From Rubellimicrobium roseum (lineage in GTDB: Bacteria; Pseudomonadota; Alphaproteobacteria; Rhodobacterales; Rhodobacteraceae), in NCBI RefSeq assembly GCF_006152145.1, contig NZ_VDFV01000033.1, forward strand, positions 1 through 42,954: a stretch of DNA of 42,954 bases, in the 5' to 3' direction. Shown piece after piece: positions 1-42,954 of this stretch; the first letter of the stretch is position 1; the number at the start of each line of letters is the position of its first letter. The notes below the pieces were generated by a model. That model had not been told where the DNA came from. It did not search any database and was given only the letters and a program-made list of their open reading frames with translations. The translations under genes were made by a program, and so were the position numbers.

Positions 1-1355
1 AACGCGATCTGAGCGAGGATGTGAGCGAGCGCGCAAAGCAGGGCAGCGAAGGCTGCGGCCAGCCGCTTCAGGTTGACGGCCGCTGCCGTCAGGAAGGCCT
101 GGATCTTCATGTTGCCCAGGCCCCGCCGGACGGCCCGCGCAAGGCCGTGCCAGGTTTTGGCTTCGCCGTGATAGCCCTCCGACCGCCAGCGGTGGCGCTG
201 GTAGAGGCGATGGTCCTCCTCCGACCAGCGTTCCCGGCGCCGACGGGCGCGCAAGAGCGCGGGATAGTCGTCCCCGAGCACCACCGCCTTGTTGACGCGT
301 CCCTTGGAGAGGCAGAGCGGGGCGAGGCTGCATCGCTTGCAGTCGTTGGCTCGGGAGGTGAAGAAGCGGCCGTGCTTCACCGGTCGGCCGGGCTTCAGGA
401 TCTTGCCCCGCGGGCACTTCAGGATGTCGTGCTTGGCGTCATACCGGAAGCGCCGCATCGGCACCGGGCTGCGGATCGGCTCGGCCTTGGGCGGGATGAC
501 AGCCTCGACCCTCCGCCGCTCCAGTCCGCCGAACACCTTGGCGTAGGCGTAACCTGCGTCGGCGGTCGCAGTCTTGATCGCCACGCCGGTGGTCGCGGCC
601 GTCGCGTCGAGGCGATCGAGCACGACTTGTCCCTCATTCACCTCGCCGGTGGTGACCTCGACGTCGAGCACCACCCCGCAGAGGTCGTCGATCACCCCGT
701 GCTGCTTGTAGGAGGGCTCCAGGCGGCGGTTGCGGCCCGTTGTTGCCATCGAAGCGTCCGGGTCGGTGGTGCAGATCTTCTTGAACCGACCGGTCTTCTT
801 CGAGTCCCGCAGGTCCCGGTCCGGCTCAGCATCCGGCGTGGCCCCGCCGCTGGCGGACGTGACCGCCTCCACATGCTGCGCAGCCAGGCTCTCCCAGCTC
901 ACATCGGCGCGGATCAGCGAGGCGTCGATGTGGACCACCTCGCCCTTGGCGATGCCGGCCGCGACGCAAGCCTGGACGGTGCGCTCGAAGATGCGCCGGA
1001 ACCGCTCCGCCCCCCAGCGCTGGCGGATGCGGGTGAGCGTGGAATGGTCAGGCAACGGCTCGGTCAGCCTAAAGCCGCAGAACCAGCGGATCGCGATGTT
1101 GACGGCCGCCTCGCGCAGAAGCCGGCGGTCGTGGACGATCCCCAGCAGAAAGCCCGCCAGCATCAGCCGGACCGCCACCTCGGGCGCGATGCCAGGCCGG
1201 CCGTTGTCGGGGCAGTAGAGATCGGCCACCTCGGGGCGCAGCCACGAGAGATCGAGCACCCGGTCCACCCGCGCCAGCACGTGCTCGTCCGGGATCAGAT
1301 CGCGCAGGCTGCCGACGAAGAACTCGTATTGCTCGCTCCGCGTCGTGCCCAGCAT
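1..1355 (-). CDS. IS1182-family transposase, runs off the left edge
   Basis: DDE transposase that would cut and move its own element. Read from ATG at 1355 the minus strand is open for 451 codons to the window edge with no stop, so the 3' end is missing but probably short, because 450-500 aa is usual for the family. The N-terminus reads MLGTTRSEQYEFFV and continues with the DUF772-type region (DHSTLTRIRQRWG). The catalytic acidic residues appear to be the Asp of VVHIDASLIRADV, the Asp of ATADAGYAYAKVF and the Glu of RSEGYHGEAK. A Cys-pair region (NDCKRCSLAPLC) precedes the last motif. The 551-codon open frame on the opposite strand is its shadow. Confidence 0.85.
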   Translation of the reverse strand, partial: MLGTTRSEQYEFFVGSLRDLIPDEHVLARVDRVLDLSWLRPEVADLYCPDNGRPGIAPEVAVRLMLAGFLLGIVHDRRLLREAAVNIAIRWFCGFRLTEPLPDHSTLTRIRQRWGAERFRRIFERTVQACVAAGIAKGEVVHIDASLIRADVSWESLAAQHVEAVTSASGGATPDAEPDRDLRDSKKTGRFKKICTTDPDASMATTGRNRRLEPSYKQHGVIDDLCGVVLDVEVTTGEVNEGQVVLDRLDATAATTGVAIKTATADAGYAYAKVFGGLERRRVEAVIPPKAEPIRSPVPMRRFRYDAKHDILKCPRGKILKPGRPVKHGRFFTSRANDCKRCSLAPLCLSKGRVNKAVVLGDDYPALLRARRRRERWSEEDHRLYQRHRWRSEGYHGEAKTWHGLARAVRRGLGNMKIQAFLTAAAVNLKRLAAAFAALLCALAHILAQIA

Positions 1356-1418
1356 GGACCGCCTCCCAAGCCGACAACTCGGAGGGAATCACGGGCAGAG
1401 GACTTTCTCAACAGCCCC
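1..1418 (-). mobile_element. IS1182-type insertion sequence, one end visible
   Basis: The element carries the transposase frame described next and ends near 1418. Its visible terminus, read inward on the minus strand, is about GGGCTGTTGAGAAAGTCC. The end interrupts an IS256-type transposase gene exactly where that family continues after the TWQRCRV motif, so this element inserted into the older one. The other end and any target duplication lie outside the window. The boundary is good to a few bases. Confidence 0.75.
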
Positions 1419-2164
1419 ACGCGGCACCTCTGCCAGGTTGCCCCGATGACCCGCTGGATCGCCGCCTTGAGGCCCTCATGCGCATCCGAGATGACCAGCT
1501 TCACGCCTCTGAGGCCACGCCGGACGAGGTCCTTCAGGAACGTGGCCCAGAAGGTCTCCGCCTCCGAGGGGCCGATGTGCAGGCCCACGATCTCGCGCCG
1601 GCCGTCCCGGTTGGCAGCCACGGCGATTATAGCGGCCACCGAGACGATGCGCCCGCCTTCACGCACCTTGAGGTAGGTGGCGTCGAGCCAGAGATAGGGC
1701 CACTCGCCTTCCAGCGGGCGCTTGAGGAAGGCGCCCACACGCTCGTCGATCTCCTTGCAGAGTTTGGAGACCTGGCTCTTCGAGATGCCGCTCAGGCCCA
1801 TGGCTTGGACGAGATCGTCGACCTTCCTCGTCGAGACGCCCGCGATCCAGGCCTCCTGGATGACGGACACCAGCGCCTTCTCCGTCGTCTTCCTCGCCTC
1901 GAGGAAGGGCGGGAAGTAGCTCCCCGTCCTGAGCTTGGGGATGCGCAGGTTGAGCTGCCCGAGCCGGGTGTCGAGCGAGCGGTCCCGATAGCCGTTGCGC
2001 CAGGTCGAGCGCTCGCCGCTGCGCTCGTATCGTGCCGCTCCGATCAGCCCCTCCACATCGGCCTCCATCAGGATCTGGAGCACGGTCTCAGCCAGGCTGC
2101 GGAGGAAGTTGCCATCGTCGGCCTTTTGCAGCGCCTCCAAAAGCGCCATTCTGTCGTCGGTCAT
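1419..2164 (-). pseudogene. IS256-family (mutator type) transposase, C-terminally truncated
   Basis: Catalyses transposition of IS256-type elements when intact. I chose ATG 2164 (MTDDRMALLEALQKADDG) because this is the usual family N-terminus; a further ATG at 2203 is in frame. The first two catalytic aspartates are visible (YLWLDATYLKVREGG and VISDAHEGL). The frame then reaches GATWQRCRV, and the expected continuation (HFMRN and the distal Glu) is replaced by the end of the IS1182-type element, adding about 40 foreign codons to a stop at 1295. About 250 of the usual 400 residues remain and the third catalytic residue is absent, so it should be inactive. Confidence 0.85.
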
Positions 2165-2219
2165 CGGGTCCTCGTGGCTTAGGGTGAAGTCGGACAACTC
2201 CACCTTAGCCGCACACCCC
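1419..2219 (-). mobile_element. IS256-type insertion sequence, 5' part
   Basis: Left over from an IS256-family element interrupted by the IS1182-type insertion. Its own terminus is probably near 2219, where the minus strand begins GGGGTGTGCGGCTAAGG, directly before the istB start codon at 2221. The rest of the element should lie beyond the IS1182-type copy, left of the window. Confidence 0.65.
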
Positions 2220-2220
2220 G

Positions 2221-2898
2221 ATGGCCACCCCCGCCTACACCGGAAAGTCCACCACCTCCGGGGACGCTACCGTGGAGCTCGAGCTGATCGACCGCGAACG
2301 GCGGATGGTGGAGCGCCGCATCAAGGCGGCAAAGTTCCCCGCCACCAAGAGCCTCGACAGCTTCGACTTCCGGGCGATCCCCAGTCTGAACAAGATGCTG
2401 GTGTTGGAACTAGCCCGCTGCGAATGGATCCTGCGGCGCGAGAACGTCATCGCTCTCGGCCCGAGCGGCACCGGCAAGACCCACGTTGCCCTCGGCCTCG
2501 GTTTGGCCGCTTGCCAGAAGGGCCTCTCCGTCGGCTTCACCACCGCCGCCGCCCTCGTGCATGAGCTGATGGAGGCCCGCGACGAGCGCCGGCTCCTGCG
2601 CCTCCAAAAGCAGCTCGCCAGCCACAAGCTCCTCATCATCGACGAGCTGGGCTTCGTGCCGCTGTCGAAGACCGGGGCGGAGCTGCTGTTCGAGCTGATC
2701 TCCCAGCGCTACGAGCGCGGCTCCACGCTGATCACCAGCAACCTGCCGTTCGACGAGTGGACCGAGGTCTTCGGCTCCGAGCGCCTCACCGGGGCGCTGC
2801 TCGACCGGCTGACCCACCACGTCACCATCCTCGAGATGAACGGCGACAGCTACCGCCTCGGCCAGAGCCGCTCCCGAACGGCGAAGACGAACAGGTAA
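2221..2898 (+). CDS. istB: IstB-like ATP-binding helper protein of an IS21 element
   Basis: AAA+ ATPase that assists the IstA transposase in target selection. The Walker A motif is GPSGTGKTH near residue 80, Walker B is LLIIDELGFVPLS near residue 140, and the C-terminus HHVTILEMNGDSYRL is the normal family ending. At 225 aa it is shorter than the roughly 245-265 aa expected. The N-terminal leader (MATPAYTGKSTTSGDATVE) runs directly into LELIDRERRMVERRIK, so about 40 residues of the N-terminal helical region seem deleted in frame; this is from memory of the family. Without IstA in view and with this deletion, activity is doubtful. Confidence 0.8.
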   Translation: MATPAYTGKSTTSGDATVELELIDRERRMVERRIKAAKFPATKSLDSFDFRAIPSLNKMLVLELARCEWILRRENVIALGPSGTGKTHVALGLGLAACQKGLSVGFTTAAALVHELMEARDERRLLRLQKQLASHKLLIIDELGFVPLSKTGAELLFELISQRYERGSTLITSNLPFDEWTEVFGSERLTGALLDRLTHHVTILEMNGDSYRLGQSRSRTAKTNR

Positions 2899-2912
2899 CC
2901 CGCGCCCTCCCG

Positions 2913-2930
2913 TCGGCCCTGACGGGCCGA
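2913..2930. terminator. Hairpin downstream of istB
   Basis: TCGGCCC (2913-2919) and GGGCCGA (2924-2930) form a perfect 7-bp stem with a 4-nt loop 15 bp after the istB stop. There is no T tract, so this is at best a weak terminator. Confidence 0.3.
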
Positions 2931-3065
2931 AGCGCCTCGGCCCGCGCCAGCTCTGTGGAAAGCGCACGGGCCAAGGCGATGCCCCATTCCCAGCGTCAGG
3001 CTCCATCCGCCAAGTGGCCGACTATCGCGTCGCCCTTTGGCTGGAAATTGCTCCGCCGTTGACAG

Positions 3066-4001
3066 ATCGCCATCGCCGCCGCGAAGGCTGGCAAGCACAT
3101 CATCTGCGAAAAGCCGCTCGCGCGGACCATTGAGGAGGCCCGCGCCATGGCGGAGGCCGTGCGCGAGGCGGGCGTCATCCACATGGTCGCCTTCAACTAC
3201 CGCCGCACACCCGCCGTGGCGCTCGCCAAGAAGTACATCGAGGAAGGCCGGATCGGCCGCATCCTGAACTTCCGCGGCACCTATCTCCAGGACTGGTCCG
3301 CCGACCCTGACGGGCCGCTCTCCTGGCGTTTCCAGAAGCGGATCGCGGGGTCCGGGACGACGGGCGACATCGCGACCCATGTCGTGGACCTCGCCCACTA
3401 CCTCGTGGGGCCGATCGCCGAGGTGAACTCGATGGTCCATACCTACGTCACGACCCGGCCGATCCAGCAGGGCGGCGTCGACAAGCTCGGCGCTTCCGAG
3501 AAGTCGGCCGCCGCCGAACGGGGCGAGGTGGACGTGGACGACGAGGTCATCTCCATGCTGCGCTTCGAGAATGGCGCGGTGGGCTCCCTTGAGGCGTCCC
3601 GCAACGCCTGGGGCCGCAACAACTTCATCACGCTCGAGATCCACGGCACCGAGGGCTCGATCCACTTCAACTACGAGCGTCGCGACGAGCTCCAGGTGAT
3701 GTTCCGGAACGACCCAGCGGACGCGCGGGGCTTCCGCACCGTCTACACCGGCCCGGCGCATCCCTATGGCGAGGGGCTCTGGCCCATTCCGGCCCTCGGC
3801 ATCGGCTACTCCGAGACCAAGATCGTCGAGTGCCGGGACTTCTTCGCCGCCATCGCCCAGAACAAGCTGCCCTCGCCCAACTTCGAGGACGGCCTCAGGA
3901 CCGAGTACGTGGCCGATGCGCTCCTGCGGTCCGGCGAGACCGGACACTGGGAGCGGGTCGAGGGGTCGGCAGGGGCCCGGGCCCAGGAGCGCGTCGCATG
4001 A
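3066..4001 (+). pseudogene. Gfo/Idh/MocA-family oxidoreductase, N-terminus lost to IS21 insertion
   Basis: NAD(P)-dependent sugar or inositol dehydrogenase family. The reading frame is open from 3066, immediately after the IS21 end, with IAIAAAKAGKHIICEKPLA; the EKP motif is the family's cofactor and substrate lysine motif. The catalytic-type segment GSGTTGDIATHVVDLAHYL follows, and the C-terminus is complete. The N-terminal Rossmann GxGxxG segment (about 70-80 residues) is missing. The first ATG is at 3147, downstream of EKP. The stop overlaps the ATPase start (ATGA at 3998), so it belonged to the same operon and probably oxidised the sugar that the transporter imports. Confidence 0.85.
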
Positions 4002-5572
4002 GCACGCCCGCGGCCGTCCGCATGACGGGCATCTCCAAGTCCTTCGGGGGCGTCCGCGCCCTCGATGCGGTGGACTTCGAGGTGCTTCCGGGTGAGGTCC
4101 ACGCCCTGCTCGGCGGCAACGGCGCGGGCAAGAGCACGATCCTCAAGGTGCTGAACGGCGTCCACAAGCCGGACGCCGGGACCGTCGAGGTGGGCGGCCG
4201 GGTCCTCAAGGCGCACACGCCTGAGGAGTCCCGCGCCGCCGGCATTGCCATGAACTACCAGGAGATGAGCCTGATCCCGACGCTCACCGTTGCGCAGAAC
4301 GTCTTCCTGACGCGCGAGGCACGGACGGGGCGGGGCCTCATCGACGACAAGGAGGCCGAGCGGCGCACGGCCCAGATCTTCGACCTGCTCGAGGTGCGGG
4401 TCGATCCTCGCGCCCGGGTGGGGGACCTCGGCGCGGGCTCGAGGCAGCTGACCGAGATCGCCAAGGCGATCAGCAAGGACGCCAAGGTCCTGATCCTCGA
4501 CGAGCCCTCGACCGCGCTCGCCGTGTCGGACGTGGAGCGGCTCTTCGTCTTCCTGCGCAAGCTCAAGGCCAAGGGCGTCGCCATCGTCTATGTCAGCCAC
4601 CGCATGGACGAGATCGCGCGCATCGCCGACCGCGCCACGATCCTGCGCGACGGGCGGCACGTCATCACCGCGCCGCTCTCGGAGCTGCCCATCGACACCA
4701 TGATCGAGCACATCGTCGGCAAGAGGTCCAAGGGGCTGGCCGACGTGGCGCGAGGGGATGTGTCCCGGGGCGAGGTACTCCTTGAACTCAGAAACGTCAC
4801 CGGGCGGCACAAGCCGGACAACCTGAACCTCACGGTGCACCGGGGCGAGGTGGTGGGTCTCGCGGGCCTACTCGGTTCGGGTAGGTCGGCCACGGCACGG
4901 GTGATTGCAGGGATCGAGCCGCATGTCGCGGGTGAGATCCGCATCAAGGGCTACCCGGTCCCGATCCGTACGCCTGGCGAGGCCATCGGGGCGGGCGTGG
5001 CGCTGGTGCCCGAGGACCGGGCCCGGCAGGGCGTGATCGGGGCGCATTCCGTCGCCTCGAACCTTACCATGGGTATCCTCGACCGCCTATCGCGCGGGGG
5101 GCTCGAGGACCGCACCAGGATTCGAGAGATCGCGGATGCCCAGATCAAGCGCCTCGCCATCAAGACGGCGGGGCGGGACGTAGCGGTCTCGACCCTCTCG
5201 GGGGGCAACCAGCAGAAGGTGGTGATCGGGAAGTGGCTCGCCGCCGACCCGGACATCCTGGTGCTGGACGAGCCGACGGCCGGCATCGACATCGGCTCGA
5301 AGTCCGAGATCATCCGGCTCGTCCGAGACCTCGCCGCGCAGGGCAAGGCCATCGTCTTCATCTCGTCGGAGCTCTCCGAACTCCTGACCGCCTGTGACCG
5401 CATCGTGGTCATGGCCGATGGCAAGGCCTGGGCGGACCAGCCGCGCGCCGCCTTCGACGACTCCTTGGTCCCCGAGGAGGACACTGCGCACCGGCTCCAG
5501 GCCGCCGAGCGCAAGCTGCAAGCCGCCATCCAGGAGGCCCTCATCGCAGGACAGGAGGAACCCCGTGTCTGA
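3998..5572 (+). CDS. Sugar ABC transporter ATP-binding protein (RbsA/MglA type)
   Basis: Cytoplasmic ATPase driving a CUT2-class sugar importer. It has 524 aa with two ABC domains. Domain 1 has Walker A GGNGAGKST and Walker B VLILDEPSTAL, with a degenerate signature (LGAGSRQ). Domain 2 has a degenerate Walker A (GLLGSGRSA), a canonical signature LSGGNQQK and Walker B ILVLDEPTAGID. This asymmetry is normal for RbsA proteins. ATG 3998 is chosen because it overlaps the preceding stop and gives the standard start before KSFGGVRAL; the frame is open 56 codons further upstream inside the oxidoreductase. The substrate cannot be inferred, since no periplasmic binding protein is in the window. Confidence 0.93.
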   Translation: MSTPAAVRMTGISKSFGGVRALDAVDFEVLPGEVHALLGGNGAGKSTILKVLNGVHKPDAGTVEVGGRVLKAHTPEESRAAGIAMNYQEMSLIPTLTVAQNVFLTREARTGRGLIDDKEAERRTAQIFDLLEVRVDPRARVGDLGAGSRQLTEIAKAISKDAKVLILDEPSTALAVSDVERLFVFLRKLKAKGVAIVYVSHRMDEIARIADRATILRDGRHVITAPLSELPIDTMIEHIVGKRSKGLADVARGDVSRGEVLLELRNVTGRHKPDNLNLTVHRGEVVGLAGLLGSGRSATARVIAGIEPHVAGEIRIKGYPVPIRTPGEAIGAGVALVPEDRARQGVIGAHSVASNLTMGILDRLSRGGLEDRTRIREIADAQIKRLAIKTAGRDVAVSTLSGGNQQKVVIGKWLAADPDILVLDEPTAGIDIGSKSEIIRLVRDLAAQGKAIVFISSELSELLTACDRIVVMADGKAWADQPRAAFDDSLVPEEDTAHRLQAAERKLQAAIQEALIAGQEEPRV

Positions 5573-6536
5573 CACCTCTCTCGCCACCCGCCGGACGACC
5601 GGCTCGACCGGCTTCTTCGCCAACTGGCGGCAGTACATCATCTACATCGGCTTTGTCGTCATCTTCCTCGTCTTCGCGGCGACGCTGAACGACAAGGGGT
5701 TCCTGAACCCCAACAACCTCCTCAACATCGTCCGCCAGACAGCGATGATTGCGGTCATGGCCATCGCGATGACCTTCGTCCTCTCGGCGGGCGAGATCGA
5801 CCTGTCGGTGGGCGCGGTGGCGGGGCTCACCACGGTGACGGTGGCCATGGCCATCGCCGCGGCGGGGCCGGTTGCGGGCGTGTTCGCCGGGCTGGCCACG
5901 GGGCTCGCGGTCGGCATGTTCAACGGCTGGCTCACCACGCGGATCGGCATCCCGTCATTTCTGACCACGCTCGCCATGATGGGCATCGCCAAGGGCGTCG
6001 CCATGTGGATCTCGGACACGGCGGCGGTGCCGATCCTGTCGCCCGGCTATGCCTGGGTCTTCGGCGGGGGCTCCCTAGGTCCCGTCCCGGTCCTTCTTCT
6101 TTGGACTTTGGTGCTGGGCGTCATCGGCCATGTCGTGCTGCGCCGCACGGGCTTCGGGCGACGGGTGCTCGCCACCGGCGGGGGTGAGACGGCCGCGCGC
6201 TATTCGGGCATCGACACGCGCTCCGTAAAGTTCCGCGTCCTGGTCATCTCCTCCATGGCGGCGGCGCTCGCCGGGATGCTCTACGCCGGCCGCCTCCAAT
6301 CCGGGCGATTCCAACTCGGTGAGGGGGACGAGCTGTCGGTCATCGCGGCCGCTGTGCTGGGGGGCACGAGCCTGTTCGGCGGGATGGGGACCGTGATCGG
6401 CACAATCGTCGGGGCGATGATGATCGGCCTCATCAACAACGGGCTTATCCTGATGGGCCTCGACTTCAGCCAGCAACTCATCGCGCGGGGCGGGATCATC
6501 ATCCTGGCCGTGGCGCTCAGCCAGAAGAAGTCCTGA
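5565..6536 (+). CDS. Sugar ABC transporter permease (RbsC type)
   Basis: Inner-membrane permease, 323 aa, with hydrophobic helices throughout and the family motif LSAGEIDLSVGAVAGL. The start is GTG 5565, preceded by AGGAGG with good spacing and overlapping the ATPase stop by 8 bp, indicating translational coupling. The cytoplasmic EAA-like loop region (VLATGGGETAARYSGI) and the C-terminal GGTSLFGGMGTVIGT segment are intact. It should pair with the upstream ATPase; the periplasmic binding protein is presumably encoded upstream of the insertion point or lost. Confidence 0.92.
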   Translation: MSDTSLATRRTTGSTGFFANWRQYIIYIGFVVIFLVFAATLNDKGFLNPNNLLNIVRQTAMIAVMAIAMTFVLSAGEIDLSVGAVAGLTTVTVAMAIAAAGPVAGVFAGLATGLAVGMFNGWLTTRIGIPSFLTTLAMMGIAKGVAMWISDTAAVPILSPGYAWVFGGGSLGPVPVLLLWTLVLGVIGHVVLRRTGFGRRVLATGGGETAARYSGIDTRSVKFRVLVISSMAAALAGMLYAGRLQSGRFQLGEGDELSVIAAAVLGGTSLFGGMGTVIGTIVGAMMIGLINNGLILMGLDFSQQLIARGGIIILAVALSQKKS

Positions 6537-6537
6537 T

Positions 6538-6840
6538 ATGGCACACGTCACGATTATCGGCACAGTCGTGGCCAAGCCCGAGACGCGCGAGGAGCTCGAA
6601 AGGCTCCTCGCCGCGCAGGTCGAGCCCACGCGGGCCGAGCCCGGTTGCCTCAACTACGATTTCCATACCGACGCCGAGGATCCCTGTACCTTCGTCTTCT
6701 ACGAGAACTGGCGGAGCCAGGCCGACCTCGACGCGCATCTCGCCATGCCGCATCTGCGGCCGCTCTTCTCCCAGCTCGACCGGCTGCTCGCCCGGCCCGT
6801 GGAGATCCGCCACCTGACCATGCTGAGCGAGATGGCCTAA
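6538..6840 (+). CDS. ABM-domain protein (antibiotic biosynthesis monooxygenase fold)
   Basis: 100-aa ferredoxin-like alpha/beta protein starting 1 bp after the permease stop. Family features are a first strand (VTIIGTVVAKPETREEL), EPGCLNYDFH in the middle, FVFYENWRSQADLDAHL, and a C-terminal H-L-R repeat region. Such proteins accompany sugar operons and may act as mutarotase-like or redox enzymes, but the substrate is unknown. It closes the transporter operon. Confidence 0.85.
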   Translation: MAHVTIIGTVVAKPETREELERLLAAQVEPTRAEPGCLNYDFHTDAEDPCTFVFYENWRSQADLDAHLAMPHLRPLFSQLDRLLARPVEIRHLTMLSEMA

Positions 6841-7166
6841 GCTGCCAATCGAGCACCGATGCTGTGTGCGTCGGCACTGTGCGCTTGCTTCAAACCTATC
6901 CGGGCCATGACCCCTAAGCACCGGGGCCTTGTCAGAGGATTGAGAAGACTCGAAAGTCGCGCTTCAGGGTAGCGCTCACCCGGCTACAAATCAAAGTCGC
7001 ATAACAAACATTATGTCCTCGGCCATCTAACCGGCAGGGTATCGGACAGTTCAGGTGGCACCCTGAGTCAAATGCACTCGTCGCAGTTCAGAAGCACTGG
7101 TCGCCCCTAAACGGGATCTCCGTTGCTTGCTGCTGAAAGCCCGGTCAGACGATCCGCGGCCAACCT
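6841..7166. other. Gene-free spacer with a short tandem repeat
   Basis: 326 bp between the ABM gene and the convergent toxin gene. I see no gene. AT content is higher around 6990-7015. The segment GCACTCGTCGC (7074-7084) recurs as GCACTGGTCGC (7094-7104), an 11-bp direct repeat with 20-bp period, followed by CCCC. Repeated short motifs of this kind are typical of IS21 termini, so this may be a relic of an element end. Confidence 0.35.
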
Positions 7167-7586
7167 TCAAGCCCACGGGTTGACCACCTCCACCCCCGTC
7201 CCCTCGAAATCGCCCGTGTTGCGCGTGGCCACCTGCAGGCCCTGGCTCCGGGCGATGGCGGCGATCATCGCATCAGCCATGGAAATAGGCCGCCCCGCCT
7301 CGCGCCGCTCGGCCTGGATGGCGGCGTAGGCCCGGGCCGCGGCCCCGCCCTCGAAGGGCAGCACCCGGCCGGCGAAGTCCTGCGCGAGCACCGCCTCGAG
7401 CGCGGTCGTGAGCGCCTCGCGCCGTCGGCCGGCGGGCAGGAGCGCCAGACCGGTGCGGAGCTCGGCCTCGGTCACGGCCGTGAGGAAGAGCGTGCTCGCG
7501 TCCTGCGCCGAGAGCCAGCGCAGGACGCGCTCGTCCGGCACGGGCCGCATGGGCTCGGACACGACGTTGGTATCGAGAACGATCAC
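7167..7586 (-). CDS. PIN-domain toxin (VapC/FitB type)
   Basis: Mg2+-dependent ribonuclease toxin, 139 aa, starting at GTG 7586. PIN-fold acidic residues are visible in MIVLDTNVVSE (Asp5), in TEAELRTG, and in the C-terminal SMADAMIAAIARSQGL with ATRNTGDFEGTGVEVVNPW, which is the FitB-like ending. It lies 27 bp downstream of its antitoxin gene on the same strand. The pair likely stabilises the replicon, being directly beside the replication module. Confidence 0.9.
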   Translation of the reverse strand: MIVLDTNVVSEPMRPVPDERVLRWLSAQDASTLFLTAVTEAELRTGLALLPAGRRREALTTALEAVLAQDFAGRVLPFEGGAAARAYAAIQAERREAGRPISMADAMIAAIARSQGLQVATRNTGDFEGTGVEVVNPWA

Positions 7587-7613
7587 AACAGGTACACCCC
7601 CGGCCGAGCCACG

Positions 7614-7862
7614 TCAGTCGAAGGTGGGGGCGGTGCGCCCGGGCTCGCGCGGCGGGACAGTCTCCCCGACCTCGACGCCACCCAGGGGAGCGAAGCGCGC
7701 CCGGATGGCCGCGCCGAGGTCGCGCGGGCCCGGGGAGCTGAGGGCTGCGGCGCGCAGGACGGCGCGCGCCTCCTCCTCCATCGACACGCCCCGCTCGGCC
7801 GCGCGCCGGCGCAGGCCCTGCTTCACGGTCTCGTCGAGGTTGCGGATGGTCAGGCTGGCCAT
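7614..7862 (-). CDS. Ribbon-helix-helix antitoxin (FitA/VapB type)
   Basis: 82-aa antitoxin that neutralises the downstream PIN toxin and represses their promoter. ATG 7862 gives MASLTIRNLDETVKQGLRRRAAERG, a textbook FitA N-terminus: the first strand (ASLTIRNL) contacts DNA and the helices dimerise. An upstream start at 7916 is in frame but adds unrelated residues and would cover the palindromic operator. The C-terminal tail (GETVPPREPGRTAPTFD) would wrap the toxin. Confidence 0.88.
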   Translation of the reverse strand: MASLTIRNLDETVKQGLRRRAAERGVSMEEEARAVLRAAALSSPGPRDLGAAIRARFAPLGGVEVGETVPPREPGRTAPTFD

Positions 7863-7901
7863 GACGGCGGGCTCCCAGGCTGGACACGGGAAGGATAGGA
7901 G

Positions 7902-7920
7902 GTGATTGCAGTGCAATCAA
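7902..7920. promoter_or_regulatory. Palindromic operator before the FitAB-type pair
   Basis: TGATTGCA (7903-7910) and TGCAATCA (7912-7919) form a perfect 8-bp inverted repeat around one base, 40 bp upstream of the antitoxin ATG. FitA-type proteins bind such inverted repeats to autoregulate. Confidence 0.6.
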
Positions 7921-8124
7921 CCTTGCAAGCCGCCTTCCTCATTGACGCCGTCCAGGGTGGAATGTGCCCGACTGCAAGCCGTTTTCACCCATCACAAATT
8001 ACGTCGATTATGCTGACCTCGCATCGGGGGTGAGACACGACGCCGACGAGCAGCAGCCTTTGGTGCCGCGCAGCCGGTGCGCGAGGCCTCGCCAAGTCCC
8101 ACAATCGAAGATAGACATGCTCCA

Positions 8125-8150
8125 CTCTATGGTTTTATAAAATCATAGAG
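8125..8150. promoter_or_regulatory. 26-bp AT-rich palindrome near the replication module
   Basis: CTCTATG (8125-8131) and CATAGAG (8144-8150) flank a TTTTATAAAA core. The whole 26 bp is self-complementary except for one G/T pair. It stands out in very GC-rich DNA and lies 440 bp upstream of repC, in a 700-bp region without genes. It could be a binding site for a partition or replication regulator or an ordinary operator; it does not match the repABC parS pattern GTTN10AAC. Confidence 0.5.
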
Positions 8151-8388
8151 CAGTCCCGCTTTGGAGCCATCCCTCATGGTCCTGCCGCTCAACTCAGGGC
8201 CGCTTCACCTGCGCCCCTTGTCATCGATAAGCGCCGGTCCAACCTCCAGGACGAGCTGGTGGATCGACAAGTGTTTGTCGGCCGCAAAGCGACGCTCCGT
8301 TAAGGACTGTTTGTGCCGCTCGCTGGGCGCGTGTAACGCTGCGCCCCGAGACTCTGATTCAGCCATGGAGGCGCCGGCAGCAGCCTAG

Positions 8389-8427
8389 AAAAGCAAAACC
8401 CCCGCGAGGTGGGCACCTCAACGGGGG
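8389..8427 (-). terminator. Intrinsic terminator of the leftward antisense RNA
   Basis: On the minus strand the stem is formed by 8422-8427 with 8399-8404 (C/G run) and an inner GAGGTG-GG-CACCTC stem (8406-8419), followed by TTTTGCTTTT (8398-8389). Orientation is unambiguous: only the minus-strand transcript ends in a U tract. Confidence 0.75.
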
Positions 8428-8476
8428 GGATGCAAGACCAAGGGACGCCAATCCCTCACGGCCAGTAAGAGTTTCA
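8389..8476 (-). ncRNA. Putative countertranscript RNA (ctRNA) controlling repC
   Basis: repABC-type replicons encode a small antisense RNA just upstream of repC that limits RepC synthesis. Here a strong leftward terminator sits at the right distance upstream of repC, with no other gene for it to serve. A possible promoter is TTGCTT (8510-8505), 16-bp spacer, TAGAAC (8488-8483), which would give an RNA of roughly 85-90 nt. The 5' end is a guess; the terminator is the firm part. Confidence 0.55.
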
Positions 8477-8586
8477 GGTCCGGTTCTAGCATCTCCTCCC
8501 ATCGAAGCAAGCAAAAAGCGCATCCGTGCGACCGGATGAGCCTTGCCCGGTGCTGCCTCGCTCCGACCCATTTGGAACCGAGGACC

Positions 8587-9825
8587 ATGCTCCAACTTGC
8601 TTGCCCCCCTGCGGGCGAGGCCTCCCGTCCCGTGCTGCCTTCAGGCACGACACGCAGCGACGTCGAGCGCCTCCTGCCCACCCTCCGGCGCGCCTTCGCG
8701 CTCTCCGACGCCTGCGCCCTGACGCTCCTGCTGCTCATCCAGACCACCCGGCCATCGGACTGGACCGACCCCGGCGCGAGCCCCGTGTGCTACGCTAGTC
8801 AGGCAAGCCTGGCCGAACGGCTGGGCAAGACCCCGCGCGCGCTCCGCTACGACGAGATGCGGCTCGAGCGCGCGGGCCTCCTCGTCAAGACCACCGCCGC
8901 CAACGGCAGCCGCGGCCGCTTCGCCGGTGGTCAGGTCGTCCAGGGTTTGGACCTCAGCCCCCTGGCGGCCCGTGTGCCCCAGCTCCTCGCCCTCGCCGCC
9001 CAGGAGGAGGCCAGCCGTCTGCACGTCCAGGGCCTGCGTCGCCAATGCTCGGCCGCGCGCCGGGTGTTCAAGGGCGCTCTGCAGCGGCTGCTCGAGCAGG
9101 CCCCCAAGGCGCCCATGACGGCCGAGGCCCTGACCCTCTACGCCGAGCTGCCCCGCCGCTACGACGGAATGGACGCCAGCGCGCTCGCCACGCTCCTCGC
9201 TACGTTGGATGAGGCTGTGGAGAAGTGCCTGGCTGCCCGCGAAATGCGCGCAGATTCTTCCGGTCAGCCGGAACGCGGCTTCCGCCTATCAGTACAAGTT
9301 ACAACAGAAAAAAACCTTGAATCTTGTGTCGCCTCCGCCGACGGGACGCGGCCAGCCGGCACGCCGGCTGACGCTCGCTTGGTGGCGGCGCCTGCCGGCG
9401 CCGAAAAAGGCAGAGAGCCACAGGCTCGCGACTTCCAGCGCGGGCACAAGCCCCATTGGCTCGAGACCTTCACGCCCCGGCGGCTCTACGCGGCGTGCTC
9501 GGAGGACATGCGGATGTACCTCGACGCCACCAAAGGAAGCCGGACCTTGCCCAACGAGCTCGACCTGGTGCGCGCGGCGGTGATGATCCTGCCCGACCTC
9601 GGCATCAACCCCAGCGCCTGGGACGAGGCCAGCGAGGCTATGGGGGACCTCGCCGCCGCGCTCGCGGTGATCGTCATCGACGCGCGCCGCTTCGACCCCG
9701 TGCGCCCCATCCGCAGCCCCGGAGGGGCGCTGCGGTCCTTCGCGCGCCTGGCCATGGCCGGCAAGCTCAACCTCGCGGGCAGCCTGATCGGGCTGGTGGA
9801 GCGCGAGCGGGCAAGGTCCGCATGA
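8587..9825 (+). CDS. repC: Plasmid replication initiator RepC
   Basis: Initiator that binds and opens its own origin. The 412-aa protein has the N-terminal RepC domain, including a winged-helix segment (YASQASLAERLGKTPRALRY then RLERAGLLVKTTAANGSRGRF) and a C-terminal RepC domain (ELDLVRAAVMILPDLGINPSAW, IRSPGGALRSFARLAMAGKL). ATG 8587 follows GAGG at short spacing; ATG 8536 is in frame but lacks a ribosome site. The usual repA and repB partners are not adjacent, so this is a solo repC. The mRNA leader overlaps the antisense RNA, and an AT-rich internal stretch is the likely origin. Confidence 0.88.
   Translation: MLQLACPPAGEASRPVLPSGTTRSDVERLLPTLRRAFALSDACALTLLLLIQTTRPSDWTDPGASPVCYASQASLAERLGKTPRALRYDEMRLERAGLLVKTTAANGSRGRFAGGQVVQGLDLSPLAARVPQLLALAAQEEASRLHVQGLRRQCSAARRVFKGALQRLLEQAPKAPMTAEALTLYAELPRRYDGMDASALATLLATLDEAVEKCLAAREMRADSSGQPERGFRLSVQVTTEKNLESCVASADGTRPAGTPADARLVAAPAGAEKGREPQARDFQRGHKPHWLETFTPRRLYAACSEDMRMYLDATKGSRTLPNELDLVRAAVMILPDLGINPSAWDEASEAMGDLAAALAVIVIDARRFDPVRPIRSPGGALRSFARLAMAGKLNLAGSLIGLVERERARSA
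9284..9330. other. Candidate replication origin (AT-rich tract inside repC)
   Basis: In repABC plasmids oriV lies inside repC at an AT-rich stretch. Around 9286-9330 the coding sequence turns abruptly AT-rich (TACAAGTTACAACAG, a run of eight A, then TTGAATCTTGTG) between GC-rich flanks, at the junction between the two RepC domains. The position matches the known arrangement; function is inferred. Confidence 0.6.
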
Positions 9826-10291
9826 GAGGCGCACTCGCCCCAGGACACGGTCCCGGCGCGGAGGCCTCGCGCGGGGTGCCGCGGCCGGGAGCCGACCGAT
9901 CGGGGCTGGACCCCTTGGCCCGGCGACACCGCCCGTCCCTCGTGACCCCTCACCTCCTGGTTCCCGGACAGCGACGCGCCCACGTCTACACCCGGACCCG
10001 CTAACGGATGGTAAAGGCCCGCCCGAGCGAGGCGCCGCTCGCTGGGCCCAGAGGAAAGCCGGGCAGTCTCGGGACCACCCGGCCTCACCTTCGCGTCCAT
10101 CGCCGTCCCCGGCTGTGACGCCCCTCCAAGGTGCCGCAGGCCGATTCGGCGGTCAAGGATCAGCACCGATCCCTGCCTCTCACCTTCCTCAAATATCCTC
10201 GGAGGGTGAGGCCGTCGGGCCGAGGGGGACAGACGGCTCCCCTGCTCGACGGGTCGGACACCCGTGCGGGTCTGCGAGATGCCAAGGTGCT
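9826..10291. other. Gene-free interval after repC
   Basis: 466 bp between repC and the convergent H-NS gene. No convincing reading frame, repeat or terminator was found; the frames open here are GC-driven. In repABC plasmids the region after repC can hold incompatibility elements, but nothing identifies one here. Confidence 0.4.
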
Positions 10292-10636
10292 CTAGGCCTC
10301 GCGGATCTCCATCGCTTCAATGGGGGTGCCGGCCTCCAGCGCCTCGCGGAACCAGCGCGGCTTCGCGCCCCGGCCCGTCCAGGTGTTCGCGGGGTTCGCC
10401 GGGTCCCGGTACTTGGGCGGAAGCTTCTGCCCGGCCATCACCGAGCGGCGGCGCTTGATCAGATCCTCGGGCTTGAGGCCGAAGGACGCCAGGAGCGCCA
10501 CGACCTCGGCCTTGGCGTCCGTCGAGCGCTGCGCCAATTGGATCGTGAGGGCTTCGCGGATGGCCTGGTTCACCTGCAGCCGCAGAAGCAGCAGATCGGT
10601 CAGCGTCAGCGAGGACAGGTCCTTTTCGTCCGACAT
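10292..10636 (-). CDS. H-NS-like nucleoid protein (HvrA type), copy 1
   Basis: 114-aa DNA-binding protein expected to coat and silence AT-rich or foreign DNA. The N-terminal half is a helical oligomerisation region (TDLLLLRLQVNQAIREAL). The C-terminal half carries the H-NS DNA-binding loop in its alphaproteobacterial form: KYRDPANPANTWTGRGAKP followed by RWF. ATG 10636 is preceded by GGAAGGG at good spacing; an upstream in-frame start at 10768 has no such site. Plasmid-borne H-NS proteins often lower the fitness cost of the plasmid. Confidence 0.9.
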   Translation of the reverse strand: MSDEKDLSSLTLTDLLLLRLQVNQAIREALTIQLAQRSTDAKAEVVALLASFGLKPEDLIKRRRSVMAGQKLPPKYRDPANPANTWTGRGAKPRWFREALEAGTPIEAMEIREA

Positions 10637-10861
10637 CGGGGCCCTTCCGATCCTGTCCACGCGACTCTCCTGGAACCCCGGACCAGGCCGATGGGTCCCT
10701 GGCACCCCGAGATCGGCGAGCGCGCTCAAGGCGGGGCGGACCTGCACTGCGACCACTGCCTTGGCCACGTCCGTTGAGCAGCGCCTGGTCGGGAGGACCC
10801 GCCTCCGGGATGAACGGGCCAGAGCCCCCTCCGCTCGGGCCCAAGGGACAGGGCGCCTCCG

Positions 10862-11200
10862 TCACTCCGGAGGGACTGTCAGGTCCTCCGCTGTCAGCCC
10901 GGTCGCCAGGGCGTCCTTGAACCATTGCGGCGCGCGGCCGCGACCCGACCAGACCCGCGTCCCATCCCGGGGATCGCGGAACTTCGGGGGGAGCTTCTTC
11001 CCGAAGGTCCGGCGCCGTTCGGGGAGCGCCAGCTCCTCGGGCGTGAAATCCCACCGCTTCACCGCCATCTCGATGGTGGCCCGGAGGTCGAGCAAGGCCT
11101 TGTGGCGCGCCTCGCGCTCCCGGAGCTCGCGCTCGACGGCGCTTCTCATGGAATGCAGCTTCTGCGGGGACAGGGGGGTGGACAGGAGGTCGTTGCTCAT
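10862..11200 (-). CDS. H-NS-like nucleoid protein (HvrA type), copy 2
   Basis: 112-aa paralogue of the neighbouring gene on the same strand, with 225 bp between them. A coiled-coil-like N-terminus (MRSAVERELREREARHKALLD) is followed by KLPPKFRDPRDGTRVWSGRG, the DNA-binding loop. The two copies align over their C-terminal halves but differ strongly in the oligomerisation half, so they may form different or mixed oligomers. ATG 11200 was chosen because upstream codons (from 11248) do not resemble the family. Confidence 0.88.
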   Translation of the reverse strand: MSNDLLSTPLSPQKLHSMRSAVERELREREARHKALLDLRATIEMAVKRWDFTPEELALPERRRTFGKKLPPKFRDPRDGTRVWSGRGRAPQWFKDALATGLTAEDLTVPPE

Positions 11201-11785
11201 GATCCTGGGCCTTCGGCGGTCCGCCGTTCCCAACCTAGACAATGCCAAGTGGTTTCAAGGGGCAAGGGGTTCCGCTCCGGGGACGGCGTCCGAAGGGGTC
11301 GTCATGAGGATCGGCAGGGCGTCGCCCCCTGCGGGGGCCGGGCTCTAGCCCCGTCCAGCCGGCCGGGACCGGAGCTGGGCCGGGCGGCCCGTCTCCGCCC
11401 ATACGGGTTGCGATCCCTGACGCGGGCCCGGCCGGACGGGCCGCGATTGCCTAGCTGAGGGCCGCCCTGCCCCGATCGGGCGCACAGGCCGAAGACAGGA
11501 AGGCCCAAGACAGGAAGAAAGGACCGGGGACCGCCGGTCCCCCCGTCAACACGAAAATGCGGCGCGGCCGGCGCCACCTCCATCTTCCGCGCCGCCCGGA
11601 GAGGCGGCTTGTGCAGACGGAGCCTCCGGCTGGTCCGCTGGATTTTCCTGTTGCCGGGTCCCCCCCCTGCCCTCGCCGGGAGGCAGCCTCCGAAGCAGCG
11701 ACGCCCAGAGCGCCGCCCCTTCGGACGCCGCCCCCATTCTGGAAGAGGGCCAAGCCGAAGGGTCATCCCATCACAGGAGGCCAAC
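11201..11785. other. Gene-free interval before the leading-region genes
   Basis: 585 bp between the divergent H-NS and DUF3768 genes, presumably with both promoters. A hairpin (GGGGACC 11526-11532, GGTCCCC 11536-11542) lies next to a purine-rich tract with the repeat AAGACAGGAAG (11493-11503 region and 11509-11519). No gene was recognised. A stem-loop upstream of such genes could act as a single-strand promoter, but this is speculative. Confidence 0.35.
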
Positions 11786-11794
11786 TTGGCTCAG

Positions 11795-12172
11795 ATGTCC
11801 GAACCCCTCGCCACCGGCCCGTTCCACGGGGGTCGCGTGGCCGAGCAGAACGACCGCTTCCGCCGGAGCTTCGGCGCGGACCCCACCTTGCCGGGCCGGA
11901 TCGTCATCACCCAGGGCGTCGCAGCTTTGGGCGCGGCGGCGCTGGTCCCGCTCATGACCGCGCTCATCCGGTTCGACGACTTCACCGAGGACAACGATCC
12001 CTTCGGGCTCCGCGACTTCGGCGCTTTCGAGATCGAGGCCGAGGGCCGCGCCGTCCGGCTCTACTGGAAGATCGACCTCTTCGATGCGGACGAGCGGTTC
12101 GGGTCCGAGGCCCCCGACGACCCCGACCGGACCCGCCGCGTCCTGACCCTCCTCCTTCCCGAGGAGTGGTGA
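11795..12172 (+). CDS. DUF3768 family protein
   Basis: 125 aa, family of unknown function common on alphaproteobacterial plasmids. Recognisable features are QNDRFRRSFGADPTLPGRIVITQGV, the motif FDDFTEDNDPFGLRDFGAF, and the acidic C-terminal LYWKIDLFDADERFGSEAP followed by RVLTLLLPEEW. AGGAGG at 11775-11780 is better spaced for the in-frame TTG at 11786 than for ATG 11795, so the true start may be three codons earlier. It sits directly before the ParB-like gene, in the same direction. Confidence 0.85.
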   Translation: MSEPLATGPFHGGRVAEQNDRFRRSFGADPTLPGRIVITQGVAALGAAALVPLMTALIRFDDFTEDNDPFGLRDFGAFEIEAEGRAVRLYWKIDLFDADERFGSEAPDDPDRTRRVLTLLLPEEW

Positions 12173-12279
12173 GCGCCGGAGGGGGTGCCCGAGCCGCGCC
12201 CCCTCCCCCTCGCCCCGGAGCGTCTCACGCCGCCTCCGAAGGCCCCCTCCCCTCCCATCATCCCACGAGGACCGTCCCC

Positions 12280-14112
12280 ATGAACGCCCAAACCTTCATC
12301 GCCGAGGCCCCCGAGCTTGTCGCCTTCGCCGACCTTTACCTGTCCCCCCTCAACCCGCGCCGCCTCGTTCCCGAGGCCAGCGTCACCGCCCTGGCGCAAA
12401 ACATCCGCGACCTGGGGCTCATCCAGAACCTCGCGGGCCTCCGGGACGGAACAGGCCGCGTGGGCATCGTCGCCGGGGGCCGCCGGCTGCGCGCCCTGGC
12501 CCTCCTGCAGGACGACCCGCGCTTCCAGGCCATCCCCGTGCGCCTCGCGCCCGACGAGGCCACCGCCGCCGTGTGGGCGTCCTCGGAGAACCACCAGCGC
12601 GAGCAGCCCCATCCCGCCGACGAGGTGCGCGAGTACGGCGCGCTGGCGGCCCGGGGGGTCGACCTTCCCGCCATCGCCATCGCCTTCGGGGTGACCGAGC
12701 GCCACGTCCAGCGCCGCCTCGCCCTCGCGGGCCTGCCCGAGCCCGTCCTCCAGGCGCTGCGGGAGGACGTTCTCAGCCTGGGCCAGGCCGCCGCCTTCAC
12801 CATTAGCGACGACGAGGCGGTGACGCTCGACGTGCTGGCCCGGGTGCGCGGCCACGCCTACAGCGAGGCCCACATCAAGCGCATGCTCAAGCCCGACAGC
12901 ATCCGTGGCAGCGACCGGCGCGCCGTCTTCGTGGGCCGGGACGCCTACCTCGCCGCCGGGGGCCGGATCGGGGGCGACCTGTTCGCCGACGAGGACCTGT
13001 TCGACAGCCCGGACGTGCTCGACCGCGCCTTCGAGGCGAAGCTCCGGGCCGAGGCCGAGGTCCTGCGGCAGGCCGAGGGGTGGAGATGGGCCGCGATCAG
13101 CTTGGAGGACTACGTCTCTTACGCGGAGATCGAGCGGCTGGCCGCCGGGCGCCTCTATCCCGTGCCGGGCGAGCTCACGGAGGAGGAGCAGGAGCGCCAT
13201 GACGAGCTGGCCGAGCTCGCCAACGCCGACGTCCTGGACGAGGCGGGCCTGGCCCTGCTGGACGCGTTGAGCGCCCTGGCCGAGGGCGGCTACACCCCCG
13301 AGCAGAAGGCCCACGCGGGCGTCCTCGTCCATGTGGACCGCACGGGCGAACGCCGGGCCACCCCCGGCCTTGTCCGATCCGAGGACCGCGCCGGGGCCGA
13401 GGAGGCGGGCGTCCTGGCTCCTTCCAGCCATCGCCCCTCCCCCGGGGCGACCGCGCCCGCAGCCAAGCCGTCCCTGTCCGCGACCCTGAGGGAGGACCTG
13501 CGCCGCATCGCGCGGGGTGCGCGGCAGAACGCCCTTCTGGAGACGCCCGACCTCCTCCTCGACCTCCTGGCCTTCCAGATCGGGGGCCGCATGGGGTTCC
13601 TTCGCGCCCTGGGCGTGAAGGCCGACACGGTCGAGACCCAGCCCAGCACCGGGACCGGCTACGTCCTGGACGCGCGCCTGACGACGCCGCCGGACGGCCC
13701 GAAGGACCCCTTCCGCCTCGACCTCGCCAAGGCGTTCCGGGCCTACCGCAAGCAGGGTCCCGAGGCCGTGCGCGCGGACCTCGCGCGGGCGCTGGCGTCG
13801 CTCGTCGACGTGGAGGACGAGGCGCTGGGGCACCTTCTCGACAAGGAGGCCAAGACCACGATCCGCGCCGTCTGGACGCCCACGGCGGAGAACTTCTTCG
13901 GACGCGTGAGCGGGGCCATCCTAGACGACCTGTGGCGGCACCTCCTGGACCTCGCCCCCGAGCATCCCACCGCCACCACCTTTGCCCGGCTCAAGAAGCG
14001 CGAAAAGGCCGAGCGCCTGGAACACCTCTTCGCCGACCCGCGCGCGGTGCGGGGCGTCACCGAGGCGCAGGCCACGCGCATCGCCAAGTGGCTGCCCGAG
14101 GAGCTGGCCTGA
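12280..14112 (+). CDS. Large ParB-like protein (ParB/RepB/Spo0J family)
   Basis: 610 aa. The N-terminal ParB/Srx domain (residues about 15-110) includes LSPLNPRRLVPEASVTALAQ, IVAGGRRLRAL and ASSENHQREQPHPADEV, followed by a KorB-type HTH (IAIAFGVTERHVQRRLALAGL). The long C-terminal half is unlike partition ParB proteins (about 300-350 aa). The size and the neighbouring ssb recall the ParB-like leading-region protein of F-type plasmids (YubM class). No parA is adjacent. ATG 12280 follows ACGAGG by 9 bp; the frame stays open well upstream, but those residues are low-complexity GC-rich translation. Confidence 0.85.
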   Translation: MNAQTFIAEAPELVAFADLYLSPLNPRRLVPEASVTALAQNIRDLGLIQNLAGLRDGTGRVGIVAGGRRLRALALLQDDPRFQAIPVRLAPDEATAAVWASSENHQREQPHPADEVREYGALAARGVDLPAIAIAFGVTERHVQRRLALAGLPEPVLQALREDVLSLGQAAAFTISDDEAVTLDVLARVRGHAYSEAHIKRMLKPDSIRGSDRRAVFVGRDAYLAAGGRIGGDLFADEDLFDSPDVLDRAFEAKLRAEAEVLRQAEGWRWAAISLEDYVSYAEIERLAAGRLYPVPGELTEEEQERHDELAELANADVLDEAGLALLDALSALAEGGYTPEQKAHAGVLVHVDRTGERRATPGLVRSEDRAGAEEAGVLAPSSHRPSPGATAPAAKPSLSATLREDLRRIARGARQNALLETPDLLLDLLAFQIGGRMGFLRALGVKADTVETQPSTGTGYVLDARLTTPPDGPKDPFRLDLAKAFRAYRKQGPEAVRADLARALASLVDVEDEALGHLLDKEAKTTIRAVWTPTAENFFGRVSGAILDDLWRHLLDLAPEHPTATTFARLKKREKAERLEHLFADPRAVRGVTEAQATRIAKWLPEELA

Positions 14113-14309
14113 CCTCGAGGAGCAGGGCGCGCGAGCGCCCTGCCCCACCCCCGCGCGGTCCCGTTCCCCGGCCCGCGCCCGACCTCCTTCGTGGGAAGGA
14201 CCACCTGGCCTCGCCCCGTGCGGGGCCCTTCTTCCCGACCCAGCCTCGCGCGAGGTCACGCGACCCGTTCGGACAGGAGGCGCGGCTTCCCTCGTCGTCG
14301 TTGCCACCA

Positions 14310-14354
14310 TGTCAATGAAAATATAACATCATCGTACTTGGACGGTGGTCCAAG
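14310..14354 (+). promoter_or_regulatory. Promoter/operator region of ssb
   Basis: An AT-rich block AAAATATAACATC (14318-14330) contains TATAAC, a 5/6 match to a -10 element; TTGCCA at 14301-14306 could be a closely spaced -35. Just after it lies a perfect inverted repeat CTTGGAC-GGTG-GTCCAAG (14337-14354), ending 16 bp before the ssb ATG. The 13-bp block recurs, in matching orientation to its gene, upstream of the vir operon (35068-35080). Confidence 0.5.
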
Positions 14355-14370
14355 CGTCAGGAGACAGATC

Positions 14371-14700
14371 ATGCGGACGTTCAGCGAGTTTCAGATCATC
14401 GGCCATGTCGGCAAGGTGAAAGCGGTCGGTCCCACCCTGCGCGTGGACATCGCGGCCGAGTACGGGCGCAAGGACGAGACGGGCGAGTTCCGGTCGAACC
14501 CCTACTGGAACGAGGTCACGCTGTTCGGCGAGCGGCTGGTGGCCTGGGCCAAGGAGAACGTGAAGGCCGGCGACCTCGTGCACGCCCGCGGCACCGTGCG
14601 GCAGACCCGCTACGAGAAGGACGGCCAGACCGTCTACGGCGTGACCTTCGCGGCCGACGACTTCGACCTGCTGGCTCCCAAGGCGCTCGCGCCCGCCTGA
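14371..14700 (+). CDS. ssb: Single-stranded DNA-binding protein (plasmid type)
   Basis: 109-aa OB-fold protein that binds ssDNA, here probably the strand entering or leaving during conjugation. Typical features are an N-terminal strand FQIIGHVGKVKAVG, the central NPYWNEVTLFGERLVAWA, and VKAGDLVHARGTVRQTRYEKDG. The acidic C-terminal tip that recruits host proteins in chromosomal SSB is absent: the protein ends LAPKALAPA. ATG 14371 has AGGAG 7-12 bp upstream. Confidence 0.85.
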   Translation: MRTFSEFQIIGHVGKVKAVGPTLRVDIAAEYGRKDETGEFRSNPYWNEVTLFGERLVAWAKENVKAGDLVHARGTVRQTRYEKDGQTVYGVTFAADDFDLLAPKALAPA

Positions 14701-14779
14701 CGGGCGCGAGGCGGGCGACGCCCCGCCCTCCCCATGTCGTGGAGGGCGGAGGCCGCGTTTTCTGGGCTTTCGCCGCCGC

Positions 14780-14989
14780 TCAGGACCGGGGTTCCGGACG
14801 CCCCGGGCCGGGAACGGCCCTTGCCGGCTCGCCGCTCTGGCAGGTCTCCTGCCCCAGCGGGCCCGGCATCGCCTCCACGAGCGAGGTGTCCCCGTTGTCC
14901 CATTGATAGATCAGCGCCTCGACCTGGCCCGTGTCCGGGTGGGTGATGGCCCCGATGGCCGTGCCGTACCTGCGGGCTCGCTTTGTCAT
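14780..14989 (-). CDS. Small hypothetical protein
   Basis: 69 aa, not recognised. The first 40 residues look like a real small domain, with alternating hydrophobic residues (YGTAIGAITHPDTGQVEALI then YQWDNGDTSLVEAM); the tail is low-complexity. ATG 14989 has AGGTGG upstream at usable spacing. It is convergent with ssb and lies between ssb and the large hairpin at 15.1 kb. Confidence 0.5.
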   Translation of the reverse strand: MTKRARRYGTAIGAITHPDTGQVEALIYQWDNGDTSLVEAMPGPLGQETCQSGEPARAVPGPGRPEPRS

Positions 14990-15096
14990 GATCCACCTGT
15001 CGCTGCCTCGTGCGACGGCCGGACCCTGCTTGGTTCACACTGGAGGGCGAGGGTCAGGCGCGCCTGACCCTCTGCCCAGCGGCGAGCGACGAGAGG

Positions 15097-15183
15097 TGGG
15101 GGGGAAAGCGAAATCGACGGGGGTGGTGCGGCCCGCAGGGCGAAGCCCGAGGACACGGCCCCGTCTATTTCGCTTTGGGGGGG
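15097..15183. repeat. Long inverted repeat flanked by G tracts
   Basis: AAAGCGAAATCGACGGGG (15105-15122) pairs with CCCCGTCTATTTCGCTTT (15159-15176) with one mismatch in 18. The 36-nt loop contains a smaller GGGC-GAA-GCCC hairpin. Both arms are bordered on the + strand by G runs of seven or more (15098-15104 and 15177-15183). It lies in the gene-free 15.0-15.36 kb interval downstream of virC2. It could be an oriT or priming element, a recombination site or a small miniature element. Confidence 0.6.
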
Positions 15184-15364
15184 AGGAAGTCGAAACTCCT
15201 CCCCCCTTGTCGGTCCGGCTCGGTTGTTCGTGCCTTGGCTCGGACCTTGGCGGCTCACTGCCCCGGAGCTGAGAGATAGGGTGGCGCTGGACAGGGTGTC
15301 CGGCCAGTCGGACCGTCCGTTCCCGCGCGGCTGTGGCCGGGCTGCCGACGCAGGCCGGTCGGGA

Positions 15365-16096
15365 TCACGAACGCCCCCGGCCTGACTTCGCGGTCTTGGC
15401 GTCGTCCAGCTCGGCCAGGACCTCGTCCAGCGCCTGCCAGAACAGCGGCTCGACCTGACCCCGGATGAGGGACCAGTAGGGCGTGATCCGCAGGGGGTCG
15501 TGCTCGTGCAGCAAGGTCGTCAGCGCCTCGGCGTTCAGCCGAAGGGTGGTGGAGAACCCGTACGCGCGGCCCTCCGAGCGCTCGACGGCGAGCGGCTCGA
15601 CGTAGCCGGGCGCCAGGGTGTAGCGGGCCGCGCATCTCTGCCAGGCCGCCTTGAGGACCCGCTGGGGCGGCAAGCCGGTGGCATCGATCCGGGGCACCTG
15701 AGCCAGGAGCGGCCGGACCCAGATCGAGAACATCGTCTTGGCCTCCTGGCCTCGGGCCTTCCTCGTCGGCGCGGGCGCGGCCGGGATGGCCGGTGAGGGG
15801 GCGGGAGCGAGAGGTTGCGGCGCGCGGGCCTTGGCCGTCCGCGCCGCCACGGGGGTCTCGACCGGTCGCCGCTCGACGGGCTGGGGTTCGATGGATTGGG
15901 GCTCGACGGGCAAGGGCGCGACCGCAGCGGGGGTCGGCTCCGCCGCCGGGGCCAGTGGCTCGCGCGTCGGAGCCTGCGCCTCGACCGCGGCCGCCTCCTC
16001 CGGCGCGGGCGGGGCTCCCAGCGCGCCGCCGCCGGGGAAGGGCTTGGTGTATTCGGTGTCGCGCGAGAGGATGGGCTGTATCCTGCGGATCGCCAT
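15365..16096 (-). CDS. virC2: VirC2-like conjugation accessory protein
   Basis: 243 aa, starting 3 bp after the virC1 stop. In Agrobacterium, VirC2 works with VirC1 at the overdrive site to boost T-strand formation. The N-terminal 110 residues are Pro/Ala/Glu-rich and disordered-looking. The C-terminal part (IDATGLPPQRVLKAAWQRCAARY, then TLRLNAEALTTLLHEHDPL) has the pattern of the VirC2 ribbon-helix-helix-like core followed by its C-terminal helices. Sequence similarity to known VirC2 is weak, so the name rests largely on position next to virC1. Confidence 0.6.
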   Translation of the reverse strand: MAIRRIQPILSRDTEYTKPFPGGGALGAPPAPEEAAAVEAQAPTREPLAPAAEPTPAAVAPLPVEPQSIEPQPVERRPVETPVAARTAKARAPQPLAPAPSPAIPAAPAPTRKARGQEAKTMFSIWVRPLLAQVPRIDATGLPPQRVLKAAWQRCAARYTLAPGYVEPLAVERSEGRAYGFSTTLRLNAEALTTLLHEHDPLRITPYWSLIRGQVEPLFWQALDEVLAELDDAKTAKSGRGRS

Positions 16097-16099
16097 GGA

Positions 16100-16825
16100 T
16101 TACCCCCTGAGGATGTCGGTGAGAACTTCGCTGCACTCCACGACCGCTTCCTCGAAGCGGCGCGCTTGCGAGCGCTGGAGCGGGTCCGCGTGGTTGCGGT
16201 AGCTGGCGACCAGGTCGCCCAGGAAGCCCTGCTCGTCCATTTCCACGTAGGCGGTCCGCTCCTGGACGACGATGCCGACGAGCGGAAACCGCTTGATCGC
16301 CTCCTGCAGCATCCGCTGGTGGACCTTGGTGGCCTTGGCCTGCGCCGGAAACCGGGTGAGGAGGACGTTGTGGGTCGGGAGACGGTCCGGCTCCGCGACG
16401 CGGCCCCGGAGGCGCTTGAACCAGTCCACGGTCTGGGCGCAGACGGCCATGTCGGCGTCCGAGGGCAGGACCGGCGTCACCAGATGATCGGCCACCATCG
16501 CGATCTCGTCAGACCATTCCGTGCCCGATCCGGCGGTGTCGATGAACACGAGGTCGGTCTGGCCGGCCTCCTGCGCCGCGATGATGGTGTCCTCGAGATC
16601 GGTGCTGGTGGTGGCGCCATAGAAGCTGACGCCGGACGGGACGGCGCCGCGCGCCTGGAGCTTGCGGAACCACAGGGTGACGTCGCCCTGCGGGTCGGTG
16701 TCGATCACGAGAACGGTTCGACCGCTGGACAGGGCGGCCGAGGACAGGGCCTTCACGAGCGACGACTTCCCGCAGCCGCCCTTGCGCGCCATCAGCGCCA
16801 CCACCTTCATGTCTGCGTTCGCCAT
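16100..16825 (-). CDS. virC1: ParA-family ATPase, VirC1-like
   Basis: 241 aa, close to Agrobacterium VirC1 (231 aa). The deviant Walker A is ARKGGCGKSSLVKAL, with VLVIDTDPQGDVTLW (switch) and LVFIDTAGSGTEW. VirC1 proteins bring the relaxosome to the pole and to the coupling protein. A role as the plasmid ParA is also possible, since no other parA is seen. The start is ATG 16825; ATG 16810 is an alternative. The gene is divergent from mobC-virD2-virD4, and its upstream side begins 48 bp before the heptanucleotide array. Confidence 0.85.
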   Translation of the reverse strand: MANADMKVVALMARKGGCGKSSLVKALSSAALSSGRTVLVIDTDPQGDVTLWFRKLQARGAVPSGVSFYGATTSTDLEDTIIAAQEAGQTDLVFIDTAGSGTEWSDEIAMVADHLVTPVLPSDADMAVCAQTVDWFKRLRGRVAEPDRLPTHNVLLTRFPAQAKATKVHQRMLQEAIKRFPLVGIVVQERTAYVEMDEQGFLGDLVASYRNHADPLQRSQARRFEEAVVECSEVLTDILRG

Positions 16826-16873
16826 ACCTGTCGTCCTGCTCCTTGCCTTGCCGATCCGCGCCGGCTTGATGGA

Positions 16874-17265
16874 TCCTCTGTAATCCGTCGTCCGTCCTCC
16901 TGCATCGCTGATCGCTCGTCCGCTGCCGTTCGTCGGTCGTCTGTCGTAAGCCTACAACGATCCGGCGTCCGTCGTCCGCAGGCCGTGGTCCGCCATCCAG
17001 CGTCAGCAATCCACCGTCTGTCGTCCGTCATCTGTGATCTTTCGTAGTTCTACCATCGTCTGTGGGCTGTGTTCGCCGCCCTACTGTCGATGATCGTTCA
17101 TCCGTCGACGGGTGTCCGTCGAACTTTATCGACGAACCGCCGTCCGTCATCAGCCGTCCGCCATCCTTCATCAATGATCCGTCGCCTCTGGTCCACCATC
17201 TGCCGTCCGTCGTCAAGCGTCGCGCGTCTGGCGTCCATCGTCCACCATCTCGCGTCCGCTATCCG
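16874..17265. repeat. Array of 56 in-phase degenerate 7-bp repeats
   Basis: Cutting the + strand every 7 bases from 16874 gives 56 heptads with consensus (T/C/G)-C-(G/A)-T-C-C-G and no register break over 392 bp. By hand count 44 of 56 have TC at positions 4-5. Exact copies include TCGTCCG (16888, 16916, 16972, 17021), CCGTCCG (17140, 17154, 17203) and GCGTCCG (16965, 17252). It fills most of the interval between divergent virC1 and mobC. Three heptads (21 bp) make two helical turns, so regular protein binding on one face is possible. Overdrive-like or centromere-like function is inference. Confidence 0.85.
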
Positions 17266-17322
17266 TCAAAGTTGGGCGGCGCGGGCCGCGCCGGGGCGGT
17301 CCGAGAGCCCGCCCGATAATGT

Positions 17323-17370
17323 CTACCGTCGACCTCCGCGCCGCTTGTGCGACGAGTCGCTCGACGGTAG
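17323..17370. other. Candidate oriT core: perfect inverted repeat
   Basis: CTACCGTCGA (17323-17332) and TCGACGGTAG (17361-17370) are perfect 10-bp arms. The 28-bp spacer contains a second hairpin, GCGAC-GA-GTCGC. The repeat ends 39 bp before the mobC ATG, where relaxosome accessory proteins usually bind oriT and repress their own gene. No exact ATCCTG-type nick site of the RP4/Ti family was found nearby, so the nick position is unassigned. Confidence 0.5.
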
Positions 17371-17408
17371 GGTTAGATGGCGGGAAATAGGGATGTTAAC
17401 TTTACACC

Positions 17409-18005
17409 ATGGCCTCCGCCGCGCCTTCCGCCTCCCCCCGACGCCGCCTGACCCAGGGCCAACGGCTTGAGATCGCACGCGAGCGGGCGAAGGGTGTGGA
17501 GGCGAAGGACCTGGCGGCCCGGTTCGGGGTCAGCCGTCAAACCATTCACGCCGTGGTTCGGGAGCTGCGCGACGCGCCGTCCTTCCAGGGCCGAGGCACC
17601 TCCGTGCTGGGCCTGCGGGTGACGGACCAGGAGGCGCGGGACTTCGAGGCAGCGGTCGGCCGGCTCGGGCTCTCCAAGACAGAGGCCCTGCGGCGGCTGA
17701 TGCGGTCGGCGGTCCCGCTTCTCGCCCCCGACGACGAGGTGGCGGCCCGGCTCAAGCAGCTCGGCGCCGAGATCAACCGCGTCGGCGGCAACCTCAACCA
17801 ACTGTCCCGGGCCTGCAACGAGGCCCGCCTGAGAGGGGAGCCCCTTCCCTATACGGCGCAGTCCCACGCCGAGGTGCGGGCAGCCATCGCCGTCGTGTTC
17901 GAGGCCGTGGCCCAGGTCGGGCAACTGGCGCGCGGGCAGCGGCGGCAGCTCGACGTGGTGGTGGCGGGCGTGCTGCAAGACGAGGGCGGCGGTGAGCCCG
18001 CGTAG
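17409..18005 (+). CDS. MobC/VirD1-like relaxosome accessory protein with added HTH
   Basis: 198 aa. Residues about 13-52 (LTQGQRLEIARERAKGVEAK, DLAARFGVSRQTIHAVVREL) are a helix-turn-helix of the transposase/resolvase type. The rest resembles MobC/VirD1: GLRVTDQEARDFEAAVGRLG, SKTEALRRLMRSAV, and the hallmark AEINRVGGNLNQLSRACNEA. It would bind oriT and help VirD2 nick. The HTH fusion is unusual and may link oriT binding to regulation or to the adjacent repeat array. The stop lies inside the virD2 start region (14-bp overlap). Confidence 0.85.
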   Translation: MASAAPSASPRRRLTQGQRLEIARERAKGVEAKDLAARFGVSRQTIHAVVRELRDAPSFQGRGTSVLGLRVTDQEARDFEAAVGRLGLSKTEALRRLMRSAVPLLAPDDEVAARLKQLGAEINRVGGNLNQLSRACNEARLRGEPLPYTAQSHAEVRAAIAVVFEAVAQVGQLARGQRRQLDVVVAGVLQDEGGGEPA

Positions 18006-19941
18006 CCTCGGGCCGGCGGCCGCGCTTCTCGAGGAGGGCTGGAGCCGCAACCGGGGCAGGGGAGGGGGGGCGTCACCGCCCCGGTCCAAGGGGCCCGGAG
18101 CGTCCCTGGGCCGGGCGGGGCAGATGGCGCGGGCGGCCACCGGCGCCCGTGCGGCGGTGTTCAAGGCGATCCGCCACGGCGGGTGCCACAGCCGCACGGA
18201 GCTCGCGCGCCAGATCGCCTATGTCGGCACCAAGTCGAGCCATGTCTTCGACGCCCAGGGTGCCTATGACGGCCAGCGCGTCCTCACGCCCGCGCAGGTC
18301 CGGGAGGTGACGGAGCGGTTTGCCCGGACCTGGGATCCCGCGCGGCCGACCAAGCTCGGGCACACGTCGCACCTCCTGTTGTCCTTCCCCATCGGCACGA
18401 AAGCTCACGCGGTGCGGGAGGTGACGCGCGGCGTCGTGGAGCAGTTCTTCCAAGGGGACGGCGCGCAGTTCGACTACCTCGTGGCCGTCCACGAGGATCG
18501 GGCGCACACCCACGCCCATGTCATCCTCAACCGCCACAGCCCCGATGGCGAGATGTTCTATCTGCGGTCGGGTCACCACTTCAGCTACGAGCTGTTCCGT
18601 GAGGCGATGGTGGCGCATGGCGAGCGCCATGGCGTGCGCCTGGAGGCCACGCGGCGGCTCGACCGGGGCCTCGTGACGTATGATGCGCGCTCCACGGAGG
18701 TCCGGCAGGCCCGCGCGGCCGGGCTGGACACATCCGAGCGTCCCCGGCTCGGGCGTGATCTGGAGCACGCCCGCCGGCACATCGCTCTGGCTGCCTCGAC
18801 CTACCAGGGGCTGGCGGGTCTCGCGAGCGGTCTGGGCTTCGAGCGGGTGAGCCAGGCTCTCCAGCGGGCGAGCCTGACGCTCGCCCGCAACGGCGTCGTC
18901 CTACCAACACGGGAGATCGAGATGGCTGACACACAGGGCTCGTTCGACGGCCTCCTCCGGGAGTTCGGACGAAACGTGCAGGCCTTGGAGGAGCGCATCG
19001 CCACCGCGTCTCCCCCGCAGAGGCCCCGCCTGGAGCGGGGGCTCACGGACGCGCTGGCGCAGGTCGCCGCCCTCAACCCCCTGGGGGAGCGCAGCGCCTC
19101 GCTTCGGGAGGCGCCCAGCCCCTTCGGGGTCTACAGCCAGGCGCGCATCGCGCGGGACGCGCTCGACCGCCTCGACGATCCGCCCGTCCGGGCGGCGGTG
19201 GATGCCGCGGTGCGCGGCACGGGGCTCTCGGCCAGCGAGATCCTGGCGCGGGTGAAGGTGGGGGCGGACCGCGCGGCGCTGGAGGACCACTGGCACGCGA
19301 GCGACCTGCAGGCCGTGGCGGCCTCCGATGGCGCGCGCGCGCCGGGGTCCGACCGGCCTAGGGAGCTGACGGGGCCGGCCAAGGAGCAGGCGCTGGACCG
19401 CCTCGACGAGGTCTATGACCGGATCGAGACCGTGCTGCAGAATGTGGGGGTGCTGCGGGAGGCCCGCGTGGCGGACGAGGTCCGCGAGCGCGCCGAGGCG
19501 GTCGTGACCCGCAGCCTCCCCTCGGCCGCCCTCGACGTTCCCGCGCCGCGGGCCGACACGCGCGCCGGGATCGCGGACGAGACCGGGCGGACGGCGCGCC
19601 ATCCCCTGATCGCCGCCACCGCCCTGCGGCTGCGCGACCAGGCCGCGCCGGAGACCGCCTTCCGCGACGGGACCCAGGCCCAAGTCTTCCACGCCGCGCT
19701 CGAGCGCGCGCTGGCGCCCGAGGAGTTGCGGCGGCTGCGCCAGGGGGATGAGACGGCCCTCGCCCGCCTCGCGGGCGACCGGCTGGAGCGGCTGGCTCTC
19801 GCCAAGGCCTATCTGGAGAGCGACGCGGCCACGCGGAACAGCCCCGCCCATCTTCGCGTGCTCAAGCAGATCGTGAGCGATCAGGTGGACGAACGCCGCC
19901 TGGCCCGAGGCCACGAGGAGGAGGGACCCACGCATGGCTAG
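17992..19941 (+). CDS. virD2: VirD2-type relaxase
   Basis: 649 aa; nicks oriT, stays bound to the 5' end and pilots the strand. GTG 17992 overlaps the mobC end; MARAATGARAAVFKAI at 18124 is an alternative start matching where the conserved domain begins. Likely catalytic Tyr77 is in RQIAYVGTKSS. The metal-binding motif HEDRAHTHAHVILNR (H167, H174, H176) is complete. The C-terminal 350 residues are helical and charged and probably carry the secretion signal for VirD4 (ending RRLARGHEEEGPTHG). The stop overlaps the virD4 start by 8 bp. Confidence 0.9.
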   Translation: MSPRSLGPAAALLEEGWSRNRGRGGGASPPRSKGPGASLGRAGQMARAATGARAAVFKAIRHGGCHSRTELARQIAYVGTKSSHVFDAQGAYDGQRVLTPAQVREVTERFARTWDPARPTKLGHTSHLLLSFPIGTKAHAVREVTRGVVEQFFQGDGAQFDYLVAVHEDRAHTHAHVILNRHSPDGEMFYLRSGHHFSYELFREAMVAHGERHGVRLEATRRLDRGLVTYDARSTEVRQARAAGLDTSERPRLGRDLEHARRHIALAASTYQGLAGLASGLGFERVSQALQRASLTLARNGVVLPTREIEMADTQGSFDGLLREFGRNVQALEERIATASPPQRPRLERGLTDALAQVAALNPLGERSASLREAPSPFGVYSQARIARDALDRLDDPPVRAAVDAAVRGTGLSASEILARVKVGADRAALEDHWHASDLQAVAASDGARAPGSDRPRELTGPAKEQALDRLDEVYDRIETVLQNVGVLREARVADEVRERAEAVVTRSLPSAALDVPAPRADTRAGIADETGRTARHPLIAATALRLRDQAAPETAFRDGTQAQVFHAALERALAPEELRRLRQGDETALARLAGDRLERLALAKAYLESDAATRNSPAHLRVLKQIVSDQVDERRLARGHEEEGPTHG

Positions 19942-22432
19942 CGCCCGCACCCTCCCGGCCGCCCTGGCCCTCGCCGCGTTCGGCGCGACTGGGGGTTACG
20001 TCCTCGCCAACGCCTACGTCACCGTCCGCTTCGGGGGCTCGCCCACCCATTTCGCTCCTCTGTTCCTGGCCCGCAACGTGCTCCCGATCTATGAGCGCGC
20101 GCCCCGGGAGTTCTGGACGGCGGTCGCCATTCTCGCGGCCTCGGTCCTGACGGCCCTGGCGCTCTTCGCGCTTCCCGCCCTCCTGACCGCCACCCGCCGG
20201 TTCCGCGAGGACGCCGTACGCGCCCGGCAGAGCGGCATCTCCACGGACTCGACGGGCCGCTTCATGGCGGGCGGCTTGGTCTTCGCCCTTTTCGGCGGCG
20301 TCGTGGGCTACGTCGCGGCCTCCGCCTACCTCACCGTCCGCTTCGGGGGCTCGCTCGAGCGCATCGACTTCGGCTACCTCGCCCGCCACGTGGTCCCGCT
20401 CTACCGCCAGGCGCCCCAGGAGTTCCGGGTGGCGGCCCTCCTCGTCGGCGCCGGCGTCCTTGCCCCCTTGGGGATGATGACCATGCTGACCCTCAACGAA
20501 CGGCTCACCACCTTCGGCGTCACCCACTGGCAGAGCCGCCGCGAGATCCGCCGGAACGGGTTCCTGACCGAGCCCGGCCACGGCTTCGTCCTGGCCAAGC
20601 TCGGCGCTCCCGAGACCAAGGAGCCGTTCCTGGTGTCGCGGGACTTCCCGCACGCCCTCATGATCGCCCCCACGGGCCGGGGGAAGGGGGTGGGCTTCGT
20701 GACGCCCAACCTCCTTCTCTTCAAGGGCTCGGTCGTGGTGCTCGACGTAAAAGGCGAGAACTTCGAGAACACCGCCCGGAACCGGGCGGCGATGGGGGAC
20801 CGCGTCATCCGCGTGGCGCCGCTGGACTGGACTGGCCGCACGCACCGCTACAACCCGCTCCAGCGTATCCACGAGCTGCCGCATCCCGATCAGCGCATGC
20901 TGGCGCTGCAGAAGACGGCGCGCCTGTTCCTGCAGTCCACCGAGAGCACGCAAGGGCTCCTGCAAGGCGGGATCGACATCTTTGTGGCCTGCGGCCTTCT
21001 GGCCTTCGAGCAGGGCCGGCCGACCATCGGTGCCATCTACGATCTCGCGACGGGGGGCGGCAACAAGCAGAAGGCCTACGCCGAGCTGGCCTGTCAGGTG
21101 ACCTACGAGCCTGCGCGCCGGATGCTCGCGAACCTGGCGTCCATCAACGACAAGACCCTGACCTCCTACCTGTCCGTTCTCCTGACCTCGGGCCTGGGCC
21201 TATGGGCGAACCCGGCCATCCACGCCGTGACCAGCCGGTCGGACTTCTCGTTCAGCCAGATCCGGCGCAAGCCCCATGCCATCTACTTCGAGGTGCCGCC
21301 CGACGACATCGAGACGCTCGCGCCCCTGGCGCGGCTGTTCTTCTCGGACCTAATCGCCTCGCTCCAATCCCATCGGCCCGGTGCGGACGAGCCCGGGAAG
21401 GTCATGATCGTGCTCGACGAGTTCGACCGCTTGGGGCGGATGCCGATCGTGGCGGAGTCCATCAAGACGCTGCGCGGCTATGGCGCGCATCTGGCGATCG
21501 TCACCCAGAGCATTCCGGCGCTCGACGAGCTTTACGGCGAGAACGTGCGGCTGTCGCTTCAGGCCGGGGCCGGGGTGAAGCTCTACTTCACCCCGTCCGA
21601 CGCCAAGACCGTCGGGGAGGTGAGCGCCACGCTTGGCAAGACCACGCGACGGGTCATCTCGAAGTCGCGTCCCCTGGGCCTGAGCCCCCTGCGCGCCCGC
21701 ACGGTGAGCGAGCGGACGGAGGAGGCCCCGCTCATGTCCGAGGACCAGGTCCGCCGGATGCCCCTCGGCGACGTGATCCTCGCCATCGACGCGCAGATGC
21801 CGATCCGGGCGCAACGCCTCGTGTTCCACGAGGACCTGATCCTCCGAGCCGTCTTTGACGCGCAAGCGGGCGAGCTGCCTTATCCCCCCGCGCTCCCCAA
21901 GGCCGCGCCGGCGTTGCCGGCCCTTCCCGCACCCGAGGACGCCGGTCCGCCCGCGTTGCCCCGTCCGGCGGAACCGACGGAGCCAGGGCCTGGCGCCGTC
22001 GCGCCGGCCCGAGACGAGGCCGAGCCTCCTGCACCTGTGCGGCTGGTGCCGTCCGCTCGCCGGGTGGCCGTGACGGAGGCGCGACCCGTTTCCGCCATTC
22101 AGCCGCTCGAGGCCGTGGTGAGGACGGAGGATGCGGCGGCCCTGCGCCAGGCCATTCGGCGGATCGAAGGGCTGCTTGCCACGCCGGACGCGATTCTCCG
22201 CCCCCGTCGGGCGCGGACCAAGACCCGGAAGCTGGTCGTGTCCGCGCGCCGCGCGAGCATCGGACAGGCCAAGACGGTCCTGTTCATCCAGCCCAGCGAC
22301 CTGTCCGGGACGCCGGAGGACGAGGCCGCCCTTCGGCGCGCCAACGCGCAGGTCATCCGGCTCGAGGATCTGGTGACCGACGAGGCAGATGAGGCGGACG
22401 ATCCCCCCACCCAAGAGGGGCCAGACGTGTAG
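19934..22432 (+). CDS. virD4: VirD4-type coupling protein with duplicated membrane anchor
   Basis: 832 aa; inner-membrane ATPase that delivers the relaxosome to the VirB pore. Walker A is APTGRGKG (245-252), Walker B is VMIVLDEFDRLG (about 490-501), followed by the TQSIPALDELYG motif. Residues about 8-83 and 110-185 are two copies of the same TM-periplasmic-TM unit: both contain AY(V/L)TVRFGGS, a LAR(N/H)V(L/V)P(I/L)Y segment and AP(R/Q)EF before the second helix. This gives four predicted membrane segments instead of two. The C-terminal 200 residues are Pro-rich, then basic and acidic. Confidence 0.92.
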   Translation: MASARTLPAALALAAFGATGGYVLANAYVTVRFGGSPTHFAPLFLARNVLPIYERAPREFWTAVAILAASVLTALALFALPALLTATRRFREDAVRARQSGISTDSTGRFMAGGLVFALFGGVVGYVAASAYLTVRFGGSLERIDFGYLARHVVPLYRQAPQEFRVAALLVGAGVLAPLGMMTMLTLNERLTTFGVTHWQSRREIRRNGFLTEPGHGFVLAKLGAPETKEPFLVSRDFPHALMIAPTGRGKGVGFVTPNLLLFKGSVVVLDVKGENFENTARNRAAMGDRVIRVAPLDWTGRTHRYNPLQRIHELPHPDQRMLALQKTARLFLQSTESTQGLLQGGIDIFVACGLLAFEQGRPTIGAIYDLATGGGNKQKAYAELACQVTYEPARRMLANLASINDKTLTSYLSVLLTSGLGLWANPAIHAVTSRSDFSFSQIRRKPHAIYFEVPPDDIETLAPLARLFFSDLIASLQSHRPGADEPGKVMIVLDEFDRLGRMPIVAESIKTLRGYGAHLAIVTQSIPALDELYGENVRLSLQAGAGVKLYFTPSDAKTVGEVSATLGKTTRRVISKSRPLGLSPLRARTVSERTEEAPLMSEDQVRRMPLGDVILAIDAQMPIRAQRLVFHEDLILRAVFDAQAGELPYPPALPKAAPALPALPAPEDAGPPALPRPAEPTEPGPGAVAPARDEAEPPAPVRLVPSARRVAVTEARPVSAIQPLEAVVRTEDAAALRQAIRRIEGLLATPDAILRPRRARTKTRKLVVSARRASIGQAKTVLFIQPSDLSGTPEDEAALRRANAQVIRLEDLVTDEADEADDPPTQEGPDV

Positions 22433-22459
22433 GAGGAGGGCGCGTGTCGGGGCCGCCGA

Positions 22460-22771
22460 TCAGCCGCCCAGGTCCTCGCGGAAGCGGTCCATCTGGTGCA
22501 TGGCCTCGTGCAGGATGGTGACGATGCCGATGTCGCCGTTCGACAGCCGGCGCCAGTAGACGACATGGTGCCCCTGCCGGAGATAGAAACCCTCGACGCC
22601 GAACTCGGCCGGGATCGGCCGTGAGATCACGCCATGGCTCTCGATCTTGTCGAAGGCGGCGAAAAGGTCGGTGATGTACCGCTCCGCCTGAGCCGCGCCC
22701 CAGCGGTCGCGGGTGTAACGGTAGATCTCGTCGAGCCGCAGCGAGGCGGCCTCCTGGACGCGAACGGGCAC
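22460..22771 (-). CDS. parE: ParE/RelE-family toxin
   Basis: 103-aa toxin; ParE members poison gyrase and RelE members cleave mRNA. Family features are VRVQEAASLRLDEIYRYTRD, ITDLFAAFDKI and the C-terminal HHVVYWRRLSNGDIGIVTIL followed by HEAMHQ, typical of ParE. It starts at GTG 22771, 5 bp after the antitoxin stop. It is convergent with virD4 (27-bp gap). Confidence 0.88.
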   Translation of the reverse strand: MPVRVQEAASLRLDEIYRYTRDRWGAAQAERYITDLFAAFDKIESHGVISRPIPAEFGVEGFYLRQGHHVVYWRRLSNGDIGIVTILHEAMHQMDRFREDLGG

Positions 22772-22776
22772 CTCGG

Positions 22777-23031
22777 TCAGCCCTGGTTCCGGGCGATCAC
22801 CTCGGCCGCGGTCAGGGGGCGATAGCTGTCCTCGGGAGCCGCGAAGGCGCGCGCGAGTTCCGCCTTGAGGCGGTCGAACGCTTCCCGCTCCACCCGCTCC
22901 TTGTCGCGCCGGATCAGGTCGCGCAGGTACTCGCTGGTGGTCTCGTAGGCCCCGTGCTCGCCCACGTTGGAGGCCACGAACTCGCTCAGAGCTCCGCTCA
23001 GGCGCACGGTCATGGTGGTGGTGTGGGGCAT
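22777..23031 (-). CDS. parD: ParD-like ribbon-helix-helix antitoxin
   Basis: 84-aa antitoxin. The N-terminal strand TTTMTVRLSGALSEFV and helices ASNVGEHGAYETTSEYLRDL make an RHH domain of ParD/CopG type; the acidic C-terminal half (EDSYRPLTAAEVIARNQG) should bind the toxin. ATG 23031 has GGAG 5-8 bp upstream. An inverted repeat 16 bp upstream is the probable autoregulatory operator. Confidence 0.87.
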   Translation of the reverse strand: MPHTTTMTVRLSGALSEFVASNVGEHGAYETTSEYLRDLIRRDKERVEREAFDRLKAELARAFAAPEDSYRPLTAAEVIARNQG

Positions 23032-23046
23032 GAGGGCTCCTCCGCG

Positions 23047-23079
23047 TCTGTCTTCAATATGATCAACAATGAAGACAGA
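23047..23079. promoter_or_regulatory. Inverted-repeat operator of parDE
   Basis: TCTGTCTTCA (23047-23056) and TGAAGACAGA (23070-23079) are perfect 10-bp arms around a 13-bp AT-rich centre, directly upstream of parD. The spacing and position fit dimer-of-dimers RHH binding and autorepression. Confidence 0.7.
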
Positions 23080-23319
23080 GACAAGGTCGCGCCGGGAGCT
23101 GACCGACTCGGGCGGCGCTGGTCCTCATCGGACGAAGCCTTGATAGCCTGACGGCGGGACAAAAGGCCGCTCGCCGCTGGAGCAGCTCCCTGCGATGATG
23201 ACACCTCGCAGGAAGCAGGCCGAAGCGTGGGACAGTCCGGGGCCTCAAGGATTGTCCTCTCCCCCCGTTGCCGGGCGGCTGCGGGACCCCTTGACCCCCC
23301 GTTCTTGCCCGACAGGAGC

Positions 23320-24429
23320 TTAGTTCGACGTCTTCGGCCCCTTGGGCTTGAGGCCGGTGGGGATGACCCCCGCATCCTCCAGGCGGCGGATGCGCGCCAT
23401 GGTGTCGGCCAGTTGCGTGCCGCTGCGGACGTTGGCCCGCGCCGCGGCACCGACCCCGGCCGCCAAGGTTTCGGTGACGCCCCGGTTGCCCGCCCGGGCG
23501 CGCGCTTGGGAGCCTTGGGTGTTGAGGAGCCCGGCCGAGGCGTAGCGGGCCTGCGAGGCGGCCCCACCGAGCGCGCCCGCCCCGGCGTTGAGGGCATTCC
23601 CGCCGAGCACCGAGCTGATCGCCGGCATGACGAGGTTGCCCGACAGGGTGCGAACGAGGAAGGGGATCACCCCGATTATGCCGGCGGCCAGGAACATCAT
23701 GGCGAAGAAGGGTAGAAGCGCGCCCAAGGTCGCGTCTTCGGCCGGGTCGCCCAGGGTATCCGCCATCGCGTCTGCCATGCCGATGACGGTGGACATGATG
23801 CCGGCGATGACGAGGGGGTACATGGCGAACCCTACGAACAGCGACAGCCAACGGTGGAAGTAGTCCTTGGTCGCCTCAAAGAGCGTGGTGGCGATCATCA
23901 CCGGAGCGATGCCGATGAGAAGGGTGAGCATGACCTTGGCAAAGATCAGCACCGCGCCCGCGAGCGCGCCCAGGAGGCCCATCATCGCCATGCCGAAGGT
24001 CGTGGCGACGGCCCCGCCCATCCAGCCCATGTTCTCGGTCATGGCGTTTAAGTAGTTGGCGAAGTCGAACATTATCTGGTCGAACGCCTCAGCAAAACCA
24101 TCGGCTGGGGCCACGCCTCCTACAGCTTCCACGATGCCGGCGCCGAGGTCATCGAGACCGTCGATGATGGCCGAGGCCACGACGTTGAACTGCACCCAAT
24201 TGAGGGCGAAGGCGTTGATCAGCAGCAGCCGCACGACGAGCCCGACCGCGGTGCTGCCGTCCATGGGACGCATCTGGAGCGCGAGGTTGACGAACACCAG
24301 GACGATCAGAAGTGTCGAGGCTACCATGAGGATGCCGCCGAGGGATCCCGCCACGGCGGCGAAGCTCGACTCGGCCGCACCGTCGAGAAAGCCCTCGACT
24401 TGGTTCACCATCCACGCAACAGGTCCCAC
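23320..24429 (-). CDS. virB6: VirB6-type inner-membrane channel protein
   Basis: 369-aa polytopic membrane protein of the TrbL/VirB6 family and part of the translocation channel. Hydrophobic segments cover residues about 25-50, 60-80, 140-185, 195-225 and 240-265; the conserved motif ALNWVQFNVVASAI lies in the second. The C-terminal 100 residues are Ala/Gly/Arg-rich and cytoplasmic-looking. The start is GTG 24429, 9 bp after the preceding stop; ATG at 24411 is possible. It is the last gene of the operon, unlike the Agrobacterium order. Confidence 0.88.
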   Translation of the reverse strand: MGPVAWMVNQVEGFLDGAAESSFAAVAGSLGGILMVASTLLIVLVFVNLALQMRPMDGSTAVGLVVRLLLINAFALNWVQFNVVASAIIDGLDDLGAGIVEAVGGVAPADGFAEAFDQIMFDFANYLNAMTENMGWMGGAVATTFGMAMMGLLGALAGAVLIFAKVMLTLLIGIAPVMIATTLFEATKDYFHRWLSLFVGFAMYPLVIAGIMSTVIGMADAMADTLGDPAEDATLGALLPFFAMMFLAAGIIGVIPFLVRTLSGNLVMPAISSVLGGNALNAGAGALGGAASQARYASAGLLNTQGSQARARAGNRGVTETLAAGVGAAARANVRSGTQLADTMARIRRLEDAGVIPTGLKPKGPKTSN

Positions 24430-24438
24430 AAAGCCACC

Positions 24439-25011
24439 CTACCAGTTGCCTTGAGCCCGGCAGATACGCCTGGCTTCATGGTGAAAGCTGCCCGAGAGCC
24501 TTTGGAACTCACCGCGGGCCTCGCGCACAGCGACAAGGTCCAATGCCGCATAGTTCTCCTGATACTCGGCCTCGGCCGCAGCCCAGGATGGGGCCTTGAC
24601 GGCGCAGGAGCAGTCGCCGGTAGCAACGATCTGCTCATAGCTGCGCGCCTTGTAGATTTCTGACAGCAGCAAACTTCTGACGGCTTCCCTTCCTTCAAGT
24701 CTTTCTGCCCATGCCGGTCGCTCCTCACGATCCGGGCAGGTCCGGTACTCGCTCGCGCTGCGGGGCGCGCTCATGTCGGGCGGGGTCAGGTCGTTGAAGG
24801 CGGACGATCCCGCCGCACCCGACGTGGGCTCCTGGGCGGCCTCCTCCGTCATCGATGGCAGGGCCGGGGCGTCGATCTCGGGAGTGATCAGCTCCGGCGT
24901 TGCCTCGGAGGTGGGCGGCTCCCCAGAGACCTCCTGTGCCCGTCCCGCTCCCCCGAGCCCCACCAAGGCCAAGGCCAGGGTCAGGCCGATCCGCGTCGTG
25001 GTGTTCGTCAT
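24439..25011 (-). CDS. Unknown secreted protein of the vir operon
   Basis: 190 aa, no family recognised. A signal peptide is clear (RIGLTLALALVGLGGAGRAQ, cleavage near AQE). A Pro/Glu/Thr-rich linker (residues 27-85) is followed by a Cys-containing helical domain with SEYRTCPDREERPAWAERLE, TGDCSCAVKAP and FHHEARRICRAQGNW, four Cys that could form disulfides. The ATG overlaps the virB11 stop (ATGA), and virB6 follows after 9 bp, so it is embedded in the operon. A periplasmic accessory role in pore assembly is inferred from position only. Confidence 0.75.
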   Translation of the reverse strand: MTNTTTRIGLTLALALVGLGGAGRAQEVSGEPPTSEATPELITPEIDAPALPSMTEEAAQEPTSGAAGSSAFNDLTPPDMSAPRSASEYRTCPDREERPAWAERLEGREAVRSLLLSEIYKARSYEQIVATGDCSCAVKAPSWAAAEAEYQENYAALDLVAVREARGEFQRLSGSFHHEARRICRAQGNW

Positions 25012-26069
25012 CGTGTCCTCCTCCGCGGCGCTCCCGCCGCCTGGTCGTCCTCGGCATCCGACCCCGGCAGGTAGAACTCGGTCGGCCCCCGCCGGTCCTC
25101 GTGCCGGCCCACCTGCAGGATCACGTCGATGGTGCCCTTCACGTAGGCCAGGACCTCGGCATAGGTCATGGGAAGCTGCGCTTTGAGCGCGGCGATGGCC
25201 AGGCGCTTGACGGCGAGCTGGGGAGTCTCGGCGTGCAGCGTCGTCATCGAGCCGCCGTGGCCGGTGTTGATGGCCTCCAGGAAGCTCATGGCCTCCGCGC
25301 CGCGCACCTCGCCCAGGATGATCCGGTCGGGCCGCATCCGCAGCGTCGAGGTCAGGAGCCGGTCCGGGCTGCGCTCGGCGGCGTCCCGGTCGGTGAGCAG
25401 CGTGACCACGTTGGGCTGCCGGGGGTGCAGCTCGGCCGCGTCCTCGATGGTGACGATGCGCTCGGTGGCGGGCACCTGGTCCAGCACCTTGCGGAGCACC
25501 ACTGTCTTGCCGGTGTTGGTGCCGCCCGAGACCACGAGGTTGAGCCTGTGGTGGACGCAGAAGGCCAGCGCCGCGTCGAGGTCGCCCGAAGCCACCACCT
25601 CGCACAGCCGGGCGTTCCGGGCGTGACGGCGCGCTTCCAGGCTTTGCGGCTGGTCGTAGAGCCAGTCGAGCGCGATGGCGTCGAGCGGCACCGCCGAGAA
25701 GAAGCGCAGCGAGATGGCGGGCGCGGCGCCGGCCACGGCCGGGGCGGTGACCACCTGCGCCCGGATGGGCCGGCCGTTGTAGAGGATCGACACGCTGAGG
25801 ATGGGCCGCTTGTCGGAGAGCTGCGCGCGCGCCGCCGAGGCGATGCGGCCGGCGAAGTCACGCACCTCCTGCGATCCCAGCGTGATCTCCAGGGGGCGCA
25901 TGAAGTGGTCGCCCTGGAACTCGCCCCACACCCGGCCGTCGGGGTTCACGGCGATCTCGATCACGTCGTCGCGGCGCACCGCCGGACCGAGGCGGTGCAG
26001 GGAGGCCGCGAGATAGGAGTCCGCCACGGGATCGGCGGGGGAGGGGACGAGGGTCGGGCCGGCGGTCAT
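25008..26069 (-). CDS. virB11: VirB11-type traffic ATPase
   Basis: 353-aa hexameric ATPase at the cytoplasmic base of the pore. It has an N-terminal domain, then Walker A SGGTNTGKT (181-189), Asp box TIEDAAELH (207-215), Walker B RIILGEVRGAEA (249-260) and His box TGHGGSMTTLHA (269-280), all complete. The ATG overlaps the virB10 stop and the stop overlaps the next ATG, so it is translationally coupled on both sides. Confidence 0.95.
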   Translation of the reverse strand: MTAGPTLVPSPADPVADSYLAASLHRLGPAVRRDDVIEIAVNPDGRVWGEFQGDHFMRPLEITLGSQEVRDFAGRIASAARAQLSDKRPILSVSILYNGRPIRAQVVTAPAVAGAAPAISLRFFSAVPLDAIALDWLYDQPQSLEARRHARNARLCEVVASGDLDAALAFCVHHRLNLVVSGGTNTGKTVVLRKVLDQVPATERIVTIEDAAELHPRQPNVVTLLTDRDAAERSPDRLLTSTLRMRPDRIILGEVRGAEAMSFLEAINTGHGGSMTTLHAETPQLAVKRLAIAALKAQLPMTYAEVLAYVKGTIDVILQVGRHEDRRGPTEFYLPGSDAEDDQAAGAPRRRTR

Positions 26070-27499
26070 TCGAGGAGCTCCAGATCGCGGTCCACGAGGA
26101 CGGTGATGCGGGCGCCCTGGTCGACGTAGATCGTGGGGGCCACGGAGAGGTACTCGTCGAGGACGGATCGGCTCGCGTCCTCCACGTCCCCGCCGAGCTC
26201 CTCGGCGAGCTCTGCTGCCAGCGGGTCGTCCACGGAGGCCGCGGCCGCCGAGGGCAGGGCGGAGATCAGCGACACCAGGGCCGCCGAGCCGAAGCGGGTG
26301 CCCAAGCGGCGGTCGATCCTCCCGTCCGTCCCCGAGCGGCCCAGCTCGTCCGCGCCGTAGGCCGCGATGGTCACCGACTGGCCGTCCGGCGTGACGATGC
26401 GATCCCAGGCCACCATCAGGCGGCGCTGCGTGGCCTCGATCTGGCTGTTGTAGCGGCCGATGAGCTTGGAGCCGCGCGGGATCAGCACGCGCGTGCCGTC
26501 GTAGCTGTGTACGTCCTCCGAGACCACCGCGCGAATGGCGCCGGGGAGATCCGAGTCGATGGCCGTCTCCATGACGGCCTGGATGACCGTGCCCTGGATG
26601 ACGGTCCTGGACGGGTTGGCGATGACGCTGGCCTGCTCGACCTCGGCCCGGCGGGCGCCCTGGCGCAGGAAGTCCTCGTTCGACCCGAGCCCCGAGGGCC
26701 CGCCAGCGCCTGCGGCGTTCGAGGGTGAGGCTGATCCGCCGAAGGCGATCATCGGGGACTCAATGCGCGCCTGCCGCAGCTCCTCGGCCCGGGCGCGGCG
26801 CTCCTCCAGGGCCGCCAGTCGGGCGGCCTCGCCGCCCGTTCCCGGACCCGTTTCCAGACCCTCGGGTGGCAGGGGGGACACGGTCCCGTCCCCGAACTGC
26901 GCGGCCTCCAGTCGCGCTTCCAGGCCCCGGATCTCATTGGCGCGCTCGCGGGCCAGCCGATCCGAGGCCCGGGCCTCCGCGCGCAGCGCGTCGGTCTGGG
27001 TCCTCAACAGTTCAAGCTGCTGGTTCAGGGCGGCGATCTGCGCCTGGGCGGCGTCGTTGCCTGCCGGCGCCTGGGCGGCGCTGTCGCGCATGGCGTCGAG
27101 CTGGGCCTCCATGGCGGCCAGCCGATCCAAGAGGGCCTGCTCGGTCGCGGAGGGACCAGGCGGCAGGACCGGGGCCTGGGAGACTTGGGCGGCGACAGGG
27201 ATGGGCTCTGGGACCGTCGCCGCTTGCGGCGTGGCCATGGTCTCGAAGCCCTGGCCTGGGCCCTGCCAGTCGTCGGGCTCCGCCGTCGCCAGCGGCTCCT
27301 CCCGGTCCCCGCGCATCTCGCTCATGCCGTAGCCCAGGAGCGCCGCCGCGAGGCCGATGGCGGTGAGCCCGGCCAAGGCCTTGCCAAGTGGCAGGGCCGC
27401 GCGGGACTCCCGTGCCCTCCGGCCGCCGCCCGGCTCCAGGCGGTCCTGCAGCGCTGTGAAGTCGGGGCCGTCGTCCTCGCGGTTCGTGCCGTCGCTCAT
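26066..27499 (-). CDS. virB10: VirB10-type core-complex protein
   Basis: 477 aa, spanning inner to outer membrane in the T4SS core. It has a short cytoplasmic N-terminus, one TM segment (about residues 39-63), a long coiled-coil and Pro-rich periplasmic region (about 85-215), and the TrbI/VirB10 beta-barrel domain (about 285-477), with TVIQGTVIQAVMETAI, LIPRGSKLIGRYNSQ and RDLGTRFGSA-like motifs (RRLGTRFGSAALVSLISA). It ends ITVLVDRDLELLE. ATG 27499 overlaps the virB9 stop. Confidence 0.94.
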   Translation of the reverse strand: MSDGTNREDDGPDFTALQDRLEPGGGRRARESRAALPLGKALAGLTAIGLAAALLGYGMSEMRGDREEPLATAEPDDWQGPGQGFETMATPQAATVPEPIPVAAQVSQAPVLPPGPSATEQALLDRLAAMEAQLDAMRDSAAQAPAGNDAAQAQIAALNQQLELLRTQTDALRAEARASDRLARERANEIRGLEARLEAAQFGDGTVSPLPPEGLETGPGTGGEAARLAALEERRARAEELRQARIESPMIAFGGSASPSNAAGAGGPSGLGSNEDFLRQGARRAEVEQASVIANPSRTVIQGTVIQAVMETAIDSDLPGAIRAVVSEDVHSYDGTRVLIPRGSKLIGRYNSQIEATQRRLMVAWDRIVTPDGQSVTIAAYGADELGRSGTDGRIDRRLGTRFGSAALVSLISALPSAAAASVDDPLAAELAEELGGDVEDASRSVLDEYLSVAPTIYVDQGARITVLVDRDLELLE

Positions 27500-28197
27500 G
27501 AAGTCCCCTCCGGCCGGGCGGCCTGCACGCAGACCACTTCGTCGCCCAGGCGCAGCACCCAGCGGGGGCTGATGCCGGACACGCGCACGACCCCGTCGGC
27601 CCGGGTCGAGCTGTTGGCGGTGCGCTCGCCGCCTTCGGGCCCGACCCTCAGGATGGCGGGCAGGGGCGCGTTCGGGGCGAACTGGAAGTAGGTGAAGGTG
27701 CCGTCGTCCGAGACCGCCACGGGGGCGAACTCGGCCTCGCCGCTCACGCCGTAGCGATAGGTGGTGGCCCGAGGCACGACCGCGTTCCTCGGGGGCGCCG
27801 AGGCCCCCGGATAGGCGAAGCGCACGACGTAGTAGGTGGGTCCCCCCTCCACGACGTTGAAGTAGTAGGAGCGCAGGTTCGTGTAGACGTTGATGTTGGT
27901 GCTCACGCCCGAGGCCGTCGGCTTGACCGCGAAGGCCTGCCCGCCCGGAATGCCGTCGAACTGGAACCCGGCGGTGTCGCCGGCGACGATGCTAGTGATG
28001 GTCTCGCCGGGGGCGAACTCCACGGTGGTTACGTTGAGAAGCGTGGTGTTGATCCGGTAGACCTGCCCGTCGACGTAAGAGGCCACCCGCACCCGCTCGT
28101 CATGGCCGCCGCGCCCCGGCGTCACCTCGGCCTCAGCCACTGAGGCCAGGGCTCCCATCAGGCCCAAGCTAAGCCCCAGACAGCGCATCCAGCCCAT
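27496..28197 (-). CDS. virB9: VirB9-type core-complex protein
   Basis: 233-aa secreted protein of the outer-membrane core complex. The N-terminal signal peptide is MRCLGLSLGLMGALASVAEA. N-terminal domain motifs are DERVRVASYVDGQVYRINT and FAPGETITSIVAGD; the C-terminal domain has YRYGVSGEAEFAPVAVSDDG, FTYFQF and WVLRLGDEVVCV. ATG 28197 is preceded by GGAGGAG at ideal spacing and lies 2 bp after the virB8 stop; the frame is open to 28266 but without homology. Confidence 0.93.
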   Translation of the reverse strand: MGWMRCLGLSLGLMGALASVAEAEVTPGRGGHDERVRVASYVDGQVYRINTTLLNVTTVEFAPGETITSIVAGDTAGFQFDGIPGGQAFAVKPTASGVSTNINVYTNLRSYYFNVVEGGPTYYVVRFAYPGASAPPRNAVVPRATTYRYGVSGEAEFAPVAVSDDGTFTYFQFAPNAPLPAILRVGPEGGERTANSSTRADGVVRVSGISPRWVLRLGDEVVCVQAARPEGTS

Positions 28198-28199
28198 CG

Positions 28200-28853
28200 T
28201 CACTCCTCCAGCCGGTCGGACGTGATGGCATACTCGCGCACCACGAAGCCCAGGGGGTTGCCCCACACCTCGTCGATGCTCCGGCGTTCTTCGGGCGTGA
28301 AGCCGAAGAGGAGAGTGGCCGTGAACAGCCCGGTGGTCGCGCCGTCCGGCGCGGTCAGGCGCTTGCGGAGCCGCACCTGGGCGCGGTTGTTGGTGATGAG
28401 GGCGATGCTCAGCACCTCCACGTCGATGCGGGCGTTCGGCCCGTAGGCCTCGGGCGGGTAGGCGTCGTGGCCGGATGTCCAGAGCGCGCGCAGGGTGTCG
28501 GCGGCCCCGCCCTCGCTCATGGCAAGGAGGCGGCGCACGCGCAGGTCGTTGTCGAGCTGGTTGTAGGTCTCGCGGTCGGTCACGTAGCGGAACACCTGGG
28601 CCTGGATCACTGCCGGGCGCTCGGCCAGGGACACGGCCTGGACGCTGGCCTCCGGCAGCGCCAAGCCGGTGTCCGGGTCATAGGCGACGAGAGCCGGGGC
28701 TGGGTCCACGTCGAGGATGGCGACGGCGGCCGCCGCGAGGCAGCCTGCCACGCCGAAGAGCGCGCCCGCGCCGGCGATGGCCTTCCAGACCCGCTCGCGC
28801 CGGCGCGCCCCGTAGATCAGCTCTTCCTCGATGATCTCGCTCATGCTGTTCAT
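28200..28853 (-). CDS. virB8: VirB8-type inner-membrane assembly factor
   Basis: 217 aa, bitopic. It has a short cytoplasmic N-terminus, a TM segment (about 25-50) and a periplasmic NTF2-like domain with VSLAERPAVIQAQVFRYVTD, RETYNQLDNDLRVRRLL and the family ending NPLGFVVREYAITSDRL. ATG 28853 or 28844 are both possible. It follows virB5 after 10 bp. Confidence 0.92.
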   Translation of the reverse strand: MNSMSEIIEEELIYGARRRERVWKAIAGAGALFGVAGCLAAAAVAILDVDPAPALVAYDPDTGLALPEASVQAVSLAERPAVIQAQVFRYVTDRETYNQLDNDLRVRRLLAMSEGGAADTLRALWTSGHDAYPPEAYGPNARIDVEVLSIALITNNRAQVRLRKRLTAPDGATTGLFTATLLFGFTPEERRSIDEVWGNPLGFVVREYAITSDRLEE

Positions 28854-28863
28854 GGGGCGGGTC

Positions 28864-29691
28864 TCAGTTCATGTCCGGGAGCGTGAAGTCGACGTACTCG
28901 CGCTCGGCCGCGATGGTGGCCGCGTCGATCACCCCCGCCTGGCCCGCGCCGATGGTCGCGACCGACTGGAGGCGGAGCATCTCCAGCATGATGATGCCGA
29001 TCTCGGCGGTGACGCGGGTGTTGTGGTCGATGGAGGCCTTGAGGTCCGCCTGATCGCCGATGCCGGCCACCAGCGCCTCGATCCGCTCGGCCGCCTGGCC
29101 GGCGTTCTCGTGGCTGATCTCGGCTGCGGCCGACATGGTGGCGCCGGTCGTCGCGCGCGTCGCGATGCGCTGCGCCTCCTCGTCGGTGCCCACGCCGTCC
29201 CCGGGCATGCCCGTGGGGTCGGAGGGGCCGGCGCCCCGGGGGTTGCCGGCGGCCAGCCGCTCCAGCGTCTCGGAGTCGAACCCCGCCTCGTTCAGCACGG
29301 ACTCGATCCCCTCGCGCATCCGGCCGGCGTTGGGGCCGGTGAGCTGCGACCAGTCTCCTTGCTGCACGGCCTGGATGGAGGCGACCACGTCGGTGAAGTT
29401 GCCGCCCAGGAGGTTGTCGAGCTCGCCGCCCATGACGAGCTCGATGATGTCCCGCTCGCCCGTCAGCGCCTCGTAGGTCTCGGTGAGCTTGGCGACTTGG
29501 TCCTGCAGCGTCTGGAGTTGCTCCAGCGCGTTGTCGAGGAGGTCGGTCTGGATCCCGAAGTCCTCCAGCATCTGGTCAAGCTGGGCGACCGCCTGAGCGA
29601 TGGCCCGCACGTCGATGACGGGGATGGCGGCCTCGGCGGTCGACGAGGCCAAACCCAGCACCAGGGCGGTCGGGAGAAGGAGGTGCTTCAT
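28864..29691 (-). CDS. virB5: VirB5-type pilus-tip protein
   Basis: 275-aa secreted protein, a minor pilus component. The signal peptide (HLLLPTALVLGLASSTAEA) is followed by long helices (AQAVAQLDQMLEDFGIQTDL, LEQLQTLQDQVAKLTETYEA), a short variable middle and C-terminal helices ending ATIAAEREYVDFTLPDM. The ATG overlaps the preceding stop (ATGA). Its ends match the ends of the upstream transglycosylase hybrid. Confidence 0.88.
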   Translation of the reverse strand: MKHLLLPTALVLGLASSTAEAAIPVIDVRAIAQAVAQLDQMLEDFGIQTDLLDNALEQLQTLQDQVAKLTETYEALTGERDIIELVMGGELDNLLGGNFTDVVASIQAVQQGDWSQLTGPNAGRMREGIESVLNEAGFDSETLERLAAGNPRGAGPSDPTGMPGDGVGTDEEAQRIATRATTGATMSAAAEISHENAGQAAERIEALVAGIGDQADLKASIDHNTRVTAEIGIIMLEMLRLQSVATIGAGQAGVIDAATIAAEREYVDFTLPDMN

Positions 29692-30881
29692 GGCAGAGTC
29701 TCCAGGGTGAAATCGGCGTAGTCGCGCTCGGCGGCGATCGTGGCCGCCATCGCCACCTGCTCGGCGCTCAGAGGCTGGGTGTGGGCGGCCTGGAGGCGGA
29801 CCATCATCACCATCAGCCGCGCGATCTCGGCGCGGGCGTAGGTGTTGAGGCTCATGGCTTCCTCGGCGTCGGCGGTCGCCCGGATGCGCGTGACAATGCT
29901 GCGGAGCCGGGTGGCGGCGGAGGCGATCTGGGCCTCCATGTGCCCGGCGTAGACCAGGGCGGCGTCGGCGGTGAGGGAGAGGGTCGAGCCAGCCAGGAGC
30001 ACGGGGTCGATGGTACCGGTGGCGTCGATGCCGCCCACGAGGCCCAGGTAGCTGTTGTACTTGGCCGGGATCGCCTTGACGTAGCCCTGGGTCTCCTCGA
30101 AGGGCGGCACGCCCCCGTACTTCTCCACCGCGCCCGGCCCGGCGTTGTAGGCCGCCAGCGCGAAGACGACGTTGCCGTCGAAGGCTTGGAGCTGCTGGCT
30201 GAGGTAGCGGGCGCCACCCTCGACCTGGAGGTAGGGGTCCTCGTAGTACTCGGGGTAGATGCCGAGCTGCTGCGCGGTGCCGGGGATGATCTGGGTGAGC
30301 CCGAAGGCCGCGGCCGGGGAGCGCGCGCCCACCTGGAAACGGCTTTCCTGCCAGATCAGCGCCTGTAAGAGGCAGCGCCACTGTACGGGCGAGAGTCCGG
30401 CTGCCGCCACACCTGGGTAGCCGGCCGTGTCCTTAGCGACCTGGATAATGAGCTCTTCGACGGTGACGTTGGCGTCTCCGAAGAGCCGCGCGGCGGCGGG
30501 GTTGGGGTCCTCGGCGCCGTAGAGGACGCTGGCCGAGGCGGGCGTGACGCCGTCACCTTCGAGCGCCGCGATCGCGGCCGGGGTGCCGGAGCCGTCTGTG
30601 GCGGAGACGGAGGCCAGGATGCGGTCGAGGGCGGCGAGCTGGCTCCTCTCGATCTCCAGGGCCTGCGCCGCGTTCGACAACCGATCCGCCTGCACGGCGA
30701 GGTCGCGGGTCCCCTGCTCCAGGATCGCTTCACGCTGGACCCAGGCGCCAACGTCGAAGACGGCGCCTCCCCCAAAGCCTCCGAACAGGCCTCCGAAGAG
30801 CCCGCCGAACAGGCCCGCCTCCCCTGCGCTTGGGCTGCCGAGCGCGAGCAGGAGGGCGGCGGAGGCGGCGGCGCTACGCAT
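29688..30881 (-). CDS. Lytic transglycosylase embedded in a VirB5-like protein
   Basis: 397 aa, secreted (signal peptide about residues 1-22). After a Gly/Phe-rich stretch (GLFGGLFGGLFGGFGGG), residues about 40-95 are VirB5-like helices. Residues about 165-280 are an SLT/LysM-type transglycosylase domain with catalytic Glu179 (LIWQESRFQVGA), AFGLTQIIPGTAQQLGI and FALAAYNAGPGAVEKYGG. Residues about 305-397 return to VirB5-like helices ending ATIAAERDYADFTLETLP, nearly the same as the virB5 ending. It probably cleaves peptidoglycan locally while sitting in the pilus or pore. ATG 30881 overlaps the end of the lipoprotein gene. Confidence 0.85.
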   Translation of the reverse strand: MRSAAASAALLLALGSPSAGEAGLFGGLFGGLFGGFGGGAVFDVGAWVQREAILEQGTRDLAVQADRLSNAAQALEIERSQLAALDRILASVSATDGSGTPAAIAALEGDGVTPASASVLYGAEDPNPAAARLFGDANVTVEELIIQVAKDTAGYPGVAAAGLSPVQWRCLLQALIWQESRFQVGARSPAAAFGLTQIIPGTAQQLGIYPEYYEDPYLQVEGGARYLSQQLQAFDGNVVFALAAYNAGPGAVEKYGGVPPFEETQGYVKAIPAKYNSYLGLVGGIDATGTIDPVLLAGSTLSLTADAALVYAGHMEAQIASAATRLRSIVTRIRATADAEEAMSLNTYARAEIARLMVMMVRLQAAHTQPLSAEQVAMAATIAAERDYADFTLETLP

Positions 30882-31041
30882 CCTCGTTCGGGCTCTCCGG
30901 GAGAGGACGGAACTCGCACGGACCCTGGCCTTCCACCAGATTGAAGCAGGTGGCCGTGGGACCGGAGGTGGGCTCGCACCCCGCCAGCCCAAGGACCGCC
31001 AGCCCCAGCAGCAGGATGATCCGAGACAACCGCCAGCCCAC
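30874..31041 (-). CDS. virB7: VirB7-like small lipoprotein
   Basis: 55 aa from GTG 31041, one base after the virB4 stop. A charged start (GWRLSR) and hydrophobic core lead to a perfect lipobox, LAGC, at residue 22, followed by PTSGPTATCFNLVEGQGPC, which supplies further Cys that could pair with VirB9 as in Agrobacterium. VirB7 in that system is also 55 aa. The stop overlaps the next gene's ATG by 8 bp. It is too short to be found by length alone, but lipobox, size and coupling agree. Confidence 0.8.
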   Translation of the reverse strand: MGWRLSRIILLLGLAVLGLAGCEPTSGPTATCFNLVEGQGPCEFRPLPESPNEDA

Positions 31042-31042
31042 G

Positions 31043-33415
31043 TCACAATCTCCAGAAGTCGGGGCGGGTCCGCCAATCGGGACCGGCCAGTTGCTCGCCC
31101 TTCTCCAGGCCGCCCAGGATGGTGAGGAGCGGCCCCAGGGCGCTGAGGTCGGCGTCCACGAGCGTGGAGCCCCGGTCGTCGCGCACCAGCGCCAGGCGCG
31201 AGCCGCTGCCAGTGTCGAGGAGCATGGCCAACTCCTTGGCGTTCAGGCCCAGCAGGGCGTAGTCGGAGGCCTTGGCGCGGAGGTTCGGGAGCAGGACCTG
31301 GGTCGGCACGGCTTCCACGATGGTGCGGCCCGTGCGGGTGTGCTCGAGCTGGCTCGCGTACTGGGTCATCATCACGACGACGGCGTTCTGCTTGCGGGCG
31401 GTGACGAGCCAGTTGGACAGCCGCTCGGCGAAGTAGCTGGTGTCGAGCGCCTTCCAGGCCTCGTCCACGACGATGATCGTGGGGCGGCGGTCCTCGATCA
31501 GCCGCTCGACGCGGCGGAACAGGTAGGAGAGCACGGCCATGCGCTCGCGCTCGCTCTCGCTGTCGAGGATGCCGGTGAGGTCGAAGCCCACCACCTCGCC
31601 CTCGAGCGAGAAGGTGTCCTGACGGGTCTGCCCGAAGATCCAGCCGTAGCGCCCCGTCTCGGTCCACTCGTGGATGCGCTCGTGCAGGTCGCCCCCGTCG
31701 TCCGCGGAGGCGAAGAGCGAGGCGAGGTCCGTCCAGTTCCTCAGGTGCGCCGGCGCCTCGGCGTTCTGCCGGACCACTTCACTGATTCGGTTCGTCTGCA
31801 CGGGCGAGAGCGGCCGATCGGGGCGGGTCAGGAGCGCCACGAGCCAATCGGCGAGCCACGCCTGTCCGCGCTCGTCGGTCTCGAGCCAGAGGGGGTTGAG
31901 GCCCGTGGGCACCCCGGGCCGGACCGGGGCGTAGGAGCCGCCCAAGGCACGCACCGCCATCTCCAAGCCGGCCCGGTAGTCGAACACGATGATCCGCGCG
32001 TCCGCGCGGCGCGCCTGTGCCATCAGGAACGCCGACAGCACCGACTTGCCCGAGCCGGGGCGGCCCAGGATCAGGGTGTGTCCCGAGGTGGGCTCGCGGT
32101 CCGGGCGGCCCGCCTCGTGGTAGGAGAACCAGAAGCCCGACCGCTCCGGCGTCGGGAACATGGTCAGGGGCGTGCCCCAGGGCGTCTCTGGGCCGCGCTT
32201 GCCAAGCGGCGTGCGATGGAAGGCCGAAAGGTCGGCGAAGTTGCGGTTGGTGAGGGGCGCCTTGCGGCTCCGCATGACGGCGTTGCCGGGAGCTTGCGCG
32301 AAGTAGTGGGTCTGTCCCGCGAAGCTCTCGCTGACGAGGCTCACTCCCTGCTCGGCCGCGATGTTGCGGACCTCGCTCGCGAGGCTGTCCAGCTCGCCCG
32401 GGGTGGCGGCGAAGACCGTCACCGTCATGTGGTGCTCGCCGAAGATGAGGCGGCGCGACTCCAGGTCGTCGTGCGCCTCGTCGAGCTCGGCCAGGAGCGA
32501 CACCGCCCCGTCCTCGCCCGTCCGCATCAGGCGCTTCTGACGCTTGATGCGCTCGGCCATGAGGTTCGAGTTCACCGGGACGAAGCTGTGCGTCACCACC
32601 ATGTCCACGGGGAGGCTCAGCCCGTCGAACATGCCCACCGTGGTCTTGGCCGGGTAGGTCTTGATGGCGAAGGTGGTCCCGTACTTCCGCCCCACCACCC
32701 CCTCCGAGAGGGTGAAGCGCGCCCCCTTGAAGCTGACGCGGGTGTTGGCCAGGTCCTCGGCCAAGAAGCCGTAGCGCGAGCCCCGGTGCAGGGGCAGCTC
32801 CTCGCCGGTGTTCAGGCCGCCCAAGAAGCCCAGCAGCTCTCCCGTCGAAGCGGGGAGCCGGCGCGGGCGCATGCTCCCGAAGCTCGACAGAATGAAGCCC
32901 GTGACCTCGTTCAGCTTGCGCAGGCTCTCGGCCGTTTCGGCGCGCAGAGTGTCCACCGACCGCCGGGCGAAGAACGGAACCTTGGCGCCCAGCTCGGGCC
33001 GCTTCATTACCGTCAACGTCAGGGTCTTGTCGCGCATCCCCATCGTGTCGAGATGCGCCCGCCAGCGGGCGTCGAGGGCAGCCGCAAAATCACAGCCTTC
33101 GATGGGGCGCAGTTCGTGGCGCAGCCCCTTCGAGACCTTGTGGACGTAGAAGGCGTAGCCCGCGCCCACCTGGGCCACGAGCTGGGCGAACAGGCTCTTG
33201 GTGCGGTCCAAGAGCTCGTCCTCGGCGGTGGCGCTGTTGAGGCCGTCGAGGCGGACGCACTGGAAGAGCTCGTTGCCGCGCGTCCGCACGGTCACGTCGT
33301 CGACCAGGCTGACATAGGGCAGCATCCGCGCGAGGTGCCGGTCCGATCGGCGCGGCCGGGGCAGGAGGCTTGCCAGATCGAGAGGAGCGGCCTCCTCGAC
33401 GCCGTCACGGGGCAT
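31043..33415 (-). CDS. virB4: VirB4-type traffic ATPase
   Basis: 790-aa ATPase that energises pilus and pore assembly. It has an N-terminal CagE/VirB4 domain (about 1-380), Walker A LILGRPGSGKSVL (448-460), Walker B TIIVVDEAWKAL (646-657) and a following MMTQYASQLEHTRTG region. It overlaps the virB3 end by 11 bp from ATG 33415. The motifs are complete and the length is normal. Confidence 0.95.
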   Translation of the reverse strand: MPRDGVEEAAPLDLASLLPRPRRSDRHLARMLPYVSLVDDVTVRTRGNELFQCVRLDGLNSATAEDELLDRTKSLFAQLVAQVGAGYAFYVHKVSKGLRHELRPIEGCDFAAALDARWRAHLDTMGMRDKTLTLTVMKRPELGAKVPFFARRSVDTLRAETAESLRKLNEVTGFILSSFGSMRPRRLPASTGELLGFLGGLNTGEELPLHRGSRYGFLAEDLANTRVSFKGARFTLSEGVVGRKYGTTFAIKTYPAKTTVGMFDGLSLPVDMVVTHSFVPVNSNLMAERIKRQKRLMRTGEDGAVSLLAELDEAHDDLESRRLIFGEHHMTVTVFAATPGELDSLASEVRNIAAEQGVSLVSESFAGQTHYFAQAPGNAVMRSRKAPLTNRNFADLSAFHRTPLGKRGPETPWGTPLTMFPTPERSGFWFSYHEAGRPDREPTSGHTLILGRPGSGKSVLSAFLMAQARRADARIIVFDYRAGLEMAVRALGGSYAPVRPGVPTGLNPLWLETDERGQAWLADWLVALLTRPDRPLSPVQTNRISEVVRQNAEAPAHLRNWTDLASLFASADDGGDLHERIHEWTETGRYGWIFGQTRQDTFSLEGEVVGFDLTGILDSESERERMAVLSYLFRRVERLIEDRRPTIIVVDEAWKALDTSYFAERLSNWLVTARKQNAVVVMMTQYASQLEHTRTGRTIVEAVPTQVLLPNLRAKASDYALLGLNAKELAMLLDTGSGSRLALVRDDRGSTLVDADLSALGPLLTILGGLEKGEQLAGPDWRTRPDFWRL

Positions 33416-33683
33416 AGTGGGTCTCTCCGTCCTCGGAGCGGGGGAGCCGCGGCGGGGTGTGCTGCATCACCACGCGCACGACGTCGAGGAAGTGCGGATC
33501 CCAGTCCGCCGCCTTCCAGATCGCGGGGTAGGCGAGCAGGGCCGCCACCCCGACCGCCCAGTGCTGGACCCACAGGAACAGCAGCGCCGATCCGAAGAGC
33601 CAGCCGGCCGCGTACATGACGGGCAGGCCCAGGAGCTTGGCGGGCCGGATCAGGCCGATGAAGAGCCGCGTGTGATCCGCCAT
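33405..33683 (-). CDS. virB3: VirB3-type inner-membrane protein
   Basis: 92 aa. ATG 33683 gives MADHTRLFIGLIRPAKLLGL, the normal VirB3 N-terminus, followed by two closely spaced hydrophobic helices (VMYAAGWLFGSALLFLWV and WAVGVAALLAYPAIW) and a C-terminus with DPHFLDVVRVVMQHTPP. It starts 11 bp after virB2 and overlaps virB4. Confidence 0.9.
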   Translation of the reverse strand: MADHTRLFIGLIRPAKLLGLPVMYAAGWLFGSALLFLWVQHWAVGVAALLAYPAIWKAADWDPHFLDVVRVVMQHTPPRLPRSEDGETHYAP

Positions 33684-33694
33684 GCCCGCCTGCC

Positions 33695-33979
33695 TCAGGC
33701 GAAGATCGTGGCAGCGATGACGGGCGCCGAGGCGACGCCCACGATGGCGACGAGCACCATGATGGCGCGCGACCAATCGATGTAGCCGAAGAGCCAGGCG
33801 AGGAAGACACCCATCAGCGCCAGCGTGCCCACCACGAGGCCCAAGGGACCCACGAGCGCGTCCACAATCCCCTGGAGCACGTTCTGGACCGGCGACAGGT
33901 CCACCGTCTGCGCCAGGGCTGGTTCAACCAGCGCGAGAACCAGCGCAAGGCCGGCAATAAGTACGTTTTGCAGTTTCAT
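33695..33979 (-). CDS. virB2: VirB2-type pilin
   Basis: 94 aa prepilin of the conjugative pilus. The signal peptide (LIAGLALVLALVEPALA, cut before QTVDLS) is followed by two hydrophobic helices (GPLGLVVGTLALMGVFLAW and AIMVLVAIVGVASAPVIAA) joined by LFGYIDWSR. The ATG overlaps the virB1 stop (ATGA at 33979). Confidence 0.92.
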   Translation of the reverse strand: MKLQNVLIAGLALVLALVEPALAQTVDLSPVQNVLQGIVDALVGPLGLVVGTLALMGVFLAWLFGYIDWSRAIMVLVAIVGVASAPVIAATIFA

Positions 33980-34671
33980 AACCCGGTTTCCTCCTTGAGC
34001 CGACCAAATACGGCGAGCACCTTGGACACGTGCCCTTGCGTTTCCTCGTAGGGTGGAATGCCCCCGTATTGCGCGACCGCCTCGGGGCCGGCGTTGTAGG
34101 CCGCGAGCGCCAATTCCGCCGAATTGAAGCGGCCGATCTGCGTGAGCAGATATCGCGCCGATCCGTCCAGGTTCTGTTGCCAGTCGTGCGGATCGACCTG
34201 GAGAATGGAGGCCGTACCGGGCATGAGTTGGCCCAAGCCGATGGCCCCCACTGGGCTCACCGCACGGGGGTTGTAGCCGCTCTCGACCTCAATGTTGGCC
34301 TGGTAGAGAAGCAGCCAGTCCGACGGGCTCAGGCCTGCGCCGCGCAGCGCCCCGTGCCCGGCGTAGCGCAAGGCGGTGGCTTCGATGCTGGCCAGGATCT
34401 CGGGCGAGGGCGTGCGGGACTGCGGGGCGGGTGCCCCCACCAGCGTCCCCCCGGCGGCGATGACCTCCTCAGCCGCTTCCGGCTCGCGGCGGAACAGGAC
34501 CACGGCGCCCGTGTCCTCCTGGGCGGCCTCGCCATAGTGCTTCGAGAAGCTAGTGTCGGTGCTCGACGTGAGCGAGCCGTCCGCGCCCATGACCATGACC
34601 AAGCCATCGGCCGTGGCCTCGGTCGCCAGAGCCCACCCGAGCAGGAGGGCGGCCTTAAGGCTCCGCCTTCC
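33976..34671 (-). CDS. virB1: VirB1-type lytic transglycosylase, start unresolved
   Basis: Opens the peptidoglycan for the pore. SLT domain features are LLLYQANIEVESGYNPRAV (catalytic Glu in EVES), AIGLGQLMPGTA, and LALAAYNAGPEAVAQYGG. A signal peptide is obvious (RRSLKAALLLGWALATEATA), but no ATG, GTG or TTG precedes it in frame until ATG codons at 34848 and 34881 that lie inside the preceding gene. The coordinate given marks the start of the coherent protein, not a start codon. Initiation at CTG near 34643, a frameshift linking orf114, or a sequencing error are all possible. Confidence 0.75.
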   Translation of the reverse strand, partial: GRRSLKAALLLGWALATEATADGLVMVMGADGSLTSSTDTSFSKHYGEAAQEDTGAVVLFRREPEAAEEVIAAGGTLVGAPAPQSRTPSPEILASIEATALRYAGHGALRGAGLSPSDWLLLYQANIEVESGYNPRAVSPVGAIGLGQLMPGTASILQVDPHDWQQNLDGSARYLLTQIGRFNSAELALAAYNAGPEAVAQYGGIPPYEETQGHVSKVLAVFGRLKEETGL

Positions 34672-34999
34672 GGTCTCGCGGAGGTGTGTGGGTAGCGCTT
34701 TGCCCTTCGTGCATGGGAATGCAGACGGTGCCGAAGTCCAGGGAGTAGAGGAAGCTCGCGACCCCGTTGAGCGTCTTGAACACGCGTGGCCGGTCGGGGG
34801 TCTTGCTGCTCCGCATCGAGATAACAAGGACTCGGTCGGACTCCCCATCCCTGGACACGCATCGGATGCCCCAAAGCCCATAAAAGACAGTGCCTTTCTT
34901 GACAGGCGGCTTGAGGCAAATCACCACGATGCGGTGACCTAATTCCAAAAGCTCTCGCAAGCCGAGTTCGGTGACCACATCGGGACCTAACTTTGGCAT
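34655..34999 (-). CDS. Unknown protein, first gene of the vir operon
   Basis: 114 aa, not recognised. No signal peptide or membrane segment. It contains LLELGHRIVVICLKPPVKKG, DRVLVISMRSSKTPDRPRVF and KTLNGVASFLYSLDFGTV; the last resembles small domains in plasmid-borne regulators or toxins, but I cannot name one. Its stop (34655) overlaps the region coding for the VirB1 signal peptide. As the promoter-proximal gene it may be regulatory. Confidence 0.6.
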   Translation of the reverse strand: MPKLGPDVVTELGLRELLELGHRIVVICLKPPVKKGTVFYGLWGIRCVSRDGESDRVLVISMRSSKTPDRPRVFKTLNGVASFLYSLDFGTVCIPMHEGQSATHTPPRDRKAEP

Positions 35000-35044
35000 G
35001 GTGCGATCTCGGGTCCTTCGACCTGCTACCGCGTCCAGCCCGTT

Positions 35045-35095
35045 TCTAGGTCATGGACAAACGATAGGATGTTATATTTTTGGTTACAAGCTTAG
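35045..35095 (-). promoter_or_regulatory. Promoter region of the vir operon
   Basis: On the minus strand, AAAATATAACATC (35080-35068) contains TATAAC, and TTGTAA (35091-35086) with a 17-bp spacer to TATCGT is an alternative promoter. The 13-bp block is the same as in front of ssb (14318-14330), and ATCGT follows in both. It lies about 70 bp upstream of the first gene, within a 266-bp divergent intergenic region. Confidence 0.5.
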
Positions 35096-35265
35096 CGTGT
35101 GCTCTGAGGGGACATGCACCAGCGACCCACAACCGTTGGTGGCAAAAACCGAATCGTTAACAAACCCTTATGATGAGTTCACGAATTCGTTAGGACTGTC
35201 ATCAAGGATTTTCGACGCCGCTGCCCGCACGTCCTAGAAAAGCTGAGTAGACAAAGGGTTACGTT

Positions 35266-35580
35266 ATGCGCGTCCTGCCGCTGGCCATTCTGACAGCTTG
35301 CCTGGTCACCTTCCTTGTCCTCCCAAGCCGCATCCAAGCTCAGGCGGAACCTTGCATTCCGCCGATCCGACCCTTCCTGCCCACCGACCCCCGGGACATC
35401 CAAGCCTACGCGGACCTCCTGCGGCAAGACTTCGAGGCCTACATCCAGGACTTCGGCACCTATCTGCGCTGCCTCGACGCCGAGCGGGCCCGCGTCTTCC
35501 AGGAGGGGCAGGAGGTCACGGCCGAGTACGCCCGCTTCCAGGAGGTGACGAATGCGCGACGGCAGGCGCCCGCCGATTGA
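35266..35580 (+). CDS. Small secreted protein divergent from the vir operon
   Basis: 104 aa, family not recognised. The signal peptide (LPLAILTACLVTFLVLPSRI, cut near QAQA) is followed by a mostly helical domain with two Cys (EPCIPPIRPF and YLRCLDAERARVF) and many Asp/Glu/Tyr. ATG 35266 follows a GTTAC stretch without a clear ribosome site. Its position beside the vir promoter suggests a conjugation-related periplasmic protein, for example an entry-exclusion or accessory factor, but that is inference. Confidence 0.65.
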   Translation: MRVLPLAILTACLVTFLVLPSRIQAQAEPCIPPIRPFLPTDPRDIQAYADLLRQDFEAYIQDFGTYLRCLDAERARVFQEGQEVTAEYARFQEVTNARRQAPAD

Positions 35581-35610
35581 CCCGGCTTCGGGCTCTGCCC
35601 TTGAGCTGTT

Positions 35611-36876
35611 TCAGGCACGCGCGAGCGGCAGCTCGTCCAGCTGCGTGGTGTAGCGGGGCGAGCGGTGCTCGAAGCGTGTGGCCCATGCGCGTGTCAGCCC
35701 CGTGCTGGCGGGCACGAGGGTGCCGCGCCCCCAACGGGCGTTCACGGCGTCGAGCGCGCCCATGAGCCGGGCCGAGCGCTCCCGGTCGAGCCCGTCGAAG
35801 AGCGGCCGGGGCGCCTCCTCCGCCCGGATCAGCCCCATCGTCATTACCCCGGCCTTGGAGTAGCGGAAGCCCTCGCGCCAGATCGCCGCCACGGTTGCCC
35901 GCGCGGCCCTAAGGAGCGCCAGGGTGTCGTTCGTGGCTTCGGGCAGCGTCACGGTCCGGCTCGCCGCGTGCTGGGGCCCCGCGTCGTGCGTGGAGGTGTG
36001 GAAGAACACGGTGAGCGCATCGGTGGCGAGCCCGTGGTGGCGCAGCTTCTCGGCGAGTCGCGTCGTGTGCGCGGCCACCGCCTCCTGCAGGGTGGCGAGG
36101 TCCTCCACCCGGCCCGCGAAGTTGCGCGTGACTGCGCAGCCCTTCCGCGGGGGCGCCACCTCCTCCAGGGGGAGGCAGGAGGTGCCGCGCAGCTCCCACA
36201 CGATCCGCTCGCCCACGACCGTGAGGAGCTGACGAGCGAGGTAGGGGTCGAGGCGGGCGAGGTCGGCGGCCGTGCGGCAGCCGAGCGCCTCGAGCTTGCC
36301 CACCGAGGCCGAGCCCACGCCCCAGACCTCGCCCACGGGGATGCGCGCCATGGCCGCCTCCCGGGGACCTGCCTCCCGGAAGTCGCAGACCCCGCCCCGC
36401 TCGGGGTCGTGCTTGGCCAGCCAGTTGGCGAGCTTCGCGAGCGTCTTCGTGGGCCCGAGGCCCACGCAGGTCGGAATGCCCGTCCACTGCCGCACGGTGG
36501 CGCGCAGCTCGCGGGCGTGGGCCACGAGGTCCGTTCCGCCTAGGCCCGAGAGGTCGAGGAAGCTCTCGTCGATCGAGTAGACCTCGATCGCGGGCGAGAA
36601 GAGGCGGTAGACCTCGTTCATGCGCGCGCTCATGTCGCCGTAGAGGGCGTAGTTGGACGAGAACACCGCCACCTTGTTGGTCCGGCACAGATCCCGCATC
36701 TGGAACCACGGCTGCCCCATGCGGATGCCCAAGGCCTTGGCCTCGGGAGTGCGGGCCACCGCGCAGCCGTCGCCATTGCTGAGCACGATGACGGGGCGCT
36801 TGGCGAGGGTGGGGTCGAACACCCGCTCGCAGGAGCAGTAGAACGAGTTGCCGTCGATCAGGGCGAAGACGGTCAC
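35611..36876 (-). CDS. umuC: UmuC-type Y-family DNA polymerase subunit
   Basis: 421-aa translesion polymerase. Catalytic motifs are visible: ALIDGNSFYCSCERVFDP at the N-terminus and YSIDESFLDL, then a helix-hairpin-helix (GVGSASVGKLEALGCRTAAD) and little-finger domain. GTG 36876 is chosen because the family begins with FALIDGN; it lies 10 bp after the umuD stop. The pair forms an SOS-induced error-prone polymerase, common on conjugative plasmids. Confidence 0.93.
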   Translation of the reverse strand: MTVFALIDGNSFYCSCERVFDPTLAKRPVIVLSNGDGCAVARTPEAKALGIRMGQPWFQMRDLCRTNKVAVFSSNYALYGDMSARMNEVYRLFSPAIEVYSIDESFLDLSGLGGTDLVAHARELRATVRQWTGIPTCVGLGPTKTLAKLANWLAKHDPERGGVCDFREAGPREAAMARIPVGEVWGVGSASVGKLEALGCRTAADLARLDPYLARQLLTVVGERIVWELRGTSCLPLEEVAPPRKGCAVTRNFAGRVEDLATLQEAVAAHTTRLAEKLRHHGLATDALTVFFHTSTHDAGPQHAASRTVTLPEATNDTLALLRAARATVAAIWREGFRYSKAGVMTMGLIRAEEAPRPLFDGLDRERSARLMGALDAVNARWGRGTLVPASTGLTRAWATRFEHRSPRYTTQLDELPLARA

Positions 36877-36886
36877 CGGGGGTCTC

Positions 36887-37327
36887 TCACCGCCGGCCCC
36901 GCAGCCAGTGGACGTTGCAGCGCACCACCCCCCAGATCTCCACCTCCGCCGCCTCCGGGACGGCAAAGGCCGGGAAGTCGCGGTTCTCGAGCGCGAGGCG
37001 CGGACGCGGCCCGTCGAGGAGGAGGCGCTTGAGCGAGCGCTCGCCGTTCACAACCGCCACCACCACGTCGCCGTGCCGGGGCGTGAGGCTCCGGTCCACG
37101 ATCAGGAGGTCGCCATGAAAGATGCCGGCGTCCTTCATACTGTGTCCATCCACCCGCCACAGGAAGGTCGCGGGCCGGTTGGGGATCAGGAGCTCCAGGA
37201 GGTTGATGTCGGGCTCAAGGTGGTCGTCGGCGGGCGAGGGGAACCCCGCGCAGAGCCCTTCGAGGACGAAGGGCAGGGACCAGGCCTCGGCCTGCGACTC
37301 GAACTCGTGGTGGCGCAGCAGGAACAT
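36887..37327 (-). CDS. umuD: UmuD-type self-cleaving mutagenesis protein
   Basis: 146 aa from ATG 37327. The S24 protease dyad is Ser in VDGHSMKDAGI and Lys in NGERSLKRLL; the autocleavage site is C-A-G-F at residues 26-29, followed by PSPADDH. Length fits the family (139 aa in E. coli). A longer reading from TTG 37363 would cover the -35 region. There is no ribosome site before ATG 37327, and an SOS box spans it, so a leaderless or nearly leaderless mRNA is likely. Confidence 0.88.
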   Translation of the reverse strand: MFLLRHHEFESQAEAWSLPFVLEGLCAGFPSPADDHLEPDINLLELLIPNRPATFLWRVDGHSMKDAGIFHGDLLIVDRSLTPRHGDVVVAVVNGERSLKRLLLDGPRPRLALENRDFPAFAVPEAAEVEIWGVVRCNVHWLRGRR

Positions 37328-37336
37328 AACAGGAAC
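37322..37336 (-). promoter_or_regulatory. LexA (SOS) box of umuDC
   Basis: GAAC (37322-37325), seven bases, GAAC (37333-37336): read on the minus strand this is GTTC-N7-GTTC, the alphaproteobacterial LexA site. It overlaps the umuD ATG (37325-37327). A candidate promoter is TTGCCA (37363-37358), 16-bp spacer, TACACG (37341-37336). Confidence 0.75.
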
Positions 37337-37495
37337 GTGTAGCGCAGGAGCGAGCGGTGGCAACGGGGTTTCTGCGTCTGTCCAGGGTTGTCACCGGAAT
37401 AGAAACCCGGAGGGCCCGGTCCCGACGAGGCGTTCCGGCGGAGGGCAGGAAAGGGCGGCGCTGCCCTGGGTGGGACAACGCCCGGCGCGACCGCT

Positions 37496-37657
37496 CTACC
37501 AGCCCAGGAGGCGCGCCACGTCCGTCACGCGGCGGGGGATCTGGGCCAGGCCGTAGAGCGCCACGAGGCCCGTGGGGAGCAGGAGCGCCCGCTCGGGCCC
37601 GCTCACCTGCGCGGCCTCGCGAACCAGCTCGCGCCAGAGGAGCCGCCAACGCCTCAT
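37496..37657 (-). CDS. Small basic protein coupled to the nuclease gene
   Basis: 53 aa, unknown. The start ATG overlaps the nuclease stop (ATGA). The sequence is basic and helical (MRRWRLLWRELVREAAQVSG) with a hydrophobic middle (RALLLPTGLVALYGLAQIP) and ends RRVTDVARLLGW. It could be a peripheral or single-pass membrane partner of the nuclease. Evidence is translational coupling and sensible composition. Confidence 0.55.
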   Translation of the reverse strand: MRRWRLLWRELVREAAQVSGPERALLLPTGLVALYGLAQIPRRVTDVARLLGW

Positions 37658-38205
37658 CCGCTCCACCGTGCGCAGACGCCTTCCCCGATCAGGATCTCGC
37701 CCAGGTCCTCGCCGGCCAGGGCGCAGGTGCCCACCTCGCGGTCGTAGCTCCTGCGTCCCTCCAGGTCGCAGGCGAGGGTCTGGCCGCGCACGAGGTCCTG
37801 CAGGAAGAGCCGGGCGCTCTCGCCTTCCGTGGTGCCCAGCTCGGCGCAGTCGAGGTTGGCGATGCGCACCGGCACGCCCGCCACCTCCAGCGTGTCGCCG
37901 TCGCGCACATGCGTCACCCGGCCCTGGAGCGAGTTGGCGGAGCGGGGCGGGGCAGGGGGCTCGGTCTCGCGCGACGTGGGAGTCGGGGCGGGGTCAGGGA
38001 CCGGACCCGAGGACGTGGACCCGGGGAGCCACTCGGCGAGGCTGCCCGGCCACCAGGCGTCCCAGCCCTGCGGCAGGCGCGCGGGGTCGAGCCAGCCCAG
38101 GGCGACGAGGACGGCCCCGAGGGCCGCGAGCCAGGCCAGGGGACGCCGGCTGCGGGGGCGGGATGGGGAGCGACGGCGGGAGGTGTGGCGCGGGCGACGA
38201 GTCAT
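37654..38205 (-). CDS. Membrane-anchored thermonuclease-like protein (SNase fold)
   Basis: 183 aa. An Arg-rich N-terminus (about 1-21) precedes one TM helix (PLAWLAALGAVLVALGWL), then a Pro-rich linker and an SNase domain from about residue 93: GRVTHVRDGDTLEVAG, VRIANLDCAELG, ESARLFLQDLVRGQTLAC, YDREVGTCALAGEDL and ILIGEGVCARW. By topology the domain would be periplasmic. Such nucleases cut DNA or RNA; here it may process incoming DNA. The usual catalytic Arg/Glu set is only partly clear (D-C-A-E and DRE). Confidence 0.8.
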   Translation of the reverse strand: MTRRPRHTSRRRSPSRPRSRRPLAWLAALGAVLVALGWLDPARLPQGWDAWWPGSLAEWLPGSTSSGPVPDPAPTPTSRETEPPAPPRSANSLQGRVTHVRDGDTLEVAGVPVRIANLDCAELGTTEGESARLFLQDLVRGQTLACDLEGRRSYDREVGTCALAGEDLGEILIGEGVCARWSG

Positions 38206-38646
38206 GGGCGCCGTCTAGCAGGTCGGAGGCACCGGGTCAGGGTCCTGCCGCGAGAAGGAGGCGGCGAGCCCGTCCCCGAGGGGCCGGGCTCCGGTCGGGG
38301 ACGGACGCGCGGCCGGAGCGGGCCGCGCGACGCCTTCGCTGTCTCGTGATGCCGCCACGCATCCCGGGTCCGGTCCGTCAAGGGGCGAGCGCCGCCGCCC
38401 GAGGACGTCGTCGGCTCCAGCGCCCGCCGTGTCCTCGCTTCGCTGCGGGCCGCACCACCGGGCCCCTCCGCCCCCTCTGACGGCCCAGCCCCGGGCCGCG
38501 GGCCGGGCTGTCGCCCGCCCCGCTCTGCCGTCCGAAACATGCGGGGCCTGTTTCAGACAGCAGACCAGGACGGCTCCGCCCAAAGGCGGCGCGAACAGGG
38601 CACCAAGACCCACACACGCCGCGCAAACACCACCACGCGGAGATAA
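38206..38646. other. Gene-free interval upstream of ardC
   Basis: 441 bp between the divergent nuclease and ardC genes; no gene was recognised. Around 38486-38510 is a GC-rich hairpin (CAGCCC ... GGGCTG with an inner GGCC/GGCC stem). The last 60 bp before ardC become A/C-rich and end with GGAGATAA before the ATG. The region should hold both promoters. Confidence 0.4.
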
Positions 38647-39552
38647 ATGATGGCATCCCAGACCCCCAAAACCTTTGACCCTGAGCGCGAGATCGCGGAC
38701 AGGATCATCGCCGCTCTGGAGGCGGGTACGCCCCCGTGGCGCAAGCCGTGGACGGGGCAGAAAGGTGGCGCGGCCTTCCCGCTGCGGGCTACAGGCGAGC
38801 GGTATCGCGGCATCAACGTCCTCATGCTCTGGCTGGAGGCGGCCGAGAAGGGCTACGCGTCGCCGTTCTGGATGACGTACAAGCAAGCCAGTGAACTGGG
38901 CGGGCAGGTCCGCAAGGGCGAGCGCTCCACCCTCGTGGTGAAGTATGGCGTGGTGGAGAAGGAAGGCGACGCGGGGGACGAAGTGCGCCGGCCCTATCTG
39001 CGTGCCTACCACGTCTTCAACGCCGATCAGATTGACCGTTTGCCGGAGAGCTTCACCCGCGAGGTCGAAGCCCCCCAGGACCTGGGCACCCGACCCGACG
39101 AGGCGTTGGAGGCTTACTTCGCCCGGCTGGGCGCCACGGTCGAGACTGGTCCCGACCCTCGAGCCTACTATGATACCGTCCGCGACCTCATCCACATGCC
39201 CCCGATTGCCACCTTCTACACCACCCAGGGCTACTACGAGACCCTGGGCCACGAAGCGGTGCACTGGACGGGAGGCACGGCGCGGCTGGACCGGCTGACT
39301 CGGTGCAAGGACCGACAGGCCTATGCGTTCGAGGAACTCGTGGCCGAGATTGGGCAGTGCCTTCTCTTCGCGACGCTGGGCCTCACCCCATCCATCGACC
39401 AGTCGGCGGCTTACGTCGAGGGCTGGCTAAAGGCGCTGGCCGAGGACAAGAAAGCCATCTTCCGGGCGGCCAGCGAAGCGCAGAAGGCGGTGGACCTCAT
39501 CACGGAGCGGTGCGGCCCAAACCCTGACATTGAGCAGGCGGTGGCAGCATAG
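38647..39552 (+). CDS. ardC: ArdC-like antirestriction protein
   Basis: 301 aa. The N-terminal ssDNA-binding domain (DUF1738: REIADRIIAALEAGTPPWRK, NVLMLWLEA, FWMTYKQASELGGQVRKGE) is followed by a zinc-metallopeptidase-like domain with HEAVH in ETLGHEAVHWTGG and a distal Glu in YAFEELVAEIG. ArdC proteins shield incoming plasmid ssDNA from restriction. ATG 38647 follows GGAG at 4-bp spacing; a second ATG follows immediately. A terminator lies 18 bp downstream. Confidence 0.92.
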   Translation: MMASQTPKTFDPEREIADRIIAALEAGTPPWRKPWTGQKGGAAFPLRATGERYRGINVLMLWLEAAEKGYASPFWMTYKQASELGGQVRKGERSTLVVKYGVVEKEGDAGDEVRRPYLRAYHVFNADQIDRLPESFTREVEAPQDLGTRPDEALEAYFARLGATVETGPDPRAYYDTVRDLIHMPPIATFYTTQGYYETLGHEAVHWTGGTARLDRLTRCKDRQAYAFEELVAEIGQCLLFATLGLTPSIDQSAAYVEGWLKALAEDKKAIFRAASEAQKAVDLITERCGPNPDIEQAVAA

Positions 39553-39570
39553 ACAGCCCCCCTCTTTCCA

Positions 39571-39594
39571 GACCCCTGCGCCGCTGCAGGGGTC
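39571..39594 (+). terminator. Intrinsic terminator of ardC
   Basis: GACCCCTGC (39571-39579) and GCAGGGGTC (39586-39594) form a perfect 9-bp stem with a 6-nt loop, followed by a moderately T-rich stretch (TTCGATGTTCCTTCTC). Confidence 0.65.
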
Positions 39595-39852
39595 TTCGAT
39601 GTTCCTTCTCAACGTGTTCTGTCAACCTCGGGCATGTCGAACATGAGCCCGTACGGTTCCCTTGTGTCCTGTTGTAACCAGAGGAGCCACCGCATGAGCT
39701 TGAGCCCTTGTGCCCGCTCAGCCGAGAAGGGGTTTGGCTTGTCCTCCTAGAGGTGGACGGAAGGGTGGATCGGCCGTCATCTTGGAGTATTGAATGCCCA
39801 GTGGGCTGGGTCTCCCGCCTCTTCTCTCGTGCCGGGCCTAGGCGCTGCGGGG
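39595..39852. other. Spacer between ardC and the LacI remnant
   Basis: 258 bp, no gene recognised. It contains a short lower-GC stretch (about 39600-39690). This is the border between the conjugation and establishment genes and ordinary cargo. Confidence 0.35.
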
Positions 39853-40311
39853 TTACACAGGCGCCGGCTCCGTGCTCCCGCGCACCACGAGCTTGAGGGG
39901 CAGCAACTCCCGCCCGTTTGGCAAGGCGCCCTCGAGGATGGCGGTAACTGCCCGCTCGGCGATCTCGCGGAAGGGTTGCTCCATGGTGGTGAGCGGCAGG
40001 GGCGATCTGGCCGCCTCCAGCACACCATCGAAGCCTATGACGGAGACGTCCTGCGGCACGCGTAGTCCCCGGGCGGCGAGCCCGGCCAGGGCGGGCGGGG
40101 CGACACGGTCCGACATGGCGAGGAGGGCCGTCGGGGTGGTCTCCCCGTCGGCAAAGAGGAGACCCAGCACCACTCCGATGTTGCTGCCGTCCCGGTTGAC
40201 GGCGTGCAGCGGCACCTCGAGCTCGGGGATGCCGGCCTGGGCCAACGCGGCCCTCTCGCTCTGGCCACCGTGGCAACGCGAGGTCAGCACGACCGCAGCA
40301 AAACTGACCAT
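39853..40311 (-). pseudogene. LacI/PurR-family regulator, C-terminal remnant
   Basis: 152 codons matching only the distal part of the sugar-binding domain: PTALLAMSDRVAPPALAGLA, RGLRVPQDVSVIGFDGVLEA, PLTTMEQPFREIAERAV and the ending LKLVVRGST. The N-terminal HTH and first half of the sensor (about 180 residues) are absent; upstream sequence in all frames does not supply them. It cannot bind DNA as a LacI protein. It may have controlled a sugar operon such as the one at 3-7 kb, but no link is shown. Confidence 0.75.
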
Positions 40312-40340
40312 GCGTCAATGTGTCAGCTATGCTGACGCAT
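40305..40340. promoter_or_regulatory. Cluster of TGAC/GTCA half-sites
   Basis: TGAC (40305-40308), GTCA (40314-40317), GTCAGC (40322-40327) and GCTGAC (40331-40336) form nested inverted repeats; ATGCGTCA (40310-40317) also pairs with TGACGCAT (40333-40340). It looks like an operator region, at the broken end of the LacI remnant and 57 bp before the next rightward gene. Confidence 0.45.
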
Positions 40341-40396
40341 CCATGCGGCCGTAGAGGACCTCCATTCTCCTCCCCAGACTGGAAGGTCGGCCGCGG

Positions 40397-40690
40397 ATGC
40401 TTCACCTCCACAATCCTGCGAACCAGGCTCATCTCAAGGAGCTGGAGGGCCGGCTGTCGTCCCTTCTGGCCGCGGCCCCGGTGAGCCCGTTCAACGCGAT
40501 GGACGCGGAAGCCGTCACCTGCGCCCTCATCGAGGTGGTGCGCGGCTTCGACCGCGGCCTGATCTCGGCCGAGGATGCGGAGGGCATCTTTTCGTCCTTC
40601 CACGTTCCGGGATTCAGCTTCCCGGCTTGGCTGGCCGAGATGGCCGACGAGGACGTCTACGTCGCGGCCCCGCTGCGGCGGGCCGCCTAA
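40397..40690 (+). CDS. Small hypothetical protein
   Basis: 97 aa, not recognised. It is soluble, with helical segments (HLKELEGRLSSLLAAAPVSP, AVTCALIEVVRGFDRGLISA) and an acidic C-terminus (WLAEMADEDVYVAAPLRRAA). Codon use resembles neighbouring real genes. ATG 40397 has no strong ribosome site. Confidence 0.55.
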   Translation: MLHLHNPANQAHLKELEGRLSSLLAAAPVSPFNAMDAEAVTCALIEVVRGFDRGLISAEDAEGIFSSFHVPGFSFPAWLAEMADEDVYVAAPLRRAA

Positions 40691-40802
40691 ACGCTGGTCT
40701 CGCCCGTGCCGCCCGGCAGGGCGGCGCCCGCGCGCGAGGCGCCGTCTGGCCGGAACGCCCGGCTCGCGCTAGGCTGCACGCCAGCAGCCGGGAGAGGGCG
40801 AG

Positions 40803-41258
40803 ATGACGGAAGCCGGGACCCCTGAGATCCGAACGGGCGACCAGGTGCTCGACGTCTTCGGCGAGACGGTCATCGTCCGCCGCGACCCCCTGGGGGCGCC
40901 GCTGGATGCCTCCGTGATCGAGGAGATCGTGCCGCCTGGCGTGGCTGGTCCCTGGCACCGCCATTCACGCGAGGACGAGGTGTCCTACGTCATCGAGGGC
41001 ACCTTCCGCATCTGGCGCGGCGAGGAGGTATTCGACCTCGGTCCGGGCGGGGTGGCGCTCCTGCCCCGGGATCAGGCTCACACCTTCCAGAACGTAGGCT
41101 CCGCCACGGCCCGCCTTCTGACCGTCATCACGCCCGCAGGGCTGGAGCGCTTCTTCCAGGAGGTCGCCGAGGGCAACTGGGGCGAGGACGACCTCGACGA
41201 GGTGGTGGCGGTCGCGGCCAGGTTCGGGGTGGAGATCCTGGGACCGCCTCCGGCGTGA
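40803..41258 (+). CDS. Cupin-domain protein
   Basis: 151 aa with a single conserved beta-barrel. Cupin motif 1 is GPWHRHSREDEVSYVIEGTF, with His-His-Glu metal ligands, and motif 2 is LLPRDQAHTFQNVG. Function cannot be assigned beyond a metal-binding small-molecule enzyme or sensor. The gene has GGGAG upstream of ATG 40803. Confidence 0.85.
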   Translation: MTEAGTPEIRTGDQVLDVFGETVIVRRDPLGAPLDASVIEEIVPPGVAGPWHRHSREDEVSYVIEGTFRIWRGEEVFDLGPGGVALLPRDQAHTFQNVGSATARLLTVITPAGLERFFQEVAEGNWGEDDLDEVVAVAARFGVEILGPPPA

Positions 41259-41360
41259 GGCGCGTCCAACAAACCTCTGGCGCGGCGAGCCGTTCCCGCG
41301 CACCCTGACCCTGCGCCACCGGACGGGAGCGGGCGCGACAAACAGCGCAGGGGGACAGCC

Positions 41361-41840
41361 ATGATCAAGGAGTTCCGCGACTTCATCGCCAAGGGCAACG
41401 TGATGGACCTCGCCGTGGGGATCATCATCGGTGCGGCCTTCACGGCCATCGTCTCGAGCCTCGTCGATGACATCATCAACCCGATCATCGGGCTCATCAT
41501 CGGCGGGGTAGACTTCTCGAACCTTTACTATGTCATGTCCGGCAGCGTGCCGGAAGGCGCGGGCCTCCAGACCGCGAAGGACTCGGGGGCCGCTGTCTTC
41601 GCCTATGGCTCGTTCATCACCGCCATCATCAACTTCCTCATCATCGCCTTCGTCGTGTTCCTGCTGGTCAAGGCGGTGAACCGCATCAAGGACCGGGCAG
41701 TCCGCAAAGGCGAGGAGGTGCCCTCGGCGCCCAAGGGCCCGACCCAGGAGGAGCTGCTGACCGACATCCGCAACCTGCTGGCCACGGGCCGCTCGGAGGT
41801 GACGCCCGGCGGGACGAGGGGGCCGACCGGGACGATGTAG
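41361..41840 (+). CDS. mscL: Large-conductance mechanosensitive channel MscL
   Basis: 159 aa. The N-terminal helix and TM1 ([40 protein letters not shown]) are canonical; the periplasmic loop includes [22 protein letters not shown]2 is [20 protein letters not shown], and the C-terminal helix is [16 protein letters not shown]. It releases solutes on osmotic downshock. AGGGGGA precedes the ATG. Confidence 0.95.
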
Positions 41841-42089
41841 GCGCAAAGCTGATGGGGCCGCGCCATTGCAGTGTCGGCCGGGGGATCCTACGGCAGGCCG
41901 ACGCTCTCGCGGGTGATCCATCTCCCCTAGCCTGGAGAGGTGTCAGTGGCTGCAAACGCACGTGGAAGGAGCATGGGCCTGAGGTCTGCGCGGTGTGCCT
42001 GAAGAGCTGCTTTCTTCTGGACAAGCCTAGCGAACTGCGGTGCAGCCTAGAGCTTCAACCTGCCCCGATGCTCACCACAGGAGAAACCC

Positions 42090-42377
42090 ATGGCCAACCA
42101 GATGACCAAGACGCAGCTCGTCGCCGCCCTCGCCGAACGGACCGGCGGCGACAAGAAGCAGGCCAGCGCCATGCTCGACGCCCTCACCGGCATCATCACG
42201 GAAACGGTATCCCAGGGCGGCGCCGTGACCCTGCCGGGCGTTGGCAAGATCACCTGCCGCGAGCGGTCCGAGCGCATGGCTCGGAACCCAGGTACGGGGG
42301 AGCAGATCCAGAAGCCCGCCGACAAGGTGATCAAGGTCACCATCGCCAAGGCCCTCAAGGACAGCATCAACCCCTGA
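42090..42377 (+). CDS. hup: HU-family nucleoid protein
   Basis: 95-aa DNA-bending protein. N-terminal helices MTKTQLVAALAERTGGDKKQ and AMLDALTGIITETVSQGG are followed by VTLPGVGKITCRERSERMAR and the DNA-contacting arm NPGTGEQIQKPADKV, then KVTIAKALKDSI. It is complete and canonical. AGGAG lies 8-12 bp upstream of the ATG. Confidence 0.95.
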   Translation: MANQMTKTQLVAALAERTGGDKKQASAMLDALTGIITETVSQGGAVTLPGVGKITCRERSERMARNPGTGEQIQKPADKVIKVTIAKALKDSINP

Positions 42378-42689
42378 GACATCCAGGGAACTGAAGGGGC
42401 TCCTCAACGCTGAAGCCGACAATTCGTAGGCTCACCGAAGCCGCACTGGACGACCCTCACTGTGGGCCTAGAAGCGATGTTCGTCGGCGTTTGCCGGCAG
42501 ACCCGTATGTCCCTCAAATGAGTGACGTCTTGCCGCCGGGGCCAATCCTGCACCCTTCAGGCGTATCTGTTCCACTGCACACACGCGGGGTGGACGCCTG
42601 AGTTCGGTGGAGCGACCGAAGGGCGGCGGACAGGCCGCCGCCCGTATCCTGCGACCCAGAGTAGGTCCACTCCCAGGATCCGTTCGAGT
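42378..42689. other. Gene-free interval after the HU gene
   Basis: 312 bp between HU and the convergent YidB-like gene. No gene, terminator or repeat was recognised. A minus-strand frame that spans it is a frame-shifted reading of the neighbouring YidB-like gene. Confidence 0.4.
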
Positions 42690-42954
42690 TCAGCCAAACT
42701 CGTGCGGTTGGGGGATCCGCCCCTGCGGCGTGTACTGGTCCACCGCCCTGGGCAGCTCGCGCGAGAGCCGCTGAAGGAGTTCCTCGCGCGACAGTCCGGT
42801 AGCCTCGGTCAGGTCTTCCAGCACGTCCGGCCCGAGCGCCGCCTCGAGATCTTGGGGCTCCACCTCCCGGTTCTGGCCCGTGCCGGCTCCGTTGCAAACT
42901 CTGACCGAGGACAGGCTGGGGTAAGCGGCTGGCTCGCGGCCGATTAGCAGAGCC
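42690..42954 (-). CDS. YidB-like (DUF937) protein, C-terminal part
   Basis: The frame ends at the TGA at 42690 and is open to the right edge. The last 65 codons read TGQNREVEPQDLEAALGPDV, LEDLTEATGLSREELLQRLS, RELPRAVDQYTPQGRIP, the normal DUF937/YidB ending. Upstream of GTGQN the sequence no longer looks like the family (SLSSVRVCNGAG), so it may be a fusion border or a truncated gene; the start is outside the window or missing. Confidence 0.6.
   Translation of the reverse strand, partial: ALLIGREPAAYPSLSSVRVCNGAGTGQNREVEPQDLEAALGPDVLEDLTEATGLSREELLQRLSRELPRAVDQYTPQGRIPQPHEFG

Follow-up and report, generated by a model that had tools for sequence, protein, structure and literature searches.

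What is the purpose of a row of 56 heptanucleotides, held in one phase over 392 bp, between two divergent genes of a plasmid transfer module? The question arises from a contig of Rubellimicrobium roseum, analysed as a single stretch of 42,954 nucleotides (hereafter, the window). The array divides virC1 and a gene for a VirC2-like protein, both on the minus strand, from mobC, a VirD2-like relaxase gene and virD4 on the plus strand. Its placement between divergent virC1 and mobC and beside a likely origin of transfer (oriT), as the original prediction had it, is supported by the following features.

15365..16096, minus strand: VirC2-like protein with a predicted tandem ribbon-helix-helix (RHH) in its C-terminal half (alignments A3/A4 and an AlphaFold model; no match to the Pfam VirC2 model, PF07181)
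16100..16825, minus strand: VirC1, ParA-type ATPase (Pfam VirC1 59.6 bits, cut-off 24; NCBI VirC1 equivalog under its cut-off)
16874..17265, plus strand: heptad array, 56 units, consensus TCGTCCG on the mobC strand, position 5 being C in 53 of 56
17323-17344 and 17349-17370, no strand: arms of the inverted repeat of the putative oriT, 77% complementary
17378..17400, plus strand: nic-region candidate TGGCGGGAAATAGGGATGTTAAC, with GGCAAGAAATA as the relatives' form (motif only)
17409..18005, plus strand: MobC/VirD1-like relaxosome protein, helix-turn-helix and NikA-like domain (Pfam NikA-like 28.1 bits, cut-off 27; VirD1 model E 6.5e-7, below cut-off)
17992..19941, plus strand: VirD2-like relaxase (Pfam Relaxase E 1.3e-11; VirD2 model E 7.7e-16, below cut-off)
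19934..22432, plus strand: VirD4-like coupling protein (Pfam T4SS-DNA_transf E 4.1e-75)

Inverted repeats like that at 17323-17370 are visible by eye in printed relatives. The nic-like motif, which we take to resemble a T-DNA border, with a nick position predicted by motif only, sits 112 bp from the window array on its mobC side. All 80 loci from L138 to L217 have the form GGCAAGAAATA no more than 230 bp ahead of mobC, and a looser nic-like motif is present in 40 of the 48 array loci and 57 of the 66 array-less loci of our first survey. By analogy with the border, the array would lie on the leading side of the putative nic. Further downstream, a ParE-like toxin ORF (22460-22771) is found between virD4 and the virB-type genes.

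A recount of the window array reproduced the coordinates of the 56 heptads exactly, with zero register slips, as it did the predicted count of TC at positions 4-5 (44/56); the consensus near TCGTCCG also holds. Autocorrelation of the 392-bp interval gives a clear period of 7, with a mean identity of 0.511 at lags 7-42, far above the 0.280 ± 0.010 (maximum 0.313) of 1000 dinucleotide shuffles. When the window was scanned by Fourier analysis in 392-bp frames, all of the top 12 positions overlapped the array, from which TRF recovered fragments only, at periods 14 and 28. Identity between heptads is flat with distance, at 0.46-0.53 over lags of 1-30 heptads. The longest unbroken run of a fixed base is 20 units, and the arrays of L004, L017 and L018 are likewise without long runs. 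A blastn-type search of the same genome returned no second copy of the array, and when 72,556 plasmid records were searched with the interval by blastn, none matched at E 0.01. The genome does hold a second virC1/mobC locus, on contig C79 (G000:C79, L018), where mobC shows 59% identity and the array has another heptad motif of its own. Two other candidate roles were rejected: the 36 dissimilar arrays described below have no common open frame, the best being open through 20 of the 36, and no structured RNA was matched in Rfam at the gathering threshold over positions 16000-18000.

The nature of the repeat is clearer in the relatives. Celeribacter-type arrays have one fixed column, a C recurring at 7-bp steps on the mobC strand, and the longest unbroken C run at this step is 22-57 units over 80 loci, reaching at least 40 in 25 of them. 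In 2220 shuffles of 111 loci the longest run was 13 (once) and 2205 shuffles gave 9 or fewer. In 36 dissimilar arrays, picked because their runs extend to 20 units or more, a purine follows the fixed base (read as C) in 91%, and the remaining positions are loose. Phaeobacter piscinae pP36_d has a G 46 times running, and Gemmobacter a C in 40 of 40 units. In intervals of the 553-bp type, 28 units are typically followed by a fixed step of 8 bp and then by 23 more units.

Substitutions follow the same division of columns. In 15 close pairs, which are not independent since some loci were used twice, the most informative column carries 13 substitutions at 613 sites, versus 551 at 3654 for the other six; for three columns each, the counts are 156/1837 versus 337/1822. 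One pair, L112/L113, is an exception with 5 substitutions in 40 in the top column. The window array and its near twin L003, in the same place on a plasmid of G005, differ by 64 substitutions and a single 14-bp (two-heptad) gap, and L022 differs from L028 by a single 112-bp gap over the interval. Gap events that are multiples of 7 make up 21 of 49 inside arrays versus 13 of 86 outside, a result counted as adverse; 13 of the 49 in-array events are of 1 bp, many at the known 8-bp step.

The first survey comprised 116 loci, found by MobC search or fetched as named plasmids, with period 7 scored between virC1 and mobC or ahead of mobC; two duplicates were dropped to leave 114, in which at least one more pair, L027 and L040 with equal record lengths, is apparently one plasmid counted twice. 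The scores are bimodal, with 66 loci at 0.011-0.086, 48 at 0.189-0.522 and none between. The 7-bp array is present in 37 of the 40 loci with an adjacent virC1, versus 11 of the 74 without; conversely, 63 of the 66 array-less loci have a related mobC and no adjacent virC1. A second survey took the best 80 of 174 confirmed matches to an alignment of MobC from array-bearing loci, nearly all labelled Rhodobacterales, and found the array in 80 of 80 (lowest score 0.172) and virC1 in 78. Being close relatives, whose MobC shares 56-99% identity with the query, these loci are not independent; the two surveys also overlap, as with L157 and G009:C38, whose contigs are of equal length. No period-7 array was seen at L224, L226, L228 and L218, which are virC1 or VirC2 loci without a mobC annotated beside them. 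The consensus differs from group to group while period and phase persist, and in this the drift in sequence anticipated by the original prediction is borne out. Evidence for arrays outside the Rhodobacterales comes from three plasmids: L025 of Martelella, with period 7, and L225 of Jiella and L268 of Acuticoccus, both with period 8.

The original prediction held that plasmids with the same genes, lacking an array and transferring normally, would tell against a function. Plasmid pDSHI01 of Dinoroseobacter shibae is reported to conjugate (PMC4886583), and has a related mobC and no array, so that the array appears dispensable for VirB/VirD4 transfer in general. It is, however, also without virC1 in the 3.5-kb stretch examined.

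The association with virC1 extends to other unit lengths. In a scan of periods 5-20, all 48 array loci gave 7 or 14 and 64 of the 66 others gave nothing; of the remaining two, L010 has a weak period 19, and L016, where virC1 is present, has period 9. L016 is one of the three virC1 exceptions of the first survey and has a C 33 times running, and the other two, L013 and L014, have a weak period 8 that was not flagged in the 5-20 scan but was seen in a scoring of periods 5-12. By the latter scoring, 10 of 13 further named virC1 loci beat all 30 of their own shuffles at period 7, 8 or 9. Period 7 was found in L230 and L231; period 8 with long runs in P. inhibens pP70_e and the M627 plasmid nearly identical to it (unbroken C runs of 37 and 42), with runs of 8-15 in Roseobacter denitrificans pTB1, R. 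litoralis pROLI81, Jiella pelagia and Acuticoccus I52.16.1, and with runs no longer than those of its shuffles in Paracoccus marcusii; and period 9 in Haematobacter pOT1-9 (run 14). L269 beats its shuffles best at period 12, and the virC1 loci L227 (Sinorhizobium) and L267 (Acuticoccus) show no array at periods 5-12. It follows from the loci with period 8 or 9 that the constant going with virC1 is an exact pitch and not 7 bp. The period-8 and period-9 arrays of L223, L264 and L016, with 33-42 unbroken invariant bases, all lie in virC1-virD1/mobC intervals.

The variable pitch weakens an argument of the original prediction, that three heptads bring the same helical face round every 21 bp. A 21-bp super-period is clear in 27 pooled arrays (0.373 versus 0.341, shuffle standard deviation 0.0043), with z above 2 in 8 of the 27 and negative values in L024 and L059. 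The component is not clear in the window, at 0.008 over the whole array and z 1.8 in the longest run. The helical-face argument is weaker because sister arrays run at period 8 or 9 and the window gives no clear 21-bp signal.

Eight loci without an adjacent virC1 (L007, L019, L067, L069, L070, L074, L086 and L088; hereafter, satellites) have a G every 7 bp, 19-31 times. Their motif is the Celeribacter type inverted, with a correlation of 0.78-0.93 to L022 where 99% of the null lies below 0.66. A nic-like motif precedes mobC, which is the one relaxosome gene seen with these arrays. In ten genomes picked for array loci without virC1, a match to the L022 relaxase was absent from six (G415, G235, G182, G226, G282 and G387), all of the satellite group, and a VirC2-like match from nine, including those six. 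A VirC1-family search of 14 genomes gave no match in G415 and G282 and only weak matches in the rest of the satellite group, except G009, which also holds a complete plasmid. Satellites occur in chromosome-sized contigs, of 3.55 Mb in G415 and 4.08 Mb in G235, the latter with three weak VirC1-family matches, all elsewhere. Around two such satellites, where 5 of 9 and 4 of 9 large ORFs were scanned with Pfam, a helix-turn-helix mobC was identified and no relaxase or T4SS domain.

The satellites resemble passengers that mimic the oriT found on complete plasmids, and their retention of the array without an adjacent virC1 argues for a role in transfer rather than as a promoter element for virC1. 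Near the satellite module of G235 (L243) are genes for a SIR2-like/STAND protein (1582-4062) and a HipA protein (7814-9145), and a HipA-like sequence is apparently also beside the module in L074, as judged by eye. Separately, the tiny plasmids L240 (pTB4, Roseobacter) and L241 (pSG4, Sulfitobacter) have a mobC-like gene with GGCAGGAAATA 34 bp before it, no annotated relaxase and no array, and are perhaps another kind of satellite.

The array, its phase and position, the constraint on each column, the link to virC1 and the retention in satellites are properties that can be read from the DNA itself. On balance we think it probable that the array acts in cis in transfer, as a tightly packed series of sites for a tandem RHH protein, most likely the VirC2-like one, which engages VirC1. 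A relaxosome DNA-binding protein, for which the neighbouring VirC2-like protein is the leading candidate, would polymerise on the array, each unit taking one subunit. The block of protein and DNA so formed would aid assembly of a VirD1/VirD2-type relaxosome at the adjacent nic site and engage the ParA-type ATPase VirC1, which would in turn conduct the complex towards VirD4 and the VirB channel. We infer the reading protein, its filament and the effect on transfer; a transfer enhancer or centromere-like nucleator, as suggested in the original prediction, is the best reading.

The AlphaFold model of the VirC2-like protein is consistent with this role. Its N-terminal half is of low confidence, while residues 121-240 reach pLDDT 85-97 in blocks, and the succession E118-127, H131-139, H144-158, E179-188, H189-199, H207-240 amounts to strand-helix-helix twice. 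Foldseek returned nothing under E 0.07; VirC2 (2rh3) was sixth, a weak match with E 0.24 and probability 0.75, and F relaxosome chains, presumably TraY, were among the top rows with weak E-values. Nine proteins were scanned with PF07181 and only L133, beside the period-9 array of L016, matched (36.7 bits, cut-off 25). Class-wide, PF07181 was found in 2 of 385 genomes, once over the cut-off, and the VirC2-like alignment in 1 of 367, the source genome itself. Taken together, the RHH-like model, the TraY train, the pSM19035 heptads and the VirC1/overdrive system, all compared below, favour a VirC2-like filament acting together with VirC1 as the most economical interpretation.

A serious rival, although we hold it to be unlikely, is that the transfer element is read by MobC, whose N-terminal helix-turn-helix or NikA-like domain would polymerise from the oriT inverted repeat into the array. 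MobC has to be taken seriously, since it is the protein encoded in the satellites and covariation fails to separate the two readers. The absence of any VirC2-like gene found with the satellites, where mobC is present, was counted against the VirC2-like reader, and the last invariant C falls 123-124 bp before mobC in 76 of 80 Celeribacter-type loci. Motif similarity correlates equally weakly with identity of the VirC2-like protein (rho 0.30) and of MobC (rho 0.33; 105 pairs from 15 loci), and so does not discriminate. Against MobC, the array tracks virC1, as the counts of the first survey attest, and a related mobC is the rule in array-less loci. Moreover, the MobC proteins of the window and L022 are 42% identical yet their motifs are unrelated (r 0.17), whereas satellite MobCs at 32-39% share the L022 motif; the closest MobCs to the satellites, among those compared, are also in the L022 group. 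The MobC model, with a helix-turn-helix, long helices and no RHH strand, was set aside at pTM 0.39.

It is improbable that the array serves segregation as a parS, a plasmid centromere used by VirC1 and the VirC2-like protein, and lies beside oriT by chance. A ParA-type ATPase, a predicted RHH protein and contiguous heptads do reproduce the partition layout of pSM19035, but the array and its invariant base are kept in the chromosome-sized contigs of G415 and G235, neither of which has a VirC2-like match, and the window plasmid encodes its own repC and ParB-like genes. A ParB-like protein of 851 amino acids, long for a ParB, is encoded near repC (11557-14112).

More improbable still is an operator through which virC1 and mobC are autoregulated, for all that the array occupies much of the interval between the divergent genes and that parS of pSM19035 overlaps promoters (PMC9499535). 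In our judgement 20-57 units seem far beyond the need of an operator, satellite arrays lack an adjacent virC1, and the distances from the array to virC1 (2-282 bp, where present) and mobC (104-518 bp) vary by group. Finally, a neutral relic of replication slippage, an option of the original prediction, is strongly disfavoured and scarcely credible: slippage can yield low-complexity DNA of short period and the consensus does differ among groups, but near heptads are no more alike than far ones, one nearly unchanging column stands beside changing ones, and the array recurs in nearly all virC1-adjacent loci and in every close relative of the second survey.

A broader proposal may also be ventured, and we do so tentatively. 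Such arrays could form a new class of oriT element, a "ruler" or transfer centromere of about 20-60 units at equal pitch with one obligatory base pair each, whose pitch of 7, 8 or 9 bp would be dictated by the subunit footprint of the partner protein. Through this element a ParA-type motor would be loaded onto the relaxosome, and satellites in chromosomes would copy the element so as to be carried by passing plasmids. Segregation motors would then be physically linked to conjugation at an oriT with a very long built-in platform for ParA loading, and one fixed base per 7, 8 or 9 bp would make the packing of the partner protein directly testable. The satellites suggest which parts of oriT suffice for mobilisation. 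The proposal would also supply a sequence signature for detecting such oriTs; three array-bearing plasmids are typed as non-mobilizable in PLSDB. Among the literature matches listed, which cover titles and abstract openings and have subscription journals mostly outside their scope, none reports arrays of this kind at oriT.

In comparison to known systems, the array resembles iterons in being a tandem set of putative protein sites on a plasmid. Sequences next to other ParA genes (L236-L238 and L066) have period-7 scores of 0.13-0.16 that derive from longer repeats, L237 (0.156) and L238 (0.134) passing the mark of 0.13 set for an array. None of 8 partition-type ParA loci has an invariant column, the iteron-like stretches reaching 10/14 to 12/16 at best. 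Iteron-like GGTAACT/ACACGAAT repeats lie near ParA-type genes in three genomes (L066 2284-2391, L237 1623-1730 and L238 1580-1680).

The overdrive and the Ri-plasmid T-DNA transfer stimulator are comparable as cis elements near a border-like nic site in a system of VirC1, VirC2, VirD1 and VirD2; for the array, VirC1 is encoded alongside and the nic site is predicted from its motif. In Agrobacterium, VirC1 binds overdrive, promotes relaxosome assembly and polar recruitment with VirC2, and recruits the relaxosome to the channel (PMC4949242, PMC4285021). Overdrive is described as 24 nt directly outside the right border (PMC5030305), to its right (PMC4285021), whereas the array would be, by the border analogy, on the other, leading side. 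TraY, a single-chain RHH protein of which three molecules pack side by side as a train in the F relaxosome (PMC12117103), has the layout predicted for the VirC2-like protein. The train is of three molecules versus tens of units here, and the portion of that report consulted names no ParA-type partner (PMC12117103).

A close likeness in architecture is to parS of pSM19035, in which 7-10 contiguous 7-bp repeats (WATCACW) are read by an RHH ParB that works with ParA (PMC9499535). Four contiguous repeats are needed there, and heptads of either orientation work alike (PMC9499535). Orientation can vary among the heptads of pSM19035, and here the row is inverted in the satellites. The two differ in that the array has some 20-60 units in which essentially a single base pair is fixed, follows a consensus other than WATCACW (TCGTCCG in the window and different again in other groups), lies at a likely oriT and has sisters with periods 8 and 9, and the partition role is one established for pSM19035. 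They have in common contiguous, spacer-free 7-bp units and a ParA-type partner, here VirC1; for the array a reader of the RHH fold, like that of pSM19035, is predicted.
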